From Thiomicrorhabdus immobilis (GTDB taxonomy: Bacteria; Pseudomonadota; Gammaproteobacteria; Thiomicrospirales; Thiomicrospiraceae): DNA of 64,000 nt. Positions 1-64,000 of this stretch are shown here, one piece after another (within the stretch, counting starts at the first letter, position 1; every line of letters starts with the position of its first letter). Below the pieces are notes generated by a model. The model made no database searches. It had not been told where the DNA came from and saw only the letters and a program-made list of their open reading frames with translations. The stretch covers positions 1,922,001 to 1,986,000 of the forward strand of contig NZ_AP024202.1 of assembly GCF_021654855.1 (NCBI RefSeq), in the 5' to 3' direction. The translations under genes and the position numbers were made by a program.

Positions 1-2294
1 AAGGGTATGGTTAAATTTACATCCCAGGGAATCGGTTTCTGAAACCAGTCATGTTTCTGGGCAAACAGGTTACCCCCCGCTTGAACTTTCACTTGTTTGT
101 TTTTGCTGTCAGTGACAATCTTCGCAACACCCTTTCCATCCAATGCATCAAACGTTAGTTTATCCGCAGAGATTACAGAGTCGGTAAATTGTAAAGTTCC
201 ATTTATACGACTAAGACTTAATTCCTTAAATAACTGTAGACTCGCATTCTGAAAGATGACTCGGCCAGACACTTCTTCATTTCGCCCTTCATAACCAGAA
301 ATAGGTACCCAGATTTGATCTAATACCACACTGGAATTACCCGAAAACTTGCCACTCTCTTTGAAAAAGGCCTGCATTCCCAACTTACTCGCAATAGGAG
401 ACAAACTTAAATAGTTAGCGGCATTATTCAAAGAGGTTACAACATTGCCTTTCACCGTTAAAGCGATATCATGCTGGTGTAAATCAGGAATCGTGACATT
501 GACATTGGTTGCCAGCACATCCGCACCAATATTTACTTTATCGACGTCAATGGCCAACTGAAAAGGCTTAAAAACAAGATTTGCATCAAAATCTTTCAAA
601 ACAGGCCATTTAGAATCAAATTTTAACCTGGCATTTTTTACCTGCCCCGTTACCATAAATTCTCCCTGACCCTCTTCAAAAGGAAAGTCCGCAAAGGCTC
701 CTTTGACAACCCCATTCAAAGAAACATCCTCACCACCTTGCAAGCTTTCGGATAACCAACTTTTCAACTTCGGACTCATCAAGCCATAAGGTAAATAATC
801 TTTTAGTTCAGCGATAGAACTCACTTTTAAATCAAACTCACTATCGATAGTGCTTGAAGTCAACTTCTTGAGAGTTATGCTGACTGGAATCTTATCGAGA
901 TTTATTTGTGTTTTTGTAAGTTGCCAGGCCTGGTCAACCTCATCAAATTTCAATTCAACGGAGTTGGGAAGTGACAGTTTCATAGGTTTACTATGAATTG
1001 TTGGCGACATCACCCAAATAGGTTTAGGGGTAGACACCAAAATATGACTTGGTGTTTTGACGATTTGCAGATGTTGCAAACTCATCCCCGGGTAATCGGT
1101 TACCGGTACATCAAGCCGATCAAAATGAACGGCTAGTTCAGGCACATCCAGAGTCTGCCAATCCAGCTTGCCGTTAAGCTTAGAAATACTTAAATAGGCC
1201 GCTCTATCAAACAGAGCCGCTACATGCTGAGTGTGGATCAACGATTTAACCAGGACCTTAAATGGCTCTATGTCAAAATAGTCGGCATTGAAATTCAGAT
1301 ACTTTCCTTGTTCAAAATATAGCTCAACGGGAGAAACCGTCTTGATGAACTGATTATCAATTTCAATTTTAGCTAGACTAAACTTCCAGTCCTTAAAATG
1401 CTTTTGAATATTCTGTTGCTCAGCATTCCACAACAACTGTAACCCTAAGCTGACCGGCAGGCCTTCTTGTTTTTGTGTCCAATGTAACGCTTGTGTGTGC
1501 AAGTTGACTTCGAGACTGGCAATTTGTGATTGTGAAATACTGCCCTTCAAATCCAAAATCAATTCACCTTGCGGCAGAACGGCTTGCCAGTTTTGAGACA
1601 AAAGTTTGCTCAACCGTTTGATTCTCAAGGGTCTAAATGACGATAATGAAAACTCCCCGGTGCCTAGGTCTCCCCAAACATCGGGTGAAAAGGAGGATTT
1701 AAGGTGAAAGCGTTCATAATTCAGGACATCTTTATAGTTAAGGCTGAATTCACCAACAATCGTTAATCTTGAAGCATTAAGCGATTGAAAGTCATAGAAT
1801 TGCACCGACAATCCTGGTCGACCGACTTCAGTCAACACCAAGTTCTTCAACGTCACCCGCTTCCAAAATCGGCTGATATTAACATTGATGTTCGCCAAAT
1901 CTTCTGGCTGAAACTCTTCTTGCGAGGGAATGCCTGCCGGCTGTTGAACCTTGTTTTGAAAAGCACCCTGGGAAATTTCCAGGTAATCACCATACTCTAC
2001 AGCCGGAATAAAGAGGGCTAAAAGATTAATATCTACGGCTAAAAAGTCAGCCTGGAATTGAAAATCTGGCGAATCAATAGACAGCTTATCAATTTTGGTT
2101 TGAAAGCCTAACCAGCTCTGTTCTACTTCAATATGAGCCAGTTTAATTTCGGTTTGAGTAACGGACTGCGCAAGGCCAATAAATTGCTGCGGATAGAACT
2201 GAACCCAAGAGATAAACAATCGGGTAATCAGGAGGTAGGCTACAAACAACCAAAAAGCCCACTGCAAAAAATGATGTGTTCTTTTAATCAACAT
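1..2294 (-). CDS. yhdP: YhdP family AsmA-like envelope protein, N-terminal part (cut by window edge)
   Basis: An open frame on the minus strand runs from an ATG at 2294 to the window edge, at least 764 codons, so only the N-terminal part is present. Residues about 8-30 form one hydrophobic membrane anchor, followed by a long periplasmic-type region rich in beta-forming residues. YhdP of E. coli is a very large (about 1,270 residue) AsmA-family protein implicated in phospholipid transport to the outer membrane. The gene directly follows rng, which matches the conserved maf-rng-yhdP order. The name rests on N-terminal features plus this synteny. A variant copy of the dispersed palindrome (one mismatch) lies just 5' of the ATG at 2298-2309, and another lies inside the gene at 923-934. 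Confidence 0.8.
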   Translation of the reverse strand, partial: MLIKRTHHFLQWAFWLFVAYLLITRLFISWVQFYPQQFIGLAQSVTQTEIKLAHIEVEQSWLGFQTKIDKLSIDSPDFQFQADFLAVDINLLALFIPAVEYGDYLEISQGAFQNKVQQPAGIPSQEEFQPEDLANINVNISRFWKRVTLKNLVLTEVGRPGLSVQFYDFQSLNASRLTIVGEFSLNYKDVLNYERFHLKSSFSPDVWGDLGTGEFSLSSFRPLRIKRLSKLLSQNWQAVLPQGELILDLKGSISQSQIASLEVNLHTQALHWTQKQEGLPVSLGLQLLWNAEQQNIQKHFKDWKFSLAKIEIDNQFIKTVSPVELYFEQGKYLNFNADYFDIEPFKVLVKSLIHTQHVAALFDRAAYLSISKLNGKLDWQTLDVPELAVHFDRLDVPVTDYPGMSLQHLQIVKTPSHILVSTPKPIWVMSPTIHSKPMKLSLPNSVELKFDEVDQAWQLTKTQINLDKIPVSITLKKLTSSTIDSEFDLKVSSIAELKDYLPYGLMSPKLKSWLSESLQGGEDVSLNGVVKGAFADFPFEEGQGEFMVTGQVKNARLKFDSKWPVLKDFDANLVFKPFQLAIDVDKVNIGADVLATNVNVTIPDLHQHDIALTVKGNVVTSLNNAANYLSLSPIASKLGMQAFFKESGKFSGNSSVVLDQIWVPISGYEGRNEEVSGRVIFQNASLQLFKELSLSRINGTLQFTDSVISADKLTFDALDGKGVAKIVTDSKNKQVKVQAGGNLFAQKHDWFQKPIPWDVNLTIP

Positions 2295-2417
2295 TCAACC
2301 AGGCCTGATAATTAAGGATATCGTTAAACTAGATGCTTTCATACTCTTTATTATGCATTGAAATTTAAGCAACACTTTGAATAAAACCTTAACCGCAAAT
2401 AGTAAATGACTGATGAA

Positions 2418-3887
2418 TCACATCATGACCACATCAAACTGTTCTGCGGCATAAGTGCTTTCCGCCTGAAAACGGATACTCTTATTCAAAAACGACTCCA
2501 ACTCAGCAACACTGCTAGACTCTTCATCCATAATGCGAGAAACCACCTCTTCGGCCGCGATCACACGGTATTGGTTGGCATCAAATGATCTTGCCATGCG
2601 GGTAATCTCACGAAATATCTCATAAGCCACGGTTTCTGCGGTTTTAACCGTACCGCGGCCACTACAAACCGGACATGGCTCACACAAAGTTCTCTCTAGA
2701 CTTTCACGCGTGCGTTTGCGCGTCATCTCAACCAAACCTAAATTTGAGATATTACTGATCGAGGTTTTCACACGATCCTTGCTTAATTCTTTTTCCAATG
2801 CCGCCAACACATGCTGCTGATGCTCGACATCATCCATATCGATAAAGTCCAAAATGATAATACCGCCTAGATTACGCAGACGTAACTGACGGGCAATCGC
2901 TTGTGCCGCTTCAAGATTGGTTCGATAAATCGTCTCTTCGAGGTTTTTATGTCCAACAAACGCACCGGTGTTCACATCGATTGTCGTCATCGCTTCGGTC
3001 TGATCGATAATAAGATATCCACCCGATTTCAAATTCACTCTTTTATGTAAAGCGGTTTGAATCTCTTCTTCAATATTATATAAATCAAAGATTGGGCGCT
3101 CACCTTTGTATAATCCCAAACGGTCATTGAGCTCCATGACATACATATCGACAAACTCTTTCATCTTCTTGAGAGTTTCGGTCGAATCCACACGAATCTT
3201 CTCAATTCTTTCTAATGGGATATCGCGCATAATCCGTAGATAGAGCGGTAAATCTTCATAGATGAGCGTCGGTTTTCTGGCTAAACGCGCTTTTTCTTGC
3301 ACGCCACTCCACAAGCGTTGCAAATAAATCATATCGGCGCGCATTTCATGAAACTCTACGCCATCGGCAACCGTTCTCACAATCACACCACCTTCAGAGG
3401 ATTTATATTCAGGTATGGTTTTCACCATCTCCCTCAAGCGCTCACGTTCATCAGAACCATCAATCTTTTGAGAGACTCCTAACGCCCTTTCAACGGGCAT
3501 AAAAACCAGCATTCTTGATGGAATCGTCACTTGCATGGTAATTCGTGCACCTTTAGTACCTAAAGGATCTTTTATCACTTGCACCATGATTTTTTGGCCG
3601 CAATGCAGCAATTTTGCGATATCGTCACACTCTTCATCTTCATGGCCTATCGCTTTATGGCAAATATCCGATACATGAAGAAAAGCAGCGCGCTCCAAAC
3701 CGATGTTTACAAATGCAGCCTGCATACCAGGCAAAACCCGGTCGACTTTACCCATATAGATATTGCCGACCAAACCTCTTTTATTGGCTCGTTCTACCCA
3801 GACTTCCTGCAACACACCGTTTTCAACCCAAGCAACACGGGTTTCATTTGGGGTCACATTCACTAAAACTTTTTCTTCATTGTGCAT
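2418..3887 (-). CDS. rng: Ribonuclease G
   Basis: 489 residues, the usual RNase G length. It is an endoribonuclease that trims the 5' end of 16S rRNA and some mRNAs in the cytoplasm. An S1-like RNA-binding region lies at about residues 38-120 (VGNIYMGKVDRVLPGMQAAF). The catalytic core has the DVNTG motif near residue 304 and the ILDFIDMDD acidic cluster near 350. The Zn-link cysteines CEPCPVCSGRG lie near 404. It lacks the long C-terminal scaffold of RNase E, so it is RNase G. It sits between maf (upstream, across a 14-bp tandem repeat tract) and yhdP (downstream). Confidence 0.95.
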   Translation of the reverse strand: MHNEEKVLVNVTPNETRVAWVENGVLQEVWVERANKRGLVGNIYMGKVDRVLPGMQAAFVNIGLERAAFLHVSDICHKAIGHEDEECDDIAKLLHCGQKIMVQVIKDPLGTKGARITMQVTIPSRMLVFMPVERALGVSQKIDGSDERERLREMVKTIPEYKSSEGGVIVRTVADGVEFHEMRADMIYLQRLWSGVQEKARLARKPTLIYEDLPLYLRIMRDIPLERIEKIRVDSTETLKKMKEFVDMYVMELNDRLGLYKGERPIFDLYNIEEEIQTALHKRVNLKSGGYLIIDQTEAMTTIDVNTGAFVGHKNLEETIYRTNLEAAQAIARQLRLRNLGGIIILDFIDMDDVEHQQHVLAALEKELSKDRVKTSISNISNLGLVEMTRKRTRESLERTLCEPCPVCSGRGTVKTAETVAYEIFREITRMARSFDANQYRVIAAEEVVSRIMDEESSSVAELESFLNKSIRFQAESTYAAEQFDVVMM

Positions 3888-3931
3888 CGGTTAATGCCTT
3901 CACTCTTTTTTGGCCGCTTTATTTAGGACCT

Positions 3932-4030
3932 TTTATTAATTTCTTATTATTAATTTCTTATTATTAATTTCTTATTATTAATTTCTTATTATTAATTTCT
4001 TATTATTAATTTCTTATTATTTATTTCTTC
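3932..4030. repeat. 14-bp tandem repeat tract between maf and rng
   Basis: A direct repeat of a 14-bp AT-rich unit (ttattaatttctta) has about six regular copies. The aatttc core recurs at 3938, 3952, 3966, 3980, 3994 and 4008, followed by a degenerate copy at about 4022. It fills most of the 147-bp gap between rng and maf. Both genes are on the minus strand, so the repeat lies in the rng leader. There are no spacers and no dyad of useful length. Confidence 0.95.
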
Positions 4031-4034
4031 TACG

Positions 4035-4670
4035 TTAATTCGAATAATAACCGGATTGAGTAAGCAACTCATTCAGTTCAAACAGAGGCAGTCCCATCAC
4101 TCCCGAGTATGAACCCTCTATCCTTGTGATAAATTTAGCCGCCAACCCTTGAATGGCATAACTACCCGCCTTATCTTGCGGCTCTCCAGTTGAAATATAA
4201 GCTTTGATTTCATCATCCGTTAAAGCTTTAAAATGAACTTTGGTGGTATTCACCGTGGAAAACACCTCTCCATCAAACACCACGGCTGTCGCAGATAACA
4301 CTTGATGCGAGCGGCCAGATAACATCGATAACATTCGATAAGAATCCGCCTGATTTTTAGGTTTGCCCAACACCTTAAAACGGCGAGTCTCGGCATCCAT
4401 TCCAGAATCGATTTCTTGTTCAGCGACTAAAACCGCGGTATCTCCGCCAATCACCCACACGATTTTGCCTGCAACTTTATTAAAACCCGCCAACGCTTTT
4501 TCAATGGCAATCCGTCTAACATAAGATTCCGGATTCTCATGGGGTAAAGCCACCTCTTCAACGGGCGCATTCACTACGTCGAAGTCCAAGTTGAGTTGCT
4601 CGAGAAGCTCTTTTCTTCTGGGTGACGTCGAGGCTAAATAAAGCGGTTTTTTTATCAGATGTTGTGTCAT
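4035..4670 (-). CDS. maf: Maf/YhdE-type nucleoside triphosphate pyrophosphatase
   Basis: 211 residues. Maf proteins hydrolyse non-canonical or pyrimidine nucleoside triphosphates (YhdE type: dTTP/UTP) to the monophosphate plus pyrophosphate. The N-terminal signature ASTSPRRKELLEQL begins at about residue 13, and the family GDTAV segment and SYAIQG segment are both present. Its position just upstream of rng matches E. coli yhdE-rng-yhdP, which favours the YhdE subgroup over YceF. The length is slightly above the usual 190-200. A 14-bp repeat array separates it from rng. Confidence 0.93.
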   Translation of the reverse strand: MTQHLIKKPLYLASTSPRRKELLEQLNLDFDVVNAPVEEVALPHENPESYVRRIAIEKALAGFNKVAGKIVWVIGGDTAVLVAEQEIDSGMDAETRRFKVLGKPKNQADSYRMLSMLSGRSHQVLSATAVVFDGEVFSTVNTTKVHFKALTDDEIKAYISTGEPQDKAGSYAIQGLAAKFITRIEGSYSGVMGLPLFELNELLTQSGYYSN

Positions 4671-4772
4671 AATTTAACAATTAAATCATATTTGGTTGAT
4701 GGCATATAAAGGCATCATTCTAACGCCAAACAGAACTTTTGGGCGTTTTTCAAACATCAATTTCCAGCAAGA

Positions 4773-4787
4773 GCGAGTCGGACTCGC
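4773..4787. promoter_or_regulatory. Short inverted repeat in the leader of the HIT gene
   Basis: The two 7-bp arms GCGAGTC and GACTCGC are separated by one base, 26 bp before the ATG of the HIT-family gene. It could be an operator half-site pair or an mRNA hairpin. No protein is assigned. Confidence 0.35.
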
Positions 4788-4813
4788 AAAAAACCTAACT
4801 TTAAGAGAACCTT

Positions 4814-5224
4814 ATGGACTTAATTCTGCCAAACCACACTCCTGAGATATTAGAAAAGACCTTTGACAGCATCTATCTGTATGAGCATGAACTTTACTCT
4901 TTAATGGCTGAAAAAACCGAGATGAAATGGTTATTGGTCATTCCAAAACAGCCTCTTGATGCCGATGAAAATTTAGACTACATTCAAGAGTTATACGGTT
5001 CAATCTACCAGTTAATTGCCTTTATGCAAAACAATCAAATTGGCCAACACTTCAATATAGCAAAGATAGGCAATAAAAACCCTAATCAGCATATCCACTT
5101 GATTTTTAGAGAAGAGAATGATGAAGTTTGGCCTGACGCCGTCTGGTGTCATGAGCCTTTAAAAAGTTCATTAGAAACACCAGAAAAACTTAAAGAAGCG
5201 TTAAGACCTTTCTACCAGGCTTGA
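4814..5224 (+). CDS. HIT family protein (histidine triad, incomplete)
   Basis: 136 residues, within the size of small HIT hydrolases that cleave dinucleoside polyphosphates or nucleoside phosphoramidates. The C-terminal half carries the recognisable segment NQHIHLIFRE followed by VWPDAVW. In canonical proteins this reads H-x-H-x-H, and here the first position appears to be Asn. The last two histidines, including the usual nucleophile, are kept. Activity may therefore be altered and the substrate is unknown. The gene is isolated: plus strand between the minus-strand maf and FAD-dehydrogenase genes. Its stop overlaps a degenerate copy of the dispersed palindrome (ctaccaggcttg). Confidence 0.75.
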   Translation: MDLILPNHTPEILEKTFDSIYLYEHELYSLMAEKTEMKWLLVIPKQPLDADENLDYIQELYGSIYQLIAFMQNNQIGQHFNIAKIGNKNPNQHIHLIFREENDEVWPDAVWCHEPLKSSLETPEKLKEALRPFYQA

Positions 5225-5264
5225 TCAAGTTCATTGTCGCCGTTTAAGTAGTTTTGAAATGAGG

Positions 5265-8117
5265 CTATTGATTTAATGCCATAGCAAACACTTGCGCAAT
5301 ATGCATGGATTTATATTGGCCTAATTCCTCTAACTGATGTCGGCAACTGGTACCCGTTGCCACAATCAAATCATCCGATTGAGCTTGTTCTAGTGTGGGC
5401 AATAACACTTGATTGGCAATGCTCTTTGAAACCTCATAATGCTTATAACCAAACTCACCCGACATGCCGCAACACCCTGAAGGAATCATTTTTACCTGTA
5501 AACCCGGGATTAACTCTAAAGCGTTTTTTGAATCTATCGGTTTAGCCAAAGCCTTTTGATGACAATGAACATGCAACCAGAGCGTTTTGTCTAAGGCATT
5601 TAAAGCAGGCAAGCAACCTAATTTATTCAACTTAAGAATCAGCTCTTCAAAAGACAGGATATTGGCTAGACCTTGAGAAATATTCAGGTCTGCTTGATTT
5701 AACCAGGCCTGGTTACCTTCAAACACAATATTGCTCAGCAAATCTTTGGCTTCATCACGCCAAACTAACAATTCAGAAGGTTCAATCCCCACAATTAAGT
5801 CTTGTGACTGGTAGTCCTCCATGGCATAAATTGTGGCCAACAAAGCTTTTCTGGCGTGTTTTAAAAGCCCTTTGCTAATTAAGGCTCTGGGCGAATGCTC
5901 TAAATAAACAGGCACAACTTCTAAACCAAGCTTATGCAACACCTCTAAAACAGCCTGCCCGACTCTTGGTTCTTGATATTGACTAAACAAATCACACAAT
6001 ACCCAAACCTTGGTTTTAACTTGATTAGACTGTGTTTGTCTTGTTGCTTGGTAAGAAAAATAGTCCCACCATTCGGCAAGGTTTGATGAATGCGCCTTGG
6101 GTAAGGTTCTGCGTTTGTCGACTCCCATAAGGGCTTTGATAGTCGACCTAGATTGCACCCAATTAAAGGTAGCCGGCCAATTTTGCGCCTGCTTTAAAAT
6201 GGAACCGTAATGGGCAAATAACCAATTAGAAAGCGATACCCCTTGTGTTTGATACAGCACCTCGGCTTTAAGCTTAGCCATGTCCACATTAGCGGGGCAT
6301 TCTGTCTTGCAAGCTTTACAGCCTAAACACATCTCCAAGGCATCCTGTAGCTCGGTTTGCGACAACGCTTTAAGGGGATTCGGCTCGGTCAAAGCAAAAC
6401 GTAATAAATTGCTACGCCCCCTTGTTGAATAATTCTCTTCACGGGTAGCTTGGTAAGATGGGCACATGACACCACGACCGGCTGATTTTCGGCAAGCTCC
6501 AGCCCCGTTACATTTTTCAACCGCATCCATTAACGATAAATCACTCGACCAATCGAACTTGGTCTCGATTAATTGTTGAGGTTGTCTATCAGCACGCAAG
6601 TTTTGAGTGATTGGCATATCGCCGATAATCACGCCCGGATTCAATAAGTTATGGGGGTCAAATGCCCGTTTTAGCTCAAGTAGATAAGCATAAACCTGTT
6701 CACCGACTTGTTCTTTAATGAATGGTGCTCGAATACGTCCATCACCATGTTCGCCCGAAATCGCCCCACGGTACTTTTTAACTAACTTTGAGTTTCGTTC
6801 GGCAATGGTTCTAAAAAGCTGTTTACCCTCTTCGGTTGCCAAATCCAATTCTGGACGGATATGTATCAAACCCACCGAAGCATGACCGTAATACACACAA
6901 CCTACTTCCAACTCAGCCATCAGTGCTTGCACATCACTAAAATAATCAAATAGATTTTTAACTGGAACAGCCGCATCCTCAATGACTGCAACGGCTTTTT
7001 TACGGGTGACCTTACCCATCAACATGCCCAAGCCCGCTTTACGAACCTCCCAAACTTTTGCCGCTTGCTTGGCATCAATAATAGGAGAAGCGTAAGCTCC
7101 ATGTTCGAGTAACCAGGCCTGGTAGGTTAACATTTGATGATTCAAATGATTCAAGTCCTCAGCAAACCATTCACACACCAAAACCGCTTGAGGGTCATCC
7201 TCAATCCAAAAACGATTTTGTTGTTGCTGAATATTAGCTTTAGTGCCATCGAGCGTGGCTTTATCAATTAACTCAATCGCCGCGGGTGCAAATTCCAACA
7301 GATGAGAAACCGCTTTCATCGCGGTTTCAATCGAATCGAATTGAGCGCATAAGAGCTGTCTGTGTTTAGGTTGGACAACCAGATTTAACGTGGCGGTTTT
7401 CACCACCGCCAAAGTACCCTCGCTCCCGCAAATCAAAGGAGCTAAATTAAAAGGTTTGCCATTTGGATTGAACGGTTGATGATGACGATAAAGTTCATCT
7501 AAAGCATAGCCAGTGTTGCGGCGTTTGATAGAAGGATGCGGAAAGTGTTCGAGAATTTGTTTGCCATGGGTTTCCAACAAACGCACCACTGTGCGGTAAA
7601 TACTACCCTCAAAATCTTGCTGATTCAATTTGTTATGCAGTTGTTGTGCCGTTAAAGGACCAAAATACGCCTCACTACCATCCACCAAAATCACCTCTAA
7701 GGCTTTAACATGTTCACGGGTAGTACCGTAATAAACCGAATAAGAACCACAAGAGTTATTACCAATCATCCCCCCAATCATAGCGCGATTGGAGGTTGAA
7801 GTATCTGGAGCGAACTTCAAACCATCCGCCTTAACAAAGTCATTCAAATCATCTTGAATGACTCCAGGTTCAACGGTAATCTCATGTAAATCAGGCTGAT
7901 AGTCAACAATATTCGTTAAATGCTTAGAAACATCAATCACCACTCCAGAACCAATCGCCTGCCCGCCAAGAGAGGTTCCTCCTGCTCGCATGGTGATTGA
8001 ACGATGCATAATCAAACTATCACTAACAAAACGAACTAACTCTGCTTGAGTTGCAGGCGCTCTTACCTCAACAGGATAAATTTCATATTTGGAAGCATCG
8101 TTAAATATAGATTTCAT
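5265..8117 (-). CDS. FAD-binding and Fe-S two-domain dehydrogenase (D-2-hydroxyacid type, YdiJ/Dld-like)
   Basis: 950 residues. The N-terminal half (about 15-480) is a PCMH-type FAD domain with GGTSLGGQAIGSG near residue 45 and GNNSCGSYS near 120, followed by an FAD-oxidase C-terminal domain with SGEHGDGR near 460. The C-terminal half is GlpC-like: an atypical cluster motif CNGAGACRKSAGRGVMCPSY near 535, the 4Fe-4S motif CLGCKACKTECP near 597, and a CCG-type motif (SGCCGMSGEFG) near 880. The architecture matches fused D-lactate/D-2-hydroxyglutarate dehydrogenases that pass electrons to quinone. The substrate cannot be read from sequence. It is last in the LPS-linked minus-strand run, 31 bp after the HAD gene, and may be functionally unrelated to it. 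Two exact copies of the dispersed palindrome lie in frame here (encoding QAWL). Confidence 0.85.
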   Translation of the reverse strand: MKSIFNDASKYEIYPVEVRAPATQAELVRFVSDSLIMHRSITMRAGGTSLGGQAIGSGVVIDVSKHLTNIVDYQPDLHEITVEPGVIQDDLNDFVKADGLKFAPDTSTSNRAMIGGMIGNNSCGSYSVYYGTTREHVKALEVILVDGSEAYFGPLTAQQLHNKLNQQDFEGSIYRTVVRLLETHGKQILEHFPHPSIKRRNTGYALDELYRHHQPFNPNGKPFNLAPLICGSEGTLAVVKTATLNLVVQPKHRQLLCAQFDSIETAMKAVSHLLEFAPAAIELIDKATLDGTKANIQQQQNRFWIEDDPQAVLVCEWFAEDLNHLNHQMLTYQAWLLEHGAYASPIIDAKQAAKVWEVRKAGLGMLMGKVTRKKAVAVIEDAAVPVKNLFDYFSDVQALMAELEVGCVYYGHASVGLIHIRPELDLATEEGKQLFRTIAERNSKLVKKYRGAISGEHGDGRIRAPFIKEQVGEQVYAYLLELKRAFDPHNLLNPGVIIGDMPITQNLRADRQPQQLIETKFDWSSDLSLMDAVEKCNGAGACRKSAGRGVMCPSYQATREENYSTRGRSNLLRFALTEPNPLKALSQTELQDALEMCLGCKACKTECPANVDMAKLKAEVLYQTQGVSLSNWLFAHYGSILKQAQNWPATFNWVQSRSTIKALMGVDKRRTLPKAHSSNLAEWWDYFSYQATRQTQSNQVKTKVWVLCDLFSQYQEPRVGQAVLEVLHKLGLEVVPVYLEHSPRALISKGLLKHARKALLATIYAMEDYQSQDLIVGIEPSELLVWRDEAKDLLSNIVFEGNQAWLNQADLNISQGLANILSFEELILKLNKLGCLPALNALDKTLWLHVHCHQKALAKPIDSKNALELIPGLQVKMIPSGCCGMSGEFGYKHYEVSKSIANQVLLPTLEQAQSDDLIVATGTSCRHQLEELGQYKSMHIAQVFAMALNQ
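5702..5713. repeat. Dispersed palindrome ACCAGGCCTGGT (coding copy)
   Basis: An exact 12-bp copy extended to a 14-bp perfect palindrome (5701-5714), inside the FAD/Fe-S dehydrogenase gene, read as N-Q-A-W-L. Confidence 0.95.
7112..7123. repeat. Dispersed palindrome ACCAGGCCTGGT (coding copy)
   Basis: Exact 12-bp copy inside the FAD/Fe-S dehydrogenase gene, read as Y-Q-A-W-L. Confidence 0.95.
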
Positions 8118-8148
8118 TAAAAAGGCTCGTTAATCAGCAAGATATTGC

Positions 8149-8808
8149 TTAGTTTTGTAAAAGAGAAGCCACATTATTGGCTACAGGAAAACCATGTTCG
8201 TTTTGAAACGTAGACCAGTCTTTAACTTCACTCCAATCAGTTAAAAACACAAAGTCTAAGCCAGCTCGATTAGAGGCCTGGAAATCATATTTACTATCAC
8301 CTAAAAATAGAGCTGGTGCATGAATGGTTTGTGTTTGTAGTTCGCGTTTTAAAATCACATCCTTATCATCTGGACTACCAAAAATACCACCATCAAACAG
8401 ATCAAATAACTCTCTAGCAGCGAAAACCTCTCTTAACTCATCCTGATCACCACCAGAAACAATTAACCAGTTTGCTTGTGAAGTTTGCTTGCGCAACTCT
8501 ACAAGTCCTGGCGCTATTTCACTTTGCATTAATCCAATTTTAACTTCTGTCGCAAACTTACTTAAAAGGCCATCTAATAACGACTGTGTAACATCCTGTT
8601 TTAAAATCTCTTGAATAAAGTACTCAAACTTTAAATACCTTGAAATCCCTCCATTTCGAACATGGTAGTCAACTAATGCTTTTGCCTTATCTTGTCCAAA
8701 ACTCAAAGTCGCATCATAAAAAGCCTGAGTTTTGACTTTATTCGAATTCAACACTACCCCATCACAGTCAAACACCAATGTTTGATACTGACTCAAATCC
8801 AAATTCAT
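8149..8808 (-). CDS. HAD superfamily phosphatase
   Basis: 219 residues. HAD motif I is FDCDGVVLNSN near residue 13 (nucleophile Asp and acid/base Asp both present). Motif II is the SGG segment near residue 118, and motif IV-type acidic residues occur in FLGDSKYD near 170. The helical cap insert (about 25-90) is beta-phosphoglucomutase-like. The start ATG overlaps the kdsB stop by 4 bp, implying translational coupling, so it most likely dephosphorylates a sugar acid feeding the cytidylyltransferase. It is not a clear KdsC, which is a cap-less C0 HAD, so the substrate is inferred from context only. Confidence 0.85.
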   Translation of the reverse strand: MNLDLSQYQTLVFDCDGVVLNSNKVKTQAFYDATLSFGQDKAKALVDYHVRNGGISRYLKFEYFIQEILKQDVTQSLLDGLLSKFATEVKIGLMQSEIAPGLVELRKQTSQANWLIVSGGDQDELREVFAARELFDLFDGGIFGSPDDKDVILKRELQTQTIHAPALFLGDSKYDFQASNRAGLDFVFLTDWSEVKDWSTFQNEHGFPVANNVASLLQN

Positions 8809-9551
8809 AACTTACTCTCTTGAGCAACTAAAAGCGCAGCTTCAACTTTAGCAACATCTTCAGGTACATCTACTGCCAAACTGCCAGGCTGTGTTTGAAA
8901 CATGCGAATACCTTGATTCCATTCTAAAAATCGTAAAATCTCAATATCTTCAGATTGCTCAATGGTACTTTTACGTCCAAAGCTTCCATAATCCAATAAT
9001 TCTTGTCTACTAAAACCATAAATACAAACCTGTTTGTAATATTCAGCAGGTGCATACTTCTCATCCTTAATACCTGGAATCGCCTGACGAGACATATAGA
9101 TCATCTGCTGCTGCTCAGTAAAAATGACTTTAGGAATGTTAATGGAATGAGGGTCTTCAAATTCTGATAAGGCACAATATCCGTTAATCACTTGATCAGG
9201 ATAAGCCTTCTTTTGCTCAATCGCATTCAATATATCTTGTGGTGAAACTAAAGGTTCATCACCTTGAACATTAATATAAATATCCGCATCTACTTTTTCG
9301 GCGACTTCCGCTAATCGATCAGTGCCTGTTAAAGCTTGATTACTGGTCATGGCCACATGAAAACCGGCATCTTTAACCACCTCAGCAATTCGGTCGTCAT
9401 CCGTTGCCACATAAACATTGTTCGCACCTACCGCTTTTGCACTTAACTCTGCCACCCACAAAACCATCGGCTTACCCAATAGTGGAACAAGAGGCTTACC
9501 TGGATAACGGGATGATTTATAACGTGCAGGAATGACAACAATGGCTTTCAT
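8805..9551 (-). CDS. kdsB: 3-deoxy-manno-octulosonate cytidylyltransferase (CMP-Kdo synthetase)
   Basis: 248 residues, the standard KdsB length. The enzyme couples Kdo to CTP to give CMP-Kdo, the donor for the LPS inner core. The N-terminus carries PARYKSSRYPGKPL, the nucleotide-binding motif of the family. ATDDDRIAE near residue 50 and NVQGDEPLV near 95 follow. It is coupled to a HAD phosphatase downstream and lies 8 bp after the aldolase-fusion gene. In many gammaproteobacteria kdsB sits next to msbA/lpxK. Here it is in a glycan block, so it could be the housekeeping enzyme or a paralogue activating a related 2-keto sugar acid. Confidence 0.93.
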   Translation of the reverse strand: MKAIVVIPARYKSSRYPGKPLVPLLGKPMVLWVAELSAKAVGANNVYVATDDDRIAEVVKDAGFHVAMTSNQALTGTDRLAEVAEKVDADIYINVQGDEPLVSPQDILNAIEQKKAYPDQVINGYCALSEFEDPHSINIPKVIFTEQQQMIYMSRQAIPGIKDEKYAPAEYYKQVCIYGFSRQELLDYGSFGRKSTIEQSEDIEILRFLEWNQGIRMFQTQPGSLAVDVPEDVAKVEAALLVAQESKL

Positions 9552-9559
9552 ATATGTCC

Positions 9560-11173
9560 TTATTTAGTTAATGCGTAAACAGAAATGGAAGGTATTTCAT
9601 ACAGGGTTGGAGTGATGGATTGCAAAGACAGAGCATCCTGGTGTTTTTGATATAGGTTAAAGACTTCATCGGTCTCTTTCTTACGAAGGTCATCCGCACT
9701 ATACCCATCAAATCCTGCTAAATAAATTGATTTGGCCTGTCCAGATGTTGCGATTGCCAATGCATAAGCCACCACCAATGAGTTAGGTAAAGTGCAGTTT
9801 GTTGAGTCAAAAGAAAATTGACAGGCTTGTATCGTCAAACCAAAATCGAGCGTTTTTTTGTTCTTTAACTCCGCCCGTACATCGTCAGGCAACATATGAA
9901 AAGGGGTCGCCAAAGGTTGCGACAATTTTACATGTTCAGAACAGTCCGCGAGCAGACGTATAGGGTGACAAGCTGCACGAATATTAATCAATGATTCATC
10001 AATATTTTTTTGCGTATTTAAGGCAATCACAAAAGGCTGTTTTGCTTTTATGTAAGATTCAATGGCTCTTCGATGCTGTTTAACACTTGGGCCAGCGCCC
10101 AAAATAAGCACTTCACGATTTGATAAGACACTTGCTGGCTGCCAGGTTCCCGTTGGTTCACCAGAAAAGAAATGGCGTGCCGCCTCCAAGGTACTTAAAT
10201 TAAAACGTTTACCACCTTCCGACTTTAAATGTTCAATTACTGCCAATACATCTTCATCGTTATAGCGACTATCGCTTAACATTTCTTGAATGTAAGACGG
10301 ATGTATTCCAAATTTGCCTGCCAAATAGTAATAAGGGTTACTACCCCATCCATAGTGTTTTTGTAATGCATCAAAATAATTTCTTATTAGCTCAAACAGT
10401 GGCGTTAAATTTCCAGATTTCTGATAACGGTTTTGCAGTTCAATTGCTAAATATTCAGTTTTCCCATTACCTGGTCCACGACCCATACCAGTCACGGTTG
10501 CATCCAGCCACTGAACACCCTCCTCAATAGCTTTAAGAGAGTTAGCGAGTGCGTTGCCCATGTTATCGTGAGTATGAATTCCTAACTCACCCTGCCAACC
10601 TTGTTTAAACGCACGAACAATTTTGGTTGTCTCTTGAGGCGTTAAACTTCCCATGCTATCGGCGAAGTACAGAACATCAATTGGAAATTGACTTGCCTTT
10701 TTCGCTAAGTGAGAAATTTCAAGTTCATCACAGTCAGCCACCTGCATCAAGTTAAAGCCAACTTGATACCCCTTAGCTTTAAGCCAACTAGCGGCAGGTA
10801 AACAAGCTTCAAATTGATTCACGTGGCAGGCCACCCGTACCAAAGAGACAGGAGAGTCTTCTGCCTTAACAAAAAGCTCTTCGAGAATGGCATCCATCTC
10901 TATACTAACTTCAACCAATTCACTTCCATTAAGCATGACACCAATTTTATTCTGTAATGATTTTGGTATACCCAAATCATTCAAGAAAGCATCGGTACTA
11001 TAGGCATATCCGCCTTTGAAACCTTCCATTTTTAGTGAACGAAAACCAATCTCAACATAATCAACATTGAGTGCATCCATCGCAGACAAATAATCGGTCA
11101 CTAAGCTATTTGAGAAATCCCATTCATTATAGTAACCACCATCTCTAAGGGTACAGTCAAGCAACTTAACCAT
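9560..11173 (-). CDS. HMGL-type (DRE-TIM) aldolase fused to a C-terminal GxGPS Rossmann-like domain
   Basis: 537 residues. Residues about 1-290 are an HMG-CoA lyase-like TIM barrel. The DRE motif is CTLRDGGYYNEWDF at residues 7-20, the metal-binding HTHDN is near 200, and GMGRGPGNGKTE is near 230, as in 4-hydroxy-2-oxovalerate aldolase relatives. A pyruvate-type aldol reaction is expected. Residues about 350-537 form a second domain starting with REVLILGAGPSV and containing YLAGFDGYS. This resembles the nucleotide-binding fold of DUF115/GT42-like proteins, but I cannot assign it. The gene overlaps the O-antigen ligase gene by 8 bp and precedes kdsB by 8 bp. A role in making or attaching an unusual keto sugar is inferred from context. 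Confidence 0.7.
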   Translation of the reverse strand: MVKLLDCTLRDGGYYNEWDFSNSLVTDYLSAMDALNVDYVEIGFRSLKMEGFKGGYAYSTDAFLNDLGIPKSLQNKIGVMLNGSELVEVSIEMDAILEELFVKAEDSPVSLVRVACHVNQFEACLPAASWLKAKGYQVGFNLMQVADCDELEISHLAKKASQFPIDVLYFADSMGSLTPQETTKIVRAFKQGWQGELGIHTHDNMGNALANSLKAIEEGVQWLDATVTGMGRGPGNGKTEYLAIELQNRYQKSGNLTPLFELIRNYFDALQKHYGWGSNPYYYLAGKFGIHPSYIQEMLSDSRYNDEDVLAVIEHLKSEGGKRFNLSTLEAARHFFSGEPTGTWQPASVLSNREVLILGAGPSVKQHRRAIESYIKAKQPFVIALNTQKNIDESLINIRAACHPIRLLADCSEHVKLSQPLATPFHMLPDDVRAELKNKKTLDFGLTIQACQFSFDSTNCTLPNSLVVAYALAIATSGQAKSIYLAGFDGYSADDLRKKETDEVFNLYQKHQDALSLQSITPTLYEIPSISVYALTK

Positions 11174-12536
11174 TGGAACTAAAACCTTCGCTTATATTTT
11201 GATTTTTTTGTTCAATAAGACTAAAAACAATAAGCAATGAACACAATAAGAAAAAATGGGTACTCATATCTGTATTTTGCAATGGCGTTTCAGGCAAAAA
11301 TGCTAAAAAGCTAGAAATAGAAAAAATTAGACCCGCAATAGCAATCGGTTTAACTTCTTTAGAAACGATACCCACTCTCTTAACAAAAAATGCAATCAAA
11401 AAAACAAAAAATAATAAAACACTGACAAAAACAAAAACACCTTTTGTTAAAAAGCTCATTAAAAACTGGTTATGCAACTGCGAGTATTTAAAGCCACTGA
11501 TGTCTTGATTAAAATGTTCTTTAGCAAAATGTTTGGATTCAAGTTTTAGAAACTCAGGAAACGCATCCTCACCAATTCCGAACCAAACAACTTCTGGTAT
11601 TTTTTGAACCGCAATTTCATAACTCAATAATCGGTGTCCTAAGCTAGAGTTCATTGATTCTCGATCAAGGTATACATTAATCTCTTTGGCAGCTAATGAA
11701 CTTCTATCCGCAATTCTTTTTTTTATAAAATCAACTTGCGACAAACTGAAAAGAACTATTCCTATAAGAATAATAAAACTGACTTTTGGATATTTAATTT
11801 TTGGGAATGAGTCTTTAAATAGTACAAAATAATATATAGCCCATCCTACTAAAGCCTCTGGCCAACCAATCCATGCAGTTCGACTTTTAGTTAACACTGC
11901 TGTCAGGAATAAAGCCACGATAAGCAATACAATAAAACTCAACATCCATTTATTCTTTTTTAAAGCCCAAGGTAAAGAACCTAAAAGAATGATAAAAAAG
12001 CCATTAACAACTACCGCATATTTAACTGGATGTGAATTAATATCACCTAAACGCTGTGATCCTATCCCAGAGTTAAACCAACCATATTCATAGGCATCTA
12101 AAACCCCCACAGATAAAGCGATAGAACCGCCTATCAACATTAGATACCAGAAAAAATCTAATCCAGGTTTTAACTTATAAAGAGCTATGGTTAACCCGAT
12201 AAATACCCAGCTTAAACTAACAACACTTAAAACAAATAAAGCTCTTTTTTCAGGCGACTCATGCGCAAAAGTAGCCACTAAAGTCGTTAACCAATAGAGA
12301 ACTAATAAACCTACCCATATCCATATTTCTCTAGGAACCTTATCTTTTATTTTGTATAAGGTAAAACTGCTAATCAATAAGATTAAGACAAGAACGAATT
12401 CAACATTTACAGATATAACATTACGGTACACATATAAAATAAAAGTGATTGCTATCAAGAAAAACAGCAATCTTATCGTTCCTCTATACTCTCTATTTGG
12501 TAAAGCCATTATCCTGTCAGTCATTAATATATCCAT
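11166..12536 (-). CDS. O-antigen ligase/polymerase family membrane protein (WaaL/Wzy-like)
   Basis: About 456 residues with roughly ten to twelve hydrophobic segments and a large periplasmic loop around residues 255-350, the layout of WaaL-type ligases and Wzy polymerases, which act on undecaprenyl-linked glycans at the periplasmic face. Conserved arginine/histidine features in the loop (SLGHRLLSYEIA, SQLHNQFL) fit the O-antigen ligase family. The longest frame starts at 12569. I prefer the ATG at 12536 (GGTG a few bases upstream) or 12524, because the longer form would overlap the upstream gene by 53 bp. Ligase versus polymerase is not decidable here. Confidence 0.75.
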   Translation of the reverse strand: MDILMTDRIMALPNREYRGTIRLLFFLIAITFILYVYRNVISVNVEFVLVLILLISSFTLYKIKDKVPREIWIWVGLLVLYWLTTLVATFAHESPEKRALFVLSVVSLSWVFIGLTIALYKLKPGLDFFWYLMLIGGSIALSVGVLDAYEYGWFNSGIGSQRLGDINSHPVKYAVVVNGFFIILLGSLPWALKKNKWMLSFIVLLIVALFLTAVLTKSRTAWIGWPEALVGWAIYYFVLFKDSFPKIKYPKVSFIILIGIVLFSLSQVDFIKKRIADRSSLAAKEINVYLDRESMNSSLGHRLLSYEIAVQKIPEVVWFGIGEDAFPEFLKLESKHFAKEHFNQDISGFKYSQLHNQFLMSFLTKGVFVFVSVLLFFVFLIAFFVKRVGIVSKEVKPIAIAGLIFSISSFLAFLPETPLQNTDMSTHFFLLCSLLIVFSLIEQKNQNISEGFSSNG

Positions 12537-13536
12537 TTTCACCAGGTCTATTTTTCTGAATATCACCAATGATTGTCATAATCATCTGCTCTATGTCACT
12601 TTCAGCACGAATAATAAAAGCCTGTAAATACTTAAGCTCTTCTTGCGAATAATGCGCGAAAGCTTCCAGGTCTAGTTGGGAAAGTTCTGAAAAACTAATA
12701 ATCCTTGAACGGTTCTTTAAAGCATCATCTAATAAAAATGAGATCTTAGGGGTATTAGACTCAATGGCAACGAAAGGAATCTTATTTTTTAAACACATGC
12801 TCACCGTATGATAACGTCCAGTAATCACCATTTCATGTTCAACTAAATACTGAATAAAAGCACTCGGTTGCGTTGAAATATTTCGATCCCCCTTTAGCCA
12901 TTTAAAAATATTTTTGACAAACGGGCGTGGGCTTTTAAAAAAATTAGCGTTAGAAGGACGTGCCACAACCATTGAACGGAAATCAAAACCGTGCTCTTGA
13001 CAATACTGTTTTAATAGTGGAATTTCTGATTTAAGAGCTGTATCAATCACGCAAGCTGGTTTACTTGGTTCATAAACATAATGCCCAGCCTTTGCAAAGG
13101 TCAAATCTGGGACATAAAAACCAGTTAAACCAAAGCTATGTAATTCCTCTAAACTGCCTTTGTCACGCACATAAATTAAGCGGTAAGCCTTTAAATATTC
13201 ATAAGCTTGTGCAGTATTTTTATGTAATGTGGCATTAATTAGATAACAAGGTAGTTGTAGTTCTGTTTTTGCAAAACTAGCAAATTCAGATAATGCCCGA
13301 GCATGTTTGCGATTCTCACTATGGTGAATAGTCCCTTCACCATTAACTATGATTGCATCGACTTTTGCTTGTTTTTTAATCTGACGTTTATGCTTACGCC
13401 AATCAACACCAACAGGCCAAGTCCAAACAATTTCAACCCCCTGCTGTTCCAATAGTCGGGTCAAATTCTCCATCACAAGCATACAACCGTAATGGTTGGT
13501 GGGTCTGGTATCATTAATAATGGCAACGCGGATCAT
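12517..13536 (-). CDS. Polysaccharide pyruvyl transferase family protein (WcaK-like)
   Basis: 339 residues. The N-terminus (IINDTRPTNHYGCMLVMENL) and the internal IIVNGEGTIHH segment near residue 63 match the polysaccharide pyruvyltransferase family (Pfam PF04230), as does the later ITGRYHTVSMCL segment near residue 235. Members transfer pyruvate ketals to sugars or act as GT-B glycosyltransferases. The recipient is unknown. It lies in the middle of the glycan operon, and its stop overlaps the possible starts of the ligase gene. The family call is good, the exact reaction is not. Confidence 0.75.
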   Translation of the reverse strand: MIRVAIINDTRPTNHYGCMLVMENLTRLLEQQGVEIVWTWPVGVDWRKHKRQIKKQAKVDAIIVNGEGTIHHSENRKHARALSEFASFAKTELQLPCYLINATLHKNTAQAYEYLKAYRLIYVRDKGSLEELHSFGLTGFYVPDLTFAKAGHYVYEPSKPACVIDTALKSEIPLLKQYCQEHGFDFRSMVVARPSNANFFKSPRPFVKNIFKWLKGDRNISTQPSAFIQYLVEHEMVITGRYHTVSMCLKNKIPFVAIESNTPKISFLLDDALKNRSRIISFSELSQLDLEAFAHYSQEELKYLQAFIIRAESDIEQMIMTIIGDIQKNRPGENGYIND

Positions 13537-13621
13537 AATATCTCATTTAGCTTTCCCGATTCTTTAAAACAAAATCGGTGATTTTCAACAAAGGATTTAA
13601 AATCAACAACAGATAAATCCG

Positions 13622-14215
13622 TTAAAGCTCTTCAATTTTAAATTGATTTTCTGGCAATGCAGTGCGAATAAACTGCTCTTCTTGATTTCCAGAATGCGGA
13701 TTTCTTTTTCTTGGAATTTTTAAAAAATCCATTATTTGATGACTGAATCGCTTTTTTTGGTACCAGTTATCACTTTTAAAGAAATCAAACCCATAAAGAG
13801 TGACTTGACCCTTGCCAATATAACGTCTAATCACATCATAGGTCATACAGCCTGTTGAAGGGTTTGCCCCAAATTTATCATGTAATTCTTGCCACCAATC
13901 CAAAGGATAGAAATACAGTTTTTCAGTGGTTTCTTGAGAGAACTCTTCTCGATGTTTTGGTGTCATCCACATAACAGTTGCATATTGATTCACTAATTGA
14001 TCAATATTTTCTTGTTCAATAGAAGCCGCTAAAACATCCAGTTTATGTCCAACATGCGCCTTCATCTCCTCTGGCATATTCCATGCCCGATTCATACGAA
14101 TAACCACATCATGCTTATCCACTGGATATTTTTTACCCAACACCTTTTGAGAATTGCCTACCAGGGCAATATTTTTATCTTTAATTAGTGCTTCAATATC
14201 TGTAAATGTCTGCAC
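13622..14215 (-). CDS. GT29 (sialyltransferase-like) glycosyltransferase
   Basis: 197 residues from a GTG start with AGGGA six bases upstream. The sequence contains the three regions that define the sialyltransferase family. An L-motif-like segment begins ALVGNSQKVLG and ends VVIRMNRA (about residues 17-45). An S-motif-like segment NPSTGCMTYDVI runs on to VTLYGFDFF (about 120-147). The terminal HSGNQEE carries the conserved His and Glu. Family members transfer a sugar acid from a CMP donor. It is short for GT29 and has no membrane anchor, so it is probably a cytoplasmic core-oligosaccharide enzyme. With kdsB in the same run, the donor may be a CMP-ulosonate. Specificity is inference. Confidence 0.75.
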   Translation of the reverse strand: MQTFTDIEALIKDKNIALVGNSQKVLGKKYPVDKHDVVIRMNRAWNMPEEMKAHVGHKLDVLAASIEQENIDQLVNQYATVMWMTPKHREEFSQETTEKLYFYPLDWWQELHDKFGANPSTGCMTYDVIRRYIGKGQVTLYGFDFFKSDNWYQKKRFSHQIMDFLKIPRKRNPHSGNQEEQFIRTALPENQFKIEEL

Positions 14216-14254
14216 ATTTTTCCCTTTGACGTTAACTTCAGCGAAACTTAAACC

Positions 14255-15352
14255 CTAAAAGCCTTTAATATCTTTGAAAGCCGCGACCATATTCAGACCT
14301 AATGGCTCATATATACGTTTGAATTTTATTTGAAATGCATCTTCTTCTGCTAGAACTGCCGTCACTTTCAAATCTGGCCTTAACCATTTCGCTGTTAATA
14401 GTGCTGTTCCAACATCTCCGATTACATGAGACTGTTTCTTTAAAAATGGCAATATAAATTCAAAAGCCAGTCCACTTGGCAGTAATAGCACATTATACTC
14501 TTCAACGAGTTTTAGCGGGTCTACTTGCCTTGTGCGAGGGTGATACTTAACGGCAACAGGAATTTCCTGTTGTTTCAAAAACGTTAAAAACTCAAAAATA
14601 CGTTTTTCATAACCAGTCATTTTTTTTATATTATTAGGATGTGGAATCAGCAAAAAAACGCCAACATTTTGTAAAGTTCGCAATATTGATTCATTTACTT
14701 GAAAATCAGACAAAATGGCTTTACTAAGTTGTTTAACCTTATTACTTACAAACCACTCTGGCTTAATGAGCTGACATTGCTTCGCTTGCAACAATGCCAC
14801 AGCAAAATCAGGTTGAAACAACCAGGCCTGGTCAATCCATTTCGAAGCGCCGACTGTTTTCGGTTCTTGCCACCAACATCCATAACCTATTTTTTTTAAA
14901 AGACTATTAATCACATCTTTAAAATATTTATAAGGTCTACCAGCATAGGAATACAGGCCATCATCTAGATACCAACCTTCAATAGCGACATTGCTTGACT
15001 GACTCGTATGCATTGCGTATTGAAACTCCACTCTTCGATCACTACCCGTAGCAATCGCGTCTGGATTAAATACTTTAACCAGTTCTGATAATTTAGCAAA
15101 ACTCTGCTTTCGTTCAGCCATTTTATGCCAGCCTTTGGCTCGACCAAAAGTCAAATCTAGGGTTTCAAAAGGACTCTCTTGCCAGTTGTATAGTGCATTA
15201 AAGTAGACATTATCCTCTAAGCTCTTTTGATCAATCAGCACCATTTTTGAAACTTGCTTCTCAGAAAAAGCACTTGCATGAGCAACGGCTACCAAAATAT
15301 TTAAAGGGGTTGATGGTAGATAAAGGACTTTTTTCTTAAGCAATGTCATCAT
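14255..15352 (-). CDS. Polysialyltransferase-like (GT-B) glycosyltransferase
   Basis: 365 residues. The C-terminal half has AVKYHPRTRQ near residue 268 and a following LLLPSGLAFEFIL segment near 290. This arrangement resembles the HP and S/T motifs of bacterial polysialyltransferases and lipooligosaccharide sialyltransferases (GT38/GT52-like). These enzymes use CMP-sialic acid or related CMP donors. The start overlaps the waaC stop by 17 bp, so it is co-transcribed with core-heptose genes. The assignment is by motif only and the donor is unknown. An exact dispersed palindrome lies in frame (D-Q-A-W-L). Confidence 0.6.
   Translation of the reverse strand: MMTLLKKKVLYLPSTPLNILVAVAHASAFSEKQVSKMVLIDQKSLEDNVYFNALYNWQESPFETLDLTFGRAKGWHKMAERKQSFAKLSELVKVFNPDAIATGSDRRVEFQYAMHTSQSSNVAIEGWYLDDGLYSYAGRPYKYFKDVINSLLKKIGYGCWWQEPKTVGASKWIDQAWLFQPDFAVALLQAKQCQLIKPEWFVSNKVKQLSKAILSDFQVNESILRTLQNVGVFLLIPHPNNIKKMTGYEKRIFEFLTFLKQQEIPVAVKYHPRTRQVDPLKLVEEYNVLLLPSGLAFEFILPFLKKQSHVIGDVGTALLTAKWLRPDLKVTAVLAEEDAFQIKFKRIYEPLGLNMVAAFKDIKGF
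14821..14832. repeat. Dispersed palindrome ACCAGGCCTGGT (coding copy)
   Basis: Exact 12-bp copy inside the polysialyltransferase-like gene, read as D-Q-A-W-L. Confidence 0.95.
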
Positions 15353-16388
15353 AAAGGCCTATTTGATTTATCAGTGCTGAAAAAACATCCTCAACACTCA
15401 ACCCCTCCAAAGACTGTAACGCTTGCTCTTTGCCAGAAAATTGTTTGATATACCCTGGCGCACAAGGTGATTCCAAGCGTGTGACTTTGGCGCCATCCGC
15501 TCCTACCAACTTAGGGTCTGTCACTCGGTATAAAACCACCATAGGCACTTCTAATGCCGCCACCACATGCGACAAGCCGGTATCTACCGACACGACCGCT
15601 TGAGCGTTTTTAAGGGCTTTGGCCATATCATTCAGGGACAGCATCTCGGTTGGCACCCAAACATTTTCCGGTTCGGTGGTACTTGCGATTCGTAAAGCAC
15701 GTTGCTGCTCTTCTTGATTTCCCCAAGGCAAAATCACCTTTTTACCCATTGCATTGGCTTTTTGTAAAAGTTCAATCCAGTATTCTTCTGGCCAATATTT
15801 GGTTTCCCAAGTGGTGCCGTGTAAAAACACCCAATAATCGTTTTCAGCAAACTGCTCAACAACCAATTTTGGCTTTGACCAGGCCAGGGTATTTAAGCCA
15901 TAGACTATAGGGGCGTTTTTTGGCAATTCATAATTTAGACTTTGCGCAAGCAACTGACGTAACCGCAAAATCGCATGCTGCTCTTTGGCTACAGGATACT
16001 TGAATTGATAGAACAAAGTGGCTAAGGGTTCGCGAGCACTGTGCCAATCATAACCCGCAGTTTTGGCATTAATTTTTCTCGCTACCCAAGCACTTTTCAG
16101 CAAACCTTGCGCATCAACAATCAAATCATATTGGGCTTGATTGACCTCTTCAAAAAACGTTTTGATTTCTAGACGTGTTTGCTTTTTCAGAAGCGTTTTA
16201 CGCCATTTACGCAACTCTATCGGATAAACCTTATCCACGACAGGATGCCATTTTGGGATTTCTGCAAACGACTTTTCCACCACCCAATCAATAACCAGGC
16301 CTGGTCGCTTTTGTTGTGCATCCGACAAGGCGGGAAAAGTGTGGAACACATCGCCCATTGAGGACATTTTAATCAGCAGAATTCGCAT
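15336..16388 (-). CDS. waaC: Lipopolysaccharide heptosyltransferase I
   Basis: 350 residues, GT9 family. It adds the first L-glycero-D-manno-heptose to Kdo2-lipid A at the cytoplasmic face of the inner membrane. The start MRILLIKMSSMGDVFHTFPAL is the WaaC N-terminal signature (S-S-x-G-D). The DAQGLLKSAW segment near residue 94 and the C-terminal SVDTGLSHVVAAL near 263 are also typical. It follows hldD by 11 bp, so heptose synthesis and transfer are together. An exact palindrome copy lies near the 5' end (16294-16305, read R-P-G-L-V). Confidence 0.93.
   Translation of the reverse strand: MRILLIKMSSMGDVFHTFPALSDAQQKRPGLVIDWVVEKSFAEIPKWHPVVDKVYPIELRKWRKTLLKKQTRLEIKTFFEEVNQAQYDLIVDAQGLLKSAWVARKINAKTAGYDWHSAREPLATLFYQFKYPVAKEQHAILRLRQLLAQSLNYELPKNAPIVYGLNTLAWSKPKLVVEQFAENDYWVFLHGTTWETKYWPEEYWIELLQKANAMGKKVILPWGNQEEQQRALRIASTTEPENVWVPTEMLSLNDMAKALKNAQAVVSVDTGLSHVVAALEVPMVVLYRVTDPKLVGADGAKVTRLESPCAPGYIKQFSGKEQALQSLEGLSVEDVFSALINQIGLYDDIA
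16294..16305. repeat. Dispersed palindrome ACCAGGCCTGGT (coding copy)
   Basis: Exact 12-bp copy in waaC, in a different frame from the other coding copies (R-P-G-L-V). Confidence 0.95.
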
Positions 16389-16399
16389 AGAGTAGACGT

Positions 16400-17368
16400 T
16401 TACTTTGTAAAATTTAAAACAGTCGGGTTTTCAGTTAACCAAGTTAAATACTTTTTAACCCCTTGAGCCACGGTATGAAACGGAGCATCATAACCCGCCG
16501 CTCTTAAGGCTGAATTATCCGCTTGAGTAAAGCTTTGATAAGCGCCTTTCAAATGCTCCGGAAATGGGATGTATTCAATTTCACCTTTACCATGAAAATC
16601 AATCACCGCTTCGGCAATGTTTTTAAAGGGTTCTGCCGCAGCAGGACCTAAATTGAAAATGCCCGATTTTTCCGGGTGGGCTAAAAACCATAAATTGACC
16701 TTAACCACATCTTCAATATAAACAAAATCACGGGTCTGCATACCGGCACCATAACCATCGTACTCACCAAACAGCTTAAGCTTTTCACCTGCTAAAATTT
16801 GATTGTGAAGCTTAAAGGCCACACTCGCCATATCGCCCTTGTGCTGTTCTCTTGGTCCATACACATTAAAGTATCTAAAACCCACAACCTGACTTTTGGC
16901 TTTTGGCAAAACTTGGCGAACATATTGGTCAAACTGAAACTTGGAGTAGCCGTAAACATTCAAAGGTTTTTCATAAGCTCTGTCTTCAATAAAGTCAGGG
17001 CCGTCGCCATAAACAGAAGCGGATGACGCGTAAAAGAATGGAATCCCCCAATTTAAGCAATAATTCAGCACATCTTTTGAATATTCATAATTATTGTCCA
17101 TCATGAATTTACCGTCCCACTCCGTTGTAGCAGAACAGGCGCCTTCGTGAAACACCGCTTCAATGTCAGGTAGCCCTTGCTCGGCAAAAATACGTTGCTG
17201 AAAGTCTTCTTTATCCAAGTAGTCGGCGATATCGCAGTCGGCAATGTTGATAAACTTTTTACCGTTTTTTAAGTTATCCACCACAATAATATCGGTACGG
17301 CCCTGTTCATTTAACGCCTTAACAATATTACTGCCAATAAAGCCTGCACCACCTGTTACAACAATCAT
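16400..17368 (-). CDS. hldD: ADP-L-glycero-D-manno-heptose 6-epimerase
   Basis: 322 residues. HldD (RfaD) converts ADP-D-glycero- to ADP-L-glycero-D-manno-heptose, the donor used by WaaC. It is a short-chain dehydrogenase-type epimerase: [11 protein letters not shown] binds NADP at residues 4-14, and the catalytic Y-x3-K lies in [11 protein letters not shown] near residue 140. [11 protein letters not shown] near 170 and the [12 protein letters not shown] segment are typical for this epimerase. It is second after dgkA and directly precedes waaC. Confidence 0.95.
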
Positions 17369-17384
17369 TTTTAACCTACTATCT

Positions 17385-17756
17385 TTAACTGAGCAATTTT
17401 GAAATTATAAAACCACCCCAAACCACAATGGCGATGGCAAAAGAGATAAATACAGCCGCTGAGCCTTGGTCTTTAGCGCGGCCTGAAAGCTTATGATAAT
17501 CTGAACCAATTCTGTCAACGACGGATTCTATGGCCGAATTCAATAATTCAACCACCAATACAATCAATAACACCGCAATCAATAGCGCTCGCTCAGTTGC
17601 GGTATCCCCCAACCAAAAAACCAATGGGGACATCAAAGAAAACAGGATGACTTCCTGTCTAAATGCCGCTTCATGTTTCCAGGTTGATTTAAAGCCTTTC
17701 CATGAATAACCCGCAGCGTAAACTATACGTTTCAGTCCCGAATGAGGAGATTTCAT
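17385..17756 (-). CDS. dgkA: Diacylglycerol kinase (prokaryotic membrane type)
   Basis: 123 residues, normal for DgkA. This integral inner-membrane enzyme rephosphorylates diacylglycerol, recycling the lipid by-product of phosphoethanolamine or glycerol transfer. The catalytic [14 protein letters not shown] segment lies at about residues 69-82, and three transmembrane helices are visible. Its start overlaps the upstream phosphoethanolamine transferase stop by 4 bp. That makes biochemical sense because phosphoethanolamine transfer from phosphatidylethanolamine releases diacylglycerol. Confidence 0.95.
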
Positions 17757-19366
17757 TGCAATCCTTTATCGTAATCTTTGCCATACACCAGACGCGTTTT
17801 GGCTTGGTATTCAGGTAAACAGAGTGACTTCTGCTGATTCATTAAATCACTCTCTACGGGAATCATACACTGAGCGATATGAAAAAAGTCATCCAGCATA
17901 ATAGGCGATTTGATATGTGAGGCTATTAACTTGTCACGCTCTGAAAACTCCGTTTGATAAGCCGCATTTCGCCAAAACATAAATGGCACTTCCAACATAC
18001 TGGTGGTCACGCCATCTGGCCCATGACCTTTAAAGTCTTTGGTATCAAACACCTCTTCACCATGGTCTGACCAGAAGGTTAATCCTGCGATGCCTCGCGT
18101 CGTTTTAAGCTGTTTAATAATTTCACCGAGCACAAAATCGGTGTAATGTACTGAATTATCGTAAGCGTTAATAAAATCTAGTTGGCTTGTCGAAATATCA
18201 TTCGTGTAGGGTTTGATCCCTTTATTATCAGTAAACACGGCTTGTTCAGGAGGAAAGCGGTTTGCATACTGCAAATGACTACCCATCAAATGCACAAAAA
18301 TCACTTTATTTTTTGCTTCATCATTAATTGCTTCTTGGATTACTGGCAATAAATAACCATCATAGCGATTAACTTCGACACCATGAAAGTCGTGACTTAT
18401 AAATTTTGGCACATCTGCTAAAGAAGCAATTGCACTCGTAGGACGTCTAAGTGGTTGTTGGTTTGAAATCCACCATGTTTTAAATCCTGCCTTTTTAAAC
18501 ACTTCTAATACACTTGATGCTTCTGAAATCGATAGTTTATTTTCAATATCTGACTTAGTTAATGTGACATTTAAGGATTGCGCTGTTTGTGCAAAGTTGG
18601 AAATAACATCCCTAAACACCAATAAATCTGCACCCAACTGATCCAAGAAAGGAGTTGTATTTCGCTTATAGCCATACAACGACATGTGATTACGATTTAA
18701 GGATTCACCAACCACAACAACATAAGTTTGCGGCCCTTCATTACAAGCCTTAGCTCCATAAGAAAGGTTTTTATACAGTTCCTTTCGCTTTTCAATCTCA
18801 ACACTTATTGCATCTTCATTCTTCACATAATCAATTGCCACCCCGGTAAAACCGGGAATCACATCAAAGGTACGACCGCGGTCGTTAATTTGCTGAATGG
18901 CGACCAAAAGCATCAAAACACCCAGGCCTGCAAAGACTTTTTCACGGGTTAATTCGGCTTCTTTAAATAAGATTTTCTTTAAAGAATAAAAAGCGATTGT
19001 CCAATAAGCCAATAAGATTAAGACATTCTCTACACTAATATAGGCCTGTAAAAACTCAAGCGCTTCATGGGTATCGGTTAAGGCAATGGCCTCAAACGTG
19101 GCGCTGACAAATACCCCACCAAAAGTAACCGCATAAACAATATCCATACTACCGGATATCGCAAATAGAAAAATCACACCTAATAGAATTTTTTGTAAAA
19201 CCGTATGTCTGAATAAATAAGCTAAACCGCCTAATAGAATCAACCAACCTAAACGGGCATTGAGTTCTGAGCTACGAATAAAATCGGAATAGATGTACAT
19301 AATCAACAATGGGAAAAACAGTACAAAAAACACTGACCACCAATGTGAACGAACCAATTTAGACAC
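17753..19366 (-). CDS. Phosphoethanolamine transferase (EptA/CptA family)
   Basis: 537 residues. It has an N-terminal membrane domain of about five helices (residues 10-170) and a periplasmic sulfatase-fold domain. VVVVGESLNRNHMSLYGY near residue 215 provides the first metal-binding Glu. The likely nucleophile Thr lies in the FAQTAQSLN segment that follows. FWSDHGEEVFD and GHGPDG near 430-450 complete the metal site. The enzyme transfers phosphoethanolamine from phosphatidylethanolamine to lipid A or core heptose. Linkage to hldD/waaC favours a core target (CptA-like), though EptA cannot be excluded. It heads the minus-strand LPS run, divergent from the phosphatase-msbA operon. Confidence 0.88.
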   Translation of the reverse strand: MSKLVRSHWWSVFFVLFFPLLIMYIYSDFIRSSELNARLGWLILLGGLAYLFRHTVLQKILLGVIFLFAISGSMDIVYAVTFGGVFVSATFEAIALTDTHEALEFLQAYISVENVLILLAYWTIAFYSLKKILFKEAELTREKVFAGLGVLMLLVAIQQINDRGRTFDVIPGFTGVAIDYVKNEDAISVEIEKRKELYKNLSYGAKACNEGPQTYVVVVGESLNRNHMSLYGYKRNTTPFLDQLGADLLVFRDVISNFAQTAQSLNVTLTKSDIENKLSISEASSVLEVFKKAGFKTWWISNQQPLRRPTSAIASLADVPKFISHDFHGVEVNRYDGYLLPVIQEAINDEAKNKVIFVHLMGSHLQYANRFPPEQAVFTDNKGIKPYTNDISTSQLDFINAYDNSVHYTDFVLGEIIKQLKTTRGIAGLTFWSDHGEEVFDTKDFKGHGPDGVTTSMLEVPFMFWRNAAYQTEFSERDKLIASHIKSPIMLDDFFHIAQCMIPVESDLMNQQKSLCLPEYQAKTRLVYGKDYDKGLQ

Positions 19367-19483
19367 AGTTACTCCGTTTTTAAAAAAGCATACGTTGCAA
19401 TTTACGACAAAAACGTGATTTTATCATTTAAGCCTAATAAAAGGGTAAAATACCCACAACTTAATCCGCTGAAAAAAGCCAGA

Positions 19484-20146
19484 ATGAATCAATTAAACTC
19501 CTTTTGGAAACGCTTAAAGGCCCATTTGCATGCATGGTTTGTTGACCATGAAATACTCCGTAGCCTGTTCAGAAATTTTTATGCGCTTTCTAACAACGCC
19601 TACCGTAGCAACCACCCCTCTCCAGCATTTATAAAAAAACTGCATCATAAACATGGGGTTAAAACCATTATCAGCATGCGCCGAGCGGATACGACGGGGG
19701 CTTATTTGCTTGAAAAAGAGGCCTGTGAAAAGTACGGAATCACCCTTATCAACCATCCAATTTCTTCTCGCTCTTTACCGGATGTTGACAAGGTATTACA
19801 AGCCAAACAGATTTTAGAAACAGCCGAATACCCGATTTTAATTCACTGTAAATCAGGTGCCGACCGTGCCGGCATGATGAGTGTGTTTTATAAACTGTTT
19901 ATTGAAAAGCAACCTATTGAAGAGGCTTTGAAGCAACTGAGCATGAAATATGGACATTTTCGCTGGGCGGAAACCGGTAAATTAGATTATTTTTTTGACG
20001 ACTATTTACGTTATCGTGAACAACACCCTGAAACCGAGTTTTTAGATTGGTTAGAAAATCACTACGATAAACCGGCACTAAATCAAAGCTTTCACAGTTC
20101 GGGCTGGGCCAACATCGTTGTTAATAAAATCTTAAATCGAGAGTAA
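19484..20146 (+). CDS. Dual-specificity/tyrosine-phosphatase-like protein
   Basis: 220 residues from the ATG at 19484. A longer GTG form would start at 19415 but would run into the divergent promoter region. The cysteine phosphatase P-loop HCKSGADRAG (C-x5-R) lies at about residue 128, and the fold upstream fits a small dual-specificity phosphatase. It is 3 bp upstream of msbA, so it belongs to the lipid A export operon. It might act on a phospholipid, a polyprenyl phosphate, lipid A or a protein. No substrate can be named. Confidence 0.8.
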   Translation: MNQLNSFWKRLKAHLHAWFVDHEILRSLFRNFYALSNNAYRSNHPSPAFIKKLHHKHGVKTIISMRRADTTGAYLLEKEACEKYGITLINHPISSRSLPDVDKVLQAKQILETAEYPILIHCKSGADRAGMMSVFYKLFIEKQPIEEALKQLSMKYGHFRWAETGKLDYFFDDYLRYREQHPETEFLDWLENHYDKPALNQSFHSSGWANIVVNKILNRE

Positions 20147-20149
20147 TTC

Positions 20150-21889
20150 ATGTTTGACCGTCAAACCCTATCACTCTACCGAAGGCTACTTGGCTATATT
20201 ATGCCGTTTAAAAGCCTGATTGCCGTTACCTTATTGGCTTTATTAACCATTGCCGCCATGGAGCCCGCAATTGCCATGGTTCTTAAAGAGCTGGTAGACG
20301 AAAGTTTGATTGCCAAAAATCCAGACTCTTTTGTAATGATGCCTCTGCTTTTGGCAGGGGTCTTTATCATTAAGGGAATTGCCGAATACTTCAGCAAAGT
20401 GTTTAGCCAGTGGATTGCCCAAAAAGCCGTGTTGGCTATTCGTGCAGATATGTACCATAAAATGCAACACCTGCCGTTTGGCATTTTTCAAAGCTATGGC
20501 ACCGGCAAGCTCATGTCCAAAATCACCTACGATGTGCCGCAAGCCAGTAATGCGTTATCCACCGCCTGGGTGATTTTAATTCGCGATAGCTTGACCATTG
20601 TGGCTTTGATTGCCTATCTGCTTTATATCTCATGGCAGCTGACCTTGCTGATGCTGATTGTTGGGCCGGTGGTCGCCTATATTATTGATAAGGCCAGCAA
20701 ACTGATGCGTAACTCCAGTAAGGCTATGCAACGCAATATGGGACAGCTTACCGAACGCTTGGAAGAGAGCTTGACGGCCCACCAAGACATTAAAATCTAT
20801 GGCGCTGAACAGTATGAACAAACTCGTTTTCAGAACACTGCAACCGAACTATTGAACAACTCCATGCAAGTCACCAAGGTATCGGCCTTAAACGTCCCGC
20901 TGGTTCAGGTTTTAGCGGCGATTGCTTTATCAGGAGTGGTGTATGTGGCGATGCAAATGTCAGCACAAAACCTGTTTACGCCAGGTGAACTACTCGCTTA
21001 CATCACCGCGATGGCGTTAACCTTTGAACCGATTCGCCGTTTGACCAGCATTAACGAAACCGTGCAAAAAGGCATGGCCGCTTCGGAAAGTATTTTTGAA
21101 CTACTAGACCAACCCAACGAAGCCAATACCGGCACTCATACCTTGGAAAACGCTCGAGGCGAATTGCAATTTAACGCAGTGAATTTCAGCTACCCTAATA
21201 GCCAACATGCCGCGCTGGAAAATTTTAATCTTACTATTCCTGCCGGTAAAACCACCGCTTTAGTCGGTCAATCGGGCAGCGGTAAATCGACCTTAGTTAA
21301 TTTGATTACCCGTTTTTATGACGCCGATTCAGGACAAATTTTATTAGACGGCCAAGACATCCAAACCTTAGAGCGCCATTTTTTAAGAGAACAGATCGCC
21401 CTTGTCAGCCAAAAAGTCACGCTGTTTGATGATACCGTAGCCGCCAATATCGCTTATGGTCATAGTGAACATGATCGTGATGCCATTATTACGGCCGCAA
21501 AAGCCGCTCATGCCTGGGAATTTATTGAAAAGCTTCCAGCTGGATTAGACACCTCGATAGGTGAAAACGGCAACTTACTCTCCGGTGGGCAACGTCAGCG
21601 TATTGCGATTGCCAGAGCATTCTTGAAAAACGCTCCTATCTTGATTTTTGACGAGGCCACTTCCGCTTTAGACAATCAAAGTGAGCAAATGATTCAGCGC
21701 GCGATGGACACGCTTAAACAAAACCGTACCGTGATTGTGATCGCCCACCGCTTAAGCACCATTGAAAATGCCGATAACATTGTTGTAATGCAACACGGAA
21801 AACTAATGGAACAAGGCAACCATGCGGAGCTTTTAGCCCATCAAGGCATCTATTCTCAACTCTATCAAGGACAGGAGTTCGATGAGTAA
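20150..21889 (+). CDS. msbA: Lipid A export ATP-binding/permease protein
   Basis: 579 residues, a half-transporter ABC exporter that flips lipid A-core across the inner membrane. The N-terminal six-helix domain spans about residues 15-310. The ATPase domain has Walker [10 protein letters not shown] near 380, the signature [15 protein letters not shown] near 482 and Walker [13 protein letters not shown] near 502, followed by the H-loop IAHRLS. Length and order are canonical for MsbA. It overlaps lpxL by 8 bp. No lpxK follows, unlike in E. coli. Confidence 0.93.
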
Positions 21890-22829
21890 GTCATCTAAAA
21901 AGCTTTATACCCAACATTTTCAAACGCGATTTTTTGCACCTCAATACTGGGGTATTTGGCTAGGCATAGGGTTATTACGTTTATTGGCTTTAGTCCCTTT
22001 TCGCTGGAAGTTTGCAATCGGTAAAATTCTTGGAAAACTACTGTACCGTCTTTCCCCCAGACGCCGCCGCCTTGCTTTAGCCAATTTAAAACTCTGCTTT
22101 CCTGAAAAATCGGCCACGGATATCCAGCGCCTATTAACACAGCATTTTGAATCTTTGGGCATATCCCTGATGGAGATGACGATTGTTTGGTGGGGTGACC
22201 ACAAAACCAATCATCAAAATGCCTTTGAAAGAAAGCTTGTGACCTTTATTGGTGAAGACAATCTGCGCAATGCGCAACAACAAGGCAAAGGGGTTTTAAT
22301 TTTGGCGCCGCACTTTACTACTCTAGAGTTAACCGGCCTATTTGTTTCATTTTTAACCAATTATCACGCCGTTTATCGCCCGCATGACAACCCTTTAATG
22401 GATTACTTAATCGCCAAAGGACGTTCGATTGAATTCAGTAACGGTGAGCAGGTTGAGCCGGTATCCAATGCCAACACCCGCCAGATGCTGAAAGTCTTGC
22501 GCGCAGGCCACAGCATGACTTTTTTACCAGACCAGCGTTATCGCGCCAAAGGCCATGTTGAAGTGCCTTTTTTTGGGGTTAAAGCCAAAAGCAATCCAGC
22601 TACCTCTAAAATAGCCAAGATGACGGGTTGTGCAGTGGTGCCGACCTTTACCCGGAGATTGGAGAATGGACATTACGAAGTGGAATTTTTACCGGCTTTG
22701 ACTGACTTCCCATCAGGGGATGATTACCAAGATACCTTAAGACTGCACCACTTGTATGAAGCAGAGATTGTCCGCAATCCCAGCCAGTATTTGTGGGTGC
22801 ATAATCGCTGGAATTTAAAAGATTATTAA
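21882..22829 (+). CDS. lpxL: Lipid A late acyltransferase (LpxL/HtrB family)
   Basis: 315 residues. Late acyltransferases add a secondary acyl chain from acyl-ACP to Kdo2-lipid IVA. A hydrophobic anchor lies at residues 22-45, and the catalytic H-x4-E (PHFTTLEL) lies near residue 142. The downstream [19 protein letters not shown] and [13 protein letters not shown] segments are conserved in the family. LpxL versus LpxP/LpxM is not resolved, and LpxL is the simplest call. It is translationally coupled to msbA and followed by two palindromes and a terminator. Confidence 0.87.
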
Positions 22830-22842
22830 TCAATAGCGGTTC

Positions 22843-22858
22843 TAACCAGGCCTGGTTA
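22843..22858. repeat. Dispersed palindrome, 16-bp perfect copy after lpxL
   Basis: ACCAGGCCTGGT at 22845-22856 is extended by two bases each side to a perfect 16-bp palindrome, 14 bp past the lpxL stop and 83 bp before a second copy. Confidence 0.95.
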
Positions 22859-22877
22859 AATCGAAAATGCGAATTTT

Positions 22878-22932
22878 AAAACCAAAAAAGCCGTAATTGC
22901 ATCAAATCAATTACAGCTTTTTTGGTTTTTTT
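22878..22932. terminator. Bidirectional intrinsic terminator, lpxL / zinc-finger gene
   Basis: A long stem pairs aaaccaaaaaagc (left arm) with gcttttttggttt (right arm), with inner pairing of gtaatt and aattac across a short loop. A-runs and T-runs on the outside serve both convergent genes (lpxL on plus, the small zinc-finger gene on minus). Confidence 0.85.
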
Positions 22933-22960
22933 GCAAAGCTACCAGGCCTGGTAGCTTTGC
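22933..22960. repeat. 28-bp perfect palindrome containing ACCAGGCCTGGT
   Basis: The core 22941-22952 is flanked by perfectly complementary gcaaagct and agctttgc arms, giving a 28-bp perfect palindrome directly after the T-run of the terminator and 22 bp from the convergent gene. Confidence 0.97.
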
Positions 22961-22981
22961 GTGGATGCTTTTAAATCTAGA

Positions 22982-23191
22982 TTAATGATGACCTGAATGA
23001 CTCGGGTCAAAATCTTTTAAAGTGTATTCAGCACCACAATATGGACACTTGGCTTTACCAGTTGCTTCTATCGGTAAAAACACGCGCGGATGCGAGTTCC
23101 ATTTACTCATATCAGGTGTTGGGCAGTGTAACGGTAAATCATCATAAGTCACTTCATAATGAGATTTTGAATTAGTTGAATTTTCACTCAT
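22982..23191 (-). CDS. Small zinc-finger domain protein (zf-CHCC type)
   Basis: 69 residues. The cysteine/histidine pattern LHCPTPDMSKWNSHPRVFLP followed by KCPYCGAEY fits the zf-CHCC family (Pfam PF10276), which is related to the NDUFS6 subunit of respiratory complex I but in bacteria is usually a stand-alone protein of unknown role. The C-terminus is His-rich (HSGHH). It lies 11 bp downstream of ilvE on the same strand, so it is probably co-transcribed. Confidence 0.85.
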   Translation of the reverse strand: MSENSTNSKSHYEVTYDDLPLHCPTPDMSKWNSHPRVFLPIEATGKAKCPYCGAEYTLKDFDPSHSGHH

Positions 23192-23202
23192 TTAAGCTCT
23201 CC

Positions 23203-24132
23203 TTATTTAGCGACGTTAGTTAACCATTCCATATGTTCTGCAGAACGGCCGTGAACGATGTCAAAGTACAAACTCTGTAGCTTTTCAGTGATTGGACCAC
23301 GTGAACCGATACCGATAGGACGGTTATCCAATTCACGGATTGGCGTTACTTCTGCCGCAGTACCGGTAAAGAAAGCTTCGTCCGCAATATAGACTTCATC
23401 ACGGGTGATTTTCTTTTCAATCACTTCAATACCCATATCTTTAGCTAGCTTCATAATGGTTTTACGAGTAATCCCATCTAAACAACAGGTTAATTCAGGC
23501 GTATATAACACACCGTCTTTTACCATAAAGAAGTTCTCACCCGAACCTTCAGCTACATAACCATCTACATCCAACAACAAAGCTTCATCACAACCGTGAT
23601 TCATCGCTTCTTGTAGCGCAAGCATAGAGTTCATATAAGAACCGTTTGATTTCGCTTTAGTCATGGTGACGTTCACATGGTGACGTGTATAAGAAGAGGT
23701 GGCGATTTTAATACCACGAGTCAGGTTCTCTTCACCCATGTACGCGCCCCATTCCCAAGCCGCAACCATCACATGCACTTTAAGGTTATCCGCACGTAAT
23801 CCCATACCTTCAGAACCGTAAAAGGCCATTGGACGAATGTAAGCCGATTTAAGATTGTTCTCACGAACCGCCGCACACTGTGCTTCATTCAAAGTCGCTT
23901 TATCAAACGGCATTGGCATATTCATGATTTTTGCTGAGTTAACCAAACGATCGGTATGCGCATCCAAACGGAAAATAGAGGTTCCCTGTTCCGCATCATA
24001 AGCTCTCACACCTTCAAACACACCCATACCATAATGTAAGGTATGTGTTAAAACGTGAACCTTAGCGTCGCGCCATGGAACCATTTCGCCATCTAACCAG
24101 ATTACGCCATCTCTATCTGCCATCGTTTGCAT
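23203..24132 (-). CDS. ilvE: Branched-chain amino acid aminotransferase
   Basis: 309 residues from the ATG at 24132. The longer GTG form (24147) is less likely because that GTGGAG is a good ribosome-binding site for the ATG nine bases later. It is a class IV PLP aminotransferase, catalysing the last step of Leu, Ile and Val synthesis. Family features include WLDGEMVPW near residue 11, HYGMGVFEGVRAY near 34, the lysine-containing TMTKAKSNGSYMNS near 155-165, and GYVAEGSGENFF near 190. The downstream zinc-finger gene is in the same unit. Confidence 0.93.
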   Translation of the reverse strand: MQTMADRDGVIWLDGEMVPWRDAKVHVLTHTLHYGMGVFEGVRAYDAEQGTSIFRLDAHTDRLVNSAKIMNMPMPFDKATLNEAQCAAVRENNLKSAYIRPMAFYGSEGMGLRADNLKVHVMVAAWEWGAYMGEENLTRGIKIATSSYTRHHVNVTMTKAKSNGSYMNSMLALQEAMNHGCDEALLLDVDGYVAEGSGENFFMVKDGVLYTPELTCCLDGITRKTIMKLAKDMGIEVIEKKITRDEVYIADEAFFTGTAAEVTPIRELDNRPIGIGSRGPITEKLQSLYFDIVHGRSAEHMEWLTNVAK

Positions 24133-24251
24133 TAACAAATTCTCCACAAAATTTTCAAAAATATTAAGAGCGATATTTTATCCTAAATCCTGACTATCAC
24201 AATTGAAGTTTTGAATGTTTTTCCAATAAAAACCATGTTTTAGGTGATTTT

Positions 24252-24407
24252 ATGGGTTCTTTTTACTTACTCAACCCTATTAGACTTGAATTATTGCGAG
24301 ATTTAGATAAAATCATTTTTTTGGAATTGCATGGCAACTTAAAACTTTTTAAGTTATTAAGTGCAATCAAAAAAGCAACCTTGCAGAAAGCATTTATAAA
24401 CACCTAG
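24252..24407 (+). CDS. Possible 51-residue small protein or leader peptide upstream of argD
   Basis: An ATG preceded by AGGTGA four bases upstream opens a 51-codon frame, rich in Leu, Ile and Lys with only two Arg codons. Its stop falls inside the terminator-like hairpin of 24369-24452, whose 5' arm is therefore translated. It may be a regulatory leader or chance. No homologue is recognised, and the low Arg content argues against a classical Arg attenuator. Confidence 0.3.
   Translation: MGSFYLLNPIRLELLRDLDKIIFLELHGNLKLFKLLSAIKKATLQKAFINT
24286..24313 (+). promoter_or_regulatory. Candidate sigma-70 promoter before the argDF leader
   Basis: TTGAAT (24286-24291), a 16-bp spacer, then TAAAAT (24308-24313). 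Transcription from here would give a leader of about 205 nt to argD, or a roughly 130-nt RNA if it stops at the hairpin ending at 24452. Confidence 0.45.
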
Positions 24408-24452
24408 TCCAAGCTGGATATTTATAAATACTTCTCTCGGGTTGCTTTTTTT
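24369..24452 (+). ncRNA. Terminator-like structured RNA or attenuator upstream of argD
   Basis: A long imperfect hairpin. Outer arms AAAAAAGCAACC (24369-24380) and GGTTGCTTTTTT (24440-24451) are perfectly complementary. Inner arms ATTTATAAA (24392-24400) and TTTATAAAT (24421-24429) pair, with an AAG/CTT extension. The 3' arm ends in seven T, so on the plus strand it should act as an intrinsic terminator 73 bp before the argD ATG. It is either an attenuator, the end of a small RNA, or a terminator for the small frame above. Confidence 0.5.
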
Positions 24453-24487
24453 GTTTATCCAACACATGAATTTGCTTTCAGCGTGAA

Positions 24488-24507
24488 TTATGGTTACAAA
24501 ACCATAA
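24488..24507 (+). promoter_or_regulatory. Inverted repeat just upstream of argD
   Basis: Arms TTATGGTT and AACCATAA are separated by four bases, 18 bp before the argD start. A possible operator or leader hairpin; no regulator is assigned. Confidence 0.4.
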
Positions 24508-24525
24508 CGATTATTAGGATATTTT

Positions 24526-25698
24526 ATGTCAGATCATTTAATGAATACTTATGCAAGATTACCGGTGACCTTCGAAAAAGGTGACGGAGCGACCCTGCAT
24601 GATACTAATGGAAAATCGTACCTTGATGCCATCAGCGGAATTGCCGTATGTAGTTTAGGCCACGCCCACCCTGCAATAAGTGATGCGATTTGCAAACAAA
24701 GCCAAACCTTGATTCACACCAGCAACCTCTATCAAATCGCCAACCAACAAGCGCTTGCCGATAAGTTGATTGAACACTCTGGCATGGATAAAGTGTTTTT
24801 CTCCAATTCCGGCGCTGAGGCGAATGAAGCGGCGATTAAAATCGCCCGAAAATATGCCCACAAACACAATATCGACAACCCTTGCATTATCGTCATGGAA
24901 AACAGTTTTCACGGCCGTACCTTAGCGACGTTGTCAGCAACGGGAAATCCAAAAGTTCACGAAGGTTTTGCCCCCTTGGTTGAAGGTTTTATACGTGTAC
25001 CGTTCGATGATATCGATGCCGTTAAGGCACACAGCGATAACAAAAACATTGTTGCCATTCTAGTAGAACCCGTACAAGGTGAAGGCGGTATTCATGTACC
25101 TAAAACAGGTTACTTAGCAACACTTCGTGAAATTTGTGATGCGAATAACTGGCTACTGATGGTTGACGAAATTCAAACCGGGATGGGACGCACTGGCGAA
25201 TGGTTCGCATTCCAGCATGACAATATCAAGCCAGATGTATTAACTCTTGCCAAAGCATTAGGTAACGGTATGCCGATTGGTGCATGTCTTGCACAAGGCG
25301 AAGCTGCCAATACCTTTGCTCCAGGTAATCACGGTACCACTTTCGGCGGAAACCCGCTTGCCTGCGCCGCCGGCTTAGCGGTAATCAATACCATGGAAGT
25401 TCATAACCATGTCGCTGCGGTTGCTAAGAAAGGTCAATTACTGATTGAACAATTCCAGCAAACCCTTAAAGGACAAAATGGTGTCGTTGAGGTTCGCGGC
25501 AAAGGCTACATGATTGGTATTCAACTTGACCGCCCTTGTGGTGACCTGGTTACCATGGCCCTTGAACAGGGTTTGCTCATCAATGTCACCCGCGGCGATA
25601 CCGTTAGACTGCTACCGACTTTTGTCATGAGCACAGAACAAACCGTATTCTTAGTTAATACACTCAGTGAATTAATTAAAACCTTTTTAAACAAATAA
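24526..25698 (+). CDS. argD: Acetylornithine aminotransferase
   Basis: 390 residues, class III PLP aminotransferase of arginine synthesis (N-acetylglutamate semialdehyde to N-acetylornithine). It may also act on succinyl-diaminopimelate, as in E. coli. Signatures: [15 protein letters not shown] near residue 90, [15 protein letters not shown] near 215, and the PLP lysine in [14 protein letters not shown] near 247. It is 16 bp upstream of argF, forming an arginine operon, and the upstream leader carries a terminator-like hairpin. Confidence 0.95.
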
Positions 25699-25714
25699 AA
25701 TAAAGATTAGAAAG

Positions 25715-26623
25715 ATGACTGTAAGACACTTTTTAACCCTACAAGACTTAACACCTGCGGAACTAAGGCAGATTATGCAGCGTGGCACAGAACTTAAAGC
25801 CATGCATAAAGCGGGGGAAATATTTGAACCCCTGAAAAATCAAACCTTAGCGATGATTTTTGAAAAATCTTCAACACGTACCCGTATCTCATTTGAAGCG
25901 GGCATGACTCAATTGGGAGGTCACGCGTTGTTTCTATCTTCAAACGATACCCAGCTTGGTCGCGGTGAGCCGATTGAAGACAGTGCACGTGTGATTTCCA
26001 GCATGGTGGACGGCATCATGATTCGTACTTTTGGCCATGACATTGTGGAAACCTTTGCAAAACATTCATCGGTACCAGTCATCAATGCTTTGACGGATGA
26101 TTACCACCCTTGTCAGCTATTGGCTGACATGCAAACCTATCAAGAGCACCGTGGAAGCATTGAAGGCAAGACGGTTACTTGGGTCGGTGACGGGAATAAC
26201 ATGTGCCACTCCTATATTAATGCCGCAGCTCAATATGGCTTTAAGTTACGTATCGCTTGTCCGGAAGGCTATGACCCGAATATGGACCTGGTCAATGCCA
26301 ATAGCGACCGTGTGGAAATTGTACGAAACACTTTAGACGCTGCTGAGAACTCAGACTTAATCGTTACCGATGTCTGGGCAAGCATGGGGCAAGAAGAAGA
26401 ACAGAAACTGCGTGAACGGGCATTTGCTGACTACCAGGTGAATAAGGAAGTAATGGATAAGGCAGACAAAGAAGCCTTATTCATGCACTGCCTACCCGCA
26501 CATCGTGGTGAAGAAGTGACTGCCGACGTGATTGACGCCAAAGACAGCGTTGTTTGGGACGAAGCCGAAAACAGACTGCATGCTCAAAAGGCTTTGTTGG
26601 AATTTTTGATGGCAAAAAAATAA
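25715..26623 (+). CDS. argF: Ornithine carbamoyltransferase
   Basis: 302 residues. It makes citrulline from ornithine and carbamoyl phosphate in the cytoplasm. The carbamoyl-phosphate site [15 protein letters not shown] is near residue 47. The [11 protein letters not shown] segment near 128 and the ornithine-binding [11 protein letters not shown] near 250 are both intact. Second gene of argDF, followed by a strong intrinsic terminator. Confidence 0.96.
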
Positions 26624-26642
26624 TTCCTTTTTTGCTTACCCC

Positions 26643-26674
26643 ATAAAAAATCCCGCAAAAGCGGGATTTTTTAT
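26643..26674. terminator. Bidirectional intrinsic terminator between argF and recR
   Basis: Perfect 14-bp stem (26643-26656 with 26661-26674) around an AAAA loop, GC-rich at the top (tcccgc/gcggga), with A- and T-tracts on the outside. It serves the convergent argF (+) and recR (-) units. Confidence 0.95.
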
Positions 26675-26700
26675 GTCCAAACGATAAGTCTGAAAACGAA

Positions 26701-27294
26701 TTACATCGATCTTCTAGCTAAAAATGCCTGTGACAGGGTTCCACTATCCAAATATTCCAACTCGCCACCCATCGGAATACCTTGAGCCAACCGAGATACC
26801 ACTACACCCTGTTTGATTGCCATCTGCTGAATATAATGCGCCGTGGCTTCACCCTCAACCGTAGGATTGGTGGCAATAATCAATTCAGAAACAGAACCGT
26901 CTGACAACCGCGATTCCAATAGGTCTAAACCTATCTGTTTCGGACCAATACCATCAATCGGTGACAAATGCCCCATCAAAACAAAATACTGCCCCTGAAA
27001 GATACCTGATTGCTCTATCACACCAACATCAGCAGGAGATTCAACAATACACAATTCACCGGTTGCTCTGCGAGCTGACTGGCAAATACTGCAAGTTTCT
27101 TCCTCTGTCAGGGTTCTACAAAGTGAACAGTGTCCAACTTCTTCAACCGCTTTAGACAAAGCTTGCGACAAAAGTAAACCACCACTTTTATTGCGCTCCA
27201 ACAGATGATACGCCATACGTTGCGCCGATTTTGGTCCTACTCCGGGTAGAACACGAAAAGCTTCAATGAGCTCTTGGATTAAAGGACTTTGCAA
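26701..27294 (-). CDS. recR: Recombination protein RecR
   Basis: 197 residues. RecR acts with RecF/RecO to load RecA at gaps. An N-terminal HhH ([17 protein letters not shown]) spans residues 16-32. The zinc finger [16 protein letters not shown] spans about 56-71. A Toprim domain follows ([16 protein letters not shown] near 82). The apparent start codon is TTG. It is the third gene of the conserved dnaX-ybaB-recR cluster. Confidence 0.95.
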
Positions 27295-27314
27295 TTCACA
27301 ATCTCATTTTTTGC

Positions 27315-27644
27315 TTAGAACGGCATCTTCATGCCGGCTGGCATATTCATTCCCGCGGTTAAACCACCCATTCTTTCTTGGGTAACCTCTTCTACACGGC
27401 GAGCGGCACTATTGACCGCCGCAGCAAACAAATCTTCAAGCATCTCTTTGTCATCCATCAAGGAATCATCGATCTCAACCTTAACCAATTCATGTTTACC
27501 GGTCATAACCACTTTGACCATGCCACCACCGGCTTCACCATTGACTTCCATTTTGGCAATTTCCTCTTGAGCTGCTTGCATATTTTTCTGCATCTCTTGA
27601 GCTTGCTTCATTAAGTTGCCAAGGCCACCTTTTCCACCAAACAT
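27315..27644 (-). CDS. ybaB: YbaB/EbfC family nucleoid-associated protein
   Basis: 109 residues, the typical YbaB size. The N-terminus is [18 protein letters not shown], the helical DNA-binding arm; the middle has [14 protein letters not shown]. The family binds DNA as a dimer and coats the nucleoid. It sits between dnaX and recR as in most bacteria. Confidence 0.93.
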
Positions 27645-27732
27645 AAACTTTCCTTTATTTTCTGTTATACATTTCTTGAATTCTAAATTTAATCTTGAGC
27701 TTAAATCACCAATAAAACACTTAAAAAACCTG

Positions 27733-30216
27733 CTACAAGGGTTTAAGCGTTCCTGGAATCACGTCCATTCCTAGTTGAGCAAGAAATGAATTTACCACTC
27801 CATCGTTGGCAATCGATTGCTGTGCAGCCAACTGTTTATCTTCGGCCAGTTTTTGCTCGTATTTAACAGGCGTAAAATGCTCAGACGCCCCTACCACTTC
27901 AAAAACCATCTGAGTACCAAAATAGGTTTTTACGGCAGCCTCGATTTGCTCTAAGACCATTTCAGGCTTGGCATATTGCTGTTCAGGATCAATACTCATC
28001 CGTAATACCTTATCGGTTAATTCGACAAGCACACTATTACGAGCCATATCCTCAGCCATGCCTTTCAAGTCCAGACATTGGATGATTGATATCCAATCTT
28101 GCAAATAGTCGCCTGAAGGAGCGAATTCAGCTTGTTCAACGACCGCCAAGCTTTCAACACCTTGCTTCGCTTGGCTTGACTCAACCTGTGTTAAATCGTC
28201 TGAATTTGGCGCAGCTTCAGGCTGATGCTTTGCTGTTATCGAATTGGGGTTAAATTGCTGAACTGAACTATTTTCACTATGACGATCAGCGGCTAAACTC
28301 ACCCCTTGCTCGGTTTCATCAAGATGCCAAGGCGGTAAATCATCAATCATTGTTGCAGAAGATTGGTATGCAACATCTTCATCAGACCCCATTTGCTGGT
28401 TTTGGGCAAACGCCTGATTCTGTAGATGATTAATCTGCTCACTTATTAAGTCATGCACAGGGACTGCAACCGAACTTGAATGTTCATCAACAACCTCTGA
28501 CGGCATTACAGGCTCAAGGTCAGCATTTTTCTCCGCTTGCGGTGGCTGTTCTATAGCCGTGTTTGAACCAGGCTTAGCGAACGGTTGTTTCAGGCGTTCG
28601 CGAATTTGAGCCAGGTGGTCGGTGCCCCCTGCCGGCTCACTTTTTGTATTTGAATAAGATGGATTAGCCTGAGAATCATTAACTGTTTGAACCAAATCAT
28701 TAGTCGGCAGTTCGCTTGGTAAAGGAACGGCTTGATGTGACGCTATAAGGGTTGGTTGATTGTCAAACGGGCGTTCTTCAAATTGCTGTTGTTCATAATC
28801 TTGTTGATTATCTGTCTGCTGTAAATACTGCAGGGAATCGGCTTGCTGCAGATAGGCCTGTTGAGAATCATTCTCTTCGGATGCGGCTTGAGCATAGCCG
28901 ACTTCTGGAAGCGACTCTTCTACTTTGGAAAAAGCTGATTCATCAGTTGTTAACTCTGTTTCAGCGTTTATTGAAAAGTTTTTTTTTCCGACCAATGAAC
29001 GTGCGGTTGCAAGTCCGGCTAAGGCATCCATTGGCGAAAGCTCGGCATCAGCAGATTCTGCCATAACTGGCTCAGATTGCGAAACTTGCTTGACGGCTAC
29101 CTGATTCGACTGATTTTCGGCAATTACCGCGTGAGCGGGTTGAAATGCCAACATTCGCATCAAGGCCATTTCAAAGCCGATTCGAACATCCGGAGCCAAC
29201 TGCATGTCTTGCTTGGTCAAAAGTGCGATTTGATACAACAACTGCACTCTCTCTGGAGCAAAACTCGCTGCAAAACCTTTGACAATTTCTGCCGGCAACA
29301 AAGTGGTGGTTTCATTATCGGAAAATACCTGCACGTAAGAGATGGCGTGCAAGCTTTCAATCAATTGAGCCAATAATGCCTGGTAATCCACCCCCATTGT
29401 CGCCAACTGCTGGATCACATTTTTTACCTGTTGAGCATCATCATGAGCCAAGGCTTGTAAGATGGCTACGCCAAACTGTTGGTCAACCAATCCCAACATG
29501 GTTTGCACAGGCTCAAACATCACTTCACCGGCACCATAAGCAATCGCCTGATCCAACAAACTCAAACTATCACGAGCCGAACCATCCGCACTCTTGGCAA
29601 TCAACGCTAAAGCGGAGTCTTCAAAAGGAATCTTTTCCTGCACCAAGATATGCGCCAGATGATTTTGTATCTGAGGCTGGGTTAAACGCATTAAATTAAA
29701 TTGTAAGCAACGCGATAGAACGGTAATCGGCAACTTGTGTGGATCGGTCGTCGCCAATAAAAATTTAACATGCTCGGGCGGTTCTTCAAGCGTTTTCAAT
29801 AAAGCATTAAAACTGCTTTTAGAAAGCATGTGAACTTCATCGATTAGGTAAACCTTATAACGACCTTGAGTCGGCGCAAACTGAACATTATCTAGAATCT
29901 CGCGGGTATCATCCACTTTGGTTTTGGATGCCGCATCGACTTCGATTAAATCAATAAAACGACCTTCATCAATAGAACGGCAGGTTTCGCAAACCCCACA
30001 AGGAGTCGAAGAGATACCCTCTTGGCAATTTAAAGCTTTGGCGAAAATTCTGGCAATGGTCGTTTTACCTACGCCACGAGTACCGGTGAACAAGTAAGCA
30101 TGATGCAGACGTTGCTGATCCAGTGCATTTGATAATGCCTGCATTACGTGAGACTGACCAACTAACTCAGCAAAGTTTTTTGGACGCCACTTGCGTGCTA
30201 AAACGGTATAACTCAT
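27733..30216 (-). CDS. dnaX: DNA polymerase III subunit tau (and possibly gamma)
   Basis: 827 residues, longer than E. coli tau (643). Residues 1-370 are the AAA+ clamp-loader part: Walker [10 protein letters not shown] near 44, a zinc module ([16 protein letters not shown]) near 64-79, Walker [10 protein letters not shown] near 124, and a LARKWRP N-terminus. A long low-complexity, Gln/Ser-rich linker spans about 380-690, with repeated QQ pairs. The C-terminal domain (about 690-827) should bind the polymerase alpha subunit. A run of nine A on the coding strand at codons 410-413 offers a slippage site that would give a 418-residue gamma form. First gene of dnaX-ybaB-recR. Confidence 0.93.
28979..28987 (-). 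promoter_or_regulatory. A9 slippage run in dnaX
   Basis: Nine consecutive A on the coding (minus) strand, read GGA AAA AAA AAC. Adding one A (or a -1 ribosomal slip) gives K-K-K-L-F-N-K-R then TGA. Losing one A gives K-K-T-F-Q then TAA. Both exits truncate DnaX at about 415-418 residues, close to the 431-residue gamma of E. coli. Confidence 0.6.
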
Positions 30217-30372
30217 AACGAGAACAACAACTCTTTAAGTTCAAAAATTGGCATTTATTTTAACGTGTCTTGACGACAAAATCAGAACTATTTAAAAGGT
30301 CTGTCAAACAACGAGGTTGCAACGGAAGTCCTATCAAAAAACAAAATCTAAAGCAGAAATATCCGCAGATAT

Positions 30373-30384
30373 ACCAGGCCTGGT
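30373..30384. repeat. Dispersed palindrome ACCAGGCCTGGT (downstream of ffs)
   Basis: Exact copy, 14-bp perfect palindrome with flanking T/A, about 45 bp past the 3' end of the 4.5S RNA gene. Confidence 0.95.
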
Positions 30385-30428
30385 AACTTATAAATCGACA
30401 ACGAAGTAGAATAAAACAGTAAAGAAAT

Positions 30429-30542
30429 GGGTGGCGACCCTACCCACCTTACCTCGGCGCACGCATCAGAAGGTACCGTTGCTTCCTTCCGGACCTGGCG
30501 GAGTTCCCAACTTAGCGTCGCGAGGGGATGAATAGAGTCACC
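30429..30542 (-). ncRNA. ffs: 4.5S RNA of the signal recognition particle
   Basis: The minus strand carries the universal SRP domain IV loop GGTCCGGAAGGAAGCA and the conserved GATGCGTGCGCCG segment of gammaproteobacterial 4.5S RNA. The 5' end (ggtgactct) pairs with the 3' end (agggtcgcc), with G-U pairs, giving a transcript of about 114 nt. It binds Ffh to target membrane proteins. It follows tRNA-Gly in the same unit. The ends are set by pairing and could be off by a few bases. Confidence 0.92.
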
Positions 30543-30548
30543 ATAATA

Positions 30549-30623
30549 TGGAGCGGGTAAGGAGAATCGAACTCCTCTCATCGGCTTGGAAGGCCGAGGT
30601 AATAGCCAATATACGATACCCGC
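30549..30623 (-). tRNA. tRNA-Gly (anticodon TCC)
   Basis: A 75-nt cloverleaf with encoded CCA. Acceptor arms GCGGGTA and TACCCGC pair. The anticodon loop CTTCCAA reads GGA (and GGG). The T-loop has GTTCGATTC. It is nearly identical in layout to E. coli tRNA-Gly(TCC). Confidence 0.97.
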
Positions 30624-30625
30624 TT

Positions 30626-30715
30626 TGGCGGAGAGCGGGGGATTCGAACCCCCGATAGGTATTAACCTATACCCGCTTTCCAGGCGAGCTCCTTCAGCCG
30701 CTCAGACAGCTCTCC
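30626..30715 (-). tRNA. tRNA-Ser (anticodon GGA)
   Basis: A 90-nt tRNA with the long variable arm of serine tRNAs and encoded CCA. Acceptor arms GGAGAGC and GCTCTCC pair. The anticodon loop CTGGAAA reads TCC/TCT codons. The T-loop GTTCGAATC is intact. First gene of the tRNA-Ser, tRNA-Gly, ffs unit. Confidence 0.97.
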
Positions 30716-30728
30716 TAAGGAATGCAGG

Positions 30729-30757
30729 ATTATACTTGTTCAGTTAAATAATGTCTA
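30729..30757 (-). promoter_or_regulatory. Strong sigma-70 promoter for the tRNA-Ser/tRNA-Gly/ffs unit
   Basis: On the minus strand: TAGACA, a 17-bp spacer, then a perfect TATAAT, placing the start of transcription a few bases upstream of tRNA-Ser. Confidence 0.85.
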
Positions 30758-30786
30758 GAAACAATTAAGCAAGTCACTGGACTGGC

Positions 30787-32301
30787 CTATCGCCAAAATA
30801 ACCATGAAAAAGTAGGATAGGTTTTCATTTTCTTCACACCGCAATCAAGTTGCTGATAACTGGTTTGCCAATCAATGAAAGGCGAAAAAAACAGACTCAT
30901 CATCCATTGAAAGAAATTCAATCGTGTTGACGGAGTACGGTTAAAGTCTTTACAACTTTGTTGGGCATAACCATCAATGTTTGTTGTTGTTGTTACCGAG
31001 GTCGTTGTACAGCAACAGCCAAAGAACATACATGTAGTCACATCAGTGGTTGAACTCGTACTACCTAAGGTTGTTTCATAACTTAAACAACGTTGGACCT
31101 CTGCGTCAGTGGAATTTTTTGGCCCATCTGTCATATCGGCTAAAGCGCCCGTAATATTTGGCACATCTGTAGCATCGGTACCATCGACACAGACACCCGT
31201 ACGACCGACATAAAAATAGCCATCCACATAGACTTCTTTATCTTGTGGCAACAGAAAGCCAAATAAAGCGACCTTATGATACAAGTAGTCACCCGTCGTT
31301 TCGAAACCATTATCATAGCTATCGTTTTTTTCTAAGGTAGAGCCATCCCAGTTCTTAACATAATAATCTGCACTACTCGTCCCCCATAACAAACTCCAAA
31401 AATTCCAGGTTTTAGTAGGAAAAGGATTCACCCCGCTGACCACTTCCAATGGCTGCTGAGCAGCGACAATATCATAGTTATCCATTTGAGAACTATCGTT
31501 TATATCAACAAGCTCCGTACTACCCTCCTCAACCTTACCCAGCCACTGGGACGAGAGTTCAACTGAAGGATATTTTGTTTTGTCAACATTTCCAGGATGG
31601 GATTCAACATAGCCATATTCACAATAATTCTGTCTATCGACCGAACCCGGAGCTCCGATATTTCCAGGAAATGTCGCTGGCACAGCACTCATATCAGCCG
31701 ACAAACACATATCATAACGTTTATCACAAAAACAATCGGCCATATCGGTACTATTGGCATCTTCTTCAGAAATACCGTAAATCGCCTGTCCTTTAGGGTG
31801 GAAACCAAGTAGACCTGTCGGTGAACTTTCTACCAATTCCAAGGCAACAGCACTGAATTGAATTGGCTTACCATCGGCATCCTGACCGGAACGAGGATTT
31901 GATTCATATTCAGTTAAAGGTTCAAACTCTTCGGTTATCGTATAGGTGAGATTGGTTTTTGGATCTGTATATGAATATGCTGGTACCGTTTTCATATTTC
32001 CAAATGTAATATTTAACGACACATCGCCATCAAGTGTATGGCCTAACTTACTTAAAAAATCACCAATAACTTCACGTACCTTATCCCCTTCAGTCGCAAT
32101 ATTATCCTCTGTCAAGGCCAACTCGGTTCTTAAAGCGACAGGCGCTAAGGCTTGGGCGTAATTATTGAAATTACGCTCCATAATCATCTTATTGCCTAAC
32201 TCCATAACCGTAAAGACACCTGATAAAGCTGTTGCGATGCTAAGAGCGCCTAAAAGAGAGATTGAACCTCTTTGTTTTTGTAGTACTGAATCATTAGACA
32301 T
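30787..32301 (-). CDS. TadG-like Flp pilus assembly protein
   Basis: 504 residues. The N-terminus (QKQRGSISLLGALSIATAL, residues 8-26) is a Tad-like positive-then-hydrophobic pseudopilin segment. The long remainder is exported, Cys-rich and Thr-rich with no recognised domain. A run including CMFFGCCC lies near residue 425. It is the last gene of the Tad operon, and TadG-type proteins are commonly encoded there. The call rests on the N-terminal segment and position. The function of the large C-terminal part is unknown, and it could be a pilus-associated adhesin. Confidence 0.65.
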   Translation of the reverse strand: MSNDSVLQKQRGSISLLGALSIATALSGVFTVMELGNKMIMERNFNNYAQALAPVALRTELALTEDNIATEGDKVREVIGDFLSKLGHTLDGDVSLNITFGNMKTVPAYSYTDPKTNLTYTITEEFEPLTEYESNPRSGQDADGKPIQFSAVALELVESSPTGLLGFHPKGQAIYGISEEDANSTDMADCFCDKRYDMCLSADMSAVPATFPGNIGAPGSVDRQNYCEYGYVESHPGNVDKTKYPSVELSSQWLGKVEEGSTELVDINDSSQMDNYDIVAAQQPLEVVSGVNPFPTKTWNFWSLLWGTSSADYYVKNWDGSTLEKNDSYDNGFETTGDYLYHKVALFGFLLPQDKEVYVDGYFYVGRTGVCVDGTDATDVPNITGALADMTDGPKNSTDAEVQRCLSYETTLGSTSSTTDVTTCMFFGCCCTTTSVTTTTNIDGYAQQSCKDFNRTPSTRLNFFQWMMSLFFSPFIDWQTSYQQLDCGVKKMKTYPTFSWLFWR

Positions 32302-32303
32302 AT

Positions 32304-32942
32304 CTACTCCACCAAACTTTTCACTAACTTTAAATTATTCAAGGCTTTTGCATTCAAAGGATCATGTTCTAACGCCTGCATAAAAAAGCTTTGAGCACGT
32401 TGATATTTTTTTTGTAAAATCGCTGAAAAACCCAAGTTATTTAAAGCACTGACTTTTCTATTAAGCTCATCAGACTTTAACCAGTCGTAATATATCGTTT
32501 CAGCTAAACTAAAATCCTCATTGATAAGGGAGAGTCTTGCTAACTCCGATTCATCGTCAATGGTTTTATCGGTAAATTTATTAATTTCTAGCCAAGCGAC
32601 AAACGCCATATTCGATTTTTGCTGCGCTTCATAAATTTGAGCTAACATTCTATAGACTCGAATATCATCCCGATTGACCTTACGTAATCTATGTAGCAAA
32701 GTCTCAGCTTGTGAAAACTTTTTTCTTTCAATTAATAGTTTTGCCAAGTCCAAAGCAAAATCTAATTCTTCAGTCGGACCAAGTTCCGTTGACAAAGGCT
32801 CAACTTGTTGCGAAAAAGTTGAATAGTCATTTTTACTTTCGTTTTTTGCTGCGAACTGGGTACACCCGGAAAAAGAAATCAAAGCAAACAAAACCAACAC
32901 AGCTCTGAAGAAGTCAATATTTGGCAACATGGCATTTTTCAT
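32304..32942 (-). CDS. TadD-like TPR lipoprotein
   Basis: 212 residues from the ATG at 32942, which overlaps the tadC stop as TGATG. A lipobox (SFSGC) near residue 27 predicts an outer-membrane lipoprotein. Residues about 60-210 contain at least three TPR-like helices pairs, including the ALNNLGFSAILQKKYQRAQ segment. TadD lipoproteins are pilotin-like assembly factors of Flp pili. Position between tadC and the TadG-like gene fits. Confidence 0.8.
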   Translation of the reverse strand: MKNAMLPNIDFFRAVLVLFALISFSGCTQFAAKNESKNDYSTFSQQVEPLSTELGPTEELDFALDLAKLLIERKKFSQAETLLHRLRKVNRDDIRVYRMLAQIYEAQQKSNMAFVAWLEINKFTDKTIDDESELARLSLINEDFSLAETIYYDWLKSDELNRKVSALNNLGFSAILQKKYQRAQSFFMQALEHDPLNAKALNNLKLVKSLVE

Positions 32943-33838
32943 CAAAAAGTTCTTCCTAAGATAACCATTTTCTCACCAAGCAGGAGTATCAAATACGGTA
33001 GCATCAAAAACGGCATGATGACTACAGCCATCTTTGCTGAAGTTTTAGCCGCCTTTTCTTCCATCATCTGCTCTCTATTTAAATACATTCTACGAGAGAA
33101 CTCGTTTAGAGCTTCACCTATCGAGCTACCTAATTTTTCATTCTGTATCAACACTTGTACCAGGCTCTGCACATCTCTTGTAGGGTTACGCTCTGCAAAC
33201 TGACGCAATGCATCCGTTCTAGACATACCAATTTGAATTTGATCCAATAAATACTCAAACTCATAACAGATTTCAGGATGCACATTCCGAAGTTCACTTG
33301 AAACTCTTTTGATTGCGACCAGATAACTTAAACCTGCATTCATGCAGATATTGCACATATCTAAAAAATCAGGAAGATGTGCATCAATCAAACCCAACCT
33401 TTTCTGACCTTTATAAATTACAACCCTCTCTGGCAGTAATAAGAAGATCACCGGAACGATAATCATCCAAACGGGAGAGACTAACTGCCAACTCCAAAGA
33501 AAAGCCATGAATAAAGCAGATGCGATAATCAACATATACTTGATGAAAAAGTAACCGCCAATGTCACTATCCCGTCTATATCCAGCACTAATTAATTGCT
33601 CTTGTAGTTTGGCAATTTCTTTGCCGTTTTTCGGCCCTAGAGACCGTCCTAAAGAACACCACCAACAGCGGTTATAGCTATTTTTCTGTTTTACATACTG
33701 GCTTACAAGACCGACACGAGCCTTCATATGTTCCTTTTCTAACTGAACCATATGCGCTACCAAAATGCGTTTGACAATCAACCAAGTCGCGAAAAAAGCA
33801 AGTATTGCCACGATGGACAGTAATAAAAGGTATGACAC
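32942..33838 (-). CDS. tadC: Flp pilus inner-membrane platform protein TadC
   Basis: 298 residues with a T2SF (GspF-like) domain. A hydrophobic N-terminal helix and three more helices flank the central helical segment (LPDFLDMCNICMNAGLSY near residue 155). It works with TadB as the inner-membrane platform on which TadA acts. It lies 4 bp after tadB. Confidence 0.88.
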   Translation of the reverse strand: MSYLLLLSIVAILAFFATWLIVKRILVAHMVQLEKEHMKARVGLVSQYVKQKNSYNRCWWCSLGRSLGPKNGKEIAKLQEQLISAGYRRDSDIGGYFFIKYMLIIASALFMAFLWSWQLVSPVWMIIVPVIFLLLPERVVIYKGQKRLGLIDAHLPDFLDMCNICMNAGLSYLVAIKRVSSELRNVHPEICYEFEYLLDQIQIGMSRTDALRQFAERNPTRDVQSLVQVLIQNEKLGSSIGEALNEFSRRMYLNREQMMEEKAAKTSAKMAVVIMPFLMLPYLILLLGEKMVILGRTF

Positions 33839-33842
33839 GCTT

Positions 33843-34787
33843 CTAAAACCTCATTTTTAACATTTGACGAAGGATAATCATTCCAAGCGCAATCAGAATA
33901 ATCGACACCCATAGCAATTGATTTCCTAAAGGGTCTTCAATAAAAAACGTCATGGATGGATAATCAAAAAAGTATTTATAACCCAAATAGCCAACTGGAG
34001 CTCCTCCTATAAACCATGCAGTAAAACGTGATTCTGCAGTCAGTGTTTTCAGTTTTGCTTGAAAATTTTCACGACGTCGCATCAACTTGGATAGCTCACT
34101 TAAGATACTCGACAATTGACCACCCGTTTCACGTTGAATAATCAACGTGATAACAAAAAATTGTGCTTCCGGCAAATCCACGCGCCGTTGAAATTCTCGA
34201 AGAATGTCACGCATACTTATCCCTAAAACGAGCTGTTTATTGACCTCCTTCATTTCCTGAGCCAAAGGCCCTTCCATATCCTCCCCCACTGCGGAAATGG
34301 CACCATCGATTCCATAGCCTGATTGCAAAGAGCGGACAATAGAATCTAACATTTCTGGAAATCTTTGACGTAACTCTGTCTGTCGTTTATTAATTTTTAC
34401 CATTAAAAATATCGAAGGCAGCGATACTAACAATATAATTGCTAAAATGACTTTGCCACTAAGGTCGTGAAGATTTGCAATCAGTAGAAAGAGACTTAAA
34501 AATATTAAAACTGCTTGAGCGATAATAACCTTAATAACTTCTTGTTTTTGAGTAATCCCTGCCTTCTTAAACTTACCGCTTAACCACAGATACCATGTTT
34601 TTTCCGCTTGGGAAAGAAGCTGTTCTTGAATGGTTTTTTGTTCAGAATGGTTGATGCCAATACGAATTAACAATTGATTGAGTTGCTGTTTCTGTTTTTG
34701 CTGTCGCCCCCAAGACATGCCTATGGTAAACAAGATAAACGATGCAAAAATAGCTAATGCAATAATGAGAAGTTCAGCATCCATCAA
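33843..34787 (-). CDS. tadB: Flp pilus inner-membrane platform protein TadB
   Basis: 314 residues, T2SF domain protein. The sequence RFPEMLDSIVRSLQSGYGI near residue 140 and the QRETGGQLSSILSELSKLMR segment near 215 are characteristic of TadB. Membrane helices lie at the N-terminus, near residue 95-130 and at the C-terminus. The start overlaps tadA's stop by 4 bp. Confidence 0.9.
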   Translation of the reverse strand: MMDAELLIIALAIFASFILFTIGMSWGRQQKQKQQLNQLLIRIGINHSEQKTIQEQLLSQAEKTWYLWLSGKFKKAGITQKQEVIKVIIAQAVLIFLSLFLLIANLHDLSGKVILAIILLVSLPSIFLMVKINKRQTELRQRFPEMLDSIVRSLQSGYGIDGAISAVGEDMEGPLAQEMKEVNKQLVLGISMRDILREFQRRVDLPEAQFFVITLIIQRETGGQLSSILSELSKLMRRRENFQAKLKTLTAESRFTAWFIGGAPVGYLGYKYFFDYPSMTFFIEDPLGNQLLWVSIILIALGMIILRQMLKMRF

Positions 34788-36199
34788 CTAACTTCCTGGA
34801 CAAAATTAAACATATCCGCAGGGAAACTATAGCCGACAGCTTCACACTTTTTACCACAAGCAGGTCTTAAACCTGTCGCGCGGAAAGCACCACGCATACT
34901 TCCAGAAGTTTTATTGAGCTGGTTTTCGAAAACAAAAATCTCTTGAAGAACGACGTTGTCCTCTTCAACCCCTACCACCTCAGTAATAAATTCAACTCTG
35001 CGTTTACCGTCTTTACCACGATTCACATAGATAATTAAGTCTATCGCACTGGCAATCTGCTTACGGATAGATGCCGCAGGAATATCAACCCCACTCAGGT
35101 TAATCATAAGCTCTAGACGAGCAATGCTATCGCGCGGACTGTTTGCGTGCAGAGTAGCCAGAGAACCGTCATGCCCGGTATTCATAGCCTGCAACATATC
35201 TAAAACTTCACCACCACGAACTTCCCCTAATACTATACGATCGGGACGCATACGTAACGCATTCTTTAACAATTCACGTTGGGTTACTTCACCTACCCCC
35301 TCTGCATTAGGTGGTCTGGTTTCTAATCGAACTACATGAGCCTGCTGCATTCTCAATTCGGCACTGTCTTCAATCGTAACGGTTCGTTCATTCTCAGGAA
35401 TCAATCCCGATAACATATTGAGTGTTGTTGTTTTACCTGAGCCAGTTCCGCCACAGACAAGAATGTTCAACCCAGCTTTTACAGCGTAATCCAGAAAAAG
35501 AAACATCTGTTCCGTCATTGAGCCATAGGCTATCAAATCCTTAGCACGAAGATGTTGCTCCGGAAATCTTCGGATAGAGACACTAATACCGTCTACGGCT
35601 AAAGGGGGAATAATGATATTGATACGAGAACCGTCGGGAAGCCTAGCATCAACCAACGGAGATGACTCATCAACTCGACGACCTGTTGAATAAAGCATTC
35701 GATCCACTTTATTCCTCAGGTGCTCTTCACTTATGAAGCGCACATCACTTAATTCAAGTAACCCTCTGCGCTCAACATAAATTTGATCATAGCCATTAAT
35801 GAGGATATCTGAAATGGTTGGGTCGGCCAACAATGGCTCGATTGGACCTAAGCCATAAATTTCATCCAACAACTCAACCCCAAGCTGGCGGATTTCAATT
35901 TCCGACAACGGATAACCCATTTCAGCTGCCACATTTCGAACCAACATTTCCAGGCGAGGTTTGAGTTCTTGTCGGGTTTCCTTACTGTCGGCTTCATAAA
36001 AAGCCTCATCTTCAGCGGCTTTTTTTTGGCAACGCGATTTAATTTCTTGAAATGTAATATTTTGGGTCAGACTGGACTCTTTGATATTTTTTCTAGGAGA
36101 AGCGTTATCCTCATCAAATTGCAAACTATCGGCGTTTACCAGGTTTTCAAGCGCCTGGTTCTTTTGTTCGCCTTGTCTTAATCGATCACGAATACTCAT
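34784..36199 (-). CDS. tadA: Flp pilus assembly ATPase TadA/CpaF
   Basis: 471 residues, type II/IV secretion superfamily ATPase that powers pilus assembly. An N-terminal helical region precedes the CpaF-type domain. GGTGSGKTTTLNMLSG is Walker A near residue 250. The Asp box (VTIEDSAELRM) is near 275. Walker B is in RIVLGEVRGGE near 320, and the His box HDGSLATLHANS is near 345. The C-terminus has an extra stretch with two Cys (RPACGKKCEA). Abuts tadZ directly. Confidence 0.95.
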   Translation of the reverse strand: MSIRDRLRQGEQKNQALENLVNADSLQFDEDNASPRKNIKESSLTQNITFQEIKSRCQKKAAEDEAFYEADSKETRQELKPRLEMLVRNVAAEMGYPLSEIEIRQLGVELLDEIYGLGPIEPLLADPTISDILINGYDQIYVERRGLLELSDVRFISEEHLRNKVDRMLYSTGRRVDESSPLVDARLPDGSRINIIIPPLAVDGISVSIRRFPEQHLRAKDLIAYGSMTEQMFLFLDYAVKAGLNILVCGGTGSGKTTTLNMLSGLIPENERTVTIEDSAELRMQQAHVVRLETRPPNAEGVGEVTQRELLKNALRMRPDRIVLGEVRGGEVLDMLQAMNTGHDGSLATLHANSPRDSIARLELMINLSGVDIPAASIRKQIASAIDLIIYVNRGKDGKRRVEFITEVVGVEEDNVVLQEIFVFENQLNKTSGSMRGAFRATGLRPACGKKCEAVGYSFPADMFNFVQEVS

Positions 36200-37483
36200 T
36201 TAAGAAACCGTTTGTGTTTGAGAAGAAGGTTTGGATTGTTGCTTAGTTACTTTGGTCTGTTTTTTCAAAAGTTTATTGATAAATTTCATTGCCCCCCCTT
36301 TATGAAAGATGCCTTTCATTCGGTTTTTCTCCAGGACTACATCCTCAACCATTGGCCGTAAGCTACCGTTATGTAGCATATTCGCAATACCCAATAATTG
36401 TCTATTTACATTGGATTCAGGCTTAAACTCTTTTAACAACTGTCCATGATTTAAAGATTCATTGAATCCTAAATAATCATTTGCCACATGAACAACAGTA
36501 TCTACATCAAAAGAATCAATGACCTCACTCATTATCGAGTCATCCTGACTGGTGCTTCGATTGATAATCAGTTTGATGGATTCTCGAACATAACCCAGTT
36601 TTTGAGTTAACTGGATAACGGAGTTGACCGCTCTAAAAGAAGATAAAGAAGGCTCAGCTACAAGGACGATATTGTCAGATTCATCCAATGAGCTCAACGT
36701 CATATCAGACAAATCACTGGCACAATCAATTACAACGTGGTCATAATAACGTCGCAATAATTGAATAATCGTTTTAATCAACTCTCCATTCAAAGTATCC
36801 AGTTCAGTCACTTCTGACGGGAGCGATAAGATATATAAGCCGGACTCATGACGACTCAAAGATTTATAGATTAAATTTTCATCAAATCGGTTCAAGTTAT
36901 AGACAAAATCAGTTAAAGAATATAGCCGTTTACCTTCCATATTAAGATATAAAGAGGTGTCTCCTAACGGCATATTCAAATCAACTAAAACCGTTCTTCC
37001 TTCTGTTAAATCATTAAGATGTGAAGCGATATTGGTCGCTAATGCGGTGCAACCTACTCCACCTTTCAAGCTAAACAAAGATGAAACATTACCATTCTTA
37101 CCCTGACGGCGACGTTCCTGCATGTGTAGAATGGATAATATATGGAATACCTCATTCGGACATTCGATAAAACCTAATACACCCTGATGGCTGGCTTCTA
37201 TAATAAAATCTGCATTTTTTTGTTTTAAAAGAATGTAAACCGCCACCCCTTTGGCCAAAGTGAGTATTTGGTTAACGTCTTCTAAAACCGATTTGTCATT
37301 ACCATCGTATTCCAATAGAACAAGACTGACGTCTTCTGGCCAAATATGAGGAACTTCGTCCAATGATTCCATTAAATACTTTGAAGAAACTGAAACACGC
37401 ACAGCTTCTTTAAGGTCCTCATCCGTACCTAAATAAAATAATTGCCTCAATGCGATTGAGTTAGTTTGCAGTACCGTACTCAT
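36200..37483 (-). CDS. tadZ: TadZ/CpaE-like MinD-family localisation protein
   Basis: 427 residues. An N-terminal receiver-like region (about 1-125) is followed by a MinD/ParA-type ATPase with a deviant Walker A (SLKGGVGCTALATNI) near residue 143. The VVIDCASDLSD segment lies near 253. In Tad systems this protein places the apparatus at the cell pole. It abuts rcpA upstream and tadA downstream with no gap. The C-terminal tail is basic and lysine-rich. Confidence 0.87.
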   Translation of the reverse strand: MSTVLQTNSIALRQLFYLGTDEDLKEAVRVSVSSKYLMESLDEVPHIWPEDVSLVLLEYDGNDKSVLEDVNQILTLAKGVAVYILLKQKNADFIIEASHQGVLGFIECPNEVFHILSILHMQERRRQGKNGNVSSLFSLKGGVGCTALATNIASHLNDLTEGRTVLVDLNMPLGDTSLYLNMEGKRLYSLTDFVYNLNRFDENLIYKSLSRHESGLYILSLPSEVTELDTLNGELIKTIIQLLRRYYDHVVIDCASDLSDMTLSSLDESDNIVLVAEPSLSSFRAVNSVIQLTQKLGYVRESIKLIINRSTSQDDSIMSEVIDSFDVDTVVHVANDYLGFNESLNHGQLLKEFKPESNVNRQLLGIANMLHNGSLRPMVEDVVLEKNRMKGIFHKGGAMKFINKLLKKQTKVTKQQSKPSSQTQTVS

Positions 37484-39049
37484 TTAGGGTTTCTCCAATC
37501 CAATCTTCACCGAAAGCTCAGGAAGAACACTCTTCCCTTCAGGCAACATCTCGACAATTTTACCCATAAAAAAACCATCCGCTGCACTAGGTCTATCCAT
37601 GTTTTCTCCAGGCAAAGCGATCTTTGCACCTTCTTCAATGGGCTCGACAAAGGTCGGTGTCACTAAAATAGCCAACTCTGATTGATCTTTCTCATAACTC
37701 GTTGAACGGAATAATGCGCCAATAATAGGAATGTCACCCAACAATGGAATCTTAGAGACTGAAGAACGTAAATTATCTTGAATCAAACCACCTATTACAA
37801 AACTTTGTCCTGATGCAAGCGTAATGGTTGTATTCGCTCTACGTGAACGGAATCCCGGCACAACAATACTTCCAGTTTGCGCCCCGGCACTTTCATCGAT
37901 ATTACTGACCTCTGGCGCCACAGTCATTTGAATATCACCCGATTCTGTAATAATAGGACTAAAGCGTAAACGTACTCCAAACTCTTTATAAGTAACGGTA
38001 ATCGTTTCTGCGTTCTGAGCGGTTGGTATCGGCACCTCACCACCTACCAAAAACTCTGCAGTTTCACCCGATTGTACAATCAATTCTGGTTTAGCTAAAA
38101 CGCGTGCTAAGTGATTCCCTTCAAGAATCGACAGGACGCCAAATAAATTCCCTCCATTCGGCTGAACCCCAATTTGGAACGCATCTTGATGGGCGACCGA
38201 CAAGGTTGCCTTATCTAAATTTGTATCTAAATCTAGCAAAAACTCCATCGTTGTTCCAAGCACCCCAGATGGAGCAATATTAACTCTATCGCGACGATCC
38301 ATAATCGAGGCGCCACTTCTAAATGGATTACCTTTAACAACTTCTGCAACCCTTACCGATAATTTGACTTGTTGTGGACCGGTAACCTTTACCAAATTAA
38401 TAACACTTACACCTAAAGCTGAAATAACTGAATGAATACGTTTTTTCTGAGCTTTATTCGGAACATCTCCTGTCAGCATTACCATGTAATTACCTGCTAA
38501 AGGCTGAGCATTCAGACTTCCCTTAGAACTCTCTTCTTGCAGAACATTTTTATCTTTTCGCCTATCCGTCTTTAATATAGGGTCACCATCTATCTTACTG
38601 CCGATAATATCAACTTCTCTTCTTACAGATGTCTCGGGATTTATCCAAATGTTTTTTAACTCAAACTTTACAGTACCTTTAGGATTAAGATCTTTTAACA
38701 AAGCTGTTATGGTGCTTTCAATTTCTTCTTTACGGGACTGATCAGGAGCAACATTAAGCGTGACTTGATGATCGACAGAAGGAGTATCACGATAGGTTAC
38801 GATTAATTGGGTCCGACCTGCGCCTTTTCCTGTTACCAGCAACTCGGTTTTACTCAATACCTTAACGGTTGCCAACTCTGGATTTGCAATCATTGCTCGC
38901 TTAAGAGCTTTATCAAATTTAATAATTTGACTATCCGTTTCCGTTAAATTGTATGTCTTTGCCAACTCCGCATAGGCATTTAAAGGCCCCATTGCCAGCA
39001 CCAAGCTTAACGATCCTAACAATGAAGTAAGATTAAAATTATTTTTCAC
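37484..39049 (-). CDS. rcpA: Flp pilus outer-membrane secretin RcpA/CpaC
   Basis: 521 residues with an N-terminal signal peptide (about 1-27, ending NAYA). A BON-like/N-domain spans about 35-230, and the secretin domain spans about 280-470 (FLVGGEVPIP near 335, then ASGQSFVIGGLIQ near 417 and VSKIPLLGDIPIIGALFRS near 433). It forms the outer-membrane channel for the pilus. The start overlaps rcpC by 4 bp. Confidence 0.93.
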   Translation of the reverse strand: MKNNFNLTSLLGSLSLVLAMGPLNAYAELAKTYNLTETDSQIIKFDKALKRAMIANPELATVKVLSKTELLVTGKGAGRTQLIVTYRDTPSVDHQVTLNVAPDQSRKEEIESTITALLKDLNPKGTVKFELKNIWINPETSVRREVDIIGSKIDGDPILKTDRRKDKNVLQEESSKGSLNAQPLAGNYMVMLTGDVPNKAQKKRIHSVISALGVSVINLVKVTGPQQVKLSVRVAEVVKGNPFRSGASIMDRRDRVNIAPSGVLGTTMEFLLDLDTNLDKATLSVAHQDAFQIGVQPNGGNLFGVLSILEGNHLARVLAKPELIVQSGETAEFLVGGEVPIPTAQNAETITVTYKEFGVRLRFSPIITESGDIQMTVAPEVSNIDESAGAQTGSIVVPGFRSRRANTTITLASGQSFVIGGLIQDNLRSSVSKIPLLGDIPIIGALFRSTSYEKDQSELAILVTPTFVEPIEEGAKIALPGENMDRPSAADGFFMGKIVEMLPEGKSVLPELSVKIGLEKP

Positions 39050-39930
39050 TGTGTAATTACCTCTTGGACATTATCGCCTTGCATAATTTGAATGACATCA
39101 CGCTCTTGTTTTGGCTTGTATTTTGGCGGTCTCTGTTTGCTACGTTCTATCACCTGAACATTCACACCATCTGTTTTAACAACATCCACATCCTCTGGCG
39201 CTCGTAATGCCAAATGAATAGCACCAACATTAATCGCCAATGCCAACTGTTCCGCTTCAAAGGTATTTACATTCAAAGCGACCATTGACGCTTTAACAAA
39301 AGCTTCACCATGCTTTCTGTCATTGGCCTGCTCATTTTGCTTTTCTGTTAGAGACCCCATACGATTAACTTGCCCAATAGACAATACCTCAATGTTTTGC
39401 AAAATCGTACGACTAATCATTCTCTTACCATCAGCACTTTCAAACACACTAATGACATCTACATGATCACTCGGGTTCAACATGCCTAATAACCCACTTT
39501 CCGCAGAAACAGGTATGCGCATCGCACGCATCCCTGGTTCTAGCAATGATTCGATTCTGCCCTGCTTCTCTCCCTGCAAACCGAATTTTTTATCTATAAG
39601 CCATTCGCCTGCATAGATAGGCTGCTTGGTAATATGACCTATAACCGCATTTGGATCGACAACAACCCCTTCAGCAACCACCCCTTCCGTTGGCACCATA
39701 AGAATCTTCATATCAGCCGCTTCAATGACCTCTCCGCGGTATAAGTCACGACTAGCCACAACAATGGAGCGTAATTCAGGTTTTTCAATTACCGTTACGG
39801 TTTTGACTTCCGTTTTACTTTCGACTTCTGCAACACGGTTCTCGACATAGCTATATACCAAGCCAACAGCCAGTATGGCAAATAAAGACGCGACCCCATA
39901 CAGGACTAAATCACTGCGTTGAATTTTCAT
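39046..39930 (-). CDS. rcpC: Flp pilus assembly protein RcpC/CpaB
   Basis: 294 residues. A single N-terminal membrane helix (about 9-29) is followed by an SAF domain (SIVVASRDLYRGEVIEAADM near residue 55). The MRAMRIPVSAESGLLGMLNP segment near 134 is diagnostic of CpaB/RcpC. It is a periplasmic partner of the secretin. It follows the TadE-like gene by 22 bp. Confidence 0.9.
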   Translation of the reverse strand: MKIQRSDLVLYGVASLFAILAVGLVYSYVENRVAEVESKTEVKTVTVIEKPELRSIVVASRDLYRGEVIEAADMKILMVPTEGVVAEGVVVDPNAVIGHITKQPIYAGEWLIDKKFGLQGEKQGRIESLLEPGMRAMRIPVSAESGLLGMLNPSDHVDVISVFESADGKRMISRTILQNIEVLSIGQVNRMGSLTEKQNEQANDRKHGEAFVKASMVALNVNTFEAEQLALAINVGAIHLALRAPEDVDVVKTDGVNVQVIERSKQRPPKYKPKQERDVIQIMQGDNVQEVITQ

Positions 39931-39952
39931 AACATCTCAATTAATTAAACGA

Positions 39953-40420
39953 TTAACACCCTAAATCAAAGCTCAAAATCAATTTTGCTTTAACGGGAAA
40001 ACTTTTAGCGAATGCTTCTGGAAGAAAAATAGTTTGGGATGTAAAACTGACATCCATCACAAATACTTGAGGGACCATTCCTGTACTTGATACAACAGAA
40101 ATAGTTAAATTCTCAGAATTAAAACCTGGAAAGATGCTTGTAAAAGCATTTGCAACCGTAGTCTTTGCTTCTGCTTCATTCAAACTTACATGCCCATCCG
40201 AGCATTCCACATTAGATACCGACAGAGTAGGATCCGATGAAAGAGCGGCTGCTTCTGCCATAATCAGATGATAGGCATCTGCCATCACATCATTGGCATA
40301 GAGCCGGTCTGATGCATACACAACCACATCGACAATCAACAACACAACCACCATCATGACTGGCAGCACATAAGCTGCCTCAATCATCACCGCGCCTTTT
40401 TGCCTATCAAAAGACTTCAA
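39953..40420 (-). CDS. TadE-like minor pseudopilin
   Basis: 155 residues from a TTG start with AGG upstream. The prepilin-like motif KGAVMIEAAYVLPVMMVVV lies at residues 8-26: a Gly, then Glu five residues on, then a hydrophobic helix. TadE/TadF pseudopilins have this form and need a prepilin peptidase to mature. It is second in the operon, right after flp. TadE versus TadF cannot be decided. Confidence 0.8.
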   Translation of the reverse strand: MKSFDRQKGAVMIEAAYVLPVMMVVVLLIVDVVVYASDRLYANDVMADAYHLIMAEAAALSSDPTLSVSNVECSDGHVSLNEAEAKTTVANAFTSIFPGFNSENLTISVVSSTGMVPQVFVMDVSFTSQTIFLPEAFAKSFPVKAKLILSFDLGC

Positions 40421-40441
40421 GATAGTTGCCTGTTAGATTTA

Positions 40442-40642
40442 TTAGGACGCAATGTTAGTTGAAACTGTTGTTAATTTATCATTAATCGCCTTACCGATAC
40501 CAACCGTTTCATCTTTGAAGAAAAGAGCTGCCACAGCTACTACCGCTGCTACAACTAATGCATACTCAATCATTGATGCACCTTTCTGTTTTTTAACTTG
40601 CTTAGTCTTAATCATCTCTATAACTTTTTGTTCATTTACCAT
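40442..40642 (-). CDS. flp: Flp family type IVb pilin
   Basis: 66 residues, major pilin. The prepilin leader is basic and ends KKQKG. Cleavage after Gly would give a mature pilin starting ASMIEYALVVAAVV, with the conserved Glu at +5 and Tyr at +6 of Flp pilins. A good ribosome-binding site (AAGGA) precedes the ATG. It is the first gene of the Tad operon, and no prepilin peptidase gene is in this window. Confidence 0.93.
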   Translation of the reverse strand: MVNEQKVIEMIKTKQVKKQKGASMIEYALVVAAVVAVAALFFKDETVGIGKAINDKLTTVSTNIAS

Positions 40643-40671
40643 TTTCGTATCCTTTTTATTATTTTAAAAGC

Positions 40672-40687
40672 ATCCGACCTATCGGAT
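40672..40687 (-). promoter_or_regulatory. Inverted repeat in the flp 5' leader
   Basis: Arms ATCCGA and TCGGAT around four bases, 30 bp upstream of the flp ATG and downstream of the predicted promoter. Could be an operator or an mRNA hairpin tuning pilin expression. Confidence 0.45.
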
Positions 40688-40764
40688 TGATTGAGTATTA
40701 AACTCCAGTAGACGAACGTCTTCAATATTTTTTACGCTTTTCTACATACAAACATTTTGATTAC

Positions 40765-40793
40765 AGTATAAGTATTTTCTTGTACCGTGTCAC
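40765..40793 (-). promoter_or_regulatory. Predicted sigma-70 promoter of the Flp/Tad operon
   Basis: On the minus strand: GTGACA, a 17-bp spacer, TATACT. Transcription would start near 40758, giving a leader of about 115 nt before flp. Confidence 0.6.
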
Positions 40794-41004
40794 ATTAAAT
40801 ATATTAGCACTTATCTATATGATTTATAAATAAAATATATAACTAAGCCAGGCATAAAACAAAATAATATAATAATATTCTTATATTATTTTTAACTAAT
40901 ATCTTTTGTGTAAAAAAGAATATTTAAACCAAAATACCAGGCATAAAAAAACCAGCATTTTGAAGTGACCCCCAAATGTTGGACACCAACTTTGGGGGTT
41001 TTTC

Positions 41005-41517
41005 ATGTCCAAATACAATCGAGAATTTAAACTGGCGATTGCTAAGCAGTGCCTTTCTCATGAATCCAGTCTGTCCATTTCCAAGCGACTCGGTATTCCA
41101 GATCGCTATATCCGTTACTGGACACAAGTCTATCGTTTCCATGGTCAAAATGCGTTTATCAAACGTAACACACCATACTCTTTTGAAGACAAATATCGTA
41201 TCCTAAAACACATGCGTGAAAATCACTGGTCTATTAGTTATACCAGTATTGTCTATAACATGAGTTCTGCGGGTACGATTTCTACTTGGCTCACTCAATT
41301 CGAACGGTTCGGCCTTTCAGGCTTACAACCTAAAAAGCAGGGTAGAAAAATGAAAAAAAACCAAAAACAAGAAATGGTTAAGCCAACTGAAAAAATGAGC
41401 CTAGAGGAGTTACGAGAAGAACTCGAATACCGTCGAGCGGAGAATGCCTATTTAAAAAAGCTCGATGCCCTGCTACAGGAAAAAGAACGCCAAACCAAGA
41501 AAAAGCAGGGCTCATAG
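41005..41517 (+). CDS. IS3-family transposase OrfA (copy 1)
   Basis: 170 residues, the InsJ-like first frame of an IS150-group element. Two helix-turn-helix segments (about residues 10-50 and 60-105) bind the inverted repeats. A coiled-coil (MSLEELREELEYRRAENAYL) at about 130-160 is the usual dimerisation zipper. The slippery region lies near the end (aagaaaaagc at 41498-41507). Confidence 0.95.
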   Translation: MSKYNREFKLAIAKQCLSHESSLSISKRLGIPDRYIRYWTQVYRFHGQNAFIKRNTPYSFEDKYRILKHMRENHWSISYTSIVYNMSSAGTISTWLTQFERFGLSGLQPKKQGRKMKKNQKQEMVKPTEKMSLEELREELEYRRAENAYLKKLDALLQEKERQTKKKQGS

Positions 41518-41579
41518 ATCAGCTTAGAACGTTCTATCCACTTAAACATCTTCTCAAGGCCGCCGGGCTTGCACGAAGT

Positions 41580-42353
41580 GTGTTTTATTACCATCAGGCG
41601 CGCAGTGCGCTGCCTGATCGTTATGCGGACGTTAAAAGAGCGATTCAACAACTCTTTAATGAGCATAAAGGTCGTTATGGGTATCGACGTATGACCTATG
41701 CGTTAAGACGCTTAGGTCACTTTTTAAACAAGAAGGCCGTTCAACGTTTAATGCAAGAACTGAACTTGAAGTCATTCGTCAGGCCAAAGCGTTACCGATC
41801 CTATAGAGGTCAAGTAGGCCGAATTGCCGAGAATGTGCTTCAAAGAAACTTCCGTGTTGATGCACCGGATAAAAAATGGGTAACCGATGTCACGGAGTTT
41901 AAAGTCGGAGAACAGCGAGTTTACTTATCCCCGGTGATTGACCTGTTTAACCAAGAAGTGATTAGTTATCGAGTGGCCAAGAGTGCACGGCTACCGCTGG
42001 TGACCGACATGCTAAAAGAAGCAATCAATAAGTTAACAGGCAAAGTCAAACCGATATTCCACAGTGATCAAGGCTGGCAGTATCAGCATAGTGATGTACA
42101 GAAGTTACTGAAAGAGAATGGATTAACTCAGAGCATGTCAAGAAAAGGGAACTGTTTAGATAATGCGGTTGCTGAGAACTTTTTTGGAATCCTAAAAACC
42201 GAGATGTATCATCGTAAGAAGTTCAATAGTGCTGAGCATCTAATGGAAGAAATTAAAGACTATATTGAGTATTACAATACAAAACGAATCAAGGTGAAAC
42301 TAAAAGGCCTGACTCCGACAGAATATCGAAATCAGGCCTTAAGTGCCGCTTAA
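41580..42353 (+). CDS. IS3-family transposase OrfB, DDE catalytic domain (copy 1)
   Basis: 257 residues in the -1 frame relative to orfA. The frame is open back to about 41490, so the real product is an OrfAB fusion; the GTG at 41580 is only the first start-like codon. The rve catalytic residues are complete: Asp in TDVTEFKV, Asp in HSDQGWQYQ, and Glu in NAVAENFFG, the last two spaced 35 residues apart. It looks functional. Confidence 0.95.
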   Translation: MFYYHQARSALPDRYADVKRAIQQLFNEHKGRYGYRRMTYALRRLGHFLNKKAVQRLMQELNLKSFVRPKRYRSYRGQVGRIAENVLQRNFRVDAPDKKWVTDVTEFKVGEQRVYLSPVIDLFNQEVISYRVAKSARLPLVTDMLKEAINKLTGKVKPIFHSDQGWQYQHSDVQKLLKENGLTQSMSRKGNCLDNAVAENFFGILKTEMYHRKKFNSAEHLMEEIKDYIEYYNTKRIKVKLKGLTPTEYRNQALSAA

Positions 42354-42427
42354 CTAAAATGTCCAACTTTTTGGGGTCACTTCATTTAGCTGGTTTTTAA
42401 TCAAAGTGAGTTAGAAGTTATTGAAAA

Positions 42428-42925
42428 TCATTGCATTTCTAAATCTTCTGCAACAGATTGAAACCCTGCAATCGCACAAGCTTCATCATCCATCCCATCA
42501 GGAGCACCACTTACCCCGACAGCGCCATACATCTTTCCACCAGCAGCGATTGGCGTTGAACCCGCCATAAATGCCAATCCTTCACCAATGGTAGGCAAAG
42601 GCCCTTTGGCACGACCTTCAAGTTGAGAACCTTTTACATTAAACATTGCCGCAGTATAAGCTTTTTTCTTACTGATATTCAGGGATACAGGAGGTGCAAC
42701 CGTATCACGCATTTGCACCTGGACAATACCATTTCTATCCACCACCGTGACACTGACAGGAATCCCCTTCTCTCTACATGCTTTGATTGTATTTACAGCG
42801 ATTGTATTTGCTGTATCGGCTGTAATACGTGCAACATTTGCAGTCATAGCTTCTTCTGCATGCGCAGGCAGAGTTCCTGCAATCGTTAAACTGGCCACTA
42901 CAAGTGCTTGAGCTAATTTTTTCAT
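42428..42925 (-). CDS. Exported GlcG/HbpS-like (DUF336) protein
   Basis: 165 residues with a clear signal peptide (about 1-23, ending AHAEE). The remainder is a DUF336/GlcG domain: VTVVDRNGIVQVQMRD near residue 61, then NISKKKAYTAAMF near 85, and the glycine-rich AAGGKMYGAVGVSGAPD near 130. Members bind heme or a cofactor in the periplasm in some species; the role here is unknown. It lies alone between the two IS copies. Its own terminator (minus strand) appears to be the one interrupted by IS copy 1. Confidence 0.82.
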   Translation of the reverse strand: MKKLAQALVVASLTIAGTLPAHAEEAMTANVARITADTANTIAVNTIKACREKGIPVSVTVVDRNGIVQVQMRDTVAPPVSLNISKKKAYTAAMFNVKGSQLEGRAKGPLPTIGEGLAFMAGSTPIAAGGKMYGAVGVSGAPDGMDDEACAIAGFQSVAEDLEMQ

Positions 42926-43045
42926 TGTTTTATTTCCTACGTTAGTTGTACAAAAACATGAATCCTAAGTATAACCTTTTAATTGTTCTATTCAATAGAA
43001 AACAGTGTTCTTTAATCATCATGCAAAGACAATCCATTTAGACTG

Positions 43046-43057
43046 ACCAGGCCTGGT
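43046..43057. repeat. Dispersed palindrome ACCAGGCCTGGT (intergenic)
   Basis: Exact 12-bp copy, upstream of the GlcG-like gene and 64 bp before IS copy 2. Confidence 0.95.
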
Positions 43058-43164
43058 AACTACTCAAACCTCTCAAGAACCAATTTAACCACAAACTACA
43101 GGCATAAAAAAACCGGGAAGTGAAGTGACCCCCAAATGTTGGACACCAACTTTGGGGGTTTTTC

Positions 43165-43677
43165 ATGTCCAAATACAATCGAGAATTTAAACTGGCGATT
43201 GCTAAGCAATGCCTTTCTCATGAATCCAGTCTGTCCATTTCCAAGCGACTCGGTATTCCAGATCGCTATATCCGTTACTGGACACAAGTCTATCGTTTCC
43301 ATGGTCAAAATGCGTTTATCAAACGTAACACACCATACTCTTTTGAAGACAAATATCGTATCCTAAAACACATGCGTGAAAATCACTGGTCTATTAGTTA
43401 TACCAGTATTGTCTATAACATGAGTTCTGCGGGTACGATTTCTACTTGGCTCACTCAATTCGAACGGTTCGGCCTTTCAGGCTTACAACCTAAAAAGCAG
43501 GGTAGAAAAATGAAAAAAAACCAAAAACAAGAAATGGTTAAGCCAACTGAAAAAATGAGCCTAGAGGAGTTACGAGAAGAACTCGAATACCGTCGAGCGG
43601 AGAATGCCTATTTAAAAAAGCTCGATGCCCTGCTACAGGAAAAAGAACGCCAAACCAAGAAAAAGCAGGGCTCATAG
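43165..43677 (+). CDS. IS3-family transposase OrfA (copy 2)
   Basis: 170 residues, identical in protein sequence to the copy-1 OrfA (one silent base difference, 41049 versus 43209). Same helix-turn-helix pair, coiled coil and 3' slippery run. Confidence 0.95.
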   Translation: MSKYNREFKLAIAKQCLSHESSLSISKRLGIPDRYIRYWTQVYRFHGQNAFIKRNTPYSFEDKYRILKHMRENHWSISYTSIVYNMSSAGTISTWLTQFERFGLSGLQPKKQGRKMKKNQKQEMVKPTEKMSLEELREELEYRRAENAYLKKLDALLQEKERQTKKKQGS

Positions 43678-43739
43678 ATCAGCTTAGAACGTTCTATCCA
43701 CTTAAACATCTTCTCAAGGCCGCCGGGCTTGCACGAAGT

Positions 43740-44513
43740 GTGTTTTATTACCATCAGGCGCGCAGTGCGCTGCCTGATCGTTATGCGGACGTTAAAAGAG
43801 CGATTCAACAACTCTTTAATGAGCATAAAGGTCGTTATGGGTATCGACGTATGACCTATGCGTTAAGACGCTTAGGTCACTTTTTAAACAAGAAGGCCGT
43901 TCAACGTTTAATGCAAGAACTGAACTTGAAGTCATTCGTCAGGCCAAAGCGTTACCGATCCTATAGAGGTCAAGTAGGCCGAATTGCCGAGAATGTGCTT
44001 CAAAGAAACTTCCGTGTTGATGCACCGGATAAAAAATGGGTAACCGATGTCACGGAGTTTAAAGTCGGAGAACAGCGAGTTTACTTATCCCCGGTGATTG
44101 ACCTGTTTAACCAAGAAGTGATTAGTTATCGAGTGGCCAAGAGTGCACGGCTACCGCTGGTGACCGACATGCTAAAAGAAGCAATCAATAAGTTAACAGG
44201 CAAAGTCAAACCGATATTCCACAGTGATCAAGGCTGGCAGTATCAGCATAGTGATGTACAGAAGTTACTGAAAGAGAATGGATTAACTCAGAGCATGTCA
44301 AGAAAAGGGAACTGCTTAGATAATGCAGTTGCTGAGAACTTTTTTGGGATTTTAAAAACAGAGATGTACCATCGCAAGAAATTCAATAGTGCTGAGCATC
44401 TGATGGAAGAGATTAAAGATTATATTGAGTATTACAATACAAAACGAATCAAGGTGAAACTAAAAGGCCTGACTCCGATAGAATATCGAAATCAGGCCTT
44501 AAGTGCCGCTTAA
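43740..44513 (+). CDS. IS3-family transposase OrfB, DDE catalytic domain (copy 2)
   Basis: 257 residues. The protein differs from copy 1 at one position near the C-terminus (Ile for Thr in LTPIEYRN). The DD(35)E residues are intact and expression is expected as an OrfAB frameshift fusion. A 106-bp tract (44315-44420) carries 12 synonymous differences from copy 1. Confidence 0.95.
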   Translation: MFYYHQARSALPDRYADVKRAIQQLFNEHKGRYGYRRMTYALRRLGHFLNKKAVQRLMQELNLKSFVRPKRYRSYRGQVGRIAENVLQRNFRVDAPDKKWVTDVTEFKVGEQRVYLSPVIDLFNQEVISYRVAKSARLPLVTDMLKEAINKLTGKVKPIFHSDQGWQYQHSDVQKLLKENGLTQSMSRKGNCLDNAVAENFFGILKTEMYHRKKFNSAEHLMEEIKDYIEYYNTKRIKVKLKGLTPIEYRNQALSAA

Positions 44514-44581
44514 CTAAAATGTCCAACTTTTTGGGGTCACTTCAAAGACCCGGCTTTTTATTACTTTAGTTATTGAACAAG

Positions 44582-47500
44582 TCAAACAATACTCGACTGT
44601 TTTGCTAAAGCCTCTTGCTGTTTAACCCCGCCATGCCACTGCCAGATGTAGTACATCAATGGAATAACCAACAGAGTCAATACGGTTGACGACAGAGTAC
44701 CAAAGATTAACGATACCGCCAATCCACCGAATACAGGATCGGTAATCATAATCATCGAACCGAACATAATCGCAAGTGCCGTTAACAATATTGGACGGAA
44801 ACGCACCTTACCAGCTTCGATTACCGCATCTTTCAACGTTTTACCTTCAGCTCGATACTCTAAGATAAAGTCAATTAACAATAGCGAATTTCGCACAACG
44901 ATACCCGCTAAGGCGATAACCCCAATCATCGACGTTGCGGTGAAGGCCTGACCGGTCAACCAATGCCCTGGGAAGACCCCTATCATGGTTAACGGAATCG
45001 CTCCCATAACAATAACCGGCATCATAAACGACTTATAATAACCAACCAAAATCAGGTAGATGAACACCAACGCGACAATAAATGCACTCCCCATATCACG
45101 GAACACATCTAAGGTCAGACGCATCTCACCACCCCATAAGATAGTGTAATTCATAACATCATCCGGCTGAGCCTGTACAAACCCTAGGTTGGCTGTATGG
45201 AAAGTCACACCGGATTCAGGCAATTTAACACCATCCAGCATTTTGTCTAATGACAATACCGAATATACAGGGCTTGATTGCAGTAACTCACCACCAATCA
45301 TCACCATTTGATGTTGGTCACGCCCTAAAATCGGCTTGGCATAAAGCACCTGTTCAATTTTAGCCACTGCAGATAAAGGCACAGACTCACCTGAACGTGA
45401 CTGAACCTGTAAAGACATCATTTGTTCAGCAACGGTTCTTTCCGAACGTGGTAAACGCACGATAATATCAACCGGCTCACGGACATTATCCAGGTGCATA
45501 TAACCAAGTTCAAACCCATTGATATAGTCACGCAACATTTTACCTACTTGAGCAGGCGCCACTCCTAATAGATTAGCTTGCTCACGGTCGATATTGATTT
45601 GATAACTCATGTTATCTGCCGTAACCGAGTCATCCACATTGATTAAACCGTAAATTTGATTAAAGGCTTTACCTACTTCAATCGATGCTTCACGTAATTT
45701 CTCATAATCCGGACCATAAAGTTCGGCCATAATCTGTGTGGTTACAGGTGGTCCTGGAGGCGTTTCATACAACTTAATATTGGCTGATGGGAACGTCTTA
45801 CGTAGTTCATTCAAATCCAAATTAAGCTGTTCAACAATTGCGTGTGAAGACAAATCACGGTCATGTTTATTCACAAGATTCACTCGAATCTGCGCAAAAT
45901 TAGCCCCTTGCTTAATCAAGTCACCACGCACCAATGCCGCAAAGTCGATTGGCGCATGATTACCTAGGTAAACACTGTAATCAGTAACAAACTTAGTTGT
46001 AGACAAGCGATCACCAACATGCCGAACCACACGATCCGTTGCTTCTAAAGCAGTACCTTCAGGCATATCAATCTGCACCAAGAAAGTGCTGGTATTGTCA
46101 TAAGGCAACATTTTCACTTCAACCCCCGCAGGATGAAGTGGATTATTCATACCATCATCACGCATAAACTGTAGCGCAGGCTGAAGCATGGCGCCAATTA
46201 AAGTCAACAATACAACAAATAGAAACACATTACGTTTGGTACGGCTTTCAATCATCGGATTAATCGCTTTAACATAAAGCTTTTGCATCCAATCTTCTTT
46301 ATGCACATGATGCGTTTCTAGACTTTCCCTAGCCTGCATCTCTTTAATGGCATTTTTACCTAATAGTCTATAAGCCGCATAAGGGACTAGAATATAAGCC
46401 ACCACCAATGAGGCAATCATCGCTACAGGCACGTTAAACGGAATCGGCGCCATAAACGGCCCCATCATACCGGTAACGAACAACATTGGAATAAAGGCCA
46501 AGATAACCGCAATGGTTGCTACATTGGTTGGATTACCAATTTCATTGGTGGCCTTAATCAACACTTCATCAAAATTTTCGGGATCGAAGCCTTCATGGAT
46601 ATGCCTGTGAATATTCTCTATAACGACGATGGCCGCATCCACCAATAACCCTAAAGAAAGAATTAACGCAAAAAGGGTAATACGGTTGATTGTTTGATCA
46701 GCAATCATACCGATAAACAATACAACGAATAAAATCAACGGCACGGTTAATGTCACAATACCCGCTTCTCTCCAGCCCAGGAATAGAACCAGAATAACCA
46801 CAACGGAACCTACCGCAATCGCCAAGTGCTCCATAAGCAGATTGACTGCTGCATTAGCCTTTTCGCCATCATTACGTGTGACAACCACATCAACATTAGC
46901 CGGAATAACCGATTTTTTAAGAGCATCCAAACGCTCAAGAACGGCATTGGCCACATCCACAGCATTGGTACCTGGTCTTTTCGCTAAAGTGATGGTAACT
47001 GACGACTGCTCACCTAAAGACTTAATCGCGGAACTTGGGCCAAAACCAATACGAGTATAGCTTTCAGACTCTTGAGGCCCGTCACTGATGGTGGCAATAT
47101 CTTTTAAATAGATTGGGCGACCTTTGTTCGCACCAATCACTATCTCACCGACTTCTTTGGCATTACCCAGATAACCGTTAACACGAATCAATTTGTTACG
47201 GTTATTGTTAACCACAGAACCCACGGGCAACGAAACATTACTACCTTGCAACATATCGCTGATGGCTTCTAGCGACAGCCCGGTTAAGGCAATTTTCTGC
47301 GCGTCTAACCAAACATTAATCGCACGCTGCTTCCCACCGACGACTTCAGAGAAGGACACACCAGGAATATTGCGTAGATTTTCCACTAACTTCAAAGAGA
47401 TATCACGTAAGTCATACCCCGATAACTCTTGTGAAGTGACCGCCAAGGTCATGACAGGAACATCATCAACGTTGATTGGCTTAACCAATGGCTCTTGGGT

Positions 47501-47923
47501 ATCCGGAGGCATCTTATCCATGTTTTGCATAATTTGGTTATAAACCTTAACCAAACTATCCACCTGGTTTTCACCCACTTCAAATTGCACAGTGACCACA
47601 CCAAAATCATTTGAAGCATAGCCAAAAGTATGATCGACTCCTGGCAGAGCACTTAAAATGGTTTCCAGTGGCTTGACCACCATATTATTCACTTCTTCAG
47701 GTGTCGCACCCGCTTTAGGAACAATAATATTGGCCGCAGGCACAACAATCTGGGGATTGTATTCGCGCGGTGTAATTAGATAAGCCATGATTCCAGCAAG
47801 TGTTACCGCAATCACCATCATCATGGTTATTTTTGAGTGGATAAACGCTTTCGCAAGTTTACCGGCTATATTCAACTCCGCCTCAGGTTTGGCGTTTTCT
47901 GGCACTTGATTCTCCGCCATCAT
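44582..47923 (-). CDS. RND efflux transporter permease
   Basis: 1,113 residues, the usual 12-helix RND layout: N-terminal helix near residue 30, helices 2-6 around 365-540, C-terminal helices around 940-1090, with two large periplasmic loops. The proton-relay segment in TM4 reads GLLVDAAIVVIEN near 440. The second Asp of drug-type AcrB (DD) is Ala here, a form also seen in metal-exporting RND pumps such as CusA. Substrate class is therefore open. It is the third gene of a tolC-MFP-RND operon, overlapping the MFP gene by 1 bp. Confidence 0.92.
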   Translation of the reverse strand: MMAENQVPENAKPEAELNIAGKLAKAFIHSKITMMMVIAVTLAGIMAYLITPREYNPQIVVPAANIIVPKAGATPEEVNNMVVKPLETILSALPGVDHTFGYASNDFGVVTVQFEVGENQVDSLVKVYNQIMQNMDKMPPDTQEPLVKPINVDDVPVMTLAVTSQELSGYDLRDISLKLVENLRNIPGVSFSEVVGGKQRAINVWLDAQKIALTGLSLEAISDMLQGSNVSLPVGSVVNNNRNKLIRVNGYLGNAKEVGEIVIGANKGRPIYLKDIATISDGPQESESYTRIGFGPSSAIKSLGEQSSVTITLAKRPGTNAVDVANAVLERLDALKKSVIPANVDVVVTRNDGEKANAAVNLLMEHLAIAVGSVVVILVLFLGWREAGIVTLTVPLILFVVLFIGMIADQTINRITLFALILSLGLLVDAAIVVIENIHRHIHEGFDPENFDEVLIKATNEIGNPTNVATIAVILAFIPMLFVTGMMGPFMAPIPFNVPVAMIASLVVAYILVPYAAYRLLGKNAIKEMQARESLETHHVHKEDWMQKLYVKAINPMIESRTKRNVFLFVVLLTLIGAMLQPALQFMRDDGMNNPLHPAGVEVKMLPYDNTSTFLVQIDMPEGTALEATDRVVRHVGDRLSTTKFVTDYSVYLGNHAPIDFAALVRGDLIKQGANFAQIRVNLVNKHDRDLSSHAIVEQLNLDLNELRKTFPSANIKLYETPPGPPVTTQIMAELYGPDYEKLREASIEVGKAFNQIYGLINVDDSVTADNMSYQINIDREQANLLGVAPAQVGKMLRDYINGFELGYMHLDNVREPVDIIVRLPRSERTVAEQMMSLQVQSRSGESVPLSAVAKIEQVLYAKPILGRDQHQMVMIGGELLQSSPVYSVLSLDKMLDGVKLPESGVTFHTANLGFVQAQPDDVMNYTILWGGEMRLTLDVFRDMGSAFIVALVFIYLILVGYYKSFMMPVIVMGAIPLTMIGVFPGHWLTGQAFTATSMIGVIALAGIVVRNSLLLIDFILEYRAEGKTLKDAVIEAGKVRFRPILLTALAIMFGSMIMITDPVFGGLAVSLIFGTLSSTVLTLLVIPLMYYIWQWHGGVKQQEALAKQSSIV

Positions 47924-49032
47924 TACGCTCCTTCAGCTGGTGTCACGGTTTTTTCTGTACTCGCAGAGTCAACAATATCGCCATTTAGCATTTCTTGATT
48001 ATTGTTGATGACAATCTGCTCACCTAAAGCCAAACCAGATTGTACTTCAACCATTCCATCCATGACCGCACCCGTACGAACCATATGGAAAAAAGCACGC
48101 CCGTTTTCAACCACAAACACACCTTCAATACCCGCACGATTCACAATCGCCGATGCTGGCAACATCATAGTTTGACGCTCACCGCGTTTGAAGCTAACAC
48201 GAGCAAAAGTTCCACTATTGACATCATTCACATTCGGCAAGCTCAACTTGACCGTATGTGTACGCGTTTTAGGATCGGCCGCACTCACTAAGGTATAAAT
48301 AGTCCCAACAAACGGTTTTTTAATACCATCAATCAATACCTGAGCTGAATCACCATTTCTAAGCACTGCATACAAATCGGCAGAAACTTGAGTTTGCACA
48401 CTCAAAGACTTAAGGTTTTCCATAACAACGATTGGATTTCCTGGCGCGGCTAATGAACCTGCAACGGCCATCTTTTGAACAATAACACCATCAAAAGGAG
48501 CTTTAACATTAGCATAGTTCAACTGTGATTTTGCCTGGTCTAAAGCCGACTTGGCCGATGCCAGATTTTCCTGAGCCACACTATATTGCAACTTGATTTT
48601 GTCATATTGCTGTTTAGAGACGGAATCTTCTTTATAAAGTTTAGTGAAACGGTTGTAATCCAAATTGGCATCGGTCAATGCCGCTAAAGCTTGCTGATAA
48701 GCAGAATTGGCTTGAGAAATTTGGCTTTTAATATCGCCTGAATCGATTGAGAATAACAAATCACCACGCTTAACTTCTTGACCGACCTGAACATCCAAGT
48801 TTTTGATATAGCCCATTAAACGAGAAGCGATCTGTGCTTTTTGATCAGGCACAACCGCTCCAGGAACCACAGAAGTCAAAGGTATGGTACCTAATGTAAC
48901 GGTCACGACATCCGCCTTAATGGTTTTAGCAGACTTCTGAGCGACTTCTTCACTCTCTTGCCCGCCACACCCTGTTAAGCCAAAGGTAACGGCCAATAAC
49001 GACATTCCAATCACTTTAGAGATTTGTTTCAT
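47923..49032 (-). CDS. RND periplasmic adaptor (membrane fusion) lipoprotein
   Basis: 369 residues from the ATG at 49032, which has GAGG six bases upstream; a longer TTG form starts at 49053. A lipobox (GLTGC) near residue 22 anchors it to the inner membrane. A biotinyl-lipoyl-like half (IASRLMGYIKNLDVQVGQEV near 70) and an alpha-helical hairpin (about 105-175) are typical of HlyD/AcrA adaptors. It joins the RND pump to the TolC-like channel encoded next to it. Confidence 0.9.
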   Translation of the reverse strand: MKQISKVIGMSLLAVTFGLTGCGGQESEEVAQKSAKTIKADVVTVTLGTIPLTSVVPGAVVPDQKAQIASRLMGYIKNLDVQVGQEVKRGDLLFSIDSGDIKSQISQANSAYQQALAALTDANLDYNRFTKLYKEDSVSKQQYDKIKLQYSVAQENLASAKSALDQAKSQLNYANVKAPFDGVIVQKMAVAGSLAAPGNPIVVMENLKSLSVQTQVSADLYAVLRNGDSAQVLIDGIKKPFVGTIYTLVSAADPKTRTHTVKLSLPNVNDVNSGTFARVSFKRGERQTMMLPASAIVNRAGIEGVFVVENGRAFFHMVRTGAVMDGMVEVQSGLALGEQIVINNNQEMLNGDIVDSASTEKTVTPAEGA

Positions 49033-49101
49033 TTTGAACCTCAATCCTATCAATTCTTATTAATTTTTTATCTTATTCAAATCAGTTTAAAAACACAGCT
49101 A

Positions 49102-50508
49102 TCAAAGACGACTAACATCCATACGACCGGTTGCCAACAACAGTTTGGCCTTATAGACATTTACATCATACTGCGCTGAAACCAAGTCAGCTCTTGCTTT
49201 GTCTAACTGCGTGTCGCCGGCCAATACTTCGGTAATGGTAGACACACCGTTCTTATAACGTTTCATAATCAAATTCTGTGCTTCGTTCGCTTGTTGAACG
49301 GCTAACACATTTGCTTCAACTTGTTTTTTAGCGATTTGTAACTTACGCCATGTAGTCAAAACCTCTAAACGAACTTTATTCTCTTGCGATCTAGCGGCGG
49401 CTTTTTTCTGCGCCGCCGACGCATTGGCCATATCGACTGAACCTTTCGTCACCCCAAAATCAGTAATTTTCCAAGAAACAACACCTGCAATCGTATAAGA
49501 CCCATTATTTAGTGCCAAAGATTCGTCATTCCAGTCTTGGCGCAACATAACATTGAAACTTGGATAATAGTCCGCTTGCGCTGCCGCAACCGCATACTGA
49601 GTCGAAGCTGCTTCTTTACGTTTAGCATCTAATTCTGGGTTTCCACCTAAAGCCATAACCAACAACTCTTCCGCCGAATCAACCGGCAATTCCAGATCCA
49701 CTCTTTCACCAACTTCAAGGCTTTGGTTAGTATCGGTACTCATCAGCATCTTCAACGTATCCAGAGCAATCTGTTCTTGACCCTGAGCCTTCAACAATGC
49801 CATTTGAGCATTAGACTGATTCACCTTGGCACTTAAAAATTCCGAACGCACCACCACACCTTGTTCTACTAAGTTTTGAGTGGTTTTCACATAAGAGTCA
49901 GCTGTCTCTTTAGCCTGTTTTGCAACCGTAATGAAAGAGCGGGCGGCATGTACCGCTTCATAGGCTTGGTAAATATTGAATGTCAAAAACTGCTGAACGG
50001 CCACATCACCTTTTTTGGCCGCATCAATCATCGCGGCCGCTTGGTCTTCATAACTGCCGATTTTGCCGCCATTCCAAACAGGAATCAGAATCTCGATACG
50101 TGTATTAAAGTCAGTATGTGCTTGAGGATTGTTTAAAGATTCAGGAATATAATCCGCATTTGGCGAGCCCGAAGGTAAGAACGCACCAGACTCAGCGATA
50201 CCGAAATCACCAATTGTCGCCTGGCGTTGCTGGAGTTTCATACCAAACACATTAAGTGCGTTATCAGAATTGCTCCCGGTTACAGATAAGGTAATTTGCG
50301 GTAAGCGACTTGATTCTGCCTTTAATAAAGCACCCTCAGCCTGCTGAATTCTTGCAGCGCTCACCGTCATTTCAGGATTCTGATTTAACGCGGTATTAAC
50401 ACACGCTTTAAAATCCATTTTTTCTGCATACGCTGACAGCGGCATCACTGCCGATATCGCTAACATTAAGGTCGTTAATTTGCGCTTAATCAATCTTCCC
50501 TGCTCCAT
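49102..50508 (-). CDS. TolC-family outer-membrane efflux channel protein
   Basis: 468 residues. A signal peptide (about 8-28, ending SAYA) is followed by two OEP repeats: FKACVNTALNQNPEM near residue 33 and ELLVMALGGNPELDAKRKEAA near 275. Repeated long amphipathic helices form the periplasmic tunnel. First gene of the efflux operon. Confidence 0.9.
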   Translation of the reverse strand: MEQGRLIKRKLTTLMLAISAVMPLSAYAEKMDFKACVNTALNQNPEMTVSAARIQQAEGALLKAESSRLPQITLSVTGSNSDNALNVFGMKLQQRQATIGDFGIAESGAFLPSGSPNADYIPESLNNPQAHTDFNTRIEILIPVWNGGKIGSYEDQAAAMIDAAKKGDVAVQQFLTFNIYQAYEAVHAARSFITVAKQAKETADSYVKTTQNLVEQGVVVRSEFLSAKVNQSNAQMALLKAQGQEQIALDTLKMLMSTDTNQSLEVGERVDLELPVDSAEELLVMALGGNPELDAKRKEAASTQYAVAAAQADYYPSFNVMLRQDWNDESLALNNGSYTIAGVVSWKITDFGVTKGSVDMANASAAQKKAAARSQENKVRLEVLTTWRKLQIAKKQVEANVLAVQQANEAQNLIMKRYKNGVSTITEVLAGDTQLDKARADLVSAQYDVNVYKAKLLLATGRMDVSRL

Positions 50509-50563
50509 TTTCTCTCCAGCCGCTTGAGTCTAATCTTTAATCATGTCGAATTAATAAAAACCA

Positions 50564-50590
50564 AAAAAGGATGGTAAACCATCCTTTTTA
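50564..50590. terminator. Intrinsic terminator or attenuator upstream of the efflux operon
   Basis: Arms AAAAAGGATGG and CCATCCTTTTT around TAAA, with A/T tracts outside. It lies 55 bp upstream of the tolC-like start and about 195 bp past the hydrolase stop, so it may end the hydrolase transcript or regulate the efflux operon. Confidence 0.75.
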
Positions 50591-50785
50591 AATTTGTTTT
50601 ATGCCTGAGAAATAGACCTTACCCATATTCGCTTTACTTAATATTGCTAACCTTAGCGATTATTTGGTCATAACTCAAGCTTATTAACATATAAGCAATT
50701 CCTGATATTATAAAGATTTAAAACATATAAGCAAATACTTATACGTATTTTTATATCACTGACACAAAACCATCTTAAAACCTGC

Positions 50786-51424
50786 TTAAAAACCTAACTC
50801 AATGACTTTTTTCAACCACACAAGTTCACCGTGAAAGAAATGACTTGCCCCATCTCGCCAATAGATATCCGGCGTGGTTGCTAAATCCATACTCCAATCC
50901 AAAACCTCTTTTGCGCAAATCACTTCATCCTGACCTCCTTGAATCAACACCCAAGGCACGTTAATTTGCTCTATCTTGGAAAAATCATACAACCCAACAG
51001 GCGGCGCCACTGTGCATAGCGCATCAGCTTTACTAGCTTTAACCGACTTTAGCGAAACATAACTACCAAAAGAAAACCCTGCCAAAACAACATTGCTAGG
51101 TGAAAATTCATCCTTGGCCCAATTAACCACCGCCAATAAATCTTGTTGTTCCCCCTCGCCATTGTCATATTCACCTTCACTACAACCCACACCTCTGAAG
51201 TTGTAAGCAATCGTTGTATAACCTCTCGAGGCGAAAGCTCTCTCCAAAGTGGTAACCACCTTATTATTCATCGTTCCACCATACAGCGGATGCGGATGGC
51301 TGATCACAACCACTTTTGAGCAATCAACTTGCCCCCCAACCTCTTTTGAAACCTTAAGCCTAAGCTCTATCGCACCAACCGGACCATCAATCAGAAGCGT
51401 TTCATGTTGTATCTTCAAAACCAT
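50786..51424 (-). CDS. Alpha/beta hydrolase (COG2945-like)
   Basis: 212 residues. The oxyanion-region SHPHPLYGGTMNNKVV near residue 41 and the nucleophile elbow GFSFGSY near 110 are characteristic of the small serine hydrolase family COG2945. A catalytic Asp in QGGQDEVI near 160 and a His in DGASHFFHG near 190 complete the triad. No substrate is known. It is a single gene. Upstream, a 13-bp unit is repeated twice (51463-51488). Confidence 0.85.
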   Translation of the reverse strand: MVLKIQHETLLIDGPVGAIELRLKVSKEVGGQVDCSKVVVISHPHPLYGGTMNNKVVTTLERAFASRGYTTIAYNFRGVGCSEGEYDNGEGEQQDLLAVVNWAKDEFSPSNVVLAGFSFGSYVSLKSVKASKADALCTVAPPVGLYDFSKIEQINVPWVLIQGGQDEVICAKEVLDWSMDLATTPDIYWRDGASHFFHGELVWLKKVIELGF

Positions 51425-51462
51425 ACCCTTTATACATATACTTATTTATCTTTTGCCTACAC

Positions 51463-51488
51463 ATTTATATAACTAATTTATATAACTA
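51463..51488. repeat. 13-bp direct repeat upstream of the hydrolase gene
   Basis: ATTTATATAACTA is present twice in perfect tandem. It is in the region where the hydrolase promoter should lie; significance unknown. Confidence 0.7.
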
Positions 51489-51642
51489 TTAATGCATAAC
51501 CACTAAAACCAAGATTGAAATCACAATGGCAAATACAAACTTAACTTTTCAGGATTCCATTAATATTAACTTAAATTCATGGCAAAATAACTAGCAAGCA
51601 CCCAAGCTTTCACCAATCCCATTTTGAGTACACTGATTAATT

Positions 51643-52800
51643 ATGACAAACCCGACCAAAACCATCATCATTGATGACGCCGTACCTTATGCCGAAGCCA
51701 TTTTTTCACACCTAGGCAAAGTTATCACCCTTCCAGGAAAAGCCATTGATGCTGAAACCGTAAAAAATGCCGATGCCTTGATTGTACGTTCAAGAACTCA
51801 AGTGAATGCGGAACTGCTGGCAAACAGTCAGGTTTCATTTGTTGGCAGCACCGTGGTTGGGTTGGATCATATCGATCAGGAATTCTTAAAATCTAACAAT
51901 ATTCATTTTTATTCAGCTCAAGGTTGTAACGCGAATTCGGTTGCCGAATACATTATCACCGCTTTGTATGAACTCGCAGAAACCTTTGACTTTAAGCTTC
52001 AAGATAAAACCCTGGGGATTATTGGAGTGGGTAATGTCGGCGAAAAAGTCTATAACAAAGCTAAACAATTGGGCGTGACCTGTTTGTTGAACGACCCACT
52101 CAAGATAGACAAACAACCAGACCAGGTTAATTTAGATAACTATGTTGATTTAGACACTTGCTTGACCGCCGATATCATTACCGTACACACCCCGTTAACA
52201 CGAAGTGGAAAACATCCGTCCTATGATTTAATCTCGGCCGAGAAACTTGCACAAATAAAGCCGCAGCAAATTTTGATCAATGCCGCGCGTGGTGGCGTCA
52301 TCAATGAACAAGCGTGGATTAACACACCCACCCTAGCCAATATCATTGACTGCTGGGAAAATGAGCCCAATATCAATGAAGCTCTATACCGAACCGCGTT
52401 TCTTGCCACACCGCATATTGCTGGACACTCCTTAGACGCAAAGGTAGCCGGAAGCGCGATGGTTTACAATGAACTCTGTCGTTTTTGGAACACTCCAATC
52501 CAAGACAAATGGCGAAACCAACTCCCTCCACAGCCAGATTTGATTGAGATTACAGAACAAGCACCCACCCAAACAGCAATGCGACAAACCCTCAATAAAA
52601 CGCATGACATTAAGACTGATGACCTTGCGATTCGCTCAAAAGACATCTCAAAAGTACATAATAAATACGAAAATTATCGAAGAAATTTTCCTATATATCG
52701 TGAATTTAGCCAACATAAAATCCAAATCACAAGCAATCCAGAACTCAATAAGCTATTAGAATCATTAGGGTTTACCCTCATTGCAACTCAATCATATTAG
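51643..52800 (+). CDS. pdxB: Erythronate-4-phosphate dehydrogenase
   Basis: 385 residues. PdxB oxidises 4-phospho-erythronate in DXP-dependent pyridoxal phosphate synthesis. It is a D-2-hydroxyacid dehydrogenase family member: SFVGSTVVGLDHID near residue 66, the NAD fold TLGIIGVGNVGEKVY near 122, catalytic Arg in INAARGGVINE near 210, Glu and His in WENEPN and ATPHIAGHSLDAK near 240-265. The C-terminal dimerisation region is present. It stands alone on the plus strand. Confidence 0.92.
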   Translation: MTNPTKTIIIDDAVPYAEAIFSHLGKVITLPGKAIDAETVKNADALIVRSRTQVNAELLANSQVSFVGSTVVGLDHIDQEFLKSNNIHFYSAQGCNANSVAEYIITALYELAETFDFKLQDKTLGIIGVGNVGEKVYNKAKQLGVTCLLNDPLKIDKQPDQVNLDNYVDLDTCLTADIITVHTPLTRSGKHPSYDLISAEKLAQIKPQQILINAARGGVINEQAWINTPTLANIIDCWENEPNINEALYRTAFLATPHIAGHSLDAKVAGSAMVYNELCRFWNTPIQDKWRNQLPPQPDLIEITEQAPTQTAMRQTLNKTHDIKTDDLAIRSKDISKVHNKYENYRRNFPIYREFSQHKIQITSNPELNKLLESLGFTLIATQSY

Positions 52801-52950
52801 AGTATTAGGAACTCTTAATAAAATAAAGTTATTAAACCAACAAAAATTTTAGGTTTGCTTTTGCTTAATTAATCAGTAATCTATCCAATGAAAAATATAG
52901 AGCGGGAATAATCCTCTCAATAAAACATCCAATTGCAACGGAGAACATGA

Positions 52951-53520
52951 ATGAAATTAATTAATCTTTTTAAAGCAGCCATCCTAGCTGTAACAGTTAC
53001 AACTTTATCTGGTTGTGGAACTATGAACGCAATCGGCAACCTAAATGACGGTGCTGGCGGAACTTTCATGGAAATCTGGGACAAATGGGTTGAAGCTGAA
53101 GGTGACATCGCTGACGCAACCATGTGGGAAGTCAAAGTTGACGAAGGTGTTTCTTTAGAAGACGTTATTGATGCTATCAACGCGGTTGGTGTTAACAACA
53201 ACATTAAAAACGTTGGTGAACTTCCTCTTTCTGAAGAATTAAAAGCTCGTGGTATTGAATCAAAAATCATTCATGTAATGTCTTTCTGTAACCCAGAAAC
53301 AGCTCGTAAAATGGTTGATTTCTCTCCTGCAATGGGTGGTTTCCTACCTTGTCGTGTAAACATCATTGAAGAAGAAGATGGTCTACACATCTACACAATG
53401 AACATGGATATGGCGATCAAAATGGGTAAAAAAATGCCTCCTGAGTTGCTAGAAGCGACAATGGCTGTTCGTAACACTATGTGGGAAATGCTAGAAAAAG
53501 GTAAAACTGGCGCATTCTAA
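52951..53520 (+). CDS. DUF302-domain lipoprotein
   Basis: 189 residues. A lipobox (TLSGC) at about residue 22 follows a hydrophobic leader. The rest is a DUF302-type domain: residues 60-80 (EDVIDAINAVGVNNN), then IIHVMSFCNPETARKMVDFSP and LPCRVNIIEEEDGL near 110-150. The domain is of unknown function and is common in sulfur-oxidising proteobacteria. A good ribosome-binding site (GGAG) precedes the ATG. A palindrome copy and a terminator follow. Confidence 0.8.
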   Translation: MKLINLFKAAILAVTVTTLSGCGTMNAIGNLNDGAGGTFMEIWDKWVEAEGDIADATMWEVKVDEGVSLEDVIDAINAVGVNNNIKNVGELPLSEELKARGIESKIIHVMSFCNPETARKMVDFSPAMGGFLPCRVNIIEEEDGLHIYTMNMDMAIKMGKKMPPELLEATMAVRNTMWEMLEKGKTGAF

Positions 53521-53539
53521 GCCAAACCTTTCAAAAGCT

Positions 53540-53551
53540 ACCAGGCCTGGT
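53540..53551. repeat. Dispersed palindrome ACCAGGCCTGGT (intergenic)
   Basis: Exact copy 20 bp past the DUF302 gene and 25 bp before its terminator. Confidence 0.95.
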
Positions 53552-53575
53552 TGATTTAACTAGGCTTAAAAATTT

Positions 53576-53612
53576 AAAACCGCGAATTGCACCAGTAATT
53601 CGCGGTTTTTTT
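53576..53612 (+). terminator. Intrinsic terminator of the DUF302 lipoprotein gene
   Basis: 13-bp stem (AAAACCGCGAATT with AATTCGCGGTTTT) around an 8-base loop, then a T-run. Confidence 0.93.
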
Positions 53613-54166
53613 ATATGTACGTTTCTGCAAATTGATAGAAATCAATCTAGAGTACAAATCAACCAGTAAACTCGATTCACTCATATAGTCTTACTATAAA
53701 TAGCCCAAGCAAAACATCACAGAAAACTTCTCATAACTTAGAGCAAGTCAGACCTATTTCGACTAGTTATAAAAGCCACGATCAACTCGTTTTTAAGTGA
53801 TCATTCAGTCATTATCAAGCAAGCAACAGACATATAAACAAGCGATAAATACTGTAGTAAAAAAACAACATTTATAAATAGATTTTCCATCAAAATACTG
53901 ATAGTTCTGAATAAATAGTCCTAATTTACGTATAAGAATTATTTTTACATCGATATATCAATAGGTTAAGCGTTATAAATAATTTTATACAGCCATACAA
54001 AACCATACAATTAATTACTTATATGTAAATTGATACACCCTTAAATTTTTTTAATTACCAATCCATTTTCAATTATTGCATAGTAGCTTCCGAAACAGAT
54101 AAGCAGGCCTGGCAACCACCAGCAACCCGCTTAAATAAAATCAAAAACAAAGAGAATGAAGAAACA
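53613..54166. other. Long AT-rich region upstream of the FadL-like gene
   Basis: 554 bp with no credible gene. It is AT-rich and contains a degenerate palindrome copy (caggcctgg at 54104-54112) 55 bp before the start codon. The porin promoter must lie here, but no confident -35/-10 pair or regulator site was found. Confidence 0.6.
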
Positions 54167-55408
54167 ATGAAAAAGACTAAATTAGCTTTAGCAATCGCAA
54201 CAGCGGCATTTGCATCATCTGCAATGGCTACAAACGGAACAAACATGACAGGTGTTGGCGCACAGTCTTCTGCAATGGGTGGAACAGGTGTTGCAGCTTA
54301 TTACGGTGCAGAAAACGTAATCGTTAACCCTGCAATGATCGGTAAATCAACAGGAACTGAGTTTTCTTTTGGTGGTACTTTATTTAAACCTAGCGTAAGC
54401 AATGATGGTATCTCAGATGCCGCTCAAGAAATGCAAGACAGTGCTGCGGATACTTTCGTAATCCCTTCAGTATCGTTAACTAGCCGAATCAGCGATACTT
54501 TGACTTTTGGTATTGGCATGTACGGGACTTCAGGTATGGGTGTTGACTACTCCGCTTATGAATTTAATGGCGGAGCAGGCGTATACGATCAATTCGAAGC
54601 TCAATCAAATCTTCAGATTATGCGTTTTGTACCAACTTTAGCATACAATGAAGCTAACTTTGGTATTGGTTTCTCGCCAATCATTCAATACGGTGCATTG
54701 GATATCCATTATAACGGTGCTGCTCTAGCAGCAGGTAAAGTTGGAAGCGGAATGTCTTCAGACTTAGGATTTGGCTATAGCATTGGTGGTTACTTTGATG
54801 CAACGGAAGATTTAACTGTAGCAGCAAGCTATACTTCTGCAATCAGCATGAAATATGATAACCAACTCTCTGTAGCATCAACTCCATTTGCCGGCTTTTT
54901 AGGTGCTGCTTTTGAAGATGATCTAGAGCAACCAGCAGAACTTAAAGCAGGAATCGCCTACAAGATGGGGAACATCACACTTACTGGTGACTATAAACAA
55001 ATTAAGTGGTCTGAGACAAAAGGTTATGGTGATTTCGGCTGGGAAGATCAGAATGTTATCGCAATTGGTGCTAAGTACCAGGGCAACGGTTACTGGCTAG
55101 GCGCAGGCTTCAACAAAGCAGACAATCCTATCAAAAAACAAGATGGTGCCACTCCAGATGGAGCTGTAATCAACATGTTTAACAACATCTTCTTTCCAGC
55201 AACTACTGAACAACACATCTCAATTGGTGGTGGTTATAACTTAACTAAAAATGTAGCAATTGATGCGGCGATTGTTATTGCACCTGAAGTTAAAACAACA
55301 GTTGATACTTCTTTCATAACAAATGCACTTGGCGGAGCTCCAACTTCAACCAATACTACTAAGCACTCTCAAAATGCTTACACTGTATCTGTACGTTACA
55401 ACTTCTAA
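54167..55408 (+). CDS. FadL/OmpP1-family outer-membrane transport protein
   Basis: 413 residues. A signal peptide (about 1-21, ending AMATN) is followed by the NPA-containing segment (GAENVIVNPAMIGKS near residue 47) that marks FadL-type hydrophobic substrate channels. Glycine- and aromatic-rich strands to a C-terminal Phe (VRYNF) support a 14-strand outer-membrane barrel. It may take up fatty acids or other hydrophobic compounds. It is followed by its own strong terminator. Confidence 0.92.
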   Translation: MKKTKLALAIATAAFASSAMATNGTNMTGVGAQSSAMGGTGVAAYYGAENVIVNPAMIGKSTGTEFSFGGTLFKPSVSNDGISDAAQEMQDSAADTFVIPSVSLTSRISDTLTFGIGMYGTSGMGVDYSAYEFNGGAGVYDQFEAQSNLQIMRFVPTLAYNEANFGIGFSPIIQYGALDIHYNGAALAAGKVGSGMSSDLGFGYSIGGYFDATEDLTVAASYTSAISMKYDNQLSVASTPFAGFLGAAFEDDLEQPAELKAGIAYKMGNITLTGDYKQIKWSETKGYGDFGWEDQNVIAIGAKYQGNGYWLGAGFNKADNPIKKQDGATPDGAVINMFNNIFFPATTEQHISIGGGYNLTKNVAIDAAIVIAPEVKTTVDTSFITNALGGAPTSTNTTKHSQNAYTVSVRYNF

Positions 55409-55437
55409 TTCTTAATTGAATCATTAGTTAAACTTTT

Positions 55438-55471
55438 AAGCCGCGCTAGAGAACTAGCGCGGCTTTTTTAT
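55438..55471 (+). terminator. Intrinsic terminator of the FadL-like gene
   Basis: 12-bp stem (AAGCCGCGCTAG with CTAGCGCGGCTT) with an AGAA loop and a following T-run. Confidence 0.96.
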
Positions 55472-55661
55472 TGTCTATTTTTCACCTAAGTTACCAGGCC
55501 TTTATACCCACTTTCGGAATATGGCAACTATTTAACATCCTTATTCAACCCACACACTCTCGTCATAAATTTTTAATTGAATTATTAAAATCCCATATTG
55601 TGTTTTATCTATTTTGTGAATACTATTCACTTAACAGCAATACTCTTATGGAAGTGTTTTT

Positions 55662-56510
55662 ATGGCAAATGTTTTAATTGCAGGATGTGGTGATATCGGC
55701 TGTCAACTAGGCTCTTTATTGGCACAGCAGAATCACACAATTTACGGCATTCGCCGCAATATTGAAGAGATTCCTGATTCTATTTCACCGATTCAAGCGG
55801 ACTTGGCTTTTAGCCTTCCTGAATTGCCTGATAACATAGATTATGTTTTTTACATTGCCGCAGCGGGCAAATATAAAGATTCGGCTTATTATCAAGCCTA
55901 TGTTTTAGGGGTTAAACACACCTTAGAAGCGATTAAAAACCACAATATCAAACGTGTCTTTTTCATCTCTAGCAGCTCGGTATTTGGTCAAAGCGAGGGT
56001 GAAAAAGTGGATGAAGACAGCCCCACGACCGATTCAAACTTTTCGACCCGACGCTTACTGGAAGGTGAGGAATTGATTTTGAATAGCCATTTTCCATCAA
56101 CCATCATTCGTTTTGGCGGTATTTACGGACCAGGTAGAACACATTTGATTGATTTGGTACAGGCAGGGAAAGTGCATTGTATGGAAGATGTGTGGAGTAA
56201 TCGTATTCACTCGGATGACTGTGTAGGCATGCTCGCCCATCTTATGAATTACGATATTAAAAACCCAGAGAAATTGGAATCGCTCTATATTGGTGTAGAC
56301 AACCAACCGACCCCCTCTTGCGAAGTGTATGACTGGTTAGCGGAACAGCTTTGTGTCCCCGATGTTGAGCACATTGAACCTAAAGAGTCTTCACGCCAGA
56401 TGCGTAGCAATAAACGTTTATCGAATGCTCGCATCAGAGCAACCGGCTATGAAATGATTTACCCGACTTATCAAGACGGTTACCAAGCCATTTTGGATGC
56501 CATGGAATAA
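55662..56510 (+). CDS. NAD(P)-dependent epimerase/dehydratase-like SDR protein (YeeZ-like)
   Basis: 282 residues. An extended short-chain dehydrogenase fold with an N-terminal Rossmann motif LIAGCGDIGCQLG at residues 5-17 and FFISSSSVFGQSEG near 107. The expected Tyr of the usual Y-x3-K is replaced by a TRRLLEGE segment, so catalysis may differ. This is the YeeZ-like group, whose function is not established. A GGAAG ribosome-binding site precedes the ATG. The terminator of the preceding FadL-like gene isolates it. Confidence 0.8.
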   Translation: MANVLIAGCGDIGCQLGSLLAQQNHTIYGIRRNIEEIPDSISPIQADLAFSLPELPDNIDYVFYIAAAGKYKDSAYYQAYVLGVKHTLEAIKNHNIKRVFFISSSSVFGQSEGEKVDEDSPTTDSNFSTRRLLEGEELILNSHFPSTIIRFGGIYGPGRTHLIDLVQAGKVHCMEDVWSNRIHSDDCVGMLAHLMNYDIKNPEKLESLYIGVDNQPTPSCEVYDWLAEQLCVPDVEHIEPKESSRQMRSNKRLSNARIRATGYEMIYPTYQDGYQAILDAME

Positions 56511-56588
56511 AAAACCTGAAATAAAAGTTTTTCAGACAAACCAGAGTGGCTTTATATTTTCAAACAATGTAAAGCCAACTCCAACCCA

Positions 56589-57068
56589 CTACTCTTTCTT
56601 ATCAAGTACTTCACCTTCTAAGACCTCACCTTTCAAAGTTTTATGCGTTTGTGTTGCTTTTTCTGACCACTCACCTTCATATACCGAATCTCTGGTTTGG
56701 TAACGATAACGCCCTGATGACTGCATCCCTTTAACACTCTGTTTAATCAAAAAACGGCGTATAAACGGCACTAAAAACAGCAAACCGATTGAATCGGAAA
56801 TCAAGCCTGGAAAAAACAGAAACACCCCACCCAAAAAGATAAAGACCCCTTCGAGCATACTGGTTTGTGGCGACTTACCCGCCGCCATTTCCATCTGCGC
56901 ATTCTGCAAAGTCGCAATACCTTGGCTTCGCATCAAAAACACACCTAAAACGGCGGTGAAGATCGTCAATAAAACCGTTGGCAGGGCTCCAATGACATTA
57001 CCAACCTGAATTAAAAAATACAATTCAATCAGGGGTACAACAAATAAAAGTAAAAATAAAATTCGCAT
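56589..57068 (-). CDS. fxsA: FxsA family membrane protein
   Basis: 159 residues with three or four membrane helices in the first 110 residues (LIELYFLIQVGNVIGALPTV near 13, then GVFIFLGGVFLFFPGLISD near 73). FxsA proteins are small inner-membrane proteins linked in E. coli to exclusion of phage T7. The C-terminal tail is hydrophilic. Convergent with the SDR gene. Confidence 0.9.
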   Translation of the reverse strand: MRILFLLLFVVPLIELYFLIQVGNVIGALPTVLLTIFTAVLGVFLMRSQGIATLQNAQMEMAAGKSPQTSMLEGVFIFLGGVFLFFPGLISDSIGLLFLVPFIRRFLIKQSVKGMQSSGRYRYQTRDSVYEGEWSEKATQTHKTLKGEVLEGEVLDKKE

Positions 57069-57312
57069 TTGCGGCTCTCTAGGGTCTATTCGGTAAATAA
57101 GAAATTCAATGTAACCAAATTATTGTTCAAAAGCATTGAGGTAAACTTAATCTTCATGATTAAACGATTAAGCGCACTTTATTAAACAACATAAAAGATT
57201 ATAATTGCTGAACTAAAATTAACTCGCTTAACAAAAAACATCCAGTCTTTTTTTAATAGGGTTAAAACGGACTTTTTCAAGCTTCATTTCCAGCATAGGG
57301 TACAAGAACATT

Positions 57313-59586
57313 ATGGTCTTAGAAAAAATTAAACCGAACGCAATCATTGGTAACCACTACAAGAACTTAATTAGCTCTATTTTCATGATTCTGCTAACCG
57401 CGTTTTCATTCACCAGCTATGCGGCCGATGAACTGCTTGAAGTGGACGATGCTTTTGTTTTGCAACAACCCATGGTGGACAATCAAGCCATCCAAGTCCA
57501 TTGGAAAATCGCTGACGACTATAAACTCTATAAAGATAAGATCAGTGTTACCGCCAGCAACATCACTTTAGCTGAAGCACAATTTTCCAAAGCGGAAACC
57601 GTTGATGATGCCCTATTTGGTAAAAGTGAGGTGTTTCACGGTTCGGCATCGGTCACTATTCCATACACAGGTACGGCTAATACAACAGAATTAACCGTAA
57701 AATATCAGGGGTGTGCAGATAAAATCGGAGTTTGTTACCCGCCACAAACTCGTACCTTTACGGTAGCTCTGCCTAGTCAAACCATCTCTGACAATCAAAC
57801 TGGCAGTCAAAACTTCGGTTCTTTATCCGCTTTAAACAACTTCTTAAAACAGGACAATGAGCAGCCGGAACTATTGGACGCTGAAGACGCCTTTGCATTT
57901 AGCCACTCAATTCAAAATGGCCAGCTTGAACTAAACTGGAACATCGCCAAAGATTATCATCTTTATCAAGATAAAATAAAAGCGTCCGTAGTTAAAGGTA
58001 ATGCCACCTTACAAACCCTGAAGTTACCAAAAGCAGAATTGATTGATGACGAGTTATTTGGTAAAACCATGGTTTATCATGGCCAATTCTCTGCCTCTCT
58101 ACCTATTGCAGAAATCAAAGATAAAGCCACCATTCAAATTGAATACCAGGGCTGTTCAGCGGCTTCCGGTGTCTGTTATCCGCCAGTCAAAAAACAGATT
58201 GAAATTGATGCCAAAAACATCAATACCGACGTTTCAACCGAGATTGCACAACCAGCCATCACCGCGGATAACGCAAGTAACACTGAGCAACTCTCTGAAA
58301 CCGATCAAATTGCAGACACCTTAAAAAACAGCAGTGTCTGGATTGTGATAGCGACCTTCTTCATCTTTGGCTTGTTACTGGCATTCACTCCTTGTGTCTT
58401 CCCAATGATTCCAATCCTTTCGAGCATTATTGTTGGCCAAGGCGACCAGTTGACCACACGCCGCGCTTTTGTGATGTCCTTGGTTTATGTACTGGCTATG
58501 TCGGTCACTTATACGGTGGCCGGAGTACTTGCAGGCATATTTGGTGAGAACCTACAGGTGGCTTTCCAAAACCCATGGATTATTGGTAGCTTTGCGGTCA
58601 TTTTCATTCTGCTTGCCTTCTCGATGTTTGGCTTCTATGAACTCCAATTACCGAGCAGTTTACAATCCAAACTCACCAACATCTCCAATAAACAGCAAGG
58701 TGGAACCCTAACCGGGGTTGCCATTATGGGCTTTTTATCGGCATTGATTGTAGGCCCTTGTGTTGCTCCCCCACTTGCTGGAGCATTGATTTATATCGGT
58801 CAAACCGGTGATGCGTTACTAGGTGGAACCGCCCTCTTCGCGATGAGTATGGGAATGGGATTACCACTATTATTGCTTGGAACGTCTGCTGGGAAACTTC
58901 TGCCAAGAGCGGGAGCCTGGATGGACAATGTCAAAGCCGTGTTTGGAGTGATGTTAATCGGTATTGCCATCTGGATGGCTGAACGCATTGTGCCAGCAGA
59001 AGTCGCTATGTTGAGCTGGGCTTTACTGTTCATTATCTCAGCGGTTTATCTAGGTACATTTGAAACCAGCAACGGTAAAACGGGTTGGGCAAAATTGGCT
59101 AAAGGCTTTGGAATTGCACTCTTCCTCTATGGCGCCATGATTTTGGTGGGGCTATTAGGTGGTAGCAAACAGATGTTTCAACCTTTGAAAGTCTTTCAAG
59201 GTGGGGGGATAGGTGTACAAAGCCAGTCAGAACACTTAAGCTTTAAAACCATTAAGTCACAAGGCGACCTTGAGGCGGAACTGGCTAAAGGCAACCCAGT
59301 GATGCTCGACTTCTATGCCGATTGGTGCATCAGTTGCAAAGAGATGGAAGCCCTAACCTTTACCGATGCAGGCGTGCATGCCGCCCTTAAAGGCGTGACA
59401 TTACTGCAAGCGGATGTGACCGCTAATGATGCCACTGATAAAGCGTTGATGAAACAGTTTGGCATTATTGGCCCACCGGCAATTCTATTCTTCAACACCG
59501 CTGGAACAGAACAAAAAGCACAGAGAGTGGTTGGATTTAAGAAAGCTGAAGACTTTACCCAAAACATCAATAAGGCTTTTAAATAG
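57313..59586 (+). CDS. dsbD: Thiol:disulfide interchange protein DsbD with duplicated N-terminal domain
   Basis: 757 residues, against about 565-600 in typical DsbD. A signal peptide (about 18-38) leads to two tandem copies of the periplasmic alpha domain: residues about 40-155 with Cys 134 and 141 (GCADKIGVCYPP) and about 182-300 with Cys 281 and 288 (GCSAASGVCYPP). The membrane core has Cys 361 (FTPCVFP) and Cys 483 (GPCVAPP). The C-terminal thioredoxin domain has CISC (Cys 672/675). It passes electrons from cytoplasmic thioredoxin to periplasmic partners. The extra alpha domain has its own Cys pair, so it is probably active. Confidence 0.95.
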   Translation: MVLEKIKPNAIIGNHYKNLISSIFMILLTAFSFTSYAADELLEVDDAFVLQQPMVDNQAIQVHWKIADDYKLYKDKISVTASNITLAEAQFSKAETVDDALFGKSEVFHGSASVTIPYTGTANTTELTVKYQGCADKIGVCYPPQTRTFTVALPSQTISDNQTGSQNFGSLSALNNFLKQDNEQPELLDAEDAFAFSHSIQNGQLELNWNIAKDYHLYQDKIKASVVKGNATLQTLKLPKAELIDDELFGKTMVYHGQFSASLPIAEIKDKATIQIEYQGCSAASGVCYPPVKKQIEIDAKNINTDVSTEIAQPAITADNASNTEQLSETDQIADTLKNSSVWIVIATFFIFGLLLAFTPCVFPMIPILSSIIVGQGDQLTTRRAFVMSLVYVLAMSVTYTVAGVLAGIFGENLQVAFQNPWIIGSFAVIFILLAFSMFGFYELQLPSSLQSKLTNISNKQQGGTLTGVAIMGFLSALIVGPCVAPPLAGALIYIGQTGDALLGGTALFAMSMGMGLPLLLLGTSAGKLLPRAGAWMDNVKAVFGVMLIGIAIWMAERIVPAEVAMLSWALLFIISAVYLGTFETSNGKTGWAKLAKGFGIALFLYGAMILVGLLGGSKQMFQPLKVFQGGGIGVQSQSEHLSFKTIKSQGDLEAELAKGNPVMLDFYADWCISCKEMEALTFTDAGVHAALKGVTLLQADVTANDATDKALMKQFGIIGPPAILFFNTAGTEQKAQRVVGFKKAEDFTQNINKAFK

Positions 59587-59610
59587 GCGCTCTAAATCAC
59601 TGTTGATTTC

Positions 59611-59653
59611 ACAATGGTAGTTAAACCTGAAGCACTGCTTTAACTACCATTGT
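59611..59653. repeat. 15-bp inverted repeat downstream of dsbD
   Basis: Perfect arms (ACAATGGTAGTTAAA at 59611-59625 and its complement at 59639-59653) around 13 bases. There is no T-run after it, so it is either a weak or rho-assisted terminator for dsbD or another structural element. Confidence 0.75.
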
Positions 59654-59840
59654 TCACCCACTCTTTCTTACACAATCCTCTTCTCAGTTTTTCTGACGTT
59701 TATTGCAACTTCAAAACAGAACGCATCTTTTCATGCAAAATACCTAATGTTTTTATTGTTATTTACATAGAGATATCAAAGCAGTTACGTTATAATTCAG
59801 CCATTCAATTTACGTGTATAAACAGCTTAAAAGGCAAGTT

Positions 59841-60281
59841 ATGGCAACGATTCTGGTAATTAATGGACCAAACCTCAATATGTTGGGGCGTAGAGAGCCT
59901 GAAATCTATGGTTCAGAAACATTGGATGACATAATTGAAGGTTTGATTGAGCTTGCTGACGAATACAATGTTCGCTTATTCGACTTTCAAAGCAATGCTG
60001 AGCATGAGATTGTTGAGCGTATCCACCAAGCAATGGATGACGGCACCAACTATATCATCATCAACCCCGCCGCTTTCACCCATACCAGCGTTGCCATTCG
60101 TGATGCGTTAGCCACAATTAATGTGCCTTTTATTGAAGTGCACTTGTCTAACGTCTATAAACGTGAAGCTTTTAGAAAACATTCTTACTTTTCGGATATT
60201 GCTGATGGCGTGATTGCAGGCTTGGGAACCAAAGGTTACCAATTGGCCTTTGAAGCGGCGATTGAAAAACTGGAAGCCTAA
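59841..60281 (+). CDS. aroQ: Type II 3-dehydroquinate dehydratase
   Basis: 146 residues from the ATG at 59841 (AAGG upstream; a longer frame from 59814 adds nine residues and lacks homology). It catalyses the third shikimate-pathway step. [17 protein letters not shown] at residues 8-24 supplies catalytic Arg and Tyr, and the [17 protein letters not shown] near 73 and [20 protein letters not shown] near 100 complete the active site. First gene of the aroQ-accB-accC group, the usual proteobacterial arrangement. Confidence 0.95.
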
Positions 60282-60386
60282 AACCAAACAAAACCAGCGT
60301 AAAACAACCCTATATAAAAAACTTAAGATTTAACCCAGTATCTCGTGCAAATACTTGATACCTAAAATAAGAACAGAGGATACACC

Positions 60387-60851
60387 ATGGATATTCGTTC
60401 AATTCGTAAATTAATTGAAATTGTAGAACAGTCAGATATTGCTGAAATTGAAATCAAAGAAGGCGAACACAACATTCGTATCTCTCGCAGCAAAGAACAA
60501 GTGATTGTTTCTGCACCGATGGCAGCCGCTCCAGCACCTGTTGCGGCACCTGCTCCAGTCACAGCGGCGCCTTCTGCTACAGCTCCAGTAGCAGAAGCGG
60601 CGTCTTCAGAAGCAAACGGTCATAAAGTGACTTCTCCAATGGTCGGTACTTTCTACTCAGCACCATCTCCTGATGCTGGTCCTTTCGTTAAGGTTGGCGA
60701 CAAGGTTTCTGAAGGTGATACATTATGTATTATCGAAGCGATGAAAATCATGAACCCTATCGAATCGGATAAAATTGGAACAGTAAAACAAATCGTTGCA
60801 GTCAACGGTGAGCCAGTTGAATTTGGTCAAACACTATTCGTAATCGAATAA
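60387..60851 (+). CDS. accB: Acetyl-CoA carboxylase biotin carboxyl carrier protein
   Basis: 154 residues. An Ala/Pro-rich linker (about 45-75) joins the N-terminal part to the biotinyl domain, whose biotinylated Lys lies in EAMKIMNPI near residue 120. It carries CO2 to acetyl-CoA in fatty acid synthesis. Followed 11 bp later by accC. Confidence 0.96.
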
Positions 60852-60862
60852 GGAATAGCAAT

Positions 60863-62212
60863 ATGATCGAAAAAATCCTAATTGCTAACCGTGGGGAAAT
60901 TGCCCTTCGCGTTTTAAGAGCCTGTAAAGAGTTAGGCATTAAAACCGTTGCGGTTCACTCAACGGCTGACGCTGATTTAAAGCATGTATTATTGGCTGAC
61001 GAGTCTGTTTGTATCGGGCCTCCAGCCTCAACCAACAGCTACCTAAATATGGCGGCCATCATTTCCGCTGCCGAAGTAACCGATGCCGAAGCCATCCACC
61101 CAGGATATGGTTTCCTTTCCGAAAACGCCGACTTTGCAGAACGTGTTGAAGAAAGCGGTTTCCGTTTTATTGGTCCTAAAGCCGAAACCATCCGCATTAT
61201 GGGTGACAAGGTATCTGCCATTCGTGCCATGAAAGCGGCTGGCGTTCCAACGGTTCCTGGTTCTGGCGGCCCGCTGGGGGATGACGATGCTGAAAACCAC
61301 CGCATTGCTAAAGAGATTGGCTATCCAATCATCATCAAAGCATCTGGTGGTGGTGGTGGTCGTGGTATGCGTGTTGTACACACTGAAGCGAACTTACTGA
61401 AATCTATCCAATTGACCAAATCCGAAGCGGGTAGTTTCTTTGGTAACCCTGAAGTTTACATGGAAAAATTCTTAGAGAACCCACGCCATGTAGAGATTCA
61501 GGTATTAGCCGATGGTCAAGGCAATGCGGTTCACCTTGGTGAACGTGATTGCTCAATGCAGCGTCGTCACCAAAAAGTGGTTGAAGAAGCGCCAGCGCCT
61601 GGTGTAACCGAAGAACAGCGTAATAAAATCGGTGCGGCCTGTGTTAAGGCTTGTATTGAAATCAACTACCGTGGTGCGGGGACATTTGAGTTCCTATATG
61701 AAAACGGTGAGTTCTACTTTATTGAGATGAACACCCGTTTACAGGTTGAGCATTGTGTTACCGAAATGGTTACCGGCATTGACCTGGTTAAAGCACAGAT
61801 TGAAGTTGCCGCTGGCTTACCATTAAGCCTTAAACAGGAAGACATCAAACTGACCGGTCACGCTATCGAGTGCCGTGTGAATGCTGAAAACCCGGCTAAA
61901 AACTTTATGCCATCGCCTGGTAAAATCGAAAGATTACACCTACCAGGCGGCCTAGGGGTTCGTTGGGATTCTCACATCTATACTGGCTACTCAGTACCAC
62001 CACACTACGATTCAATGATTGGTAAGCTGATCTGTTTCGGTAGTTGTCGTGATACCGCGATTGCCCGTATGGACAGTGCTTTAAGTGAAATGGTGATTAA
62101 AGGTATCGATACCAATATCCATCTACAGCGCGAAATCATGAATGATGGTGGCTTCCAAGACGGTGGTCGCAACATTCACTATTTAGAAGAGCGTTTAGAA
62201 CACTTAGTTTAA
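60863..62212 (+). CDS. accC: Acetyl-CoA carboxylase biotin carboxylase subunit
   Basis: 449 residues, the standard AccC length. It carboxylates biotin on AccB using ATP and bicarbonate. [18 protein letters not shown] at residues 8-25, the Gly-rich ATP loop [13 protein letters not shown] near 161, the EEAPAPG segment near 240, and the [16 protein letters not shown] catalytic region near 285 are all present. Co-transcribed with accB. Confidence 0.97.
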
Positions 62213-62236
62213 GCAATACTGCTGTCTTAAGTGAAT

Positions 62237-62271
62237 AACCACGAAGATACTTTGTGTCTTCGTGGTTTTTA
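62237..62271 (+). terminator. Intrinsic terminator between accC and prmA
   Basis: 11-bp stem (AACCACGAAGA with TCTTCGTGGTT) and T-run, just before the prmA start; it may attenuate or separate prmA from accBC. Confidence 0.85.
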
Positions 62272-62304
62272 CATTTTAATCATTCCCAAATTCTAGGAAC
62301 TCTC

Positions 62305-63204
62305 ATGGCTTGGATTCAAATCAATACCATCGTTGAAGAAGCATTAGCTGAACCTCTATCTGACGCACTCATGGAAGCGGAAGCCGCTTCGGTCACTTTT
62401 GAAGACGCAAAGGATCAACCTATTTTCGAACCCGAAATCGGCACGACGCCTATTTGGGGAGTGACCAAAGTGGTCGGGTTATTTGATGCCGAGGTAGACA
62501 GTAAAGCGGTGATTGAGTTATTAACTCAAATCATTCCACAAGTTCCAGCCGAACAATATAAAGTCGAGCAATTAGAAGATAAAGACTGGATTCGCGCTTG
62601 GATGGACCAATTCAAACCGATGCAGTTTGGTGACAACCTTTGGATTGTGCCAAGTTGGTGTGAACCTCCGCAACCCGAAGCGATCAACTTAATGCTTGAC
62701 CCTGGTATGGCCTTTGGTACAGGAACCCACCCTACGACTTCACTCTGTTTGACTTGGTTGGATCAAAACGCGCCTCAAGGCTTAAACGTGATCGATTATG
62801 GTTGTGGTTCTGGGGTTTTGGCTTTAGCGGCCAAAAAGCTAGGCGCTGAAAACGTGAAAGGCACAGACATTGATCCACAAGCGATTACCGCCAGCCAGCA
62901 AAATGCGGAACGCAATAATGCACAGATTGAATTCGCTTTGGTCAAAGAGTTTCACTCTGAACCGGCTGACTTAATCGTCGCCAATATCTTAGCCGGGCCA
63001 CTTAAGGAACTTTCACCTGAATTTGATAGATTGTTGAAACCTGGCGGAACTTTGGTGCTTTCTGGATTACTGTCGAACCAGGCTCAAGACCTTGTTAAAC
63101 ACTATAAAACGGTCGGCATTGAACTGGATAGCATGCAAACACAAGAAGAATGGGGTCTTTTAGCCGGTAAAAAATTGGCTAAAAAAACCTACCAGGCCTG
63201 GTAG
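62305..63204 (+). CDS. prmA: Ribosomal protein L11 methyltransferase
   Basis: 299 residues from the ATG at 62305 (AGGAA seven bases upstream). A longer frame from 62254 would pass through the terminator. PrmA trimethylates ribosomal protein L11. The SAM motif VIDYGCGSGVLALAAKKLGA lies near residue 165; GTGTHPTTSLCL near 140 and VANILAGPL near 225 are diagnostic. Its last codons and stop are made by an exact copy of the palindrome (T-Y-Q-A-W-stop). dusB follows. Confidence 0.95.
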   Translation: MAWIQINTIVEEALAEPLSDALMEAEAASVTFEDAKDQPIFEPEIGTTPIWGVTKVVGLFDAEVDSKAVIELLTQIIPQVPAEQYKVEQLEDKDWIRAWMDQFKPMQFGDNLWIVPSWCEPPQPEAINLMLDPGMAFGTGTHPTTSLCLTWLDQNAPQGLNVIDYGCGSGVLALAAKKLGAENVKGTDIDPQAITASQQNAERNNAQIEFALVKEFHSEPADLIVANILAGPLKELSPEFDRLLKPGGTLVLSGLLSNQAQDLVKHYKTVGIELDSMQTQEEWGLLAGKKLAKKTYQAW

Positions 63205-63208
63205 GTTT
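63185..63208. repeat. 24-bp perfect palindrome over the prmA stop codon
   Basis: Core ACCAGGCCTGGT at 63191-63202, flanked by AAACCT and AGGTTT. The prmA TAG stop (63202-63204) lies in it. Confidence 0.97.
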
Positions 63209-63248
63209 GGTTTCCAAGACAACAACAGACTAATATAAAATTTCGACT

Positions 63249-64000
63249 ATGCTGCAAATCGGTCCCTATCAATTTGAACACAATATTGTGCTTGCCCCAA
63301 TGGCAGGCATCACCGATGCGGTGTTTAGGGAAATTTGCCGACAAAACGGTGCGAGCTATACGCTGGCGGAAATGGTCGCCTCTAAAAAACAGCTTTGGGA
63401 ATCCAAAAAATCCTCTACCCGACATGTCGATTTAAATGACCCAGAACCTCGTGCGGTGCAATTGATTGGTACAGACCCTCAAGAGTTGGCCGATGCGGCC
63501 GCTTGGCAAGTTTCGCAAGGCGCGCAAATCATCGATTTGAATATGGGTTGTCCAGCCAAAAAAGTCTGTAGTGTCGCGGCGGGTTCCGCTCTGATGGCTG
63601 ATCCCGATAAGGTCAGGAAAATATTCAACGCGGTGGTGAATGCGGTGGATGTTCCGGTAACGGTCAAAACCCGAACAGGAACCGATTTTGACAACAAAAA
63701 CGCGATGCAAATCGCCCAAATTGCCGAATCCGAGGGCTTGAAAGCCATCACCATCCATGGGCGTACTCGAGAGGATAAATTCCAAGGGCACGCCGAATAC
63801 GATACGATCAAACAGGTCAAACAACAGGTAAATATTCCGGTGATTGCAAATGGTGATATTTGCACCCCCGAACAAGCCGATTTTGTATTAAAATACACCA
63901 CTGCTGACGGCATCATGATTGGACGCGCCTCCCAAGGCTACCCTTGGATATTTCGTGAGTTAAATCATTACCTTAATACCGGCCAAAAACTCGCAGCTCC
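63249..64000 (+). CDS. dusB: tRNA-dihydrouridine synthase B, 5' part (cut by window edge)
   Basis: At least 250 residues. It is an FMN enzyme that reduces uridine in tRNA. The N-terminus LAPMAGITDAVFREICR and the active-site Cys in DLNMGCPAKKV near residue 102 are characteristic. TVKTRTG near 140, ITIHGRTR near 165, VIANGDI near 197 and MIGRASQGYPWIF near 222 mark the FMN-binding barrel. In many proteobacteria dusB is followed by fis, which would lie beyond this window. Confidence 0.95.
   Translation, partial: MLQIGPYQFEHNIVLAPMAGITDAVFREICRQNGASYTLAEMVASKKQLWESKKSSTRHVDLNDPEPRAVQLIGTDPQELADAAAWQVSQGAQIIDLNMGCPAKKVCSVAAGSALMADPDKVRKIFNAVVNAVDVPVTVKTRTGTDFDNKNAMQIAQIAESEGLKAITIHGRTREDKFQGHAEYDTIKQVKQQVNIPVIANGDICTPEQADFVLKYTTADGIMIGRASQGYPWIFRELNHYLNTGQKLAA

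Follow-up and report, generated by a model that had tools for sequence, protein, structure and literature searches.

A block of eight genes in Thiomicrorhabdus immobilis probably (at roughly 60%) serves to make an acidic 2-keto-3-deoxy sugar (ulosonic acid) by a dedicated pathway, for use in the LPS core or in a different surface glycan. The core unit of the block is a trio that encodes an HMGL-type aldolase fusion, a KdsB-like cytidylyltransferase (KdsB3) and a HAD phosphatase. In the established routes to CMP-activated 2-keto-3-deoxy acids (Kdo, sialic, pseudaminic and legionaminic acids), the first step falls to a NeuB/KdsA-type synthase that depends on PEP. The proposed pathway would run on the same lines as KdsA-KdsC-KdsB or NeuB-phosphatase-NeuA, except that a metal-dependent pyruvate aldolase would substitute for that synthase. 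The N-terminal domain of the fusion would join pyruvate to a sugar aldehyde, probably a phosphorylated one; the HAD enzyme would remove the phosphate from the aldol product; and KdsB3, judging from its family and conserved catalytic residues, would convert the free ulosonate and CTP to the CMP-sugar. Predicted fold and motifs suggest the fused Maf/CstII-like domain, a GT29-like protein or a polysialyltransferase-like protein as candidates for the transfer step.

Organization of the gene block

We analyzed a 64,000-nt stretch of contig NZ_AP024202.1 (the window), in which eight named ORFs, all on the minus strand, occupy positions 8149-16388 (Table 1). The HAD gene and kdsB overlap by 4 bp, and waaC connects the block with LPS core synthesis. 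All eight proteins were compared with Pfam at its curated cut-offs and with NCBIfam models, taking matches with E up to 0.1. Each exceeded its curated Pfam cut-off, confirming the block as it had been delineated in a sequence-only reading of this DNA. That reading had also noted the absence of a NeuB/KdsA-type synthase here, and indeed neither PF03102 nor PF00793, nor any other NeuB, PseI or KdsA model of the two collections, matched any of the eight proteins.

Table 1. Features of the T. immobilis block, in window coordinates
Feature	Position	Strand	Match or basis
HAD-IA phosphatase; proposed ulosonate-phosphate phosphatase	8149..8808	-	PF00702/PF13419, TIGR01549
KdsB3, divergent KdsB-like cytidylyltransferase; proposed CMP-ulosonate synthetase	8805..9551	-	NF009905, own clade
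Two-domain fusion, DmpG-like aldolase + Maf/GT42/GT29-type domain, 537 aa	9560..11173	-	
Fusion N-terminal DRE-TIM/HMGL domain, metal-dependent pyruvate-aldolase-like, ~residues 1-335	10169..11173	-	
Fusion C-terminal domain, residues 340-537, GT29/GT42/Maf-type fold	9563..10156	-	Predicted model
Wzy_C O-antigen ligase/polymerase-like membrane protein	11166..12569	-	PF04932 48.6 bits (cut-off 31.7)
Polysaccharide pyruvyltransferase-family protein	12517..13536	-	PF04230 (PS_pyruv_trans) 59.9 bits (cut-off 25.3)
Small GT29-like protein; L-/S-like motifs, His-Glu VS-like motif	13622..14215	-	PF00777 33.2 bits
Polysialyltransferase-like protein	14255..15352	-	PF07388 (A-2_8-polyST) 29.2 bits (cut-off 23.3)
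waaC, LPS heptosyltransferase I	15336..16388	-	TIGR02193 338.5 bits (cut-off 185.3); Glyco_transf_9 173.5 bits

CTP transferases also activate phosphonates (PMC6697681). No PEP mutase model matched among the eight block proteins, and a phosphonate reading was therefore set aside.

Conservation and distribution of the trio

Conserved co-occurrence had been proposed as a check on the block. Among 30 fusion loci, the window included, a cytidylyltransferase ORF was nearby in 28 and a HAD homologue in 22, as counted with HMMs built partly from the loci they scanned and after removal of L029, which lies on the contig of L023. The two loci without a cytidylyltransferase were L039, whose contig stops about 2.2 kb past the gene, and L045, a 140-aa gene fragment. 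Because the pair was found in 28 of 30 loci and the whole window genome has only four CTP_transf_3 genes, the association of fusion and cytidylyltransferase is well beyond chance. Co-occurrence thus held for the aldolase, the CMP-synthetase and usually the phosphatase, but not for the GT29-like gene, which among the 27 loci searched (L019-L045) was found again only in L027 and on the single contig of L023 and L029, and which is not an obligatory partner of the fusion. A HAD homologue was not seen in eight of the 30 loci, which counts against the proposed pathway; short contigs are involved in some cases, though not in those of SAR11 and Methylovulum.

The fusion is rare and patchy, being present in 8/58 genomes of the family and 2/398 of the phylum (own genome counted). 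A close KdsB3 (68-100% identity) occurred in five of the 58 family genomes, all five among the eight fusion carriers; this co-presence has a chance probability of 1.2e-5 under independence of the 58 genomes, which does not hold. A sixth family genome, G022, has a 43% identical KdsB3-like match without the fusion, a point against the pathway. In the remaining three fusion genomes, a NeuA/PseF-like cytidylyltransferase (PF02348) adjoins the aldolase. Eight NeuA/PseF-like genes from fusion loci formed one clade (SH-aLRT 99), and two dedicated lineages held nearly all of the fusion-locus cytidylyltransferases placed in the tree.

The trio unit was found in Gammaproteobacteria, SAR11 and Roseobacter plasmids, mostly amid LPS/polysaccharide genes; the SAR11 fusion loci had the aldolase and cytidylyltransferase, with no HAD in the stretches examined. 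A plasmid search matched 70 records, three of them over at least 80% of the query and all from Leisingera; both Leisingera plasmids that we fetched carry the annotated trio in the gene order of the window. The seven phage records matched weakly, none reaching 80% query coverage. In marine and environmental bacteria, the gene set looks mobile. Three unfused relatives from plasmids lay outside glycan loci, which also weighs against the pathway.

KdsB3 is a divergent KdsB-like enzyme

KdsB3 matched CTP_transf_3 (141.7 bits) and passed the broad KdsB subfamily models NF009905 (284.5 bits, cut-off 255) and NF003952. By contrast, it fell below the cut-off of the kdsB equivalog TIGR00466 (141.4 versus 155.2 bits), a model on which the two other KdsB proteins of the same genome scored 308.5 and 214.1 bits. 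The earlier label kdsB is accordingly apt at the level of the subfamily but not of the equivalog. PMC3149649 describes a catalytic Lys19 and two metal-binding Asp residues in A. aeolicus KdsB; the corresponding K19, D98 and D228 were kept in 14/14 KdsB3 rows. All 14 rows also carried switches that include H174Q and Q205I, at positions where H and Q were fixed in 12/12 canonical and dehydrogenase-linked KdsB, and these two switches suggest a substrate other than Kdo. In a quick-type tree with long-branch warnings, from which five duplicate rows had been removed beforehand, KdsB3 formed its own clade (SH-aLRT 95) and grouped with KdsB, not with the NeuA/PseF-like enzymes; L033, L079, L080, L040, L044 and L046 were outside both the tree and the residue tally, and the very divergent L043 was dropped from that tally.

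The genome also encodes KdsA (435 bits), KdsC (169.1 bits), the two other KdsB and PseI/PseF outside the block. KdsB3 might then be a spare CMP-Kdo synthetase fed by KdsA/KdsC, with local transferases adding outer-core Kdo and the aldolase unrelated. The good KdsA and KdsC, the broad subfamily matches and the retained catalytic residues would fit such a role, but we consider it improbable: KdsB3 misses the equivalog cut-off, differs from other KdsB at both switch positions and tracks the aldolase in its presence and absence. Canonical KdsB is present in all eight fusion genomes of the family, so KdsB3 is an extra copy. A reading in terms of Kdo only is weakened because KdsA, KdsC and KdsB are encoded elsewhere in the genome and KdsB3 is consistently different. 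The sequence-only reading had named, as the case against itself, a conventional synthase as the only keto-acid source together with an aldolase active on an unrelated substrate. This case may still hold, since conventional kdsA and pseI do exist in the genome. KdsA and PseI each have a cytidylyltransferase of their own kind.

The Shewanella-type Kdo8N pathway (KdnA/KdnB) resembles the proposed one in supplying a CMP-ulosonate by an alternative route and in having a separate KdsB copy. The candidate Kdo8N set of this genome (L005) lies elsewhere, and the KdsB of that set retains the H and Q lost in KdsB3.

The aldolase half of the fusion and the HAD phosphatase

The N-terminal half of the fusion belongs to the HMGL-like/DRE-TIM superfamily (PF00682, 97.2 bits, cut-off 29). 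In a Foldseek search with the full fusion model, the aldolase/HMGL superfamily was among the 50 matches listed, including 3dxi (BVU_2661; E 6.5e-20) and 1nvm (DmpG; E 3.8e-16), both of which share with the fusion the N-terminal fold, the metal ligands and the CTLRDGG and HTHDN motifs. R10, D11, H200 and H202 (Arg-Asp plus HxH metal site), presumably the metal ligands and pyruvate-binding Arg, were invariant in 18/18 sequences. The fusion scores below the DmpG equivalog cut-off (TIGR03217, 100.7 bits, cut-off 286), and its similarity to DmpG is distant (NF006049, 113.9 bits, cut-off 229). Unlike DmpG, it has an extra C-terminal domain, lies in a glycan locus and carries Tyr14 in place of His21, the base in DmpG. 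Because of this replacement, its chemistry may differ from that of DmpG, and the replacement counts against the proposed pathway.

An alternative is that the aldolase serves another step or donor of the pathway, for instance by trimming or otherwise modifying a precursor or by producing the aldehyde, with the backbone supplied by KdsA, PseI or a second aldolase. An HpcH/HpaI aldolase, which could be the real keto-acid maker, was beside or near the fusion in 5/30 loci, and this, the Tyr14 replacement and the distant DmpG similarity speak for such a role. No second aldolase of this type was present within the stretch examined in the other 25 loci, however, and the residues with assumed metal and pyruvate-binding roles are invariant; we regard this alternative as unlikely.

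The HAD protein (Pfam, 36.1 bits) matched models of the HAD-IA type; KdsC is encoded by a different gene, outside the block. Aligned, 18 homologues retained the HAD motifs FDCDGV, SG, K and GDSxYD, and visual inspection located these motifs in the window protein as well.

The C-terminal domain of the fusion

The sequence-only reading had recognized an aldolase fusion and left the partner half open; the fusion stands, and that half (residues 340-537; pLDDT 94.1) models as a Maf/CstII/GT29-type, CMP-sialyltransferase-like fold, which HPPK and SteA also have. In VIA-align, Maf (5mu5) came first both by Z and by alignment length (Z 14.4, 184 aa, rmsd 3.1). SteA reached Z 12.8, the pterin pyrophosphokinase HPPK 12.7, CstII (1ro8) 11.5 (174 aa, rmsd 4.0) and a mammalian sialyltransferase (2wml) 8.5; six bacterial sialyltransferase rows lay at 10.6-11.5. 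Foldseek ranked SteA and HPPK at the top, and Maf and CstII, both of which surfaced in VIA-align, were absent among its 50 matches listed. The best sequence match was a weak one to M. jannaschii HPPK (E 0.0066). PF01973, MptE-like in Pfam and presumably covering Maf proteins, scored 16.2 bits, below its cut-off of 34.6. G20, G22, N47, P85, GFDG, D156 and TP were invariant in 17 sequences, and no counterpart of the CstII catalytic His, at the positions we assume for it, was evident.

The domain thus shares its predicted fold with the Maf flagellin glycosyltransferase and CstII (GT42) and differs from them in being joined to an aldolase, lying outside a flagellar locus and lacking an evident CstII-type His. 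It may instead be a nucleotide-binding/pyrophosphokinase-like module (MptE/HPPK type) rather than a CMP-ulosonate transferase, the fusion then being a synthase only. We hold this to be a real but lesser possibility: the HPPK sequence match, the Z scores of HPPK and SteA and their lead in Foldseek point that way, but Maf is first by Z and length, the sialyltransferase rows follow, and the gene neighbourhood is one of glycan and CMP-sugar genes. The HPPK match, the Foldseek ranking and the lack of an evident His counterpart also count against the main pathway, with which a pyrophosphokinase-like module, concerning one domain, would be compatible.

Other glycan proteins of the block

Homologues of the Wzy_C protein occurred in fusion loci L023, L025 and L027, and those of the pyruvyltransferase-family protein in L023 and L027. 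The GT29-like protein exceeded the Glyco_transf_29 cut-off of 23 with a match spanning residues 17-63 only. GT29 enzymes have L, S, III and VS sialylmotifs (PMC5811610, PMC1508147). The L and S regions of the window protein aligned weakly with ST3Gal 2wnb (whole-sequence E 0.0063; second stretch 2.6 bits), and NPSTG, LYGF, H174, E179 and E180, which include the VS-like H and E, were invariant in three sequences.

Ten proteins from trio-adjacent genes of other loci were scanned for CMP-using transferases. PF07388 matched above its cut-off in L025 (26.0 bits) and below it in L036 (16.4 bits), L019 gave a GT2 match and L034 a weak EpsG match; no fitting family was found for the other six. Among these ten, a minority of the neighbours, no one transferase family is thus seen with the trio.

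Relation to known pathways and implications

Like KdsA-KdsC-KdsB, the trio would combine C-C bond formation, HAD dephosphorylation and CMP activation. It differs in that its first enzyme is of the HMGL/DmpG type, fused and unrelated to KdsA, its phosphatase is HAD-IA and its KdsB3 scores below the equivalog cut-off. With the NeuB/PseI-phosphatase-NeuA/PseF pathways, the block would share a CMP-ulosonate product and has GT29/GT42/Maf/polyST-type proteins in common, and some fusion loci have a NeuA/PseF-like synthetase, as nonulosonic acid pathways do; those pathways have NeuB/PseI, whereas the window block does not. We found no description of the trio or the fusion in literature searched by titles and abstract openings, a set with subscription papers mostly outside it.

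The earlier inference that the aldolase stands in for a synthase has gained comparative support and is partly supported. More tentatively, and somewhat short of an even chance, the fusion may define a third route to CMP-ulosonic acids, in which a DRE-TIM pyruvate aldolase joined to a Maf/CstII-like transferase replaces NeuB/KdsA, makes a new sugar acid and has spread laterally among marine and environmental bacteria.

According to PMC5811610, the trees of that study did not permit a prediction of what GT29 enzymes do in bacteria. The GT29-like gene shares its block with a probable CMP-ulosonate module, which, if true, would name the donor of at least one bacterial GT29-like enzyme. The fusion would be a synthetically useful aldolase, and a conserved unit that starts with a pyruvate aldolase would mean that this chemistry has arisen independently and would probably bring a new LPS sugar.

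Gene content of the glycan block

All eight genes that the sequence-only reading had named in the minus-strand glycan block were found, and their Pfam and NCBIfam assignments agreed with its description. The transcription order is sulfatase-family ORF, dgkA-like, hldD-like (the last two labels from reading of the sequence), waaC, polysialyltransferase-like, GT29-like, pyruvyltransferase-family, Wzy_C ligase-like, a fusion of an N-terminal HMGL/DmpG-like aldolase domain with a C-terminal Maf/GT42/GT29-type domain, a divergent KdsB-like cytidylyltransferase (KdsB3), and a HAD-IA phosphatase (HAD). G+C content is 32–41% in the seven genes from polysialyltransferase to HAD, 44.5% in waaC and 41.3% in the window, a composition that would be consistent with lateral acquisition. 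The GT29-like protein is very small (197 aa) and carries L-, S- and VS-like motifs; its neighbors suggest a CMP-ulosonate donor. Elsewhere in the window, two copies of a transposase pair (99.0% identical), each consisting of an HTH ORF and an rve integrase ORF and IS3-like as judged by eye, lie on either side of a minus-strand HbpS-like gene, in an arrangement like that of a composite transposon.

Coordinates of features in the window and in two compared loci
Feature	Sequence	Position	Strand	Remark
Sulfatase-family ORF	window	17753-19366	-	first in transcription order of the run
GT29-like gene	window	13622-14215	-	
Fusion	window	9560-11173	-	537 aa
KdsB3	window	8805-9551	-	
HAD	window	8149-8808	-	
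Transposase pair, first copy	window	40976-42371		
Transposase pair, second copy	window	43136-44531		
Iron-containing alcohol dehydrogenase, second KdsB and WaaA-like gene	L005 (own genome, ~2.486 Mb)	250-3508		side by side
Doubled HAD gene	L021 (fusion locus)	4668-7761		DDE transposase ORFs between copies

The fusion is mostly accompanied by a cytidylyltransferase and often by HAD

With the own genome counted, the fusion was present in 8 of 58 Thiomicrospiraceae genomes and 2 of 398 Pseudomonadota genomes. The species-genome collection yielded 20 fusion loci, including, by record titles, Gammaproteobacteria, SAR11 and Actinomarina. At least 80% of the fusion was found on three of 70 matching plasmid records, all from Leisingera; public annotation of two Leisingera plasmids lists an aldolase, a 3-deoxy-manno-octulosonate cytidylyltransferase and a HAD hydrolase consecutively. 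On Mesorhizobium and Paraburkholderia plasmids from plant-nodule or plant sources (L081 and L082), unfused aldolase relatives have SDR and HAD-IA hydrolase genes as neighbors and do not lie in glycan loci, possibly representing another aldolase–HAD pathway.

Across 30 distinct fusion loci, the window included, a cytidylyltransferase ORF lies near the fusion in 28, mostly as the next gene and within about 2.2 kb, and HAD in 22. In five (L020, L023, L028, L031 and L039) the cassette also holds an HpcH/HpaI aldolase, another enzyme of the pyruvate-aldolase type, beside or near the fusion. Typing of the cytidylyltransferase covered 25 of the 28 loci (all except L040, L044 and L046): 15 have clear KdsB3 (the window and 14 others at 45–89% identity by blastp), two, on Leisingera plasmids, have a gene annotated as KdsB, L043 has a distant KdsB3 (28% identity by blastp), and seven have a NeuA/PseF-like gene in place of KdsB3. 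Within the family, close KdsB3 occurs in five genomes, each among the eight with the fusion; a sixth match (43% identical) is in G022, a genome without it. The GT29-like, pyruvyltransferase-like and polysialyltransferase-like cassette recurs among the searched loci L019–L045 only in L023 (the L029 contig) and L027. The two HAD copies in L021, whose proteins are 93% identical, lie to either side of DDE transposase ORFs, suggesting insertion-sequence-linked reshuffling.

KdsB3 is an extra, divergent KdsB copy

Four CTP_transf_3 genes are present in the genome (2.54 Mb), the window KdsB3 among them. The one adjoining a putative lpxK scores 308.5 bits on TIGR00466 and is clearly a KdsB, another is PseF, near PseI, and a second KdsB (214.1 bits; L005) has an iron-containing alcohol dehydrogenase on one side and a WaaA-like gene (345.6 bits, under the model cut-off of 438) on the other. 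We take this set to resemble the Shewanella Kdo8N (KdnB) arrangement; in the tree, three of the seven other fusion genomes of the family also have members of the clade of this second KdsB. The window KdsB3 is an extra copy and scores 141.4 bits on the kdsB model TIGR00466 (cut-off 155.2). The earlier statement on the lack of a NeuB/KdsA-type synthase is right for the block itself but does not extend to the whole genome, because KdsA, KdsC and PseI/PseF genes are located elsewhere.

In the cytidylyltransferase tree, built by a quick method and subject to long-branch warnings, 14 KdsB3 rows form one group (SH-aLRT 95), and eight NeuA/PseF-like genes from fusion loci form one clade (SH-aLRT 99) separate from PseF-like genes of the same genomes. 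All 14 rows retain the catalytic Lys and the two metal-binding Asp residues, roles described for KdsB in PMC3149649. Of the positions that do not vary among 12 canonical and dehydrogenase-linked KdsB sequences, 16 carry a different residue in 12 or more of these rows, with H174Q and Q205I in every one. This combination of kept and switched residues argues for KdsB3 as a predicted active enzyme for a sugar other than that of KdsB. HAD keeps its FDCDGV and GDSxYD motifs across 18 homologues.

Domains of the fusion and a proposed pathway

Foldseek matches for the N-terminal domain include the aldolase fragment BVU_2661 (3dxi; 32% identity, E 6.5e-20) and DmpG (1nvm; 20% identity). Four residues, R10, D11, H200 and H202, do not vary across 18 sequences; the place of DmpG His21 is taken by an invariant Tyr14. 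The C-terminal domain was modeled alone from 17 sequences (pLDDT 94.1). VIA-align placed the Maf glycosyltransferase 5mu5 first (Z 14.4), followed by SteA (12.8), archaeal HPPK (12.7), CstII (11.5), CstI (10.8), P. multocida sialyltransferase (10.6) and mammalian sialyltransferases (~8). Plain Foldseek ranked SteA and HPPK at the top, and HPPK was the single match under E 0.01 in a PDB sequence search. The predicted fold and the genomic context of the C-terminal domain favor a putative role as a CMP-ulosonate transferase.

In the proposed pathway, the fusion aldolase would join pyruvate to a sugar aldehyde (phosphate); the resulting 2-keto-3-deoxy acid would then be dephosphorylated, activated with CTP and transferred to the LPS core or another surface glycan. 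The analysis establishes the domain content, the conservation of the genes and the divergence of KdsB3, and the catalytic steps are all inferred. Five loci (L024, L026, L030, L034 and L037) share a gene set near the fusion, whose members in L034 match Polysacc_synt_2, an epimerase with a polysaccharide C-terminal domain and UDP-GlcNAc 2-epimerase, suggesting putative O-antigen or capsule units; because of these genes, the acid may not be limited to the outer core. The earlier proposal that the aldolase might replace a NeuB/KdsA-type synthase and make an unusual 2-keto sugar acid for the LPS outer core, strengthened by gene co-occurrence and the nature of the fused domain, is the best available reading and still a prediction. 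If the C-terminal transferase role is true, one protein would couple synthesis of the sugar acid to its attachment.
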